The notes below the pieces were generated by a model that saw nothing but the letters and a program-made list of their open reading frames with translations, searched no databases and had not been told where the DNA came from. A stretch of DNA of 64,000 nucleotides from Coriaria nepalensis. Its lineage: Eukaryota; Streptophyta; Magnoliopsida; Cucurbitales; Coriariaceae. The stretch covers positions 10,188,501 to 10,252,500 of the forward strand of contig CP114494.1 of NCBI GenBank assembly GCA_027186245.1, given 5' to 3'. Both the position numbers and the translations under genes were made by a program. Below are positions 1 through 64,000 of the stretch, piece after piece (the first letter of the stretch is position 1; each line of letters begins with the position of its first letter).

Positions 1-1
1 C

Positions 2-742
2 TTATCTTCGCAGCATTGCAAGAGCGATGAAGATCCTGCCCATTTTCTGATCAAACTAGGACTTGCACGGAGGGCAAATCCCAGTAAGTATCAACACCCG
101 GCAGCAGGTCTATGGATTCAGTTCCATCCCATCACTCAGTTGTTTTTCAAAAGAAAAGAAGGTTTAGCAGGAGCAAGATCAACCGTTGAAGGTGTGAGGA
201 AGGCGGGTAATCCATTGACGAGCTTTGAACACTTGTGGGCTTCTGCATTTCTAGTGTTTGGTTTCAAATCGGAACCTCCATTGGTCCAACTGAAGGCGCT
301 TGATCTGGTTCTGTACATAGGAAAAACAGCGCTCCCTCTTGCCATTAGGGCCTTCACGAGCTTCTCAAGATGCATCTCGGCATTGGAGCTGCTAAAGGTG
401 TGCACGAATGCACTGGAGGAAGTGGAGAAGTCGTTTGTGTGTCAGATACAAGATTGGTGCCAGATGGAGTACTCACTGTGTTGGAAGAAGAAGAAGAAGG
501 AGAAGGAGAAGGCAGTGCAGAGGGTGGATGAAGACTTGTGGCAGGATGTGACACTGCTGAAGGCCACATTACTTGAAACTAGGGCGAAGTTGCTGCTGAG
601 GGGAGGGCATTTTGACAGCGGTGAAGAATTGTGTAGAACTTGCATCAGTATTAGAAGTGTTATGTTGGGGCATAACCATGCTCAAACCGTGGCAGCTCAA
701 GAGACATTAGCCAAGTTGGTGAGAATGAGGAGCAAGATGTAA
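2..742 (+). CDS. 3' end of a TPR-like protein, possibly SMYD/SET-type (partial)
   Basis: The reading frame is open from the first bases of the window to a TAA at 740-742, so this is the C-terminal ~246 residues of a gene that starts to the left. An apparent start at 140 is a TTG codon; the frame continues upstream of it without a stop. The last third is helical and charged: a Lys/Glu run (codons near 484-515), then a segment with LLETRAKLLLRGGHFDSGEE and SIRSVMLGHNHAQTVAAQET, which looks like paired TPR helices. SMYD-type SET methyltransferases carry such a C-terminal TPR tail, and I suspect that class, but no SET catalytic motif lies inside the window. No intron is seen in this part. A TPR protein without a SET domain is an equally fair reading. 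Confidence 0.5.
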   Translation, partial: LSSQHCKSDEDPAHFLIKLGLARRANPSKYQHPAAGLWIQFHPITQLFFKRKEGLAGARSTVEGVRKAGNPLTSFEHLWASAFLVFGFKSEPPLVQLKALDLVLYIGKTALPLAIRAFTSFSRCISALELLKVCTNALEEVEKSFVCQIQDWCQMEYSLCWKKKKKEKEKAVQRVDEDLWQDVTLLKATLLETRAKLLLRGGHFDSGEELCRTCISIRSVMLGHNHAQTVAAQETLAKLVRMRSKM

Positions 743-2766
743 TATGAATATGGCCCACCTTAGGTTCATGCATGTTTTGCTGGTAGGGGAAGTATTAGTA
801 TACAGTTTTGGAAAGTACTTAATTGGACTGTGATGATCCATTCTCTGGTGTTACAACTTACAAGTAGTGCTTCTAGTTGTAGTTAGTTGAAAATGGGTAT
901 GTACATAAATTAATTAGACCGCTGATTAATGCTGAATAACCTTCAATAAGTTGTTCCCAATGCATATAAATCATAAGGATTAATTGGCAGTTAATAACTT
1001 ATGCATGTCATGTGTATTTTTAATTATCCAACTTGTAAACGAACACAGTTCGTAGCTAGCTAGTCCACTGGAAATAGAATGAATGAATTACTCATTCTAT
1101 GCCAGCCAGCAGCAGTCCAGTCCACTACTAAATAAGTGACAATTGGGACCAACATCAAACCATAATTATCATCAGTTTATTATAAAAATAATAAAAATAA
1201 GGAAGTAAAAAGACAATTAAGGCATGAAGGTTAGGACCCCACATCCACATGAATTTTGTAGAAAAGCTCAAGTGAGGCCCAGCTAGCAGCCTTTAATCAT
1301 CAGCATGCAAGCCAAAGCAAAAGCAAAATGGGATTAGTGTATAATGAGTGGGAGTTGCAGTCATTATATAACTTGTTAAAACGAAAGAAATGAGATTAAT
1401 ATTAATAAAGATTTAAGAAAGGAAAAGGCTACATCCATCGATCAGATCGATCATTAGTATATGGAAAGCATGCGGGCAGGCCAGGCCAGGCCAGGCCAGG
1501 CCGTCTCTGTCTACCTACCTAGCTGCTAGTACCACATCCACTATATTATTATTATATATAATTATTTCTTTTCGTTCTTTGTTGTATTTCTCATTTTAAT
1601 CATCCTGGATCTCTACTACTCTATATAGCTTTCAAACTAGCTAGCAAGCGGCGCCATCTATATTCTATATATTATAACTCTATGTATATAGTAATTTAAT
1701 ATGGCCTATAGCTTAAATAATTGGTGCATGCTATTAATGCTCAATTCAATCATGCAGATACATACATATATGATAGCTATATATGTGCGTGCATGGTAGA
1801 GTGATTAGAATCCACGCCCCGGGCCGCTACTCTTTAACATTCTACATTTCTACGTACATGTGTGATGTCTGCATGCATGGTTTCAATCCTACGTCCTTAT
1901 CATTCGTTTCATAATTAACTTTCTATTTCTATATCTATATATATACATTATGTATACACACTCTGTGACTGTGACTGTGACTGTGTCTATGTCTGTGTTA
2001 ATGTCAAAGTGCATATATATGATATAATATATATATGACGTTTCCACTATATGCCTAGTAAGCGGCAATATGAACTCCGTCAAAAAGAAGCAATTTCGTA
2101 ATCAAGTGCATGGGACCAATATACACCAATTAGTAATCATCAGTCAAGCAATCCAATCAACTATACACTACTACTCATCATGATTTGCTTATATAAATTC
2201 TACTTCGATACTGTTAATTCAGTTGCGCGCTAGCTATTATATAAAGTAGTTTAACCACCGCCGTAATTACTATACCATCTGATTAATATTAATGAGTCTA
2301 ATTAATTAATTAAGATCCCTGAGCAAGTTCATATTTAATGTTAATTTCCCTTTGACTAACTTAGAAATTGAATTTGTATCCAAACAATATATAGTCAAAG
2401 TAATTAATGATCAGTGACCACGCATGATTGCATGCATTCCATTGCCAGGCGCTCCCCTTTGATCATGAATAACTCCGGGACACTCTTAATAATTGGATAA
2501 TTATATTAATTACTTAATTTTGCATGTAGAATTCAAGTACGTAGCTATATATGCCTACTAGGGTCTAGGGCTAGCCAATCCAGTACCGTATTATTATTTT
2601 TTGCTATCCCCATTACTTTGAGCCCAGCCGTCGGAATACTGAAAGTCATATGGAAAGTAGTTTTCATTAAAAGGTATTGTCCAAGACAAGGAACAAGGAA
2701 CAAGGAGCAGATCATATATTTGCATATATAGACCATGAGAAAACTAATTACCAAATTAAAAGGTAG
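743..2766. other. Intergenic DNA between two convergent genes
   Basis: AT-rich sequence with no supported gene. It holds the 3' flanks of the gene on its left (+) and the gene on its right (-). It is rich in TATATA, GCTAGCTAGC-like palindromes and TG/TA microsatellite (about 1925-2035). Short ORFs here have no recognisable motifs. Confidence 0.6.
1477..1502. repeat. Short (CAGGC)n tandem repeat
   Basis: Five perfect 5-bp CAGGC units in an otherwise AT-rich intergenic region; a GC-rich minisatellite seed. Confidence 0.9.
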
Positions 2767-5700
2767 CTAGCTAGGCCGGGACTTATACAGTACTGTGGAT
2801 CTCATGATATGGCTCAATGAGGATGTAGCAGCAGCAGCTGGTACGGCACCCACCAAAGGACTCCGCCCCACCACACTTGGACCATCTGTTGTACAGCCCT
2901 GCTGCATCCACACACGGCTTCCATTCACTAATTCCCTCGAGCTCATTGGAAGAATGCTGCTGCCATTACGTGTAGCTGCCGATTCACTAAGAAGACCACA
3001 GGAAGGGTCCTGATCATACTGATAACAGGAGTAAGCCGGGTTAATCCTGACATGCCTAGAGTTGCTTTTGCTGTCCATTTGATTAATTGAAATACCTCCT
3101 CCAGATGTCAGCGAGCTTGTCCTCACGTTCAACCCTCCCGAGTAGCTTGCATTAAGATTCTTTGAACTACTCACATTGGCATCATAATCAGGGATATCAT
3201 CTATGACAATCACTTCCTTGATGGGAGTACTGGCCGCACGCCTCCTTAGAGGAACAGGAAAAATATTCTTGTTGACAACTCCATTCATCTTGTAATTAGA
3301 TATTGCCTCATTGGGTCTACTCTTACCCATGGGGATTAATGGTCCAGGTATCACATTGCTGTCACCTTTGTATTCGTAATTTGGCTGCATCACAAACATC
3401 CCTGTGGATCCTTGTACCTGCGTTTGCCGCATCACCAGATTCGCTCGGTTGTTAAACCCATTTGATGGCACCCTCAAACTGAAATATTTCCCATTAGAGT
3501 TGCATGGAACCTGATCAGCAACACAACCTTGATGAAACGTTTGCTGAAGAGAATGATGATAGCCTTGATTTTGGACCCCAGAAAGTGCCCCAGAAGATGT
3601 CCGGACCTGAGGAGTACCGATATTGTAATTCATCTCAAAACGTGGTTGTGGTGGTTGCTCAATTAGCATGGAGGACTCTTCGTCTTTGCTGACCACCATC
3701 AAATTCTTCCCCATCAATCTGAGAACAGGATTACAAGTAGCAGGACTGGAAGACTCCTCATTGCCACATTCTGAAAGCTTCACTGCTTTATCAGAAGAAA
3801 ATGTGCCTCCAGGGTGCTTCTCTGAACTGGGGAAACTTCTCATTAGAGGAATCATTTCAGGCCTTGCATCCATATTTATGGGTCTAGCGTTCAGATTGTA
3901 ACCTCCTTGATTTTCATTGTCGGGTTTGGTTATTGAAGCTATTGCCCGATGCTTAACTTCTTGTGCTTCTTGAATATTACAAGTACCACCCTGATAAACT
4001 TTATCCTTCCTTTGGCAACAGCAAGGTTGATCATCGTCTCTGAAACTAAGAGGTGCTTTTCCAACAGAGAGCTTACTGAGATCAAAATTCTCTCCATGAA
4101 AGGTAACTCTATCAGCTCCTGTACACGTTAGCTGAGGCACAGAAGCAGCATTTCCCACCAAAGGCTTGAGGCTAGCATCAAAGATAACATGACTTAATTT
4201 TTCTTGAAATGCATCAGGTTCTGCAGGTGACAACTCGTGATCAGAAAACTTGTCATCAGATCTAACAGCTATGGAATCAGAGATGGTTGATGTAGCAGAA
4301 ATAGGTGAATTTGACTGATCCCCATCAATGCAATCATGCTGACCTTGCGAAGACTGAACATCCCGGCTACTTGTTACTGATGAGTTTCCTTGAACTTCGT
4401 CTAAACCCATATCTCCAGGGCTAGGAAGATATGATCCTGGCGGTCCCGGTATGGGAATTGGGTCGACCTCAGGAAATGCGTTTTCAAGCCTACATTCAGA
4501 ATCCAATTCTTCCCCAGGGTGAACATTTTGCCCAATTATGCCATCGCTGACTTCATTGGCACAAAACATCTCTTGCCCATCAACTTGATTAGGCCCACTT
4601 GAATCACCTGGCACCTCAAATTCACATAATGACATCGAACCCTTTTCAGTAGTCGGCAGGGAGCCAGAGACGGTCCTGGGCTTATCTACCTGCTTCTGAA
4701 GCACTGGATCCATAGATCTGCAAAAAGTAAGTGTCTCCTTGAGAGCTACATTAATTGGTGAGTTAATGATAAGATCTTCCTCATGAGTTTGAACAACTTT
4801 TCGAGCACATTCTAAGCCCTCATTTTGGTATAGACATTCAGTGTCCACTCCAGCGGAAGAATTCCCACCACTTTGTCTGTAGCATTCACCAGTTGACAGC
4901 GAACTCCTCAAAGCCATTGCATTCGTCATTACTCCTCTATCATTTGTGCTTATCAGTTTGAATCCCCGTGGAGACAATTCTTCACTAGTCCTCTCTTTTC
5001 CATATTGACTTTCAGTACTCTTGTTCGATAAACTACATTGTTGGTCTGCTTCAGCATGCCAGGCTACTACTTCTTTATCTACAGAAGCCTTGATATGCAC
5101 TTGAGACTTTCGAAGAGAGAAATGTTGGTTAGGTACACGAGATCTAGATCCAGTCATAGATGTTTGCAACACATTCTTCCTTGACGAGGAGAAATCTGTG
5201 GCTTCTGCTTCAGTTGCATGAGAATCCCATGATGGTCTTGCCCCAGCATCAAGAGGAACATCAGAATTATTTATTGGATTCCTATGGCCATGAAATCTCT
5301 TGTTGTTTGGAGGTTGGAGCAACCAATCATCACTAGCAACAGCATTGCCTTTGCTCAGCTGATTGGCACTTCTTTTCAATGCTGGAAGAGAACTGTTCCT
5401 AATCATTCCTGGACACAACGGACTTCCTACTGTATTTCTCCTAGGAGTACATCCCTTCTTGTCTGAGATATGGACCTCATAAAACAGATTATCCGTTCTC
5501 TCACTACTTTCAGGAGAGGAAATGGGATCCGCAGACAAATCATTAGGCTGCTCCTGAACTTGACTTCCTTTATGCTGAAAGTCAACTAAACATGATTGGT
5601 CAGTCTCATTAAGCAAATCTCGAGATACATGCCATTTAAATTTCAAACGTTGATGGCCTTCTTTACAGGTGACCTTCTTCGCAACACCAGTTCTCTTGGA

Positions 5701-8050
5701 GCATGCCCACTGCCTCAAAGATCCAGAACCATTCGGTTTAACTTGCTTCTTTATTTGATGCTCCTCCCTCTTGTTTCTTTCATCCAGTCCAATATATCCA
5801 TCTTGACCATCATCAATCTGTTAAGAAGAAGTTAGCAGCTATAAAAGCTTACATGCTATATATACAACTGAATTTGCAGAAGAGAGCCTTGGTAACTTGT
5901 AGCTTCAACCGTAGTTTTCTACTATAAGTAACAGATTTGATAAAGTAATGAAGAAATCAAATACTACCATCTTTGGAGTTATCTAGTCCTAAATAGATTA
6001 AAGTTGATCAGACACAAAATGAAAGAAACAAGGCAAGGAAAATAAAAGCTACAATTGACATGAAACTTGTGATTTCATGGTTATCAACAACATAAATGAT
6101 ATTCACTTACAGAAATAGAAGGTTTAGGTTTCCAAAGGTGTCAAAATTAACTATTACATTTTTGCAGATGAAAAATAAATCAGCCACAAAAGGCAAGTGT
6201 TTAGAGTTTTGTAACCTAAATGGATGATTTTTTTTTAAAAATCAGCCAAAGCTTGAAAGAATATGTGGTGGAGAAAAACTTGTGTACCTGAGAAGAAAGG
6301 GCCATGCGAGGGGAAAACTTTTGGTTTTCTGCAGCAAAATTTGGATAGTTGGGAAGTTTAGATGCATGGTGCCTTTTCTTTTCGGCTGAATGCAATTTGC
6401 TTCCTTTACCTCCTTTCAAAGGTTTCTTTGGACCAAGATCCTCGTGAACTTTGGAGTGTATTGGAGCTTCATTAAATTTGGATAAGATTCGAAGCTTGGT
6501 GCCATTGGCATCAATATAGACTCCACCTGCATTACCAGTGTCCTCAGGATGAACAAACGCCCTTTGCTTTTTCCCTCCAGGAGAAGCATCTGGTCTGTGA
6601 ATATCCTCAGAGAGTAAGCCTGATGATACCTTTGCCCAGGTGGTACCATTTCTTTTATCAAGATCTTCCAACGTGCATGGCAAAGCCGTGGTATAAATAT
6701 CCACCATCAACTTTGTCTTCCTCGCCTTAATTCTATGCCTAGGTAGCTTGGAGTCTAGTGTCCACTTGGGAGTGGGCTCCGAAGAAAGGCACTGATCAAT
6801 ATGAGCATTCAAGGTAGTATTTGAAGAAGATGAGAAAGTTTTACAAACAGGGCAAATTTTTGAAGCCATAGTCTCAGATACGGGTGCACTATTTGAAGCG
6901 ATATTGTCGACTGGGGATTGATCACAGTGGTTTTTATATTTCATTATCAATCTGCACTTCTTGCCTGAGGCTTTCTTCTGGTTTTCTGTCTTTCGACTGA
7001 ATGCCTCGACTGCAACAGGAACTTGAGAAAAGGAATCAGTTTCCAAATTAGGTGAACTAGATGGCCTGCAGGTAGGATTTAAGTCTAATCCAGGTTGAGA
7101 GAGAATATCAGTAGTTGATGGAAGACCATTTGCTCCTTCAGACTTGCATGGATTTGGTCCTATGAAAGATTGGGCATGCTTCTTATTCAATATTAACTTA
7201 GCATCATCGCAGGAGTCTGGAATCCCATGTTTGTTAGGCCCAGAAAACGTCTCTCCCCCAGAATTGCATATATTTTTGTTCTTAAATGAACTATTTTCAA
7301 CAGTATCAGTACATCCCTTAATCAATGGGTTCCTTGGAATTATATGTATAGGTTGAAAAGGTGGCAAGAGATTCTTCACTCCATGTTTCAAACAAAGCTC
7401 CAGATTATTAGCAGAGAAGGGCCAGTTGTTTCTGATGTCTTTGTTCCGGGCAGTAAAGACATAATCTCTGCAAACAAAAGCATCCATTAATTATTGTCGT
7501 TAATCATCATTAGAGCATGATAATCCGCATATCACAAGCCCAAGGCCCCCGACTAACACCAGTATTTTAGCTTATAAATATATTTTCCAGGCCGGAAGTA
7601 ATATAAATGAAAACTTTAGACCCTTGTGGTGTTTTATGGGACCGGGCCACAATTAGCAACAAGTAAACTATCTGGATCCCATCTTGATGGGGATGAGTTT
7701 CAGATCCAAGAGAAGGAAGAGGAGAAGAAGTAAATTGATAATTGAGATCAGAGTGAAAGAGTAAAAGCAGCAGCAGCAGCTGGGTAGGTAGGAGCAAGTT
7801 GAAAGCAACTAGTCCGATTCCCTATTCCTGACCAGAAAAAAAGAGAGGAGAGAAAATCAAAGAAGGAAAGAAAAAAAGATTACCTTATGGAGAAGCTGGA
7901 AATTAGTGGTGGCTCGTGAACAAGATCAGGCTTTGACAGATCTAAATCGGGCGAGGAAAGTTTTAGAGAAGCACTCTTGTCATGATCAGTACTAGCAGTA
8001 TTCAGTTGAGGATATGGCGGATCTGGTGGAGGGTTTTCGATGGATAACAT
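2767..8050 (-). CDS. HAP8: HAPLESS 8-like protein with UBZ-type zinc finger
   Basis: Three coding exons fit: 8050-7884, 7467-6288 and 5817-2767. All borders are GT-AG and phases agree (2, then 0), giving about 1,465 residues. I chose the ATG at 8050 (MLSIENPPPD...); the frame runs 13 codons further up only to a TTG. Across the first junction the reading is SFSIRDYVFTARNKDI, which supports the splice. A CCHC finger, CPVCKT...HIDQC (C261, C264, H278, C282), resembles UBZ ubiquitin-binding or Rad18-type fingers. It is followed by a basic stretch and MVDIYTTALPCTLEDLDKR (about 311-329). The last exon is 3 kb of Ser/Asn-rich, probably disordered sequence with no domain I know. By pattern this matches plant proteins annotated HAPLESS 8, named from an Arabidopsis male-gametophyte screen; the biochemical role is unclear. 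The family call is moderate; the gene structure is firm. Confidence 0.65.
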
Positions 8051-9866
8051 CTGATGAAAAGCTTCTCTCTTCTTGTGCTGTTTTGACAACAGTCACAAGC
8101 TCTTCTTCTTCTACAAGTGCAATCTCTACCACTCGGCCTTATCTTGAACTTAGAGTTCAGCATATATTGATATATATATATATATCTCACTAGATATTGA
8201 CAACAACAGCAAGAACCCCTCTTTCTGCTTCTCTGATCTCCTTAGCTAGCTAGCACTCCAAATAAAAACTCCGCCACAAAAGCGCATACATCTTAAGAAG
8301 CAGTAGGATGAAGCAACCCAGCAGAATCTTGGTCCATGAGCTAGCCTGCAAGGGTAATGAAAAAATGAAGGTGAAAATCATTCGTCTTGAGAAAGACCCA
8401 GACTCGAAAAGGCAGAATAGTAGGCTGTAGAACGTTATTTTATGTGGTGGGAGAGGCGCGTGGTGTTTAACAAGCTGAAGCCTGCAGAAACAACCGGATC
8501 GAGAGAGAGAGAGACAAAGAAGAAACACCCAGGATTATACATAATGATATCCGATACAGATTTCTTCTCCAAGCTGTGTTATTTCATGTACAAGGATGCA
8601 GAGAAGAAGTGTGCCGGAAGATGGGTACACTCGGTAAGCGGATGGGGGGATCGAACATATAGTGTAGTGAAGGAGGATCTTACATATAATAATACACATG
8701 TATATAGTTGGGAAAGAAAAAAGGCATAAAATTTGAGATTGGGAAGGAAGGAGGTCGCAAGTGCGCGCGCGTGTGTGAAGGATACGATCGAGAGCAGGTT
8801 GAAATCAGGATGAGGAGATGGGTTGGGAGAAAGATGGATGAAAGTAACCCCAAATCAGTGAACAGTAGTGCCAAACCTCTAGTGAAGGAAAATATCTACA
8901 TACATATGTTGTAAATTACTAACTCTATGTTGTTATGATAAGATCGAGAGAGAAAGAGCAGCCAAAATTTGATGGGCCTGAAACGAGGGTATGAAACGAG
9001 AAAATCGAGAGGTTAATTAATTGGAGAAATCCAGAAAGCGATCCCAGATCTTTACCCCAAAAGGATGGCAAATTGAGAGCAAACTTAGCGTAGGAAACCT
9101 CATGGTAGATTGCGAAGCTACCAATATCTGATCTTTCCAGGTACCGATGGAGATACAGAAGATTGCAGGAATGGTGATGGAGTTGTTGCGAGGGTAATTA
9201 GTATCAGTAAATAGTAATATAATATTAGCTAGCTGGGGAAGAAGAAAGGAGAGAGATTGGGGGGGGGGGGGGGGAGGGGGGAGAAAATAAGACCACCCAT
9301 TCACATATCAGATATCAGACATCAGACATCAGACACCAGATACCAGACATCAGATGAGGAGGGCATCAGGTTCTACAAAAAAGCAAGCAAGCAAGCAGGC
9401 ATGTACCACTAGACAACCACGATTCACCTCCATATGTGAATATGCGTCGAGGGACTGACTTTTTTTGAAGATAGATAAGAGGAGGAAAAAGGAAGGAGGA
9501 GAGAGAGAGAGATTTTCTTCCCATCGCGACACTATTATTTGTCTATTTTTGTATGTATTACATTACATACAGTAGAGTACAGAAGAGTAGACTAGAGTGT
9601 TTCTTCAAAAGAATAAAAATAATGAAATTTTCTTCAAATTATAATATCAATAATAATATAATTATTTGGTTAAAAAAAAAAAAACTTTTCTCGTTAATTC
9701 CCAAACACGTCGTTTGCCCACTACACGACAACAAAAGAGGCATGTCCAGTCGAGTCGTGTGATGGGCCAAGCGGACCTTAACTTTACTTTGTTAGCAATC
9801 CAGAATCCAGATACAATGCATTTTACGATTAACTTCGAGCCGTACCTAATATTTATAAAATTTATA
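8051..9866. promoter_or_regulatory. Upstream region of the HAP8-like gene
   Basis: This is the 5' flank and presumed leader of the minus-strand gene. Pyrimidine-rich leader-like sequence (CTTCTTCTT on the coding strand side) lies just above the start. A G16 run at 9259-9274 and a small ATCAGACA array at 9303-9356 are present. AT-rich sequence from 9540 leads into the retroelement LTR. No second gene is supported. Confidence 0.45.
9303..9356. repeat. Imperfect ~8-bp tandem repeat (ATCAGACA type)
   Basis: Six or seven degenerate copies of ATCAGACA/ACCAGATA in a row, located upstream of the HAP8-like gene. Confidence 0.75.
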
Positions 9867-10685
9867 GAGATAGATTTTCGTCCGTTGTGATGATAAACTG
9901 CGAGCAGAATGATGATCGGCTAATTCTACTCTAATACTTTAGTTAACTTTTTTAGAGGAAAAATAGAGTGATGATCAACTAATCCTACTTCAATACTTTA
10001 GTTAACTTTTTTAGAGGAAAAACAGAGTAATAATAAACTGCGAGCAGAGTGATGATCGGCTAATCCTACTCCAATATTTTAGTTAACTTTTTTTAGAGGA
10101 AAAATAGAGAGTATCCAAGTAACTTGTTCTTTTTTTATAAGTTTTTGCATTACTTTTTTTTTCAAGATATTTGGTTTTTATACCTAATTTAAGTTGGGTA
10201 ACTCCCGACAGCTTTATACTTGTCGCTCTCTCATTGCTTTATTTTCTGCTTCATAATGAGTGTCATCATCCTATAGTCTGACATAACAGGAATTTGCTCC
10301 CCACTCCCCTGTCCTTCTAGATAGTAAAACGCCGCCCCCATCTGACATCTTCTTGGCACCTCAGCGTGCGGCAGTGCCACCCTTGTCTGACATACCAAGG
10401 ACAAAATCTCTACTCGAGTGTCATTGTTTTCCACCTGTTTACTCATTCAGCTATACTGCTAGTATCTGAGCTGAGTGAGGAAATATCTGGCTCGACCTCA
10501 GCATCTTCTTGAGACATTTCGCTTCATCCAAATATGGATAACCGAACTAATGCCACCTCAAATCTTACGTACCTCAGCCTCAGATATCATCTATCCTCAG
10601 GATTCTATTTCTATAATCTTGAGCTGATGACGACTAGTCTCAGTCTGGAATCCCAACTGAAGCTCTTCCGGAATTGGGTATAATA
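9867..10685 (-). repeat. Element 1 3' LTR (left copy), with internal triplication
   Basis: Aligns by eye over most of its length with 20181-20888, including the shared TATACCTAATTTAAG-like stretch (near 10180) and the block CACCCTTGTCTGACATACCA. It is longer than the right LTR because a 60-80 bp block is present three times at 9891-10110. The outer edge near 9867 has lost the canonical TG. Confidence 0.8.
9891..10110. repeat. Three tandem blocks inside the left LTR
   Basis: Units begin near 9891, 9970 (shortened) and 10031. Each carries GATGATC, then a TTTAGTTAACTTTTTTAGAGG core. The right LTR has only one equivalent block, so the expansion followed or accompanied insertion. Confidence 0.8.
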
Positions 10686-13600
10686 GTTAGTCCCTTGACA
10701 CGTAACCACATTCCATGAGTCACGCATCATTCTGACCCCTATTCCGGTTGATAAAATCAGGTCTTATCCTACCAACCCCCGTCAATACCGAGGGATGTGA
10801 AAGGACACACGCCGGCGTCTTAAATGTACCTCGATTTATGTTCATCATTATCTGTGATATCCTCTAGGAACTTGACACGTGGAATATGCTAGTGGATCTA
10901 CTTAACCGTCGCGTCCATTCTCCTTCCCCCTTCCCATTTAATAAACGTTATTCCGCCATTTTCGTTTCACTCCAAGCTTTCTCTCTCGAATTCCAGCATT
11001 CTCTCTCAAGCTTTCTCAAGCTCTCTGGTTTCTGTGAAATATGCTGCACTTCGCCGCACATCCACCGTCGTAAACCACCGTCTGCACTCACTGTTCCGTC
11101 TACTATGTCTGACAGAGCAAATAAGCCATCTCTTTTCTCTGGGCTTTCTTCCATTTCTACAAATCTCCACATTTTCTCCCATAGTTCTTCATTTTATATG
11201 AATGAACTTGTTCTGATTTCTTTCCCGCTTTTATTTTCTTTTGAAAGGTGTGTTTTGATCGAATTAAACCTAGGAATTGACCTCATAGGTGTTTTACCTT
11301 CTTCTGAGGCTTAGGACTACCCCCATAATTTTCACACTTAGGAGGTTTTCACACTTAGGCGATTTTCATCAATTAGATTGACTTCAGAATCCTCATCCCT
11401 TAAGATACTCGATTGACACCCTACTTCAATATTTCTCTACCCTTGGACGGTTTTTACCTTATCAGTTAACACTAGGATCACCCTCAGTCACCATGATCTT
11501 CAGGGTCTCCCAACCTTTAGACAATTTTTCGTCTTGCTGGACGACTTTAGGATCACCTCAGCTTTATAAACTTTAGAATAGATTCTCAGCCACTCTGAAT
11601 CTCCGACATGAGGTTGACCCCTTTTCCTTCTCATGGTCAGGTACATCCGAGATGGATAGTCCCCGAAAGGTCAAGCTTGAGCCGAAGAAGAAGGCTAAGG
11701 GGACAACTCAGCCTCGGTCGGATCATTACAGAGAAGTTATCTCTACATTCGATGAGGATGATCGCTTCCATCTTTTGACCGAGTATAACATTTCCTCGTG
11801 CATTAATATTCGTGTGCCTGATGAGCATGAAATGATACCCTCAGTTGGCACATATGGGTCTGTGGAGACAGTTGTCTACATGGATATGTTCTCGTAGGGT
11901 TTCAGAGTGCTACTCCACCTATTTTTCCAGCCGTTGTTGTACACTTGGCAACTCGCCCCAAGCTAACTAGTACTGAACGCCTGGAGGACCTTGATAAGGT
12001 TGTTCGTACTGTATTTCGAAGAGACTGGACATGCTTCGCGGACAAGCTTTTTTTCCTCTCTTATCAGCCTAAGCCGGAGCACCCAAGGGTGGTACTACTT
12101 AATGATGGAGAAAAGTAAACCCATCATCGAACTTCCACAAGTTAACAAAAGTTAACAAATTTTGGAAGGAGAAATGGTTCATCATGACAAAAAATTGGTA
12201 GTGTCCCGCTTGCCGCTATACCCTCCGCACAGAATTCCAAGAGAAGTGCACTCCTAGGTCAGAGATTCTGCTCTCTGAAATGGAAGAGCTTGCCTGGGAA
12301 GCCATAATGAGCAAACCTGAAGATGAGAGGAACTTCAGGGGGGTTCTCACGATCGACCATCTAACAAGTTGCGATTTAGTCTGCACTGACCCTCCCCTAA
12401 ATGTAGAACCCCTAGGAATGATTCCCCAAGCTGAGCTGGGGGCTCTCTCTTATGGAACATTTGTCCCAGTCTTTACATTAAGTATCTTCATTGAATGTGC
12501 CTTCTAACACTTAGAATTTTTTTGCAGAAAATATTTCCAAGTCTGAGGCTGCTGCTCTGACTGACAAGAAATACTTAGAGCGAAAGGAAATGAGAGAAGT
12601 AAGAGCTGCTTCTAAGAAAGCAAAATGGGGGCAAGAGACTCCTCTGATAGAGGAGCTACCACTGGAAATCAACATATCCAGTCCTTCACCCCCCTCGCCT
12701 ACAATACCAACACATGTCGATCCTAGTACTTCAGTGACTCTTAATCCAAGGGTCACCCCGGTCTCCCGCTCATCTTTATCCTGGTGTACGGCAATGCTTG
12801 CCTTCCTGATGCAGCAGTCCAAATCAGGCCCCCAACTAGAGCCTCGGGGAATACCTGAGAGAAACCATCGACTTATAACTGATGCCGGAGAACCTCAAGT
12901 TGGGAGCCCTCCCTTTTCCAGAAGTATAGAAGGTTCTAAATGCCTGCCTCTCCACTGTAAGTTCCTTACTTACCTCAGTTCTAGATTTTATTTTAATTAT
13001 TAAATCTCATAAATTGCTTTCTTTCTTTCTTCTCAGTGCCAAATCGCCTTAGCTGTCATAGGGGCTTCAATTCAAACTTTCCAAAATGAAGAGGCGGAAC
13101 ATCTACGCTCTGAGAATGAGTGATTGAAGTAGAGTGTCCTCTCCTCCATCCAACAAGTGAAGGAGTTGTTGTATGAGAAGAACCAGCTCATCCAAAAATA
13201 TTATGAGGAGGTGGACCTCAGAAAAGCTGATGCGATTCAACTTCAGACGGTTGAGGTGCAACTGACAAAAACTCAGACTGAGCTGTCAAGCACTCGGACC
13301 GAGCTGGAGGGTCTTCGGGCTTAAGTCCCCCGCATTAAGAGTGAGGCCAAGCCATGGCTGAGTACTTGGCATCAGAGGAGTTTACAATACTGAAATTCGA
13401 GATCAACGATAAAAGCTTCATGTCATGCCTTGCTGTCGTTGAGCTGAAATTCCCTTCAGTCAACGTGGACGAGATATAACTCCAATGATGAGGTTGAAGC
13501 TGAAGGGGTTGATGTGGTGCTAGCCCTAACTACTGCTAATGGAGAAGTACCCCCAGATGATGAAGGCCTTCCCTCAACTATTTTATAAACAGTTGTACCA
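10686..13600 (+). pseudogene. Antisense ORF region of element 1 (gypsy-type 'putative transposase' domain), spliced-looking and degenerate
   Basis: This region runs opposite to the element's gag-pol. A promoter-like stretch (CATTTAATAAACG near 10935, then a CT-rich leader) precedes ATGs at 11105 and 11652. The frame from 11652 encodes a basic start, then a segment ending in GFRVLLHLFFQPLLYTWQLAP after one TAG. This matches the pattern of the plant 'putative gypsy type transposon' domain found in antisense ORFs of Tat elements. Downstream pieces read through two intron-like gaps: 12468 to a CAG at 12525, and 12965 to a TTCTTCTCAG before 13037. The tail (13130-13325) is coiled-coil-like, with TQTELSSTRTELEGLRA. 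Stops and shifts break it, so no intact protein is possible. Function of this ORF family is unknown; the intron reading is my inference. Confidence 0.6.
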
Positions 13601-13814
13601 TTTTTTTTTTTGGTTCCATATGAGAACTTGTAACGAATAGTTTTTTAATACTTTGCTTGGACCTTAATGAATATTTTTCTTCAATTCCCTTTTTCTCCTC
13701 TAATACTTAAGTCTCTTTCCCCATCCTTTGACAAACTGAACATGTAAACGTTAAGATTATCAGATGAAATAAACTCAGTATTGAAATGAACTTGAGTCTT
13801 TTCATAACTGCCAT

Positions 13815-14466
13815 ATAAACTCTTCAAGTGATGTCGAGCCTCTATTGGGTGCTCAGATCAGATCTCTTTTAACTTGGACATCGAATAAGCGTTCCAAGTT
13901 GTTGATACTAAGCTTCTGTCAGGTGCTCAGATATCTCTCTTTTACTTTGGACGCCCAATAAGCGTTCTAAGTTGTTGATACTGAGCCCCTGTCGGGTGCT
14001 CGGATCTCTTTTACTTTGGGCGCCCAATAAGCGTTCCAAGTTGTTGATACTGAGCTCCTGTCAGGTGGTCAGATCTATTTTACTTTGGATGCCTAATAAG
14101 CGTTCCAAGTTGTTGATACTAATCTCCTATCGAGTGCTCAAATCTTTTTTTTACCTTGGACGCCAAATAAGTGTTCCAAGTTGTTGATACTGAGCCCCTA
14201 TCGGGTGCTTAGATATTTTTTTTTACCTTGGACGCCAAATAAGCATTCCAAGTGGTTGATACTAAGCCCCTATTGGGTGCTCAACTCTTTTTTTTACCTT
14301 GAACGCCAAATAAGCGTTCCAAGTGGTTGATATTGAGCCCCTATTGGGTGCTCAGATTTCTTTTAACTTGGACGCCAAATAAGTGTTCCAAGTGGTTGAT
14401 ACCCAACCCCTATTGGGTGCTCAAATCTCTGTTAACTTGGACGCCAAATAAGCGTTCCAAGTTGTG
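13815..14466. repeat. Tandem array of 69-73 bp units inside element 1
   Basis: About nine units, starting at 13876, 13949, 14018, 14087, 14158, 14230, 14301, 14370 and 14439, with a partial one before. Each has GGACGCCAAATAAGCGTTCC, then TTGATACTGAGCCCCT and GGGTGCTCAGAT. The array lies between integrase and the antisense ORF, the place where Tat-lineage elements often carry tandem repeats that can seed satellites. Confidence 0.92.
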
Positions 14467-14632
14467 TTTTTTAATTGTGCATGCTTGCAAACATTCTTTC
14501 CTTCATTAGTGTTTGAGGATCAAAATGATCAGTAATACAAATATTATGCTAACCCTCATCCTCGTCCCTAGTTTCTCCATGGTAGACTTTGAGGTTCTCT
14601 GAGTTCCACGGGTGTGAGAGCTCCTTGCCTGC

Positions 14633-16000
14633 TTAGTTTTGCAGTATGTTAGTCCCTGGCCTAAGTTCATAGACAACTCTGTATGGTCCCTCCCACTTTG
14701 GCTTCATAGGACCCATATGCATGGGGTTAATAACCTTTCTAAATACCAAGTCACCCACATGAATCGGTCGAGGCCGAACTCCTTTGTTGTAATGACGCTC
14801 AATTCTTCTTTTCAGCGCCTCCTCCCTAATTCGAGCTTCCTCCCTTATTTCTTGGAGTAAGTCGAGGGACTCTACTAGGGCCATATTATTTTCTCGTTCA
14901 ATAAAAGACAATCTTTTATATAAAGGAAGACTTCTCTCTGATGGCACCATCATTTCAGTCCCGAAGGTAAGGCTAAAAGGGGTTTCCCCTATCGCACTTT
15001 GAGGAGTGGTGCAAATGGCCCATAACACCGAGGGAAGTTCATCTGCCCAGCCCTTTCCCCCCTCCTCTAACCTGTTCTTCAGCAAGTTTTTGATAACCTT
15101 GTTAGCTCCCTCTACCTGGCCGTTGGCCTTGAGATGGTAAGGGGAGGAGGTAAAATGCATGATCCTCAGGTCGGTATAGAATTTTCTGAAATTTGGATTG
15201 TCAAACTGTTTACCATTATCGGTGATGATGCTCTGTGGTACTCCAAATCTACATATGATGTTTTTGCATACAAACTTAGTTGTTACTGCCTCAGTGATCA
15301 TTACAAGGGCCTCAACCTCAATCCATTTAGTGAAGTAGTTAATGGCCACTATAGCATATTTCTTCTACTTTCCCCCCCCCCCCCCTACACCAATGGTCCA
15401 ATGAGGTCCATTCCCCACCTTGCAAATGGCTATGGGCTACTTACTGAGGTTAACTCCATAAACGGTTTTCTAGGAATACTGGCATGAATGTTATAGTCTT
15501 TACATTGCTTACTATGACGCCTGGCATCCCTCCTCATGGTGGGCCAGAAGTAGCCTCATTAGCTTCAGGACCGTGGCCTGCCCTGATGAGTGACTTTCGC
15601 ACACCCCTTCATGAATTTCCCTCAACAATAATTCCTTTGCATTTTTCGAGACACACCTCATCATTGGCTGGGAATACCCTCTTTGAAATAGCACATCCCC
15701 TACCATGACACACTTAGAAGCATGAGACCTTATCCTTCTGGCTGCTTTTTTTGACGAGGGTAACTCCCCCTCTATCAAATACTTCTTTATAACTCCTATC
15801 AATCTCTCATCCTCTAATGCCATCACCTCAATTTTAGTGGAGATACTGAGAACATCAAGATATCTTCTCAAAACTGTGATAGGGAGATCAACATGTGGTA
15901 GAGTTGCTAGTTTCACTAGTGCATCAGCGTTAGCGTTTTCACCTCTTGGTATGTGCTTTATCTTGTAATTATCGAATTGCTTTAACACTGCCTCAGACAT
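14633..16000 (-). pseudogene. Element 1 integrase (broken)
   Basis: N-terminal zinc-binding part at 16000-15512 (reads ELLLREIHEGVCESHSSGQA), then catalytic core at 15349-14633. The core shows FGVPQSIITDNGKQF (second Asp region) and ANGQVEGANKVIKNLL (Glu region) of a DDE integrase. The C-terminus ends in GDLVFRKV...KWEGPYRVVYELRPG, a GPY/F-type module. A frame break separates the zinc part from the core and removes the first catalytic Asp segment from this frame. Confidence 0.85.
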
Positions 16001-16021
16001 CTTCTAGTAGGCCATCATCTT

Positions 16022-17490
16022 TTAAGACTTTGCCTCAAATTCTCCCCGTATTTGCGAGATCACTACTTGAGAATCACTATATACATTGATCCATTCTGTC
16101 CATACCTCTCTTGCCAGCCTCAAACCTGCCAGGAACGCTTCATACTCAACCTCAATAATTGAAGCCTTAAAGCAAAATCTGAGCACGTATTCGATCTTCC
16201 TTCCCTTAGGAGAAATGAGGATCAGTCCAGCTCCACATCCCTCTTTATTTACATCCCCATCTACTTGCAATGTCCAGTAGGGTGGTCGAAGCCTCTTCTC
16301 AGCATCAACATCGGCTTCCCCCTCTTTTTCTATGTTAGCTAAACCCTCATTAGAGAACTCTGAGATGAAGTTGGCCAGGACCGGAGCTTTGATTGTGGCT
16401 CGAGGCTTATAGGATATGTTAAATTCTCCTAACTCAACAGAGCAGTTCAACAACCTTCCTGAGGTGTTCGAGTTTCGAAGGATTTATTTGAGAGGAAGAT
16501 CAGTCACTACTACAATAGGATGAGCCTAAAAGTATGGCCTTAGCTTCCTCGCTGTCATAACTAATGCGAAAGCAGCCTTATCAGCATATGGATACCTTCC
16601 CTCCGCCTCACTCATCACCTTACTTGTGTAATACATTGGTATCTATTTCACCTCCTCTTCCTTCACCAGTACTGAACTCACCGCCACTCTGCTCACTGCT
16701 ATATAAAGGCTTAATTCTTTTCCCACCTTCGGCTTATTTAATATGGGAATGGATGCCAGATACCTCTTCAGTTCTTCGAAGGCCCTATTACAGTATTCAT
16801 TCCATCCTCTAGTGTTGGAGCACTTCAGCGATTTGAAGAACGGGAGGCATTTATCAGCCTAGCGACTCATAAATCGACTCAGCATAGCAATTCTCCCTGT
16901 TAGAGCTTGAATTTCTTTCCTTGTCCATGGGGCTTTCAGACTGATGATGGCATGTACATTTTCAGGATTAGCCTCAATCCCCCTCTGATGCACTATATAC
17001 CCCAAGAATTTGCTCGAACCAACTCTGAATGCACACTTTTCAGGATTCAGCTTCATCCTATACTCCCTCATTACTCTAAATTCCTCGCTAAAATTCCCAG
17101 GATGATCCCTCTTTATTATGCTTTTTACTAAAATGTCATCTACATACACCTTTATTGTCTTCCCTAGTTGCTTCCGGAACATGCCGTTTACCAATCTTTG
17201 GAACGTTGCTCCAGCATTCTTTAGTCCAAAAGGCATTACATTGTAACAGTAAGTACCTTTATCGGTTATGAAAGACGTCTTTTCTTGATCTCCTGTCTAT
17301 AGCTTCACCTGGTGGTACCTCGAGTAACCGTCTATAAAGCTCAGCAACTCGTGCCCTGATGTAGCATCTACCATCAGATCTATGCTGGGTAATGGGTAGC
17401 TATCTTTAGGGCAAGCAGCGTTAGGTTCTTGAAGTCCACACATAACCTCCATTTTCCTCCTCCCTTGGACACCAAGACCACATTAGAGAG
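16022..17490 (-). pseudogene. Element 1 reverse transcriptase and dual RNase H (broken)
   Basis: RT at 17490-16859 contains MPFGLKNAGATFQRLV and the catalytic VYVDDILVKS box. The adjoining RNase H (16858-16454) is split by stops. A second RNase H of the archaeal type (16453-16022) reads WTLQVDGDVNKEGCGAGLIL and FLAGLRLAREV, with VYSDSQVV at the third acidic site. Two consecutive RNase H domains mark the Tat lineage. Confidence 0.85.
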
Positions 17491-18396
17491 CTACTCCGGG
17501 TACTGAACTTCCCGAATCGCTCCTACTGCTAGTAACTTCATTGCCTTCTTAGCTGCGACTTTATTTCTCTTCTCATTGAACTTCCTCCTTTTTTGCCTCA
17601 TTGGCCTTGCTCCAGGTTTAATGCCGAGCTGATGTACTATGACATATTCTTCAGCAAACACATCTAGGTTTTGCTCTAAGTTCTGAAGGAGGCTATCCAG
17701 ATCATTCTTCGCTAGCTTAGTTCCTACCCTCAACTTTCTCCCATTGGAAAATTCAACATGTTGTAGAGCCTCTGCTGAGGAAACTCTCAACTTTCTTCCC
17801 TTATCTTCCTCCCTTTTTACTTCACTTTTAGCCTTTTTACATTCTTCTTCGTCCAATGGTTGCTCACTATTAACCATATGGACCTCAATGTCTAGGCTGA
17901 TACCAAATTCTCTGAGCGAGGTCAAATAACACCTTCTTGAACTTTCCTGGTTTCCTTTCACAAGTCCCACTCCTCCCTCCATGGGGAACTTCATCACCAG
18001 GTGCCTTGTCGAAATTATAGCCCCTAGGGAGTTAATAGAGGGGCATCCATGGATAATGTTATATCCTGACAAAAAGTTGACGATCATGAAGTTTACTATG
18101 ATCGTAGACCTTCGGGACCCCTCACCTAAAGTCATCGGCAAGCTTATCATTCCCTCAGGATATAGAGACTTCCCCGAGAAACCTGACAGCGGAGTATTTA
18201 TAGGCTTCATGCTCGCATTGCTGATACCCATCTTTCTGAAGGTTGATAAGGACAACACGTCCACTGCACTCCCTGAGTCAACCAGAACTCGATGTATTAG
18301 AGTGGTTGAGACGTTGGCTGAGATGACAAGGGCATCATTGTTGGGGTATATAACCCCCTCCTTATTTAAGTGATTGAAGGTAATGTCCAACGACAT
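17491..18396 (-). pseudogene. Element 1 aspartic protease region
   Basis: A single open stretch of 301 codons carrying the retropepsin active site as VLVDSGSAVDVLSLSTF. It is followed by a charged linker leading into RT and ends at a stop just before the RT motifs. An uncleaved gag-pol polyprotein is the usual arrangement; here gag, PR and RT are separated by stops. Confidence 0.85.
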
Positions 18397-18402
18397 TTGA
18401 CC

Positions 18403-19700
18403 CTAAGGTGTGATCGAGACGAAGAACACTTCAGCTTGTGTCAGGCTCCTTAGCCATTTGTTTCTTTGCCAACCCGAGTCTCCTCCCTCAGGTCCCCCCA
18501 CAATCACTTGGATCTCCCTCGCCATGTTATGATGCCCGAGGTCATTGTCCCAACAATCATCTTCCTTATCTTCTCTCCTATCATTTCTTCTTACTCCATT
18601 CTGGTTTTCCCTCCTTCCTCTATTCACATATTCCCTAAGACGACCCTCTTAGATCAGTCTTTCAATCTCCCTTTTCAAATGTAAGCAATCCTCTATCTTA
18701 CGACCATGATATGCATGGTATCTACAGTAAACTTTTTGGTCTCGCTAAGCTAGTGCACTCTTAAGTTGCTCAAGAGCTTTGAATAGATTATGGTGTCTAT
18801 TCCAGCTACGAGAGGTGTAAAAGTGTCTCTGAAGAGGGGTGTCATTTTCTTCTTCTCAGGGCTTTTCCTCTCTTCCTCTTTCATTTTTTTGTCTTCCTTC
18901 CATTCGCTCTTTCCCTTTGGCTCATCTCTTCTCCTTTTTCCTTCCATTGCTCTACTACTGTTCTCCCTTTCCCCTTGACTTCTTAGCTGAGTTATTAGGA
19001 TCTCCTCAGCTACTTCAATCCTCTTTGCCTCTAATAAGGCCTCAACGTACGAACCAAAATGCTTCTTTCCCGATAGACTAATGAGCTTCTTATCTATCGT
19101 GCCTCTTAAGAAGGCATGTAGAACTCTTATGTCCCCAGGTCGGTCTACATTCTTCGAGGCTCGGTTGAACCTTTCCACATAGTCTAACAGGTTTTCTCCC
19201 GAACTCTGTTTTATAATATAAAGACTCATGAGGGGAAGTCTAGTGTTAGCTAACCTCAGAAATCCGACACAAATAACTTTTTCAGCTCGTTGAATGAATT
19301 AATAGAGCCTGGCGCAAGAGACATGTACTAATCACTAGCTGAATCAGTCAACGTGATATCAAAATATTGACACATGAGCTCATCCGACATAGTATTCATC
19401 CTCATGCAAGTTTTGGATGAGTTCACGTGGTCTTTGGGATCCTTTGTCTCATCGTACATCATGGTCGAAGCCCTGAACTTCTTTGGTAATTGTGTGTTTT
19501 GGACTCTCTCTATAAGCGAACTTTCCGGTTGGTCCATACACAGCATGGTGCCCTTTACTACTGCCTCTAGTTCCCTCATTCGCTTTGTCAGCTCTAGGAT
19601 TACTTTTGTTTTCGTTGTTGGGGGCTCAGTCGATTTCACAGGACGCCTTGTGTCCTTCAGCACTTGTGAGGGTATCGAATTCCAAGCAGTATCCGTTTAA
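18403..19700 (-). pseudogene. Element 1 gag (broken)
   Basis: Fragments at 19663-19328, 19229-18750 and 18627-18403 give retrotransposon gag: LPKKFRASTMMYDETKDPKD, then DYVERFNRASKNVDRP, then an Arg/Lys/Glu-rich tail. Stops near 19327 and 18750 break it. It matches 38431-39700 of element 2 closely. Confidence 0.8.
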
Positions 19701-20162
19701 TCACCTTACTCTCCTCTAGCCGCGATCGTCCTCAAGTGAGACGTTGCATCATCCTCTTCAGATTGGGATCCCTCAGCGGGGTGCATGCATCTTCTTTGTG
19801 GTTCCTCTCTTTCTTCCGGCCTTATTCCCGCCCTTATTTATGCAATTCTTGCTTCTATAGAACGCTTCACCACCTAGCTCATTCTTTCCACTAAGCCCCT
19901 CTCCATCCTTTTGATGGCATGTAGTATGTCCACTCCACTAGTTACTACTGGAGGGGTCTGCGGAGTGTTGGTCTTCTTATAGCTATGATCATCGAACATG
20001 TTATTCTCCTCTCAGGTAAGGCCAGGAGGACTCCTGTTCCTCTACCTCTCTCCCCCCTTTCACTCTCACCTATCTATTCTCCTACTACATCCTTTATCTC
20101 GTATCCTCCTCTTAGTCAAGCTCTCGATTTGTTGGAACTTTTGAAAATGGAGACAATCGTCC

Positions 20163-20180
20163 CCGTGGTCGGCGCCAAAC
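20163..20180 (-). promoter_or_regulatory. Element 1 primer-binding site
   Basis: Immediately inside the right LTR the minus strand reads TTTGGCGCCGACCACGGGG. TGGCGCCG... matches the 3' end of plant tRNA-Asp-type primers used by many Ty3/Gypsy elements; the match beyond the first eight bases is imperfect. Confidence 0.6.
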
Positions 20181-20888
20181 TGTTGACGTAGATTTCTATC
20201 CGTTGTGAATGGCTCTATGATCCACAGAATGTCCCAAGATCAGCTCATGCACTCAACAATAAACTACGGCTGGGGTGGTGGTCGGCCAAGCCCCTTCCAA
20301 CGCTCTAGTTAGGTTTTTTAGAGGGAAAACGAAGGGCATCCAAGCAACTTGTTCTTTTTTTTTTTATGGGTTCTTGCATTATCTTTTTTTCTAAAGATAT
20401 TTGGTTTTTATACTTGATTTAAGCTGGATATCTCCTGACAGTTTTACACGTGATGGGTGTTAGCGTCCTGTAGTCTAACATAGCAGAGATTTGCTCTCCA
20501 CTCCCCTGTCCTTCTAGGCAGTAAGACGCTGCCCCCGTCTAATATCTTCCTGAGCACCTCAGCGTTCGGCAGCGCCACCCTTGTCTGACATACCAAGGAC
20601 AGGATCTCCATTCGAGTGTCAGTTGATTTCCACCTATTCACTCATTCAGCTATACAACTAGTATTTGAGCCGAGCGAGGAAATACTTGGCTCGGCCTCAA
20701 TATCTTCTTGAGACATTTCACCTTATCCAAATATAGATAACTGAACTGATGTCATATCAGATTTTATATATCTCAGTCTCAGATATCATTTATCCTCAGT
20801 ATTCTATTTCTATAATCTTGAGCTGACGACGATCAGTCCCACTCTCTAAAACTACCCAATTGAAGCTCTCCTGAAATTGAGTATAACA
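20181..20888 (-). repeat. Element 1 5' LTR (right copy)
   Basis: 708 bp, TG...CA ends: minus strand TGTTATACTC...GACGTCAACA-type termini (TGTTGACGTAG on the plus strand at 20181). A TATA box (TATAAAAACC on the minus strand, about 20403-20413) marks the promoter. It is homologous to 9867-10685 and 37271-37929. Confidence 0.88.
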
Positions 20889-21064
20889 AAACCAATATTT
20901 ATTCAACAGATGATATTATTATTTCCATTTAAAAAAATTATATGGAGAAATACTGCTGCTGCTCTCTGAAGACTTTCTTCCAAGTTTTAACTAACAAACC
21001 AACCTTCTAAGTTCACACACACAGCGACGGCCCCAATTTTCTTCTTTCATTTTTCTACCCAATA
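20889..21064 (+). promoter_or_regulatory. Short CLC-f leader/proximal promoter next to an LTR
   Basis: Only 176 bp separate the retroelement LTR from the CLC-f start codon. The stretch has an ATTATATGG TATA-like site near 20937 and a CT-rich, CACACACA-containing leader. More distal native promoter sequence has been displaced beyond the 11-kb insertion. Confidence 0.55.
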
Positions 21065-24000
21065 ATGTCTGCCGCGGAATACACCGATCATAATCATCTT
21101 CTCAGATCGCCTCAACATACACTTCCGGAGGCTGACTTGGAGGTTCAAGACGGACCCCCAGTTTTCACTCACCGCGACCGCCCCACCTCCACCTCCACCT
21201 CCATCCCCGCCGCCTTCTTGGATCTCTTTCAGCGTTTCAATCGAGGTGCCTTCTCTGCTCGCCGCCATATTTTTAAGCGTCTCGATAGGGACCGTGACAG
21301 GGAAATCACCACTCCTACACCTGCAATCGATCCGCATAATAATCTCAATCATCTTCATCATCCCCGTCCCACCACCTCCGCCCCTGCTTCCGATCACGAT
21401 GATCCTCTTCCCGACACCACTCCTCCCGAATGGGCTCTTCTCCTTATTGCCTGCCTTCTCGGCCTTGCTACCGGCCTCTGTGTCGCTGCATTTAACAAGG
21501 GGGTTCGTTTCTCTCGCCACCCCCTCCTTCTTCCTTTCTGTATTTATTATCCATCAGTATTTGACTATTAAGTAGACTTGACGAGGATCTGAAGCTACCA
21601 GGCTAGTCTCGAATGTTAATATTACAATATTCAGCTTTACACAGATTATTTGTTTTTCTTATCTTACCACACGTTACTCCTACGATCCTGTGCCCCTCTA
21701 CCTGCACATATCTGCTCCTTTTTCTTCACCCCTGTGTGAGCCTCTGGAATGTCTAACTAGAATGTGGTGCTTATTTAGGTGCATGTAATACATGAATGGG
21801 CCTGGGCTGGTACTCCAAATGAGGGGGCTGCCTGGCTTCGTTTACAGAGATTGGCAGATACTTGGCATCGAATTCTCTTAATACCGGTCACAGGAGGTGT
21901 TATTGTTGGCATGATGCATGGCTTAATTGAAATATTGGGCCAAATAAAACAATCCACTGCTTCCCAAAGCCAAGGCTTTGATTTTCTTCTTGGAGCCTTT
22001 CCCACAGTTAAGGCCATACAGGCTGCTGTCACTTTGGGTACTGGTTGTTCGTTAGGTCCTGAAGGTCCTAGTGTAGATATTGGAAAATCGTGTGCAAATG
22101 GATTCTATATATTGATGGATAACAACAGCGAAAAAATCAAAATAGCCTTTGTTGCGGCTGGAGCAGCTGCTGGAATTGCTTCAGGTATTCACATTGTTAT
22201 TCTACCCATTTCTTGGCATAGTATTGGATAATCTTTTTATTTTTCTCCTTGATATTTACATTTCATTGCAGCATTCTTCGCCTTGTTTTTTTTTCTCCCT
22301 CCTGGCCCAGTATCCTTACTCTGTTGAAATTCACTTCTTTCAGGCTTTAATGCAGCAGTTGCTGGCTGCTTCTTCGCTATAGAAACTGTTTTAAGACCTC
22401 AGCGTGCAGAAAACTCACCTCCTTTCACAACTGCAATGATCATCTTGGCCTCTGTTATATCATCAACTGTCTCAAATGTCTTACTTGGAACACAGTCTGC
22501 TTTTACAGTACCAGCATATGATTTGAAATCTGCGGCTGGTATATTATGCCATCTTCACTCACTTTCTTTATTTGATCCTTTTTCTTTTTATTCAACATAT
22601 TAATATGTCTTACAAGCAATCCTATAATTTGGCTTGCCATCATCTACTGTACCGTATCTTTGTTTCAAATCACGTTCTCCTACTTTGTTTCTTAAAATCA
22701 AAAGTTCTCTGGTCGATGGACTGAGAATTTGTTTTTGCAGTAATATCGCCATATATCTTTTCGGTCTTTGTAATCTGTCTTCCAAGTACCAAGGCTGTCA
22801 ATGAATAAATATGCTATCTCCCAATGACTACCTATAATCTGATTTTTCCATGCAGAATTACCTCTGTACCTCATATTGGGCATGCTATGCGGTGTTGTGA
22901 GTGTAGCAGTGACTCGCCTATCCACTTGGTTCACTGAGTTTTTTGATTTTGTAAAGGAAAGATTTGGCATCCCTGCTGTTGTCTGTCCTGCCTTGGGTGG
23001 TTTAGGAGCTGGAATAATAGCTCTCAAGTATCCTGGAGTATTGTATTGGGGCTTCACTAATGTTGAAGAAATCCTACATACTGGAAAGAGTGCTTCAGCT
23101 CCTGGTATTTGGCTATTAACTCAGCTAGTAGGAGCCAAAGTCCTGGCCACAACGCTCTGCAAGGGTTCTGGGCTTGTGGGTGGACTTTACGCTCCAAGTC
23201 TGATGATTGGTGCTGCTGTTGGTGCTGTGTTTGGGGGTTCAGCTGCAGAAATCATCAACTCTGCCATTCCAGGAAATGCGGCTGTTGCACAGCCACAGGC
23301 ATATGCGCTGGTAAAGTTATCCTGTGCTCCTTTTACCGGGGCTTTTTAAAATTTTGATAAGAATATCAATGGTTACCTGCGGAATACAGTTCAGTCCATG
23401 ATTGGGATATTTGGAAAATTTTATGGCAGGTTGGAATGGCTGCTACACTGGCTTCAGTTTGTTCAGTACCCTTGACATCTGTTCTACTTCTGTTTGAGCT
23501 GACAAAAGATTACAGAATACTGCTTCCACTCATGGTAATTCTTCCATGATCTTGGTTTAATTCCTTTAATTGACAATTGTAGTTGCCTTAAGGATCTAGG
23601 GTCCAAGACTAAGTAATAAAGCTGCCTCAGAGCTGACATATCTCGTCTCGTGGACATTTCAGTTGACATAAAACCCAACTGAGTTTATGTAAATGAGACA
23701 GTAGGTAGGCTCAAAGGTTGAGATCTTGCATCCTAGACCAAATACCATTTTTGACCAAGACCCTAAATTTATCCGTTTTTTTTTTTTTTTGCAAATGTTG
23801 GATCTGTTAGAATAAACATAGCTCTTTCATGCTTGATTGTCATTTCCGACACTCCTTTGAATTTTGGAATAGGGGGCTGTTGGATTGGCCATATGGGTTC
23901 CTTCAGTGACAAAGCAGTCAAAAGAGATTGAAGCATCTGAAACTCGGAGTTCAGTTAGAGGGTATTCTTCTCTTTCACCTTCTGAAGATAAAGATGAAGT

Positions 24001-25661
24001 TATCTGGAGCCACAATGATGCTGGTATTGACTTGGAGCTCTCAGTTATTGGGAATGCTTTAGACCGTGAAGTAATTAATGAAGATGTTCTTTTGGAAGAC
24101 CTGAAGGTTAAGTATTTATCCACTCCTTCAAAACTAATTTATATATGTGCACCCCCTCCCACCTACCTACCCTTGGTTTATAGACGTAGTTCTCATTTTT
24201 AATTATATAATTCTACTAATTGCAGCACACTTTCTGTTTCTGTACATTTTCGGTTTACCTAACTTTCATATTCAATATATCTGTGTGTCGGCAGGTTTCT
24301 CAGGCAATGTCAAGGAACTTCCTGAAGGTTTCGATGGCAATGAACTTGAAGGATGCAATAAAATATATGAATGATAACCAGCAGAACTGTGCACTGGTTC
24401 TTGATGATGAAGATTTTCTTGAGGGAATACTAACAAAGGGCGATATTAGACGGTGTCTATCTGAAAAATCCGGCGACACTTTCAATTGTGATGCGAGAGT
24501 ATTTGATGTATGTGAACTTACTTTAGTACTTTGTTGGAATTTGTTGAATGCTCTATCTAGTATCTAGCATGTTGTTACATGTTGCTTTGGATGAGACTTT
24601 AGACCGTGTTTTTAGTTACTTCTGAACTGTGTTTTGAATTCATTAAATATTATTGTTCCCTTGCACTTTTCATTCCAAACTCCCTGGACTTGTATGTAAA
24701 TGTAAAGCATGAGTATTCTACAGGTTGATACAAGTCTAGTGTCCTCTCTTTGTACACAAGGGATTAGCTATCGTGGTCGGCAACGTGGACTTTTAACCTG
24801 TTCCCCCGAAACTGATTTGGCGATGGCAAAGGATCTAATGGAGGCCAAAGGTATCAAGCAACTGCCTGTGGTTAAGCGAGGTGGAGAGTCGCAAAAAGAA
24901 AGGAAGCAAAGAGTTGTTGCTATTCTGCATTATGATTCCATTTGGAACTGTATCAGGTTCTCAACCAATATTCCCTTTTGGTTCCTTGATAATATTTTCA
25001 ATATCGATGCTTTCTGGTTTTAGTCACACACTAACTTTTCTTTTCTGATTCTTCTCTTATTTTAGAGATGATAATTATAGTTGTTTCGTTAGTCATTGGC
25101 ACTATGTTGGTATAATATTGAGATTTTTTATATATATTTTTTTCCCTGATAAAGTTTGATAGCCTTGTTTGCTCAGCGAAAGTGCTAAAGATGTTTCTAC
25201 TTATTTATCTTGGAGGTCTTGAGGCAATAATATTGGAAAACCTCTAACACTGCAGGTCTCATCCCATAGCGCCGTAACTTGAGCAGTGTTAAGTGTGCAA
25301 TGTGCATATCTTAGAAATCTTATCAAGAATTATTTTGTACTTCCTACAAGTCTGCAATTTGATGTTTCTGCTTGTGTAGATACTAATTGTACCCGTTGGA
25401 TTTAATTTGGAATTTGTCAATACCCCTACTTTGTAAAACAAAGTTCAGATGTCCTTTCAATGAGTGAATAATGGTATCCGTTGGGTGTAGCCTCAAGAAC
25501 GTAGTACTGTACTTCCCATGATTCATAGTTATTGTATCTGGATCGCGCTGTGAATGATTCCTTCTTTTTCTTTTGGCAGAGAGGTTGTAAATCGACGAAA
25601 ATCTGTCTACCAGCAGAGGAAAGAGAAAAACACCGAGGAGAAGAGTGCAAACGGTCATTAG
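21065..25661 (+). CDS. CLC-F: CLC-f type chloride channel/transporter
   Basis: Nine exons fit: 21065-21502, 21779-22184, 22344-22538, 22856-23310, 23430-23534, 23873-24106, 24295-24507, 24724-24956, 25580-25661. All borders are GT-AG with matching phases, giving 786 residues, close to the ~780 usual for plant CLC-f. CLC proteins move chloride or other anions through a homodimeric membrane core; Arabidopsis CLC-f is a Golgi member. The anion-site motif GTGCSLGPEGPS (233-244) keeps the gating-type Glu (E241), and GGLYAPS (455-461) is the second filter loop. CBS domains occupy about 612-786 and end in a basic tail. The first exon is Pro/His/Asp-rich and poorly conserved, with a CCACCT codon repeat. 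No break is seen. Its 5' end abuts element 1's LTR. Confidence 0.93.
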
Positions 25662-26394
25662 CTTCAGGGGACAACAAATTCACCTCAAGTTGTACTCCAG
25701 CATGGGAAACAGCTGAATGACATACCATGGTCCTCCATCTCATTATGGAATTAGGCCACCATGGTTGATGATACAAAGTTTTGAGGATTGAGAATTGATT
25801 TCCTAAGGCCTAAGGAGATCCAATAATAATAGAGATTCCTCCTTGTAATATAGCATGTTGCATGTTGTATATGGACATGCGGTGTATAAATACTATATAG
25901 CCTCTAACGAATGATCACGGGGGAGGAAAACATTAAACCAGCGTTCCTAGGTATAGGCATTATGACTTGGTCAAGAGCTGCCTGCCATGAATGGATTGCA
26001 GCTGGTTCCTTGCACTTTATAGAATAAATTTATTTAATGTATGATGTGAATTTTCGAGTAGTTAGCGAAAAGTAATAGAGAAGTTTGTTTCAGACATTTT
26101 CCTACCTATTGACAGAAACTGCATTACTGCACGTGGATGAATAATTCTTAATTATGAGAGCATGAAAGAAGAGTGTCCATCATCATAATACAATATACGT
26201 TCAATCCAGAACCCAGAACCCAGAACCCAGAGCCCAGATAACTAACTTTGGAAACTTCCTCCCACTATATGTATCAGGCTGTCATTTTGATATAAAAAAG
26301 CTCTAATACATGATAATTATACTCGTATGACACAACTTTTTTTTTTCCTACTATAGTACCATTGGGTAAAAAAAAAAAAGATTAAATTTTAGGT
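25662..26394. other. Intergenic DNA between convergent CLC-f and WRKY genes
   Basis: Holds the 3' flanks of both genes. A short CCAGAACCCAGA repeat lies at 26206-26237 and A/T homopolymers at 26338-26380. No gene is supported. Confidence 0.6.
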
Positions 26395-28775
26395 CTAAAG
26401 TCCAAGTGGAAGCCTACTCATTATATTCTGATATATGGATGAACCATTGGATAGGTTCAGACCAGGATTGGACGATGGCTCTAACTTGGCTTCTCCTTTT
26501 GGTAACACACAACCCATTTCATTAGTCTGGTGATGATGCTGTACCAAATAAGGATGAATGGGCAGACCAGGAGGAAGCCTGGGTTGAGCCATTGCCAGAT
26601 TTGCAAGGCCAGGTTGAGCCATTGCAAAAGAGAAGTCATGTGAAGGAGTAGGACCCATTTGCTGCCTTCCAACAGGAGCGAATGCAGCAGCACGCCTTTC
26701 GAATCTTGGCATACCGTTGTGCATCTGGTACATGTCAGATGGCCGGAGATGAGGCCTTTGAGCGGGTACAGAACCTGACATGCCAGAGTTGAGGTGGCTG
26801 CTGTTACGAGCGGCAGGAACGTCATGGTTATGCTTTCCTTCATATGTCGTGATTACTGATTTTAGGTCATGTGATGCCCTCTCCACATGCTTCCTCACTG
26901 TGCAACCAGGATTTGTGCACTTGTAGTAGCTCCTGCACCAAAAAAACCATTTTCCATGACACACATTTGCTAAAGACGATCTCGTACATGAAAGAAAAAG
27001 GTCAAAAGGTTTACCTAGGATTTGGGTTTCCTTTAACCACTTTCTGTCCATATTTCCGCCAGCGATATGAATCATCAAGTATATCTACTTCACTTGTCGT
27101 CTGGACCACAACTCTAGGTTCCCTTATCGCTCTTGTGGCCCCACTCATTTCTGTAGCATAAGCTTCAACTTTCCTGAGACACAAAAAGGAGAAACAGAGA
27201 TGTATATATTCTTGTGCTAGTCTTATAATATCACTTGGCAAATAAATGATTAAATGCAACTCACCTTCTCTTCGACTCAGATTCATCCCCCAGACCTTCA
27301 TAACCTAAGGGTACACTAGCATGGGTCACTCCATCTTCATCATCATCATCATCATCATCATCATTATCGTTAGAAAATGTGGAGGAGTAATCAACGGCAC
27401 CTCTTGATTCATTACCACCAACAGCCACCAATGATGTCACCTCAATGCTGTCAAGTGTGCAATCAGGGGCTCCAGCAATGTTCCCTTTTTGAACACTTGC
27501 CCTTGCCCAGGTTGGATCACCATCTTCAACATTTAGTGGCACACCTTGCTCAAGCATCTCTAGTTGCATGTCAGCTTGATGGTTAGATGAACCAGTGGCC
27601 GATCGGCGACTTGAAGGAGGCTTAGGGTGGTTATGGGTCCCTTTATAGATGATTTCTGTTATGAGGCCCTCAATAGACCGTTCTACCTTCTTCTTGACCT
27701 GACAGTTTGGATGAGTGCACTTGTAGTAACTTCGTGGAAACTCACTACCTTTTACTTGTTTTTGTCCATATTTTCTCCAGTTATATCCATCCTTGGATGG
27801 GACCCCACAAGAGCCAGAAATCATAGAATCTCCACTGCCTCTCTGCTCTCCTTCTTCATCTGCTTGCTCATCTAGTGATGGAGAATTTTCTATAGGTCCT
27901 TGATCTCCTGCTATATTATTATTCCGAATTTCATTTTCAGTGCATGACTGGGAGAAATCTGCACATGGATGAAGACCATTTCTATCTTGAGTTGATGCAT
28001 TGGATGGTTCTGCACTATGAGACTGAATGGAATTTTCTGACTGTATCGAATCCTCAATCGTAGGAAAAGATTGCAGATGAAGTAAAGATGGAGCCATCTA
28101 TATACACAAGGAAGAGAAAATCAGCATCCGAAATTCAACGAACCTGAAATCTAGGAACCAATAAGCATCTTCAAGTAAAAATTAGGAGACAAGAATAAGA
28201 GGAAAGTATATTACTTTGCATAATGCACCAAAAAGGAAAGGAGAGCCCAATTCCCCTCCAGGCTTGAAAGCAAATGACGAGGTATTGGGATCATCAAGTA
28301 GACTAAATCTACCTTTATCAATCAACTCTGACATCAACATGGAGTTCCTACTGGTACCATTTGTTACAAATGGAAACTTTCCAGTTGTTGGAGATGGCTG
28401 AGCATGCAGTGAATTAGAAAGGAAAGCAGGAGAATCAAGCAGTGTAGTTGGACTAAGGCCGGGTGGTATGGTCAAGTAAGGGGACCTAACATCAGAATTG
28501 AGTGAGAGGTCAACTGATCTAATGCTTTCAGTATTTAATCTTGGGGCATTGAATCCAGCTCTAGCTGCTATCCTCTCCACAAGTCCCCCCTGCGAGTTTG
28601 ATTTCTGCTCCTTAGGTCCCAGAAAGAGTTCCTCAGTTCTATGGCTGACAGTTTTCATGGTGGATGATTCCAAGCCAACATCTTCATCTAAGGATGACGT
28701 GAAAAATGCTCTTGAGATAGGATCAGGGGGCAACCAATCTCCAGCAACAGCCATATTTTCATTGGTCCCTGTCAT
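26395..28775 (-). CDS. WRKY2: Group I WRKY transcription factor, WRKY2-like
   Basis: Four coding exons: 28775-28215, 28097-27265, 27173-27015, 26932-26395, with GT-AG borders and consistent phases, 696 residues. Two WRKY domains bind W-box DNA (TTGAC): the N-terminal WRKYGQK is at 294-300 with C314, C319, H342, H344, and the C-terminal WRKYGQK is at 503-509. The last intron splits the C-terminal domain inside the Arg codon of PNPRSYYKC, the classic R-type intron. The N-terminal [18 protein letters not shown] and QPSPTTG give the Ser-Pro cluster that MAP kinases phosphorylate in this subgroup. An Asp run (about 433-440) is encoded by a GAT microsatellite. In Arabidopsis, WRKY2 acts in pollen, embryo polarity and ABA-related germination. 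I chose the ATG at 28775 ([14 protein letters not shown]); the frame extends up to a GTG at 28892, so a longer form is possible. Confidence 0.92.
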
Positions 28776-30942
28776 GAAAACTCCAGTCCTCTCCCTAATT
28801 TCAGCTCCAAAACAAGGTGTTCTGGAAAGGTCAAGGCAGAGTTTGGTTTTTGGGGGGATAGTGGAAGAATTGATAGATAAGTCACCCTCCACTCTACAGA
28901 ACCATACATGAGATTTTCATCTCATACGGCTCCTCGTTCAATTCTTTCGAAGTCATTGGATCCTTTTCCTCATTCGAGATCCTGAAGAGTTTAATCCGGC
29001 ATAGAGGAAAGAACTTGGTCAGAATATTAAAAGTAAGTTTAACGAAACACATTGAAATTTGATGCTATGTACTATCATCCATTCCGCCGGAATTATGAAA
29101 TAAAAGTAATGCATTGCTTATCCTAAATAAAGTATCTTCCAATAAGAACATGGAGAGAGGTTGATGTTTGAATACATATATTACGCTTAGCCGCTAAACA
29201 CAATCTGTTAATCTCAATAATGGTAGAAGTCCAGTTAGAAGTTGATAAGAGATGAACATCTGCTGGCTGCATATAACATCCACCATCACCACCTTAATCA
29301 TCAATTATAACAAATTAATGATAATAATTATAACAATAGAGAAATACAAATGGAGCTCCCTAATAGGCCATATATTTCCAGATAAGGATGAAGTTTTTCA
29401 CTTTGTACAAGCAACACAAGAACAAGCCGATGAGAAGGAGGAGGAGGTACATCGTTGTATCGAAAACAAATTCGTCGGTAAAACCCAACTTTATTATGAA
29501 ATCATAAGGATGCAACCATAAGAAATGAATATTACCCGACTGATCACATGTACAGGCTCAAAAGCAAAGCAAAGATGACATAACTAGAGGAAGTCCGGCA
29601 ATCGACTGTCGTAGCAGCGGCGGTGGCTCTAGCATCATTACAACCCTGAGCTGATGTTATTTGGTTTCAATTGAAGGGAGATTTAGAAAGAAGACTGCAA
29701 AGGAGTTCAGGTAAGAAAAACAAAAAAGCTTTACCTTCCTCCTTTCAATGTTTCTTCATTCTGTCTTGACGGTTGTTGTAGGCAGATAGATTTGTACCTT
29801 ATAATGATTCAAGATGATGATGGGTTTAAGAAAATTACAAAAAGGGAGATCTCAAATAATTAATAAATAGTATAAGCAGCAGCATCATCATCATCTTCCA
29901 ACTTTTCCTTTCTTCTTTTCTTTATGATAATGGAGAAAGGGTGGACCCAAAATGGACGGAATCTTTGAATTAGGAGAAAAAGAAAAACAGTGCCAAAGTG
30001 AGAAAGCAAAAGAGAGAGACAAGGATTAGAATAAAGTTCAAAGCTTTATTACACGGATCTTAGACTCAATTCCATCATCACATTCGCTGCTGTCGCTGTA
30101 TATTTATTTATTGATTGCAATAAAATCCTGTTTTTTATTTTATTTTATATTTATTTTTAAGACAGGAGAATCATTCAATTACTACAACCATTTATTTATT
30201 TATAATAATTCTTCAAGTTTCCTTTTTGCCTTTTTTTTAGTAATGGGTAACTCAGGGAAGGGCTGTCCGAACCCAAAAAAAAAAAAAAAACAAAAACAAA
30301 ACAAAAGAGGGAGAGGGGGAGAGAAAAGAAATGCATAGCTGCCTATTCCTGCTTTAGGTCCTGTTAGTTATGTCCCATCTACTGTTATTACTCCTAATCC
30401 ATTTCCAACTTTAGAAATCCAAGACTACAGTGCCCTGCAAGTACAACCTGGGTTGTCCTTCATATATTGTAGTCATCGGATCAGATGCATATGCTTGTGT
30501 ATTATAACAAACAAATCTCTTGTAAGCAAAATGAGTGATGGCTGGTAAGGAAGGGAAGTAGGTAATTCTCCATGTGCAAAGTGATTCACTGATACCTGCA
30601 AAATACTACACCCATCCATTCTCAGTTTTATACCTGATACTAAGTTACTCTTCTCCTCAATGTAATCAACAAATATTATGAAACAAAACAGAGTTACACC
30701 GGGTACTAAACCCTACAATGCTATTTCTTCTACAACTTTACAAAAAGTGTTCTACGTATATATAAAATCCGGAAACTAAAACATGTAAAAATGCACAAGA
30801 CATCAGTTAGTAAAACTGTTGACTCCAATGAAGCTAGAAAGGACAGATGCAGCTGCTTCCTTCCATGTGTGGCTCATTCAGTTGTGTATGCTCCTTACAG
30901 TGGGAAGAAACAAGACGAGCAACAACTTGTTGGCTCTCTGTC
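28776..30942. promoter_or_regulatory. WRKY2-like upstream region and 3' flank of the receptor-kinase gene
   Basis: 2.2 kb with no supported gene. The portion nearest 28776 is probably WRKY leader, and the frame stays open to about 28900. A purine-rich/ATC-repeat stretch lies at 29880-29900 and an A17-type run at 30275-30291. The right end carries the receptor kinase 3' UTR. Confidence 0.5.
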
Positions 30943-33900
30943 TCATGGCTCCTCCTCCACATAAGAGTCTTTCAGCGAGAAACCATCAAGGACATCGTCC
31001 ATATTGACCTGAAGCTCTTTAAACATTGCCATTACCTGAACCATGGTTGGTCTACGGAAAGGCCTGTCTTCTAGGCATTCAAAGGCAATGCTTAAACACT
31101 CATACAGTTCATCCTCTTCTGTGTTCTGTGCCAACAACTCGGGGTCCAGTATCTCATTGGTTCTCTTCTCTCTCTGGAGCTGCTTTGCCCATCCAACAAG
31201 ATTGTTGTCATTACCAAATTGTGATGGGTCTATAGGCCTCTTGCCAGATAAAAGCTCTAGTAATATGACTCCATAACTATAGACATCCCCTTTTGCCGTG
31301 CACCTAAAGCTTTGATAGTACTCAGGCGGAACATATCCCGGAGTTCCGGCAAGAGTGCTCACACTAAGATGGGTGTCAAGGGCATTTACCAATCTTGCCA
31401 TCCCAAAATCAGAAACTCTTGCCTCAAAATTCTCATCCAAAAGGACATTACTAGACTTCATGTCTCTGTGTATAATGTGAGGAATGCAGCTATGATGAAG
31501 GAAAGCTAGACCCCTTGCCGACCCAAGAGCTATCTTCTTTCTCACTGCCCAGCTTAGCTTTGAGTTTGAACCGTCCCGCTTGTCTCTCTCATGAAGAACA
31601 GCCTCCAAACTGCCCCACTTCATGTACTCGTACACAAGAAGCCTCTCCTCTCCAATTTTACAGTACCCTAGCAATGGAACCAGGTTTCGGTGATTAATTT
31701 TCCCTATAGTCTCCATTTCTGCCATAAACTCCCTATCACCTTGCCCTGTGACGGGGATAAGCTTCTTGATAGCGACAATGCAGCCATCCTTGAGTTGTGC
31801 CTTGAAAACCTCACCGAATCCTCCTGACCCTATCAAGCTCTCCGCACTGAAACCATTTGTGGCCTCAAGTAGGTGGGCAAAAGTGAGCTTTCGCAGAGGT
31901 TTCTCAAATGTGGCAATATTGATGCTCAGAGGCTCGGGAGCACTTGAAAGTTTCCAGCTGCTGCTCCCTGAAGTTGGGAGGCTTTCAATGTACTTGTCTC
32001 TTCTTTCCTCCCTATTCTGATACTTGTTCACGCGATAAAGGGCTAATAAAAGTCCGAGGATACACAAGAAGAAGAATGTGATACCTAAGACCATGCCAAT
32101 CTCAGTAGACCACTTTCTTTTATCATGGGAGTGGAAAGTAGCCAGGTGGCTTCCAGAGCCACAAGGAGGCAAGGGTACCCCACAAAGTCCAGAATTATTC
32201 TCATACCTTGATGCCGGAAAAGTCATCAACTGACCTCCAGTGGGGATAGGGCCGGAGAGGTTGTTGTTTGACACATCAAGGTCGCTAAGAAAAGATAGAG
32301 ACCCTAATGATCCCGTGATGAATCCTTGGAGATCATTATGAGAGAGGTCCAGAACTCCAATTGCTTTTAAATTGCCAAGACTGTCTGGAATCTGTCCATA
32401 TAATGTGTTGTGTCCCAAATTCAAGACTTGAAGATAGTTCATCGTACCAAAATTTTCAGGAATAGTTCCTGACAAGGCATTGTAAGCGAGATCAAGGTAT
32501 ATCATACTCCCATGGCTAGCAAAGGTATACATAGTAAGGCCAGAGTAGATTCTTGTGGTTGGGCACGAATGAACCATAGGAAACCCTTCCAACCTCTCTG
32601 CCCTGATTCCTACAAACTCAACGAGCCCTCCAGCACCCCTGCAAGCTGTACCACCCTCATTCCTGACAAATGCAAACTGTTTCCCAGAAATACTTCCCGG
32701 GAGTATCATGCCAGCTTCGTCAGCAAGCTCGGGTGGGATAGCACCATTTAATTCATTGCTATTCAAATCAAGCCAAATAAGGTTCCAACACTTACCAAGC
32801 TCGGGTGGGATCGGTCCAGTGAGTGAATTGTCCCCTAATTGGAGGATAGCAAGGTTGAGGAGATTTCCTATACCAGCGGGCACTTGTCCAGTAAGCCGGT
32901 TGCTAGAAAGTGATCACCATATCATGTTGGTGCAGCTGGCAATGGATTGTGGAATGATTCCGGTAATGCGGTTGTTGTTGAGGATCAACATCTCTAGGTT
33001 GCCTCCAGCAATGCATATGCCTTGTGGGATTTCTCCCGTTAGGTTGTTTGCCCACATGACGAGGTCTGAGAGATTCGGCAAGGTCCAAATCTGTGGGGGA
33101 ATGGGGCCAGTCAGACTGTTGAAGCTAAGGTCAATTGTTTTGAGGTTGCTGCAGTTGCCGAGCTCATGGGGCACTGTCCCAGAGAGAAAGTTGTTTGGAA
33201 GAAGAATCCTTTCCAGGGAGGAGCCAACTAGGGAGGTACAGAAACCGGGAGGAATGTTCCCTGTGAAAGCATTGGAACTGAGGTCCAGCACTTGAAGCTG
33301 AGTACAATTGGTGAGAGACACAGGAATCACACCACTTATGTTGTTGAATGGCAGGTAGAGATATTTCAGGCTGTGGAGGTTGCTGACAACCGCACTGAGA
33401 AAGTCACCAGAAAGCTGATTGTTGCCAAGGTTGAGAGAAACTAGAGAAGAGCACGAGGAAAAAGTGGGAGGCAACCCACCAGAGAGTTTGTTGGCAGATA
33501 GATCAAGCTCTTGCAGTGTTCTGCAAGAGCGTCCTACGTCGGGCGGGATCTCCCCAGAAAACTGATTATGGTTTAGATACAGCTGCGTCAACTTGTTGAA
33601 ATTTCCCAGCAAGGAACCTGGAATTATGCGCTGCAGCTGATTGTGGGAGAAGTCCAGCGTCTCCAAGAGCAGGCAATTGGCTAAGCTGGATGGAAACCCA
33701 GGCCCTGCAAGGTTGTTATGACTTAGCCTGAGAGTAGTGAGGTTGGTGCAGGGTCCGAAATTAAGGGCGGAGAAGTTGCCGGAGAAGTTGTTATGGGAGA
33801 GATCCAGATACTTGAGGGATGCAGGAGAGTCTGCCACAAAACGTGGTGATATCTCACCAGACAACATGTTGTGGGAGAGGTCGAGTGTGGACAGAGCTTT

Positions 33901-34452
33901 GAAAGGCAGGAGGAGAGTGGAACCCAGTTTGCCCGAGATGAGATTGCGGGAGAGATTGAGAGAGACAAGACGAGAGCAGGAGAGGGGGAAAGATGATGCC
34001 GGAAGAGGGAGAGACAAGTTGTTGGAGGAGAGGTCGAGAGTCTGGAGGGGACACGAAGTGGTGGTGTTGGAGGAGGCGGTGAGATCCCCAGAAGAGAAAG
34101 AATTGGCGCGCAAGAAGAGATGGTTGAGAGATGGAAGGGCAGTGAGGTAGGGGAGATGAAGGGGCCCAGTGAGGCCTGCATTAGTGAGGTTGAGGATACT
34201 AACACGGCCATCAGGAGAGCAAGAAACGACACGCCATGAGCAGGCAGTGGCGGCATTCTCCGTCCAGTCGGCCAAGAAACCATTTGGATCGGACCTGACG
34301 GAGGAGCGCTTGAAAGCCATCAACATGTGTATGTCTTCAGCACTACCGGAGGCTGCGTTGGAGAAACAAAACTGCGTCAACGCCAAGCACAAGCACAAGC
34401 ACAAGAAAAAGATACCAAGCTGAAGCTGTTCTGGTCTCCATACTCTCTCCAT
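30943..34452 (-). pseudogene. BRL: BRI1-like (BRL1/BRL3-type) LRR receptor kinase with one in-frame stop
   Basis: A single uninterrupted frame of 1,170 codons, intronless as in BRI1/BRL genes and of BRL length, except for one TGA at codon 513 (32916-32914). Order: signal peptide (1-~35); N-terminal cap pair CSWRVVSCS; LRRs; the ~70-residue island (about 575-648, containing [19 protein letters not shown] and the Cys residues ACRG and HSCPTTR); final LRRs; membrane helix (785-808); Ser/Thr kinase (about 874-1148). The kinase has [10 protein letters not shown], a Lys in [18 protein letters not shown] and DFGMARL, all intact. BRLs are plasma-membrane brassinosteroid receptors of vascular tissue. 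The TGA lies in [16 protein letters not shown], where relatives have Val or Ile. As written, translation stops before the hormone-binding island and kinase. Downstream codons show no decay, so this is a recent null allele, or a base-call error. Confidence 0.9.
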
Positions 34453-37270
34453 CGATCCGACCTCTTTCTTCTCTCTGTTTCACTTGTTTTCTGTGGTTTC
34501 CATCTTGTTTTTCTTTTCCCCAGAATCTGATGCCTATGCATAAAACTAACTGCTCAGGTGCCTAAGCATCAAAGTGTTAGTTAAGGTGGTAAGAGAAATG
34601 CAGATAGAAGAAGACAGATGAGATGATACCTGCAGGGTGTAGGAATGGAGGAGTGTAAAGGGCCCTTTGTGGCAGAGATGGTACTGCTACTGATTCCGGT
34701 ACCGGTACTGCCCTCCAGAGTACGTTGATTGAGGGGAGGTGAGGAGAACAGCGACAAATATAGAAAGAAAATGGTTTATGCTGTTGAGTTTAATGATTGC
34801 TGAGTGTCTTAGAAAAGACAAAAAGGTGACCACTTGGGGGTTGGGGCTCGGCTCAGCAAAGAGGGGAGAGAGAACGAATTAATTGGCTTCCTTCATTTTG
34901 TGGTCAAACGTTGGCTTTGTGCACTACCGCCCCAAGGAATAAAATATACGAAGGCTACAGACTAGAGTACAGTAGGAGTAGCGTCTCTTGCAGTTACAGT
35001 GAATAAAATAAGGAGCGGATTCACTGATTGTTTTAATGTCTCTGTCTATTTTTATGGATACGGTTTTGCTATCTTTATAAATTTAATAATTAAAATAAGT
35101 ATTGTATTAAAATTATTTATATTAATAAAAAAAATTATATGATTAATATATAAGTTATTAATTTATTTTTTTATCTAATATATTAAAATCATTTTTAATA
35201 AATAAAGTTCTTTTACTTTTTTTTTTCATAGACTAAGTTTAATTTCTTCATTCATCGAGCTTTTTTCTAAACTGAAATCTTTTACCGAGTTTAATTTCTC
35301 TCTTTTTTAACCAAATTATACCGAGTTCTTCATTTTTTCTTCTCAAAGAATTTTTTTCTTCATTTTCAGACCGAGATATAATTTAATATATTTCATAGAA
35401 CGAGTTCTCAAGAAGAAAGATGATCGAGTTCTTGGTCTGTGGTCTTAGACCTAGATCACATGTCGGTCTAGATTGAGATCGCATGTCGGTTTGGACCGAG
35501 ATCACATGTTCGACCATTCTTCCCTTAGATCTATCGACTTTTCGACTATAAATTATAAGAGATGTCATTCGACCATTCGACCATTCGACCTTCAACTTTC
35601 AACCTTTCAATCTTTCAATCTTTCGATCCTTCAACCACAGACCAATAAGAGATCTCAGTCTATCTTTCTCTGCATCTCTCACATGTTGGTATGTGCATCT
35701 CACATGTAACTTTAAGATGCCCTTCGACCCTTCGAAGAAACTCAAATTATCTGAGACATCGGTCTAAAAAACCTATCGACCCATCGATCCATTTACTATA
35801 ATTTATGTGAGATGCTCATCGACCCATCGACTTCTCGACCCTTAGACCCTTCGACCCTTCAATCTATCGATCTATCGATCCTTCGACTATAATTTATGTG
35901 AGATGCCCTTTGACCGCAAATCGATATGAGATCCCGAACTGTATCGTTTTGCATCTTAGACTGACATGTGAGATGTCGGTTTGTGCATTTCAGAGCGACA
36001 TGAGAGATGCCTTTTGATCCTTCGAAAAGACTCAAATTATGTTGTCAGTCTGAGATGTCTATCGACCCATCAACTTTCAACCTTTCGACTATAACTTATG
36101 CATCTCAGTCTGACATATGATATGTTCTTCGATCTTTCGAAGATACTCATATTACGTGAGACGTCAAAGCTGAGATGCATGTCGACTATTCAGGAACTAG
36201 AGAACTCAGTCTGAGAAAGACTAACATATATAGAACTTGAGAACTCGGTCCAATCGGGGAATTATGAACTGGGAACTCGGTCTAGACCGAGAACTATAGA
36301 TAGAATATCAGTCTCTAGATTTCAATTCAGATCAAATATCGGGTCTTTTGATTTCAGATTTAGATTCCAGATATTCAGATCTAATATTGGTTTCTAGATT
36401 TTAGATTCTGATCAAGTATGAATGAATATCATCATTCGTCAATATTTAAAGAAAAAAAGAGAAAGAGAGAAGTCGCAAATATTAGAAAATACGAAAGAGA
36501 AATGATAAAATATGACTAATAAATTAATTATATTTTAATCGGTTTATATTTTTATCTTTTTCTTATTATATAACACATATTTTAACTATTAAATTTATAA
36601 AAACAATCAAAATTTATATTAAAAAACAAATATAAAAAATAAAAATAAAAATTAAATCTACTCGTAATAAAAATATACGGGAGGAAGGAGCAGGAGCTTA
36701 TATATTTATTTGATTGCAGTCGCGACAAACAGAAACGCATAGTCCTAATCCTAGGGAGAGAGGCACGGGGCGCGGGACATGCGGTCGCGCGATTCTGTCC
36801 TTCCTACTGCAGTCTGCACGAATGTACATACACATACGCACACGAGCACGTCTTATTCCAGATTTAAGGCCCTAAATACTAAAACGAGCACGTCTTACTT
36901 CAGATTAAAAGCCCCACTAAATACTAACACTTCTCTTTACTCTTTTCTATGGTTTACTCCTTACATATAATTATGTATTCAATTAATAATAATTTTTTCC
37001 CACCACCATCATTATACAAACGCCAACTTTATCGTATCTGATTACCTTAATACACAAACAAATAAATAAATAAACAAACAAACAAATGATGTCTGCCAAA
37101 CAAAACAGCGGAATCTTCGCAGAGAAAGCAGGGTGATTAATTTGTCCATTTTCTTCGAAGTCCAACCTTACCCAACTGAGGTCGCCCCATTCCTTGCCTG
37201 CGCCTGTATATTAATTAGGATCAGACTAATCAGATAATCTTAAATAATATTAAAAAAATATTATAGATAT
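34453..37270. promoter_or_regulatory. Upstream region of the receptor kinase gene
   Basis: The first ~600 bp are the presumed leader and promoter on the minus strand. The rest is very AT-rich, with a degenerate repeat block at 35440-36420. From 36430 to 37270 it is mostly A/T-rich with no supported gene. Confidence 0.45.
35440..36420. repeat. Degenerate tandem repeat block with TCGACC and GAGATG modules
   Basis: Recurring modules are ACTATAATTTATGTGAGATG (near 35795, 35885 and, altered, 35545 and 36105), chains of TTCGACC/ATCGACC, and GTCTGAGATGT-type spacers. They recur at irregular intervals of roughly 90-110 bp. The right part changes to AACTCGGTC/AGACCGAG palindromic modules and then TTTCAGATT repeats. 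No coding potential is seen. Origin unknown. Confidence 0.65.
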
Positions 37271-37929
37271 TGTTATACTCAATTTTGGGGAGAGCCTTAG
37301 GAGGGCAATCTCAGACAGGTTATAGAATAGGAGGCTGAGGACAGATAATATCCGAGGCCGAGATACGAAAGATCTGAGGTAGCATCAGATCGGTTATCCA
37401 TATTTGGATGAGGCGAAATGTCTTAAGAAGACGTTGAGGCCGAGTTGGGTATTTCCTCGCTCGGCTTAAATATTGTTATGGATAGGTGGAAAGCAACTGA
37501 TACTCGAGTAGAGACCCTGTCCTTGGTATGTCAGACAAGGAGGGGCTGCTGCAAGTGGAGGTGCTCTGGGAGATGTCAGACTAGGGCGCCTTACTACTCA
37601 AATCCCTGTTACGTCAGATTGCAGAGCGCTGACACCCAGCATGGAGCAGTGAGGGGACGACACGTGTAAAGCTATCGAGAGCCTTCCAATATAAACTAGG
37701 TATAAAAACCAAATGCTTAGACAAAAAAGAGGTAACGCAAAAACCCTGGAGAAAAATACAAAAGACCTTCCATCATCCTAGCTAATCTCTTAGAAGATTG
37801 ACTAGAGCATCAGAGCGAGGTTGGCCGACCACCACCCCAGCCGCAGTTTGTTGTTGAGTGCATGAGCATATCTTGGGACATACTGTAGATTGTAGAACCC
37901 TTCGTAACGGATGGAAATCTACATCAATA
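37271..37929 (+). repeat. Element 2 5' LTR
   Basis: Starts TGTTATACTC and ends ATCTACATCAATA; the terminal CA has become TA. A TATA box, TATAAAAACC, is at 37701-37710. The primer site that follows (TTTGGGACCGACCATGGGG) is a mutated form of the one in element 1. Confidence 0.85.
37701..37710 (+). promoter_or_regulatory. TATA box of element 2 LTR
   Basis: TATAAAAACC, conserved at the matching place in all three LTR copies of this family, about 230 bp before the LTR end. Confidence 0.65.
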
Positions 37930-38430
37930 GTTTGGGACCGACCATGGGGATGATTGTCTTCACTTTCAAAGTTCTAGTAGATCTAGAACCTGACTAAAAG
38001 GAGGATACAAGATGGAGGAAGTGGGAGGAGAGCAGATTGTTGAGAATTTGGGGGGGGGGGGGGGGGGGGGAGGGAGCGAGGTAGAGGGAGATGAGTCCAC
38101 CCGCCCTTACCTGAAGGAAGAATAACGCGCTCGACAAACATAGTTAGAAGAAGACCAACGCCTCCGCAGACCCCGCTAGTGGCTAACAGCGGAGTGGACA
38201 TACTACATGCCATCAAGAGAATGTAAAGAGGCTTGGTGGAAAGAATGAACCAGGCGGTGGAGCGTTCTATAGAAGCAAGAATCACATAAATAAGGACGGG
38301 AATGAGGCCGAAAGAAAGAGGGGAACCACATAGGAGGTGCATACGGCCTTCCAAAGGACCCCAATTTGAAGTGGATGATGGAGCATTTCGCTTGAGGATG
38401 GCTGCGGCTGGAGAAGAGTAGGGTAATTCA

Positions 38431-39720
38431 ATGGATATTGCTTGGAATCTAGTGCCCTTACAAGTGTTGAGGGACGCAAGGTGTGTCGAGAAGTCAACTG
38501 AGCCGCTAATGGGGCAAACAAAAGTAATCCTGGAGCTGACAAAGCAAATGAGGGAATTAGAGGCGGCAATGAAAGGCACCACGCTATGTATGGACGAGTT
38601 AGAGAGCCCTTTTACAGAGAGAGTCCAAAATGCACAATTACCGAAGAAGTTCAGGGCTCCGATCATGATGTACGATGGGACAAAGGACCCACAAGACCAC
38701 GTGAACTCATACAAAACCTGCATGAGGATGAATGCAATGTCGGATGAGTTGATGTTCCAGTGTTTTCATATTACGCTGACTGATTCAGCTAGTGACTGGT
38801 ATCGATCCCTCACGCCAGGTTCTATTAACTCATTTGATGAGCTGAAGAAGCTGTTCGTATCAAATTTCTTGAGGGCGGCTAACACTAGGCTTCCACTCAT
38901 GAGTCTTTATACTATAAGGCAGAGTCTAGGAGAAAACCTGTTAGATTATATGGAAGGATTCAACCGAGCTTCGAAGAATGTAGATCGGCCTGGAGACATA
39001 GGGGTTCTACATGTCTTCTTGGGGGGGACGACATACAAGAAGCTCATCAGCCTCTCGGAAAAGAAGCGTTTTCGTTTGTATGCTGAGGCCTTGTTAGAGG
39101 CAAAGAGGATTGGAGTAGCTGAGAAGATCCTCATAACTCAGCTGAGAAGTCAGGGAGAAAGGGGAAACACTAGTAGAGGGATGGAAGGAAAAAGAAAGAG
39201 AGAGGAGCTGAAGGGAAAAGGCGAATGAAGGGAAGATAGGAAAATGAATGAGGAGGAGAGGAGAAGCCCCATAAAGAAAAGAATGGCACCCTTCTTCAGG
39301 GACACTTTCACGCCTCTCGTAGCCGGGATCGATGTGATATACAACCGCTACATAAATCAGAACTTGTTCAAAATCCCCGAGCATTTAAGAGCGCACTGGC
39401 CCAGCGAGACCGAATAGTTTATTATAGATACCATGCTGATCATGGTCATAAGACAGAGGATTGCTTGCATTTGAAGAGGGAGGTTGAGAGGCTGATCCAA
39501 GAAGGACGTTTAGGGGAGTGTGTGAATAGAGGAAGAATGAGAGGCCAGAATGGAGTGAGAAAGAACGATAGGAGAGAAGGCAAGGAAGATGACCGTTGGG
39601 AGGACAACCTCGGGCATCAAAATGTTGCGGGGGAGATCCAAGTGATTGTAGGGGGACCTGAGGGGGGAGACTCAGGTCGGCAAAGAAGCAAGTGCCCGAG
39701 AAGCTTAATGCAAGCTGAGG
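38431..39720 (+). pseudogene. Element 2 gag
   Basis: Open from about 38431 to a TGA at 39226-39228, then continuing by homology past a second stop to a knuckle-like YHADHGHKTEDCLHLKREV near 39420. Capsid motifs include LPKKFRAPIMMYDGTKDPQD and ASDWYRSLTPGSI. The upstream frame is partly open but lacks a clear ATG before 38431. Confidence 0.8.
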
Positions 39721-40613
39721 TGTTTTCCGTCTCAGTGACCCCTCAGGGTAAAGTATCACTTGACATTACCTTCAATCACCTAGATGAAGAGGGGGTTATT
39801 TATCCCCACAAAGATGCCATTGTCATCTCCGCCAATGTCTCAACCACACTAATACATCGAGTTATGGTCGACTCGGGGAGTGCAGTAGATGTGTTTTCCT
39901 TATCAACCTTCAGGAAAATGGGCATCATCAACACTAGCCTAAAGCCGGTTAATACTCCGTTGATGGGTTTCTCGAGGAAGTCTTTATATACTAAGGGGAT
40001 GATAAGTCTGTCGATGACCTTAGGCAAGGGGTCTCGAAGGTCTACAATAATGGTAAACTTCATGATCGTCAACTTTCTATCAGGATATAACATCATTCTC
40101 AGACGCCCTTCCATCAATTCCTTAGGGGCTATAATTTCAACGAGCCACTTGGCGATGAAGTTCCCCACAGAGGGAGGAGTGGGAATGGTGAAAGGAAACC
40201 AGGAGAGTTCAATAAGGTGTTATCTGACATCCTTGAAGGATGTAGGTGTTAACCCTGATATGGGGATGCACATAGTAAATAGTGAGCAGCCGGTTGACGA
40301 AGAGGAGTGCAAAAGGGCTGAAAGTGAAGTAAAGAGGGAGGAGGATAAAGGAAGAAGAATGAGGGTCTCCTCAACTGAGGCTTTTCAGCATGTTGAATTC
40401 TCCAATGGAAGAAAGTTGAGGGTAGGAACCGAGCTGATGAAGACTGATTTGGAGAGTCTCTTTCAGACCCTGGAACAAAATCTAGATGTGTTCGCTTGGG
40501 AGACTTCTGAGCTGACAAGCATCCAGGATGATGTCATAGTACATCAGCTCAATGTTAAACCCAGAGCAGCCGGTAAGGCAAAGGAGGAGGAAGTTCAACG
40601 AAGAAAGAAATAA
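39721..40613 (+). pseudogene. Element 2 aspartic protease region
   Basis: The open stretch 39465-40613 spans the gag tail and protease. The retropepsin active site reads VMVDSGSAVDVFSLS. A stop at 40611-40613 separates it from RT. Confidence 0.85.
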
Positions 40614-40639
40614 AGCCGCAGCCGAGGAGGTGAGAAAGT

Positions 40640-41760
40640 TATTAGCTTTGGGAGCAATTCGGGAGGTCTAGTACTCGGAGTGGCTCTTTAATGTGGTCTT
40701 AGTGTCCAAAGGAGGGGGAAAATGGAGGTTATGTGTGAACTTTAAGAATTTGAATGCTGCCTGCCTCAAAGACAGTTACCCACTGCCCATCATAGATCTG
40801 ATGGTAGACGCTACAGCAGGGCACGAGTTGCTGAGCTTCATGGACGCTTACTCTGGGTACCACCAGGTGAAACTATGGACAAGAGATCAGGAGAAGACTT
40901 CTTTCATAACCGACAAAGGTACTTACTACTACAACGTAATGCCTTTTGGACTAAAAAATGATGGGGCAACCTTTCAGAGGTTGGTAAACGAAATGTTCCG
41001 GAAACAACTAGGGAAGACGATAGAGGTGTATGTAGACGATATTTTGGTAAAGAGCATAACGAAAAGAGAACATCCAAATCATTTGAAGGAGGCATTCGAA
41101 GTAATGAGAGAATACATGATGAAGCTGAATCCCAAGAAATGTGCGTTTGGAGTTAGGTTAGGAAAGTTCCTAGGGTATATAATGCACCAGGTGGGTGTTG
41201 AGGCTAATCCGGAGAAAGTATAGGCCATCATCAATCTTAAGGCCCCACAGACGAAGAAGGAAATTCAAGCCTTGACGGGCAGAATTGCTGCGCTGAGCCG
41301 TTTCATGAGTCGCTCAGCTGATAAATGTCTCCCGTTCTTGGAATAGCCGAAGTGCTCTAACACGAAAGGATAGAATGAAGACTATGACAGGGCCTTCGAA
41401 GAGCTGAAGAGGTATTTGGCATCCATTCCTAGATTAAATAAGCCGAAGGTGGGAGAAGAATTGAGTCTTTATGTAGCTGTAAGTGGAGTAGCGGTGAGTT
41501 CAGTACTGATAAAGGAAGAAGAGGGCAAGCAGATACCCGTGTATTACATAAGTAAAGTAATGAGTGGGGCGGAGGGGAGGTATCTTCATGCGGACAAGGC
41601 TGCTTTCTCGCTAGTAGTGGCAGCAAGAAAGCTGAGGCCCTACTTTTAAGCTCATCCTATTTTGGTCATAACCGACCTTCCCCTCAAATAAATCCTTTAA
41701 AACCCTGACACCTCGAGAAGGCTGTTGAAGTGGTCTGTGGAGCTAGGAGAATTTGACATA
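40640..41760 (+). pseudogene. Element 2 reverse transcriptase and first RNase H
   Basis: RT is open at 40693-41223 with FMDAYSGYHQVKL, MPFGLKNDGATFQRLV and VYVDDILVKS. After stops, RNase H (41416-41649) reads PVYYISKVMSGAEGRYLHAD and is then lost in further stops. Confidence 0.85.
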
Positions 41761-41879
41761 TCCTATAAGCCCTGAGCCTCGATCAAAGCTCAGGCTTTAG
41801 CCGACTTCATCTCAGAGTTCTCCAATGAGGGTCTAGTAAACATAGAGAAAAAGGCAAAAACCAGTACTGACGCTAAGGA

Positions 41880-42345
41880 GCTTCGCCTACCCTACTGGAC
41901 GTTGCAGGTAGATGGGGTGGTAAATAAAGAAGGTTGTGGAGCTGGGCTGATTCTCATTTCACCGGAGGGAAGGAAAGTCGAGTACGTGCTCAGGTTTTGT
42001 TTCAAAGCTTCGAATAATGAGGCTGAATACGAAGCATTCTTGGCAGGCCTGAGGCTCGCAAGGGAGATAGGAGCAGAGCGGATCACTATATCGAGTGATT
42101 CCCTTGTTGTGGTCTCGCAAGTGAGGGGGGAGTTTGAAACGAAGTCTGAGAAGATGAGGGCTTATCAGAAAGCGTGCAAGGAAATTTTAAGGTGATTCGA
42201 CAATTACGAAATAAAGCACATCCTAAGATGTGCAAACACTGACCTTGACGCACTAGTAAAACTGGAAACTCTGCCATACGTCGACCTCCCTTCCACGGTT
42301 TTGAGAAGATATCTTGACGCTCCCAGTATTTCCACAGAAACGGAG
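41880..42345 (+). pseudogene. Element 2 second (archaeal-type) RNase H
   Basis: LQVDGVVNKEGCGAGLILIS, EYEAFLAGLRLAREIG and SSDSLVVVSQVRGEF give the three acidic sites. It lies between the first RNase H and integrase, as in element 1. Confidence 0.8.
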
Positions 42346-42499
42346 GTGATGGCACTGTAGGATGAACGTGAGCCATAAAGAAGTATTTGACAGAGGGTGA
42401 GTTACATACGTCTAATACAAAGGCCAGAAGAATCATATCTCAAGCTTCTTGATGTGTCATGATAAGGGATGTGCTATTCCACAGAGGGTATTCCTAGCC

Positions 42500-43452
42500 T
42501 ATGATGAGGTGTGTCTCAGAGGAGGAAAATAGGCTATTGCTTAGGGAAATTCTTGAAGGGGTGTGCAGAAGTCACTCATCCAGGCAAGCCACGGTACTGA
42601 AACTAATAAGGCAGGGCTACTTTTGGCCCACCATGAGGAGGGATGCCAGACGTCACAACAAACAATGAAGGGACTGTAACATTCATGCTAGTATCCCTAT
42701 GAAACCATCTGTGGGGTTAACCTCGGTCAGCAGCCCTTGGACATTTGCACGATGGGGAATGGACCTCATTGGACCGTTAGTACAGGGAGCGAAGCATAAG
42801 AAATATGTTATAGTGGCCATTGACTACGTCACTAAGTGGATCGAAGAAGAGGCATTGACAACGATCACTGAGGCAGTGCCAACAAAGTTTGTATGGAAAA
42901 ATATCGTATATAGATTTGGAATACCACAGAGCATCGTCATCGATAACGGTAGGCAGTTTGACAATCCAAATTTCAAGAAGTTCTATAGTGACTTGAGGAT
43001 CATGCATTTCACCTCCTCCCCTATCATCGTAAGGCAAATGGCCAGGTAGAAGCAGCGAACAAGGTCATCAAGAACTTGCTGAAGAAGAAGTTGGATGAGG
43101 AGGGAAAAGGCTGGGCAGATGAGCTTCCCTCGGTATTATGGGCCATTCGCACCACTCCTCAGAGTGCAACGGGGGAAACCCCTTTTAGCCTTACCTTTGG
43201 GACTGAGGCATGGTGCCATCAGAGATAAGCCTTCGCTCATATAGAAGGTTGTCCTTTATTGAACATGATAAAAATATAGCCTTGGCAGAGTCTCTTGACT
43301 TGCTTCAGGAATCAAGAGAGGAAGCTCGGATCAGAGAGGAGGCGCTGAAAAAAAGGGTTGAACGTCATTACAACAAAGGAGTTCGGCTTCGACCAATACA
43401 TATGGGTGATCTAGTCTTCAGGAAGGTTATGAACCCCATGCGTAAGGGCCCG
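42500..43452 (+). pseudogene. Element 2 integrase (truncated)
   Basis: A degenerate zinc part (42540-42690) and core reading WGMDLIGPLVQGAKHKKYVI and FGIPQSIVIDNGRQF. A shift near 43025 precedes the Glu segment (ANGQVEAANKVIKNLL-like). It ends mid-module after NPMRKGP at the junction with element 3. Confidence 0.85.
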
Positions 43453-44259
43453 TTGTGTAATAGACTGAAATTTGTTGGCCTTCCTCCCCTCTTAAAAACA
43501 TGGAGCTTCCTTCCACCATGTTGATTGCTATGTAAAGCTTCAGCACTTCCCCCACTAATGTTTTACACAGCTTAGGTATGTTTTCCAAGCACTTATTTAG
43601 TTCCTCAAAGGCTTGTTCACACTCTTCTATCCAACCCAACTTGTTCATTTCCTCTAAGGCTTTAAAGAATGACAAACACTTATCAATTGATCTGCTTATT
43701 AACCTACTTAAGCTTGCTATCCTTCTAGTAAGTCTCTGGATTTGTTTCTTATTTGCGGTGCATGAAGGCTTAAGATAGCCTGGACCTTCTCCAGATTTGC
43801 CTCGCTTCCTCTATGGTGCATAGTATAACCCCACGAATTTTCTTGACTCAACTTCAAATGAACACTTTTTTGGGTTTAGCTTCATTATAAATCTTCTCAT
43901 AATCATAAAGGTTGCTTCAAGTGTAAGTGGGGGTCTTCATTTTTCACACTCTTCACCAAAATATCATCTACGTACACCTCCTATTGATCCCCAATTACTC
44001 CTGAAACATTCCGTTTACTAATCTCTTAAAAGTTGCCCCTAAATTCTTCAAACTAAAGGGCATAACATTATAATAATACAACCATTGCTAGTCATAAAGG
44101 AAGTTTTCTCTTGATCCAACCCCCAAAGTTTCACCTGGCGGTACCTAGAGTGGGCATCCATAAAACTGAGTAGCTTATGCCCTGCTATTACGTCAACCAG
44201 CAGACCGATGCTAGGTAGGGGGAAACTATCTTTAGAGAATGCATCGTTTAGATTAGTGA
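43453..44259 (-). pseudogene. Element 3 (Tat-type) RT/RNase H fragment, left of the nested insertion
   Basis: Minus strand reads DSFPLPSIGLLVDVIAGHKL and LSFMDAHSRYRQVKLW (RT), then GEEGQQISVYYT of RNase H, ending at the tail-to-tail junction near 43452. It is more diverged from elements 1 and 2 than they are from each other, so it is a separate Tat-type family. It continues on the far side of the 3.9-kb insertion at 48160. Confidence 0.78.
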
Positions 44260-44378
44260 TGTCACGACCCAAACCTAACATGACAGATACATGGCCCTAT
44301 AGATAAATCTCCTAGCAATGTAAGCCTCCGAGTGTAACCCTGTAAACTTATCAATACATATATAAGTACCTTGATATA

Positions 44379-44410
<32 letters not shown>

Positions 44411-44766
44411 AAACTTAGAATAAATAATATGAAACACCTTCCACTAATTACTAAGATCCCTATATAAGTTGAATATATTTAACAGAGCGACATATTAATC
44501 CACATGAACTCTATTTACATTTCAAAAGTGGACCACAAAATAATCAAAAGAAGTTCCTAACAACTTAACAAGGGGTAGTCAACAAAAGAAAGTGCCAACT
44601 CTCAATGAGGTATTCCAGATGTCAAACTAAGCACTATCAACTATCGAGAGAAGGGAACAATTTAACGAAAGAGGGGTGAGTCGAAACTCAATAAATAAAT
44701 ATTAAATAGTTACATTTTTGGGACAAGTTTCCTTTAAACATGTAAAACCATGAAATAAATATTAAT
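44260..44766 (-). repeat. Remnant of element 4 3' LTR
   Basis: Matches 45787-46350 of the full LTR base for base over long runs (for example AAACACCTTC and CACAAAATAATCAAAAGAAG). Homology stops at about 44766, where gag sequence begins. Contains an AAT repeat at 44386-44410. Confidence 0.85.
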
Positions 44767-45550
44767 CTTGAGGCGCTTATTGGTCTCACATTTAGCCCTA
44801 TCCTGTATTTAACAGTCTTTAATTCTTTCTGCAGCATCCATTGCATCAACATATGAGGCATATTTTTATGCACCCACTACCTTAAACAATGGAGTCACAA
44901 GGTTGTCTAGAAACCTTCTAATCTTCATCTCTTATGTTGCAACTAGATGAGAAACATGCTTTGATAACTACGTAAATTGGATGTTATACTCCAATATTGT
45001 CATACTCGGAGTCTATCTCAAATTTTCAAATTCCCTCACCAATTTCTCTCTTATTGCTAGGAAGAAACCTTGCCATGAAAGCATCTTGAAATTCATCTCA
45101 AATCAGTTTTGGAGATCCAGCTGGCCTATTCAGTTAGAAGGTGGTATACCGATCATATGCCGTATCCCCTAATCTGAAAGTTACTAACTCTACAAATCGG
45201 GTATCAGAACACCCCATGGCCCTACAAGCTTTAACTGAACTTTTTAGGAATCGTAGAGGATTTTCTGTAGGATCAGAATCCGTGAACATAAGAGGCTTCA
45301 CCTTAAAAAACTTAGAAATAGATACATAAGACTTATTATCACTTCTCCGTACCCTAGCAAAATTATGTTGGTGATGAATTCTTTCTCTAGGTGGTTCTTC
45401 ATCTCTTTCACTCACACCGATGCCATGTCTTTGCATACTAGTTCGCCTTCCCCTTGTTCCCCAGTCAGGAACATTTAATTGAGACATAGCTATAATCCCA
45501 TCAAGCACATTATTTCTCCGCCTCGTGCCTCCCCTCATCCTAGAAACCAT
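44767..45550 (-). pseudogene. Element 4 gag (broken)
   Basis: ATG at 45550 (MVSRMRGGTRRRN). The capsid reads FKVKPLMFTDSDPTENPLRF and CRAMGCSDTRFVELVTFRL, typical plant Ty3 gag, and stops at 45134. Homology continues in other frames to about 44790 (YVDAMDAAERIK). Confidence 0.82.
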
Positions 45551-45770
45551 ATTACCTAAATAAAAAATAACTTTGATATTTAGGATACGATAGAATGAAT
45601 ATGAAGGAATGACAAATGATATCAAGAAAATTTTAAGAAGACTAGACACTGAATAACCTATTAGGAATCGACTAGTATTTTGATTGTAAATATACTTTGT
45701 TACATATAACAACCAAGATACTACCCAACACCTTGCTTTGTTGACATATGATTTTGGACCTAAAGCGTAG

Positions 45771-45783
45771 GCTCTGATACCAA
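45771..45783 (-). promoter_or_regulatory. Element 4 primer-binding site (initiator tRNA-Met)
   Basis: Minus strand TTGGTATCAGAGC, the standard plant tRNA-iMet complement, 3 bp from the LTR edge at 45787. Confidence 0.9.
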
Positions 45784-45786
45784 GTT

Positions 45787-45926
45787 TGTCATGACCCAAA
45801 CCTAACGTGATCGACACGGGACCCTATAAATAAATTCCCTGGCCACGTAAGCCTCGAAGTGTATCTTTGTAAACTTAGCAATACATATATATATGTACCT
45901 TGATATATACATATATATATGTACCT

Positions 45927-45985
<59 letters not shown>

Positions 45986-48154
45986 CACCTGATTATATAT
46001 ATATATATATAATAAAAACTGAGAATAAATAATATGAAACACCTTCTGCTAATTACTAAGATCCTTGTACAAGCTGAATATGTTCGACGGAGTGACCTAT
46101 TAGTCCACATGAACCTTATTTACATTTCAAAAGTGAACCACAAAATAATCAAAAGAAGTTCCTAAAAACTTAACAAGGAGTGGTTAACAAAAGAAAGTTC
46201 CAACTCCAAACGAGGTATTCCGAATGTCAAACTAAGCACGATCAACTATCTGAAGAAGGCAAAAATTTAATGAAAGTGGGGTGAGTCAAAACTCGGTGAA
46301 TAAATATTAAATAGTCACGTTTTCGGGATAAGTTTCATTTAAATATGTAAGACCATGAAATAAATAATTATCAAGCTCCAATCTCATATATCAACTTTAC
46401 CTTAAGGAAATCCACATAACTAAAGTAACCATCTAATACCATCAACAATCATACTCATATCAAATCCCATCACCTATGTTAAATATATCCCCTACATAAT
46501 AAGCTATAACAAATTTATATCAAGAGTATATACAATGTCATAGACCAATTGCACTAAAGAACATGCAAGAATAAATCGACAACCCAATGCAAATAAAATA
46601 TCATAATATAACCACACAAATAATTCACATTATTAAACACAAGTCGTCAGAGTTATATATTATTCTGCCATATACGGTTATAATGGTAATATACCCATCT
46701 TACTCTGCACACATCATATATATAATAGATCGAGGTACACCAAGATTATCAACACTGCTGATAGCTACTGTTATTCTGATGACTTGCCATTCAATCAGAC
46801 AATATGCATTCATATCGCAATCAATCCATATGTATAAATACACTCATTAGTCATACGCTTCATTCATGATCACTATACTTAAAGACAATCATGCCTTTAT
46901 TAAGAATTTATATACATGTCATGAAACATGAATATACTTTAATCAATATGAAACATAGTTTCCTATATGCTTGTCCTGCCTAATGCATGCCTTTTTAAAT
47001 AACCATTTGGAAAAAAAAAGTTTTTCCTAAAATCATTAATACGATGAATAATCGATTCCAATCTTTTATATCAAATGAGTAAATTTATTATGCATGAAAA
47101 ATTTGAAATATTTTACGTAACCATATAACATTTACTTAGTGTGAGATACACCAAAAGATCACGAACAAAATCGACTCACGAAACTTTTGGTGGAATGGTC
47201 GTCGATGCAGCTAAATTTAAAAATAATGAATCATAAATCCTAATACCAAATTCATTTATTTAAACTCTTTCACTATTCCCACCTTCAACTTAGTTCCTTC
47301 AATTAGTATACCCCAATTCCAATTAAACTCAATTTTCACCATAATCTATATATTAAATATTATCTTCTTCATTTTTTTCCCTATACCAAATTTACTATAA
47401 AACTCAACTCAATTTAACCTATACCAATTATATTCATAAATTCTCAAATCTTCTAATTTCAATAACCTGAGCAAATTCCTATCACATGGTTTCTTCATAA
47501 ACCTTAACACTTTAAATAAATCTTTAATTATTCAAACCCAACTCAACATATAATTTTCACCAATAATCTAACAATATTTTAGATTTACTATACCCATCAA
47601 ATACCCAATAAACTCACACTCAAATCATCATCTCCATCCATTTATTTCATGGTGGCATTCTCAATCAAGTATTATCCAACACCTTCAATAATTCTAATTA
47701 CCTCAAACAAATTAAACAACCCATTATCATCATTTTCCTAATATTATTAAGCCATAATAATATCAATAATCACCTCTACTTTAGCCCAAAAGAAATTTTT
47801 TTAAATTTAGGGATTAGGGTTCTTACCTCAAAATAGAAGATGAATTGATCAAATCCTCTCAACTTAAGAGAAGAACTTAGCTAATTGAGATCATATGTTG
47901 AAGGAGTTGCCATAGATTTAAAAAGAAAAGGAAAAGTAGAGAGAATAGGGAGGGACATCGAGAGAGAGATAGAGGGTGAGAGATTAAGAAGCAAATTTTT
48001 CTTTTTTTCTTCTCTGGTTTTTGTCGCAAGAGCAAGAGAACAAAAGTGGTTTTAGTTTTAAAAATTATGGTTTGACCACTAAACTTTTTATTATTATTAT
48101 TTAACCCTCATTAACTTTTCAACTTAAGTTTGTTTTTTTTACCAGGTTCTTACA
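45787..48154 (-). repeat. Element 4 5' LTR (full, ~2.37 kb)
   Basis: TG...CA ends (TGTCATGACCC at 45787; ...TTCTTACA ending 48154). AT-rich with no ORF of note. A (TA)n microsatellite lies at about 45925-45981. The terminus shows one change from the left copy (TGTCACG versus TGTCATG). Confidence 0.85.
45925..46012. repeat. (TA)n microsatellite in element 4 LTR
   Basis: Two TA runs, the first about 57 bp, broken by a short GTTCACCTGAT segment. The left LTR has AAT repeats at the corresponding place. Confidence 0.9.
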
Positions 48155-48159
48155 AGTGA

Positions 48160-48960
48160 AGTCTACGCACATTCTCCACTTCCTATTGGACTTGGAAACT
48201 AGCACAATATTAGAAAATCACTTCAAATATTGTACCTCAATGATAGCCACTATTGCGAGTAACTTCTTCACTTCCTCTTCTACAACTCTATTCCTTTCCT
48301 CATTGAATTTTCACATTTTTTGCCTAATAGGCCTGGTACCAGGTTTAACCCTCAGTCTATGAGCAATGACTTCTTTGGATATCTTGGTGAACTCGGACGT
48401 ATCCCACACAAGAAGTTTTGATTTCTTTGTAAACACCGTACAATCCTGCTCATCTCATCCTCACTAAGTTCTGCACGAACTTTTAAGTTATTTCCTTCTC
48501 CCACACTGCTCGGCCGAAGTGGCTCAGCAGGAGAGGCTCAAGACCTCCTATTCTCGTTTTCCTTTTAATTTTTCTCCTTATACTTCTCATCATCCACTTT
48601 AGAGTATTCTTTGATCATATTCACTTTTTCGGCCCTCCTTCCTTAGCCCTAACTAAGGTAACATAACTGACTTTATTAGATTTTCTCTTACCACTCTTAC
48701 ACCTTCTTTTGTAGTGAACTTCATCATCAAGTGTTTGGTAGAGATGATTGCTCCTATTATATTTATCGAGGGTTAGCCTATGATAACATTGTACCCCGAG
48801 GTGAAATTCACAATAAAGAATTTAACCATAATAGTAGAATGATATAACTCTTCTCTCAATGTCATAGGTAAAAAGAGCATCCCTTTAGATCTTAATAATT
48901 TCCCTGAGAACCCTGTGAGTGATCGTTGACATGTTCAAGCTTGGCATTACCAATGCTCAT
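48160..48960 (-). pseudogene. Element 3 protease and linker region (broken)
   Basis: By position and fragmentary homology this is the protease-to-RT linker of element 3, for example the stretch on the minus strand matching the KPGTRPI...N(E)ERN region of element 1. No frame is open for long and I could not see an intact Asp-Ser-Gly active site. Confidence 0.6.
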
Positions 48961-50880
48961 TTTCTTAAATGTGGACAATAAAGGTACACTATCCCATCTT
49001 CATTATTTTGATTGAACATTTTGTCCACATTATCCTCAGACCTAGTTGAGGGCTTTATTGAGAGCATCTCATCTTGTGTTAAGTCTCTCAACCACTCATT
49101 CCTATGATGGCCACTATCTCCACCTTCTGGCCCCTTGATTATCAGATGGATTTCTCCCTCAACGACTTGATGCCTCAGATTAAGCTCAACCTTTGCACCC
49201 CCAATCACTTTTCTATTATCAACCCTGATATCATTCCTACTATCCCTTCCTTGTCCTCGTTGGATATAGTTATTTAGGCGGTCCTCTTGCACCAACCTTT
49301 CAATCTCCCTTTTCATATGGACACATTCTTTAGTTTTATAGCTATGGTCTTGATGATTGTGACAGAACAAACTTCAATCTTATTGACTCTGTCCAGACTG
49401 CATCGGCTCCAGATGCCTAAACAGATTCTAATTTTTGAATCGCTTGAAAATTACTTCAGTATTGACTGTTAAGGGGGTAAAAGTTCCATGAGGTGGTGGC
49501 ACTAACTTTCTCCTTTTCAAACTCCTTCTTCTTTACTCTTTAGTCTTCTTATCATCCTTCCAGTCACTTCTTCTTCCTTGATCTTCCTTTTTTTTTTCTT
49601 TAAGTCTGACTCCAGCTTGCTATAGTCACCTCGACTTGAATATCCCTTTACTTTGGTGATTTGTATACAAGTATTTTTTCTTGCTTCTTCCATAGCTTCA
49701 ACAAATGAATTGAAGCTTTTTTTGTTTAACCTTGATAGCAATTTCTCATTAGTGGTTCCTTCTAAAAAAACGTGCAACACCCTTAGATCGGTTGACCTAT
49801 CCACTTTTTGGGCATTTTTCTAGAAATAGTCTACATACTTATTTAGAGCCTCATTAGGGAATTGCTTGATTGTGTGAAGGCTAATTAGAGGTAACTTTGT
49901 AGTTTTGGCTCCAGAAAAGCTGGCCACAAACTACATTCTTAACTCGACAAAAGAATCAATTGATCATGATGCTAAGGTTTTATACCCATTCCATGGAGGA
50001 CCCTCCTAAAGTGATGTGGAAAGCCTTACACATTAACTCATCACTCTGGGCACTTAATATCATGGTGGTATTATAAGCTTTCATGTGAGCTCTAGGGTCG
50101 GTTTCCCCCTATACTGGTTGAACATGAGGGCTTGAGCTTGCTGGGGACAGGGAAGTTCAATACTCTCTAGGAGAATGGACTTCCTTCTTCATTAGGCTCT
50201 TGCTCTAACCTACTTTTCTTTACATCTGCTTCCAATGACTTAAGTCTTTTCTCCCCCAAGGGATCCCTGTACTGAGTAGCATTTTGGCCTAAATTAGTAG
50301 GGTTAAGAATTTCTTGAGGCACGGGGGGAGAAGGTACAGATGAAGGTGGAGGAGAAAACATTGGTGAGGGTGATATAAATGGTGGCCTTACCTCAACTTA
50401 CATACAACTTATGGATCAATCGATCTAATCGTCCATTATTTAGCTCATTTGCTCCCATTGTACAATCATGGTTGCATGGTTGCATGGCCTCAACAACTTG
50501 AACCAATCCGCACAACACTCCACCCTTATTTCTGTTCACTAATGCCTTTGGTGTTGTGGCTGCTCCCACCCCAACTCTAGTAGCACCCCTTCCAACATTC
50601 TTTAAACTCCTTCCATAAATATTGGAGGGAGGTAAATGATTTTTCACATTTTGACTAGCTCCTATTGTATCAGCCACTTCTTCACCTTGGTCCATCATTT
50701 CGACCTCCCTCTACTCTCGAGTAAACAACTTCCAGAGTAACTGAACTTTCGAATATGAAGACTAAATGCTCTCACGGTAGGTGCTAAACTATTTATACTC
50801 AGATTTTGGTGTAGGCAGGTCCAAACACCAGCAATATGTTCACTAGTCCGAGAAGCCTTATTGCATACAAAAAGCAAGGA
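48961..50880 (-). pseudogene. Element 3 gag and 5' internal region (broken)
   Basis: Pieces: 50698-50393 and 50361-50167 (N-terminal, Pro-rich, with REGEKRLKSLEADV-like coiled segment), 49804-49517 (DLRVLHVFLEGTTNEKLLSR, then a Lys-rich run) and 49370-48957 (a knuckle-like CHNHQDHSYKTKECVHMKRE, then an Asn/Arg-rich tail). Order and motifs match gag of elements 1 and 2, but identity is clearly lower. I cannot define its 5' LTR, which may lie in or beyond 50880-51450 or be lost. Confidence 0.7.
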
Positions 50881-51753
50881 TGAGTTGGGTTGTATCCAAT
50901 ATACCCCCTCCGATGGCTAAATTAGCCGTATGAATTTTCACTAATACTTAGATAAATAGTAGATATTTTTGTTAGTGTCAAAAAGCATGTAATTTTTACT
51001 AGGATTAGAGTTTTAATATTTATACTACCTCACTAGAGATAATGATATGATTTACTTTACTCGTGGTGCACTCCTATTAGTGGTGTAGATTGGCACCCCC
51101 CGTTTATAAAACCTCTCCTTTCTCGATTCAAATCCGTTTGTTTGAGTGCACCACTTTAACCATGGCCAACATGATCATCACATTACTAGCTTAGTCCATC
51201 AACTCAGGTCAGACTCCAGATCCCTCAATTAGTTTTATTGGTGAGTTCGAGGTGAGCTCTCATTTCCTTAGCTTGGTCCAGCCAATGTCAGTTGCTTCTC
51301 ATGGAGCTCAGTTAGCCAAAGACGGAATTCCTCCCTCCCTTCCCACCCAAACAAATGACCATTTAAAAAAAAAAAAAATCCATTCGTTTTGAGTCCTGCT
51401 CCATTTCGCTTGTAAATTAAATTCAAAATTGAAGGGAACCTAACTGTAATTTGCTTAACCTTAGGGGATTAAGCCATAATTTAGCAAAAGAGAAAAATAT
51501 GAAGGAAGATAAGGTGGACCGGACCCCGCAGCTTTTTTATTTTTTGGATAGACCCGCAACTTTTAATTTCTCACCGGACAATGAACATCACGTCACAGTA
51601 GTAACACTCATCCCGGAACAACGAAAAATATACGTAGCGGGTAAAACGAAATGATATAAACATACGTAGCGCCGTAGCGGGTAAAACGAAACGGGGAAAA
51701 AAAAGGCATAAGACCCAGAAGAGAGTTGCGTGCGCCTGAAACGGAGAGGAGAT
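50881..51753 (+). promoter_or_regulatory. PEX5 upstream region
   Basis: No gene is supported. The left part may be retroelement remnant. Near the gene, an 18-bp direct repeat CGTAGCGGGTAAAACGAA occurs at 51633-51650 and 51673-51690, about 65-120 bp before the ATG. Confidence 0.45.
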
Positions 51754-54186
51754 ATGGCCATGCGTGAGCTAGTAACAGGCGGAGCAACTTGTGCCGTACC
51801 GGGCTCGTCTTCTTCTTCTTCGAATCCTCTTGGCGCTCTTGCTAACGCTCTTACCGGCTCCTCTTCAAAGACACAGGTCTTTCTCTTTCTAGCATAATTA
51901 GCTTACAATTCTATTTTCATGGCAACCCAATTGTTATGTTTTTAGCCATTACTTTCCCCTATATATTTTGCTATGTTTCTATCCCTACTGCGTTTATTTA
52001 ACTCTTCAGATTAAGCATCTGCTATGTTTTTCTATTTCCCTGTATATTGTTTATGGCCTTGTATTTCGGAGTAGAATTTACTAGTTAATTCCCTTCACCC
52101 TTTTCAGCAAGAAACCTTGAGGGAAATACCTACATCTGCATCCACAGTTTCCGAGAGGCTCTTTTACCCTGATGCAAGTCAGCTTCCAGGGTCAGAGTTC
52201 GATCAGCCTCTTTTGCATCCTGATACTCAGGTCCTTTTTACCTTCTTCTTGGTATCCTCTTAGGATTCCCTATCCGTATTTGATTGGGTATCACCTGTCA
52301 CCGTTTATTTCCTTTATTGCAGGCCTCAGAATTTATCCGCAGCTTCCGCTCCCCTGCAGATCAGAGTGGTTTGGCAGATGCATGGAATGAGTTACAACTT
52401 TCTCACGTTCCTCCTCTTCATGCCAAAGAAATTCAACAGAACCTCCCTGAATTTGAAGGCTTATATAATCGAGGAGCTGCTATGCAACTTCAACCAACTT
52501 TGGATGGTACTTTTGAAGTCCTTTAATTTAATTTATTGATTAAGCAATTAAGAACTTTGAATTGCCTCTCAGAGAGATGCTTCCAATGTTAATTAGTGAA
52601 TACTTATTTTCGCTTTAAAGCTTTTCTCAAGCTACAAATTTAGCTGTTTGGGGATGGACTGTCAGTTGAGGAGCATATTACATAATTGTCCATTTAACTG
52701 CATTGCAGGGCCTCCACAAAGAGTGCTATCAAGTTTTCTGCAATCGTTCGTTTACAGTAGTCATGGTGGAATGCCTTTTCGGCCTACTGCTCTTCCCCTT
52801 TTAGGACTGTCTCAAGGTGATAAAAAATGCATACGTGATCGTAGCAGCATAATGGCTCGACACTTTTTTGCAGACAAGGGTGAAGATTTTATAAATGCAC
52901 AGGTTCGGAAGTTCATTTCTTTTTATATTTGGGTAAGGAGAAACAAAAATGCACAAAACTTTGTGGTTGATTGTCTTCAACCCCATGTGTAGGGGCTCTC
53001 TTTGTGTTATGTTTGGATTGACAATAGGATTTCATTTTCAGTTTAGTTCAATTAGTTATAAAAGGTGGGCAGAATGAAAGGATATATTTTTGTGACACCC
53101 ACAGGTGGGTTTTTTTTGTTTGTTTTGTGGCGGGGGGGGGGGGGGGGGTTGGAGGGCTTCACTATGATTCCTTGCTCACATTTCATTGATTTTCATCAGA
53201 ATAGTAATCTTGAGGTGTATGTATATCTTGATCCTCTTTGTGGTTCAGTGGTAAATACTGGTATGCTTATATGGACTATTATAATCTTCTCCAGGTAAAT
53301 GCACTTTTATCATCTTTAGATATTGACAACGATGCACAGGCTAAGGAACCTCTTCCTGGGAGACTCCATGACTTGGAGGAGTATTGGAATGAATCCCAAG
53401 GTATGCGGAATGCAAGGAGTCATACTGCAGATGGATGGGTTGGTGAATATAGCCAACTAAAGTCACGAATTGGAGACCCTGAGTTTTGGGCACATTCTTT
53501 TGAACAGCAACATGGTGCCAATGGTTGGGCTTCAGAATTTGAGCAGGTGAGAATACTGTATCTTATCTCCTTGATTGTATTTCCAGCTATCTGATGCTTT
53601 TCATGCAACTCAATGATTATCCTGTGCTACTAGGAAATCTAGAATCTAATATTCTCTGGTGTTGGAGTGCACATATGAAATGAGACAAAGTTTTCTAGGT
53701 TTTGTTAGCTATAGTTGGTCTCTAAAATTAAGCAATCAATTATTTTAGCGTTCCCCTCAAGTTTTATCTCCTTAATAGGACATCTTCAATATTTCCATTT
53801 ATCTTCTCCTTCCCATAAAAGGAAAACTTATAGAAAGAGAGGGAGAGAGATATTTCCATGACGCAAAGGTTGTAGTACACTCATGTTTAGTGGTCCTTTT
53901 TTTCGTTCTGTGCTTAATGCTACTTGTGTATTTATCATCTCAATCATAATCCACAGTGAGCATAACAATGGACTTAATTTCCTATATGATTTTATTGTTG
54001 CTCGTGTTTTATAAATGACTATTCTAATGTCTGGATTCTTACAATATCTCTCTGGCTACAGGATCAATCTCAATTGGCTTCAATAGATCAAATGGGAGGT
54101 GTAAATATTGCAAACTTAGCTGCCAGGGAGAGACTCGTATGCTGCTTGCAAATACGCTAGCTCAAAATGAGGACCCTAAATTTCAG
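51754..54186 (+). pseudogene. PEX5: 5' half of PEX5, peroxisomal import receptor (truncated, frameshifted)
   Basis: Exons 51754-51876, 52108-52230, 52323-52506, 52709-52902, 53295-53546, 54062-54186; GT-AG borders and phases all fit. PEX5 binds PTS1 cargo with C-terminal TPRs and docks at the peroxisome through N-terminal WxxxF/Y motifs. Seen here: MAMRELVTGG start, a Cys at residue 13 in the N-terminal motif that is ubiquitinated for recycling, DRSSIMARHFFADKGEDF in the region linked to PEX7 binding, and WVGEY, WAHSF, WASEF. About 334 of ~730 codons are present. All TPR exons are missing: after the sixth exon come intron, copia and telomere. In exon 6 one base is missing (GAGAGACTCG where GAGCAGACTCG would fit), shifting the frame to a TAG. 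The upstream exons look undamaged, so loss is recent, or the end is misassembled. Confidence 0.9.
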
Positions 54187-54410
54187 GTCCGTATGGTCTA
54201 TTATGACTTTGATGTCTCTCTTAGAGTTCTGACAAGGTGTGCTTATGGTGAGATTCGGGGAAGAAAAATGAGTAATATATGTTTCAGTTTTTTTCCCCTT
54301 GAAGTTGGACCAAACCATCCTATATAGTTGAAAAATTGAATTTAGAAGTGGAAAAACTACTACAACATCATTCACCCCCACTCCCATGTCTCTCTCTCTA
54401 TATATATATA
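54187..54410 (+). other. Start of PEX5 intron 6
   Basis: Normal GT donor at 54187, then T-rich intron sequence up to the TATATATATA tract that borders the copia LTR. No acceptor or further exon follows in the window. Confidence 0.7.
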
Positions 54411-54578
54411 TGAAAAAACTTTGGTAATTTCTATTATTTTCATGTTACAACAATAGACTATTTATAGATAGGAAACCCTAGATTAGTTATAGTAACTTTT
54501 AACAATTTATTTACAAACTCATATTTTAGGAAAGTATACTAAGATTTCTCCTAACAACATTTTTCCATATTTTCAACA
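54411..54578 (-). repeat. Copia 3' LTR
   Basis: 168 bp with TG (54411) and CA (54577-54578) ends on the plus strand; the element-strand start is TGTTGAAAATATGG. The adjacent polypurine tract fixes the inner edge. Confidence 0.75.
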
Positions 54579-55260
54579 CTCCCCCTCAAGCTGGTTCAAA
54601 GATGTCTAGTAAACCTAGCTTGCATACAGGCTTGTCGAATTGAATATTGTGTAGTCCTTTGGTAAAGATATCTGCTACTTGTTGCTCTGTGGGAATATAT
54701 GGCATACACACAATGTCTTCTTCCAACCTCTCTTTAAAGAAATGTTCTTCAATTTCCACATATTTAGTCCTGTCGTGTTGAACCGGATTATGAGCAATGT
54801 TGATAGTTGCTTTGTTGTCACAGTAGAGTGTCATAGGAGTAGTACTTGAGATTTTTAGGTCCTTAAGTAGTCTCTTTAGCCATAATATTTCACAAATCTC
54901 ATGAGCAAAGTTGCTTTAAACTCAGCCTTTGCACTACTTCTAGCTACGACATTATGTTTTTTACTTCTCCAAGTTACTAAATTCCCGCCAACATAAGTAC
55001 AATAGTCGGAAGTAGATCTTCTATCAGTCACAGTACCAATCCAGTCAACATCTGTAAATGCTTCAATTCTGATGTGAGCTCGATTTTAGAATAGTAAACC
55101 CTTCCCGATTTTCCTTTTAGGTATTTTAGAATTCTATACATAGTGGCAAAATGTTATTCTCCAAGTGAGTGCATGAATTGACTCATAACAGTAACTACAA
55201 ATGCTATATTTGGTCTAATATGAGATAGATAGGTGAGTCTTCCCATCAGTCTTCCCATTA
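54411..55260 (-). mobile_element. Ty1/Copia fragment: 3' LTR, polypurine tract and RNase H, cut off by the telomere
   Basis: Minus-strand element inside a PEX5 intron. A short 3' LTR (54411-54578) is preceded on its own strand by the polypurine tract AGCTTGAGGGGGAG (54579-54592). RNase H and the pol tail follow: MTLYCDNKATINIAHNPVQH, HFFKERLEEDI and PTEQQVADIFTKGLH. More distal pol (LTYLSHIRPNIAF...VTVMSQFMHS) is frame-broken. The copia homology runs right up to 55260 and is replaced by telomere repeat. The rest of the element, including its 5' LTR, is absent. Confidence 0.88.
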
Positions 55261-55261
55261 G

Positions 55262-58200
55262 TTTAGGGTTTAGGGTTTAGGGTTTAGGGTTTAGGGTTTA
55301 GGGTTTAGGGTTTAGGGTTTAGGGTCTAGGGTTTAGGGTCTAGGGTTTAGGGTCTAGGGTTTAGGGTCTAGGGTTTAGGGTCTAGGGTTTAGGGTCTAGG
55401 GTTTTTTAGGGTCTAGGGTTTAGGGTTTAGGGTTTAGGGTTTAGGGTTTAGGGTTTAGGGTTTTTAGGGTTTAGGGTTTAGGGTTTAGGGTTTAGGGGTT
55501 TAGGGTTTAGGGTTTAGGGTTTAGGGTTTAGGGTTTAGGGTTTGGGGTTTAGGGTTTAGGGTTTGGGGTTTAGGGTTTAGGGTTTAGGGTTTAGGGTTTA
55601 GGGTTTAGGGTTTAGGGTTTAGGGTTTAGGGTTTAGGGTTTAGGGTTTAGGGTTTAGGGTTTAGGGTTTAGGGTTTAGGGTTTAGGGTTTAGGGTTTAGG
55701 GTTTAGGGTTTAGGGTTTAGGGTTTAGGGTTTAGGGTTTAGGGTTTAGGGTTTAGGGTTTAGGGTTTAGGGTTTAGGGTTTAGGGTTTAGGGTTTAGGGT
55801 TTAGGGTTTAGGGTTTAGGGTTTAGGGTTTAGGGTTTAGGGTTTAGGGTTTAGGGTTTAGGGTTTAGGGTTTAGGGTTTAGGGTTTAGGGTTTAGGGTTT
55901 AGGGTTTAGGGTTTAGGGTTTAGGGTTTAGGGTTTAGGGTTTAGGGTTTAGGGTTTAGGGTTTAGGGTTTAGGGTTTAGGGTTTAGGGTTTAGGGTTTAG
56001 GGTTTAGGGTTTAGGGTTTAGGGTTTAGGGTTTAGGGTTTAGGGTTTAGGGTTTAGGGTTTAGGGTTTAGGGTTTAGGGTTTAGGGTTTAGGGTTTAGGG
56101 TTTAGGGTTTAGGGTTTAGGGTTTAGGGTTTAGGGTTTAGGGTTTAGGGTTTAGGGTTTAGGGTTTAGGGTTTAGGGTTTAGGGTTTAGGGTTTAGGGTT
56201 TAGGGTTTAGGGTTTAGGGTTTAGGGTTTAGGGTTTAGGGTTTAGGGTTTAGGGTTTAGGGTTTAGGGTTTAGGGTTTAGGGTTTAGGGTTTAGGGTTTA
56301 GGGTTTAGGGTTTAGGGTTTAGGGTTTAGGGTTTAGGGTTTAGGGTTTAGGGTTTAGGGTTTAGGGTTTAGGGTTTAGGGTTTAGGGTTTAGGGTTTAGG
56401 GTTTAGGGTTTAGGGTTTAGGGTTTAGGGTTTAGGGTTTAGGGTTTAGGGTTTAGGGTTTAGGGTTTAGGGTTTAGGGTTTAGGGTTAGGGTTTAGGGTT
56501 TAGGGTTTAGGGTTTGGGGTTTAGGGTTGGGGGTTTAGGGTTTGGGGTTTAGGGTTTAGGGTTTAGGGTTTAGGGTTTAGGGTTTAGGGTTTAGGGTTTA
56601 GGGTTTAGGGCTTTAGGGTTTAGGGTTTAGGGTTTAGGGTTTAGGGTTTAGGGTTTAGGGTTTAGGGTTTAGGGTTTAGGGTTTAGGGTTTAGGGTTTAG
56701 GGTTTAGGGTTTAGGGTTTAGGGTTTAGGGTTTAGGGTTTAGGGTTTAGGGTTTAGGGTTTAGGGTTTAGGGTTTAGGGTTTAGGGTTTAGGGTTTAGGG
56801 TTTAGGGTTTAGGGTTTAGGGTTTAGGGTTTAGGGTTTAGGGTTTAGGGTTTAGGGTTTAGGGTTTAGGGTTTAGGGTTTAGGGTTTAGGGTTTAGGGTT
56901 TAGGGTTTAGGGTTTAGGGTTTAGGGTTTAGGGTTTAGGGTTTAGGGTTTAGGGTTTAGGGTTTAGGGTTTAGGGTTTAGGGTTTATGGTTTAGGGTTTA
57001 GGGTTTAGGGTTTAGGGTTTAGGGTTTAGGGTTTAGGGTTTAGGGTTTAGGGTTTAGGGTTTAGGGTTTAGGGTTTAGGGTTTAGGGTTTAGGGTTTAGG
57101 GTTTAGGGTTTAGGGTTTAGGGTTTAGGGTTTAGGGTTTAGGGTTTAGGGTTTAGGGTTTAGGGTTTAGGGTTTAGGGTTTAGGGTTTAGGGTTTAGGGT
57201 TTAGGGTTTAGGGTTTAGGGTTTAGGGTTTAGGGTTTAGGGTTTAGGGTTTAGGGTTTAGGGTTTAGGGTTTAGGGTTTAGGGTTTAGGGTTTAGGGTTT
57301 AGGGTTTAGGGTTTAGGGTTTAGGGTTTAGGGTTTAGGGTTTAGGGTTTAGGGTTTAGGGTTTAGGGTTTAGGGTTTAGGGTTTAGGGTTTAGGGTTTAG
57401 GGTTTAGGGTTTAGGGTTTAGGGTTTAGGGTTTAGGGTTTAGGGTTTAGGGTTTAGGGTTTAGGGTTTAGGGTTTAGGGTTTAGGGTTTAGGGTTTAGGG
57501 TTTAGGGTTTAGGGTTTAGGGTTTAGGGTTTAGGGTTTAGGGTTTAGGGTTTAGGGTTTAGGGTTTAGGGTTTAGGGTTTAGGGTTTAGGGTTTAGGGTT
57601 TAGGGTTTAGGGTTTAGGGTTTAGGGTTTAGGGTTTAGGGTTTAGGGTTTAGGGTTTAGGGTTTAGGGTTTAGGGTTTAGGGTTTAGGGTTTAGGGTTTA
57701 GGGTTTAGGGTTTAGGGTTTAGGGTTTAGGGTTTAGGGTTTAGGGTTTAGGGTTTAGGGTTTAGGGTTTAGGGTTTAGGGTTTAGGGTTTAGGGTTTAGG
57801 GTTTAGGGTTTAGGGTTTAGGGTTTAGGGTTTAGGGTTTAGGGTTTAGGGTTTAGGGTTTAGGGTTTAGGGTTTAGGGTTTAGGGTTTAGGGTTTAGGGT
57901 TTAGGGTTTAGGGTTTAGGGTTTAGGGTTTAGGGTTTAGGGTTTAGGGTTTAGGGTTTAGGGTTTAGGGTTTAGGGTTTAGGGTTTAGGGTTTAGGGTTT
58001 AGGGTTTAGGGTTTAGGGTTTAGGGTTTAGGGTTTAGGGTTTAGGGTTTAGGGTTTAGGGTTTAGGGTTTAGGGTTTAGGGTTTAGGGTTTAGGGTTTAG
58101 GGTTTAGGGTTTAGGGTTTAGGGTTTAGGGTTTAGGGTTTAGGGTTTAGGGTTTAGGGTTTAGGGTTTAGGGTTTAGGGTTTAGGGTTTAGGGTTTAGGG

Positions 58201-61200
58201 TTTAGGGTTTAGGGTTTAGGGTTTAGGGTTTAGGGTTTAGGGTTTAGGGTTTAGGGTTTAGGGTTTAGGGTTTAGGGTTTAGGGTTTAGGGTTTAGGGTT
58301 TAGGGTTTAGGGTTTAGGGTTTAGGGTTTAGGGTTTAGGGTTTAGGGTTTAGGGTTTAGGGTTTAGGGTTTAGGGTTTAGGGTTTAGGGTTTAGGGTTTA
58401 GGGTTTAGGGTTTAGGGTTTAGGGTTTAGGGTTTAGGGTTTAGGGTTTAGGGTTTAGGGTTTAGGGTTTAGGGTTTAGGGTTTAGGGTTTAGGGTTTAGG
58501 GTTTAGGGTTTAGGGTTTAGGGTTTAGGGTTTAGGGTTTAGGGTTTAGGGTTTAGGGTTTAGGGTTTAGGGTTTAGGGTTTAGGGTTTAGGGTTTAGGGT
58601 TTAGGGTTTAGGGTTTAGGGTTTAGGGTTTAGGGTTTAGGGTTTAGGGTTTAGGGTTTAGGGTTTAGGGTTTAGGGTTTAGGGTTTAGGGTTTAGGGTTT
58701 AGGGTTTAGGGTTTAGGGTTTAGGGTTTAGGGTTTAGGGTTTAGGGTTTAGGGTTTAGGGTTTAGGGTTTAGGGTTTAGGGTTTAGGGTTTAGGGTTTAG
58801 GGTTTAGGGTTTAGGGTTTAGGGTTTAGGGTTTAGGGTTTAGGGTTTAGGGTTTAGGGTTTAGGGTTTAGGGTTTAGGGTTTAGGGTTTAGGGTTTAGGG
58901 TTTAGGGTTTAGGGTTTAGGGTTTAGGGTTTAGGGTTTAGGGTTTAGGGTTTAGGGTTTAGGGTTTAGGGTTTAGGGTTTAGGGTTTAGGGTTTAGGGTT
59001 TAGGGTTTAGGGTTTAGGGTTTAGGGTTTAGGGTTTAGGGTTTAGGGTTTAGGGTTTAGGGTTTAGGGTTTAGGGTTTAGGGTTTAGGGTTTAGGGTTTA
59101 GGGTTTAGGGTTTAGGGTTTAGGGTTTAGGGTTTAGGGTTTAGGGTTTAGGGTTTAGGGTTTAGGGTTTAGGGTTTAGGGTTTAGGGTTTAGGGTTTAGG
59201 GTTTAGGGTTTAGGGTTTAGGGTTTAGGGTTTAGGGTTTAGGGTTTAGGGTTTAGGGTTTAGGGTTTAGGGTTTAGGGTTTAGGGTTTAGGGTTTAGGGT
59301 TTAGGGTTTAGGGTTTAGGGTTTAGGGTTTAGGGTTTAGGGTTTAGGGTTTAGGGTTTAGGGTTTAGGGTTTAGGGTTTAGGGTTTAGGGTTTAGGGTTT
59401 AGGGTTTAGGGTTTAGGGTTTAGGGTTTAGGGTTTAGGGTTTAGGGTTTAGGGTTTAGGGTTTAGGGTTTAGGGTTTAGGGTTTAGGGTTTAGGGTTTAG
59501 GGTTTAGGGTTTAGGGTTTAGGGTTTAGGGTTTAGGGTTTAGGGTTTAGGGTTTAGGGTTTAGGGTTTAGGGTTTAGGGTTTAGGGTTTAGGGTTTAGGG
59601 TTTAGGGTTTAGGGTTTAGGGTTTAGGGTTTAGGGTTTAGGGTTTAGGGTTTAGGGTTTAGGGTTTAGGGTTTAGGGTTTAGGGTTTAGGGTTTAGGGTT
59701 TAGGGTTTAGGGTTTAGGGTTTAGGGTTTAGGGTTTAGGGTTTAGGGTTTAGGGTTTAGGGTTTAGGGTTTAGGGTTTAGGGTTTAGGGTTTAGGGTTTA
59801 GGGTTTAGGGTTTAGGGTTTAGGGTTTAGGGTTTAGGGTTTAGGGTTTAGGGTTTAGGGTTTAGGGTTTAGGGTTTAGGGTTTAGGGTTTAGGGTTTAGG
59901 GTTTAGGGTTTAGGGTTTAGGGTTTAGGGTTTAGGGTTTAGGGTTTAGGGTTTAGGGTTTAGGGTTTAGGGTTTACGCTTTAGGGTTTAGGGTTTAGGGT
60001 TTAGGGTTTAGGGTTTAGGGTTTAGGGTTTAGGGTTTAGGGTTTAGGGTTTAGGGTTTAGGGTTTAGGGTTTAGGGTTTAGGGTTTAGGGTTTAGGGTTT
60101 AGGGTTTAGGGTTTAGGGTTTAGGGTTTAGGGTTTAGGGTTTAGGGTTTAGGGTTTAGGGTTTAGGGTTTAGGGTTTAGGGTTTAGGGTTTAGGGTTTAG
60201 GGTTTAGGGTTTAGGGTTTAGGGTTTAGGGTTTAGGGTTTAGGGTTTAGGGTTTAGGGTTTAGGGTTTAGGGTTTAGGGTTTAGGGTTTAGGGTTTAGGG
60301 TTTAGGGTTTAGGGTTTAGGGTTTAGGGTTTAGGGTTTAGGGTTTAGGGTTTAGGGTTTAGGGTTTAGGGTTTAGGGTTTAGGGTTTAGGGTTTAGGGTT
60401 TAGGGTTTAGGGTTTAGGGTTTAGGGTTTAGGGTTTAGGGTTTAGGGTTTAGGGTTTAGGGTTTAGGGTTTAGGGTTTAGGGTTTAGGGTTTAGGGTTTA
60501 GGGTTTAGGGTTTAGGGTTTAGGGTTTAGGGTTTAGGGTTTAGGGTTTAGGGTTTAGGGTTTAGGGTTTAGGGTTTAGGGTTTAGGGTTTAGGGTTTAGG
60601 GTTTAGGGTTTAGGGTTTAGGGTTTAGGGTTTAGGGTTTAGGGTTTAGGGTTTAGGGTTTAGGGTTTAGGGTTTAGGGTTTAGGGTTTAGGGTTTAGGGT
60701 TTAGGGTTTAGGGTTTAGGGTTTAGGGTTTAGGGTTTAGGGTTTAGGGTTTAGGGTTTAGGGTTTAGGGTTTAGGGTTTAGGGTTTAGGGTTTAGGGTTT
60801 AGGGTTTAGGGTTTAGGGTTTAAGGTTTATGATTTAAGGTTTATGGTTTATGGTTTAGGGTTTAGGGTTTAGGGTTTAGGGTTTAGGGTTTAGGGTTTAG
60901 GGTTTAGGGTTTAGGGTTTAGGGTTTAGGGTTTAGGGTTTAGGGTTTAGGGTTTAGGGTTTAGGGTTTAGGGTTTAGGGTTTAGGGTTTAGGGTTTAGGG
61001 TTTAGGGTTTAGGGTTTAGGGTTTAGGGTTTAGGGTTTAGGGTTTAGGGTTTAGGGTTTAGGGTTTAGGGTTTAGGGTTTAGGGTTTAGGGTTTAGGGTT
61101 TAGGGTTTAGGGTTTAGGGTTTAGGGTTTAGGGTTTAGGGTTTAGGGTTTAGGGTTTAGGGTTTAGGGTTTAGGGTTTAGGGTTTAGGGTTTAGGGTTTA

Positions 61201-64000
61201 GGGTTTAGGGTTTAGGGTTTAGGGTTTAGGGTTTAGGGTTTAGGGTTTAGGGTTTAGGGTTTAGGGTTTAGGGTTTAGGGTTTAGGGTTTAGGGTTTAGG
61301 GTTTAGGGTTTAGGGTTTAGGGTTTAGGGTTTAGGGTTTAGGGTTTAGGGTTTAGGGTTTAGGGTTTAGGGTTTAGGGTTTAGGGTTTAGGGTTTAGGGT
61401 TTAGGGTTTAGGGTTTAGGGTTTAGGGTTTAGGGTTTAGGGTTTAGGGTTTAGGGTTTAGGGTTTAGGGTTTAGGGTTTAGGGTTTAGGGTTTAGGGTTT
61501 AGGGTTTAGGGTTTAGGGTTTAGGGTTTAGGGTTTAGGGTTTAGGGTTTAGGGTTTAGGGTTTAGGGTTTAGGGTTTAGGGTTTAGGGTTTAGGGTTTAG
61601 GGTTTAGGGTTTAGGGTTTAGGGTTTAGGGTTTAGGGTTTAGGGTTTAGGGTTTAGGGTTTAGGGTTTAGGGTTTAGGGTTTAGGGTTTAGGGTTTAGGG
61701 TTTAGGGTTTAGGGTTTAGGGTTTAGGGTTTAGGGTTTAGGGTTTAGGGTTTAGGGTTTAGGGTTTAGGGTTTAGGGTTTAGGGTTTAGGGTTTAGGGTT
61801 TAATGTTTAGGGTTTAGGGTTTAGGGTTTAGGGTTTAGGGTTTAGGGTTTAGGGTTTAGGGTTTAGGGTTTAGGGTTTAGGGTTTAGGGTTTAGGGTTTA
61901 GGGTTTAGGGTTTAGGGTTTAGGGTTTAGGGTTTAGGGTTTAGGGTTTAGGGTTTAGGGTTTAGGGTTTAGGGTTTAGGGTTTAGGGTTTAGGGTTTAGG
62001 GTTTAGGGTTTAGGGTTTAGGGTTTAGGGTTTAGGGTTTAGGGTTTAGGGTTTAGGGTTTAGGGTTTAGGGTTTAGGGTTTAGGGTTTAGGGTTTAGGGT
62101 TTAGGGTTTAGGGTTTAGGGTTTAGGGTTTAGGGTTTAGGGTTTAGGGTTTAGGGTTTAGGGTTTAGGGTTTAGGGTTTAGGGTTTAGGGTTTAGGGTTT
62201 AGGGTTTAGGGTTTAGGGTTTAGGGTTTAGGGTTTAGGGTTTAGGGTTTAGGGTTTAGGGTTTAGGGTTTAGGGTTTAGGGTTTAGGGTTTAGGGTTTAG
62301 GGTTTAGGGTTTAGGGTTTAGGGTTTAGGGTTTAGGGTTTAGGGTTTAGGGTTTAGGGTTTAGGGTTTAGGGTTTAGGGTTTAGGGTTTAGGGTTTAGGG
62401 TTTAGGGTTTAGGGTTTAGGGTTTAGGGTTTAGGGTTTAGGGTTTAGGGTTTAGGGTTTAGGGTTTAGGGTTTAGGGTTTAGGGTTTAGGGTTTAGGGTT
62501 TAGGGTTTAGGGTTTAGGGTTTAGGGTTTAGGGTTTAGGGTTTAGGGTTTAGGGTTTAGGGTTTAGGGTTTAGGGTTTAGGGTTTAGGGTTTAGGGTTTA
62601 GGGTTTAGGGTTTAGGGTTTAGGGTTTAGGGTTTAGGGTTTAGGGTTTAGGGTTTAGGGTTTAGGGTTTAGGGTTTAGGGTTTAGGGTTTAGGGTTTAGG
62701 GTTTAGGGTTTAGGGTTTAGGGTTTAGGGTTTAGGGTTTAGGGTTTAGGGTTTAGGGTTTAGGGTTTAGGGTTTAGGGTTTAGGGTTTAGGGTTTAGGGT
62801 TTAGGGTTTAGGGTTTAGGGTTTAGGGTTTAGGGTTTAGGGTTTAGGGTTTAGGGTTTAGGGTTTAGGGTTTAGGGTTTAGGGTTTAGGGTTTAGGGTTT
62901 AGGGTTTAGGGTTTAGGGTTTAGGGTTTAGGGTTTAGGGTTTAGGGTTTAGGGTTTAGGGTTTAGGGTTTAGGGTTTAGGGTTTAGGGTTTAGGGTTTAG
63001 GGTTTAGGGTTTAGGGTTTAGGGTTTAGGGTTTAGGGTTTAGGGTTTAGGGTTTAGGGTTTAGGGTTTAGGGTTTAGGGTTTAGGGTTTAGGGTTTAGGG
63101 TTTAGGGTTTAGGGTTTAGGGTTTAGGGTTTAGGGTTTAGGGTTTAGGGTTTAGGGTTTAGGGTTTAGGGTTTAGGGTTTAGGGTTTAGGGTTTAGGGTT
63201 TAGGGTTTAGGGTTTAGGGTTTAGGGTTTAGGGTTTAGGGTTTAGGGTTTAGGGTTTAGGGTTTAGGGTTTAGGGTTTAGGGTTTAGGGTTTAGGGTTTA
63301 GGGTTTAGGGTTTAGGGTTTAGGGTTTAGGGTTTAGGGTTTAGGGTTTAGGGTTTAGGGTTTAGGGTTTAGGGTTTAGGGTTTAGGGTTTAGGGTTTAGG
63401 GTTTAGGGTTTAGGGTTTAGGGTTTAGGGTTTAGGGTTTAGGGTTTAGGGTTTAGGGTTTAGGGTTTAGGGTTTAGGGTTTAGGGTTTAGGGTTTAGGGT
63501 TTAGGGTTTAGGGTTTAGGGTTTAGGGTTTAGGGTTTAGGGTTTAGGGTTTAGGGTTTAGGGTTTAGGGTTTAGGGTTTAGGGTTTAGGGTTTAGGGTTT
63601 AGGGTTTAGGGTTTAGGGTTTAGGGTTTAGGGTTTAGGGTTTAGGGTTTAGGGTTTAGGGTTTAGGGTTTAGGGTTTAGGGTTTAGGGTTTAGGGTTTAG
63701 GGTTTAGGGTTTAGGGTTTAGGGTTTAGGGTTTAGGGTTTAGGGTTTAGGGTTTAGGGTTTAGGGTTTAGGGTTTAGGGTTTAGGGTTTAGGGTTTAGGG
63801 TTTAGGGTTTAGGGTTTAGGGTTTAGGGTTTAGGGTTTAGGGTTTAGGGTTTAGGGTTTAGGGTTTAGGGTTTAGGGTTTAGGGTTTAGGGTTTAGGGTT
63901 TAGGGTTTAGGGTTTAGGGTTTAGGGTTTAGGGTTTAGGGTTTAGGGTTTAGGGTTTAGGGTTTAGGGTTTAGGGTTTAGGGTTTAGGGTTTAGGGTTTA
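55262..64000 (+). repeat. Telomere, (TTTAGGG)n
   Basis: 8.7 kb of Arabidopsis-type telomere repeat to the window end, about 1,250 units. The G-rich strand points outward, as at a right chromosome terminus. The first ~300 bp carry variants: alternating TCTAGGG/TTTAGGG (55321-55410), TTTTTAGGG, TTTAGGGG, TTTGGGG. Later variants are few and clustered (56487-56540, 56611, 56988, 59975, 60822-60856, 61802); the rest is uniform. Confidence 0.97.

Follow-up and report, generated by a model that had tools for sequence, protein, structure and literature searches.

A telomere array within a truncated PEX5 gene suggests a healed chromosome break in Coriaria nepalensis

Comparison of two related chromosome ends of Coriaria nepalensis suggests that contig C14 probably represents a chromosome that lost its tip, through a break within a copia element that would have been followed by short templated repair and healing by telomerase. 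The analysed window (the whole 64-kb stretch of DNA) is the terminal 64 kb of C14, and its end reads, in order, six exons of PEX5, the start of intron 6, the 3′ end of the copia element and 8.7 kb of outward TTTAGGG repeats (Table 1). The sequence-only reading of this DNA had already proposed a break in the intron-6 copia, distal loss and telomere capping; the layout of the sister end on contig C15, the single match found for exons 7-15 and the abrupt join all speak for it, while two of its details, priming by TTAG and the phase of exon 6, did not hold.

Results

The PEX5 genes of the two ends

PEX5, the PTS1 receptor, has an N-terminal region of WxxxF/Y motifs and a C-terminal TPR domain. C15 carries the whole gene, with 15 exons and an open frame of 746 amino acids, and its product combines the TPR half with an N-terminal region in which 9 WxxxF/Y motifs can be counted. 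The best database matches of this protein were at 77% over its full length, and many of them were named peroxisome biogenesis protein 5 (both among the 120 listed of 490 matches). Against solved structures, the top two matches were engineered TPR proteins, with PTS1 receptors next. The identification of the C14 exons as PEX5 follows from their homology to the C15 gene and from these database and structure matches.

Since the C14 remnant has only three of the motifs and is missing the TPR half, it does not amount to a PTS1 receptor. Judged from its sequence, it is a pseudogene, having lost the cargo-binding TPR half, acquired a frameshift and had conserved residues replaced, namely H153 (conserved in 118 of 120 relatives), G224 (117 of 120) and E232 (119 of 120), all three of which are intact on C15. 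Its exon borders have AG acceptors and GT donors. Six correctly phased exons had been described here; exons 1-5 are indeed in phase, but exon 6 differs from that of C15 by a one-base deletion next to position 54130, which shifts the frame and leads to a premature stop, and by a 3-base insertion nearby.

Table 1. Features of the window and the pieces it shares with C15
Feature	Position in window	Strand	Remarks
Collinear C14/C15 piece 1	5167-9682		
Collinear C14/C15 piece 2	21016-28834		
Collinear C14/C15 piece 3	28980-30071		
Collinear C14/C15 piece 4	30197-35009		
Collinear C14/C15 piece 5	51605-54411		
PEX5 exon 1	51754-51876	+	Two in-frame ATGs, at 51754 and 51760; aligned to C15
PEX5 exon 2	52108-52230	+	Aligned to C15
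PEX5 exon 3	52323-52506	+	Aligned to C15
PEX5 exon 4	52709-52902	+	Aligned to C15
PEX5 exon 5	53295-53546	+	Has three WxxxF/Y motifs, out of 9 in the C15 product
PEX5 exon 6	54062-54186	+	Frameshifted; premature stop at 54158-54160; aligned to C15
PEX5 intron 6, start	54187-54410	+	Ends in (TA)n tract, the copia insertion site
Copia 3′ LTR	54411-54578	-	168 bp, TG...CA; adjoins purine-rich GAGGGGGAG tract
Copia internal 3′ end	54579-55253	-	5′ part of element absent
Near-tandem duplication at break	55238-55261	+	12 bp, two units
Telomere array (TTTAGGG)n	55262-64000	+	Outward; variants mostly in first 1.8 kb

C15 as a likely record of the state before the break

C14 and C15 share five collinear pieces that are 85-91% identical (Table 1). 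The similarity ceases at 54411, which is where the copia LTR begins, and the copia insertion is missing from C15. There, PEX5 is the last gene found, and 1.4 kb beyond it the sequence becomes degraded telomere-type repeats. A 4-kb probe from C14 at 9.50 Mb (0.7 Mb inward), which from its reading frame we take to be aconitase, had no close partner on C15, just a 36-base match, so that homology between the two contigs can be claimed for the last ~50 kb only; the longer matches of the probe, at ~70-74%, include C8/C12 and C6/C9 at like positions (among the 40 scored of 49 candidates). We also considered gene conversion beside the break, where 113 bases (54172-54284) are identical in the two copies, and rejected it, because other parts of the shared pieces contain longer identical stretches, of 244 and 120 bases.

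The distal half of the gene was sought in one assembly, parts of which are masked. Exons 7-15 with some 3′ flank gave a single match, C15 itself, whereas the exon 2-6 region, with the same genome and tool, recovered both copies, at 100% and 88%; C14 thus seems to be without ~6.6 kb of its tip, a distance measured on C15. The sequence-only reading had suggested looking for exons 7 onward and for an intact PEX5 elsewhere; the former had the one match, on C15, and the latter is present there. We reject relocation of exons 7-15, their sole match in this partly masked genome being C15, and the distal part appears to have been lost and not moved, though the masking could conceal a second half belonging to C14. 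Loss from C14 of a shared subtelomere was likewise rejected, since the 1.4-kb flank on C15 gave seven matches, of which one is the flank itself and the other six span at most 185 bases.

The junction and the telomere array

The outward TTTAGGG repeats, as had been read, run to the edge of the window, which is the end of the contig; CCCTAAA repeats are also present at the C14 start. The copia element passes directly into the array, in agreement with the earlier statement that no satellite lies between them, and the array is thus attached abruptly to once-internal sequence, with no native subtelomere, at a site that C15 places within a gene. In the array 1,217 of 1,240 tokens are perfect (99% matches by TRF, 55261-64000). 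The first 150 bases have a perfect-unit fraction of 0.65, against 0.28 on C15, 0.05 on C2, 0.23 on C17, 0.19 on C18 and 0.05 on C19; these five other ends, in which the inner boundary is visible, grade into the array through degenerate repeats.

The priming proposed earlier, by pairing of TTAG with the telomerase template, fails on register: TTAG would prime TTAGGG, and the sequence reads TTAG-TTTAGGG, so that at most one or two junction bases can pair in register. A study of healed ends gives a register of 3 to 6 bases (PMC5550746). De novo addition by telomerase at C14 is therefore not regarded as proven, and we argue for it by likeness. The second unit of the 12-bp duplication was not found in the seven copia copies that could be aligned. 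A break within the element is supported by its other copies, which run through the C14 breakpoint: among the 39 scored places besides the window, 31 have similarity ending with query base 854 or 855, and seven of eight retrieved copies go on as copia past that point.

The steps leading to the present end can be proposed as follows. Before the event, the end of C14 would have resembled that of C15, where full PEX5, ~1.4 kb of unique flank and graded repeats are seen. Copia inserted into intron 6 of C14 alone, in keeping with its absence from C15, and the chromosome would then have broken within the element, as its truncation suggests. The broken end may have copied its own last 12 bases, with a 4-base TCTT repeat as the primer, and telomerase would then have added TTTAGGG on at most one or two paired bases. 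All distal sequence, ~6.6 kb if C15 is the guide, would have gone from C14; the loss was presumably tolerable because C15 kept a complete PEX5.

Other origins of the end

The same junction could have arisen by telomere capture, in which an existing telomere was either ligated to the broken end of C14 or copied onto it by break-induced replication; we judge this unlikely. A near-tandem duplication at the join suits end-joining repair, and the variants in the first 1.8 kb could have arrived with a donor array. On C14 nine perfect units are followed by seven TCTAGGG units and other variants; this suggests that the array is old or rearranged, and weighs against the course of events proposed above. 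TTTGGGG occurs four times in the C14 array and also at other ends (e.g. 10 at the C2 start and 14 at the C18 start), and single TCTAGGGTTTAGGG pairs, with TCTAGGG beside TTTAGGG, were seen at the C5 start (3) and the C6 start (1). However, a donor subtelomere is absent at the join, and the alternating 28-base TCTAGGG/TTTAGGG pattern of C14 was found in none of the 12 other telomere-repeat stretches retrieved, which cover part of the ends.

An assembly artefact, by which a repeat-rich copia end was misjoined to telomere reads while the plant itself has a complete PEX5 on C14, is improbable. In its favour, the assembly is masked in places, and the element that contains the breakpoint is repetitive, with at least 39 further copies (among 496 candidate places, the 40 scored comprise the window and 39 others). 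The nearest scored copy, however, is 89% identical, which makes a mix-up among copies unlikely; the genome searched, masked in parts, yielded the missing half of the gene only once, the join bears a 12-bp duplication of its own and the surviving exons are decayed, though this decay could predate any break. The element has a TG...CA LTR and a purine tract, as expected of a Ty1/copia retrotransposon; its 109-aa frame is, from its reading, a putative copia-type RNase H, and a Pfam scan of that piece returned no family. Dating by the LTR pair was dropped, a single LTR being left.

It is highly improbable that the array is interstitial, with the chromosome going on past it and the window at the edge of a telomere-to-internal fusion. 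C14, which stops within the array, is one of 13 contigs out of 20 whose lengths are multiples of 2,500 bases and may thus extend past the window, and masked stretches at contig starts also come in steps of 2,500. But an internal remnant of 8.7 kb, with 98% of its TTTAGGG units perfect, would be a long one, and C15 too becomes telomere-type repeats 1.4 kb past PEX5.

Discussion

Chromosome healing, in which a broken end becomes a new telomere, was reportedly described in maize by McClintock, and in wheat gametocidal breaks are said to be healed as new telomeres (Tsujimoto 1997). Irradiated Luzula is a further reported case of plant chromosome healing or de novo telomere addition (PMC9498494), and what is known of healed breaks in plants seems to come mainly from cytology or from induced deletions. 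In these plants, as probably on C14, a broken end was stabilized as a telomere and the distal part lost; the events in maize, wheat and Luzula, however, were induced or selected, whereas the C14 end occurs naturally and comes from an assembly in which its sister likely keeps the pre-break state. Retroelements also lie beside telomere repeats in Magnaporthe, where MoTeRs are said to insert in telomeres and to be linked to telomere instability; unlike these, the C14 copia is a dispersed copy, and its part in the break is putative. In the Plasmodium falciparum 3D7 reference, five of 28 ends are counted as healed, four of them with repeats in a truncated gene (PMC5550746). The placement of telomere repeats within a truncated gene is common to both, but the parasite is haploid and the genes belong to antigen families, whereas on C14 a conserved housekeeping gene with a duplicate backup is affected. 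Literature searches listed reviews and non-plant cases, with no paper on the C14 PEX5 locus among them. The C14 end appears to add one more case to a known process that is seldom so clear in plants.

If this is true, one tip truncated in a gene and its duplicate left intact form a before-and-after record of loss that a single genome preserves at base level; the breakpoint is defined, the loss measures ~6.6 kb and the duplicate is likely to serve as a functional backup. We see an even chance that, following genome duplication, genes at chromosome tips may be lost through single healed breaks at an inserted retroelement, a duplicate disappearing in one step. The rate of end healing, its sequence rules and its share in the loss of duplicate genes become testable over the paired ends of polyploid assemblies.

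As to the wider database matches, the best BRI1-like matches were at 74%, and the best BRI1-like and PEX5 matches are scattered over many eudicot families.

A complete PEX5 at a sister contig end

The window is the final 64 kb of contig C14 (C14:10188501-10252500) in a plant assembly of 316 Mb and 20 contigs, and its features are collected in the table. A DNA search with the exon 2-6 region of PEX5, the peroxisome-import receptor gene, picked up C14 itself plus one further place, C15:10198382-10200561, at 88%. Comparison of the last 39.5 kb of C15, which runs to base 10207500, with the window gave five collinear pieces at 85-91% identity, some matches of lower identity (64-70%) and others in simple repeats; the DNA between the pieces is not common to both ends at the 85-91% level. 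The last piece ends at the first base of the copia LTR, and C15 lacks the copia insertion at the corresponding site of intron 6. There PEX5 continues through exons 7-15 to a stop, and its frame, taken from the second ATG, is open over 746 residues; ~1.4 kb of flank and, from ~10207345, degraded telomere repeats follow. The ~6.6 kb between the last base aligned to C14 and these repeats gives an estimate of the loss from C14. The predicted C15 protein is identified as PEX5 by its best database matches (up to 77% among the 120 listed) and by solved PTS1 receptors, which ranked after two engineered TPR proteins.

Features of the C14 end (window coordinates)
Feature	Position	Strand
Pieces collinear with C15	5167-9682, 21016-28834, 28980-30071, 30197-35009, 51605-54411	
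69-bp tandem array, 8.7 copies	13858-14465	
BRI1-like receptor kinase, 17 kb inward of PEX5	30946-34479	-
Single in-frame TGA in the kinase	32914-32916	
PEX5 exons 1-5 in phase, exon 6 frameshifted	51754-54186	
Stop following the exon 6 frameshift	54158-54160	
PEX5 intron 6, retained part (224 bases)	between exon 6 and copia LTR	
copia 3' LTR	54411-54578	-
copia internal 3' end	up to 55253	-
Short duplication	between copia internal part and TTTAGGG array	
TTTAGGG array	55262 to window edge	

An intact PEX5, which the sequence-only reading had proposed to look for elsewhere in the assembly, lies on C15. A DNA search of this one genome with exons 7-15 and part of the 3' flank hit C15 alone and nothing on C14, a result that applies to the readable part since the assembly is partly masked; the C15 3' flank also matched six other places, each over at most 185 bases.

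The same reading had six correctly phased exons on C14; exons 1-5 are indeed in phase, but exon 6 is frameshifted into a stop. Over exons 1-5 the two copies differ at 41 of 870 bases and 21 of 290 residues (dN 0.033, dS 0.103, Nei-Gojobori). Against 120 relatives, the highly conserved sites 153, 224 and 232 are changed on C14 and kept on C15; at less conserved sites, such as 50, 85 and 116, C15 is the deviating copy. C14 retains three of the nine WxxxF/Y motifs counted in C15. The C14 gene is dead through more than one lesion. In the C15 copy of the BRI1-like kinase, 1,176 open codons separate one stop from the next (dS 0.117 between the copies), and the TGA on C14 is an apparent second duplicate loss at this end, or a sequencing error.

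Sequence comparison establishes homology of C14 and C15 just for their ends; from 0.7 Mb further in on C14, a probe matched C15 over 36 bases and no more. Matches to the probe gene, which we take to be aconitase-like, form pairs at comparable locations, on C8/C12 (11.17 and 10.21 Mb) as well as C6/C9 (0.37 and 0.38 Mb), the pattern expected of duplicated chromosomes. A relative of the 69-bp array (64-70%) lies inverted upstream of PEX5 on C15 (~10195310-10196247).

The copia-telomere join

Of 496 candidate places for relatives of the copia fragment, 40 were scored; one is the window itself, so that there are at least 39 others, the closest of those scored being 89% identical. For 31 of the 39, similarity reaches query base 854 or 855 and goes no further, which corresponds to window 55253-55254. 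When eight stretches spanning the breakpoint were aligned, seven stayed copia past the switch point and one (L035) was unalignable there. Past the switch, the 12 bases just before it recur in the window with a single difference (TCTTCCCATCAG, TCTTCCCATTAG), after which TTTAGGG follows; the second unit is absent from all seven copia copies aligned across the breakpoint. TCTT, which flanks the first unit on both sides, could have served as primer for the copy. Priming of telomerase by TTAG, as proposed from sequence alone, predicts TTAGGG and does not agree with the TTTAGGG found, which is compatible with no more than one or two paired bases.

These results fit an order in which the C14/C15 region was duplicated (dS about 0.1), copia inserted on C14, the chromosome would then have broken within the element, and a short templated repair would have preceded the telomere, presumably added by telomerase. 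Direct observations in this series are the C15 arrangement, the difference in the copia insertion, the absence of the second gene half from the readable assembly for C14 and the abrupt start of the array. The C14 end may instead have captured a telomere; that an assembly join produced the junction is improbable. For breakage and healing there are precedents: PMC5550746 describes healing at five of the 28 ends of the Plasmodium 3D7 reference, in four cases within a truncated gene, and healing of plant chromosomes following induced breaks is among the matter reviewed in PMC9498494.

Comparison with other contig ends

The C14 array begins abruptly. Of its 1,240 tokens 1,217 are perfect, and 18 of 21 imperfect ones (junction and edge-cut tokens excluded) lie within the first 1.8 kb; such variants indicate that it is not a freshly formed array. 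Among 14 ends compared, the inner boundary was visible at five besides C14 (C15, C2, C17, C18 and C19), all grading through degenerate units, with a perfect-unit fraction in the first 150 bases of 0.05-0.28 versus 0.65 at C14; the C15 array compared is 156 bases only. The starts of C7, C11, C12, C13 and C16 had no telomere-like block, that of C14 is array throughout, and at the C5 and C10 starts the boundary could not be placed. Outside the comparison were the starts of C6, C9 and C20 (array in the readable part) and of C1, C3, C4, C8 and C15 (masked). The alternating TCTAGGG pattern of C14 occurred in none of 12 other stretches with telomere repeats; TTTGGGG is common to C14 and several of them.

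Thirteen of the 20 contigs have sizes that are multiples of 2,500 bases, and masked stretches at contig starts are also sized in 2,500 steps; the real end of C14 may therefore lie beyond base 10252500.

At the ends L007, L022, L023, L024 and L005, telomere-like blocks of 0.16-2.4 kb have inner zones of degenerate units with differing favoured variants (TTTCGGG, TTTTGGG, TTGAGGG, TTTGGGG). The C5 and C10 starts (L010:1-400 and L015:1-300) carry GTGGGG-like low-complexity sequence before degenerate CCCTAAA arrays, possibly reflecting basecalling or assembly trouble. Among the matches listed, C1, the largest contig, has short perfect TTTAGGG runs at 4001965, 5592420 and 42459338, possible internal telomere remnants or scaffold joins.
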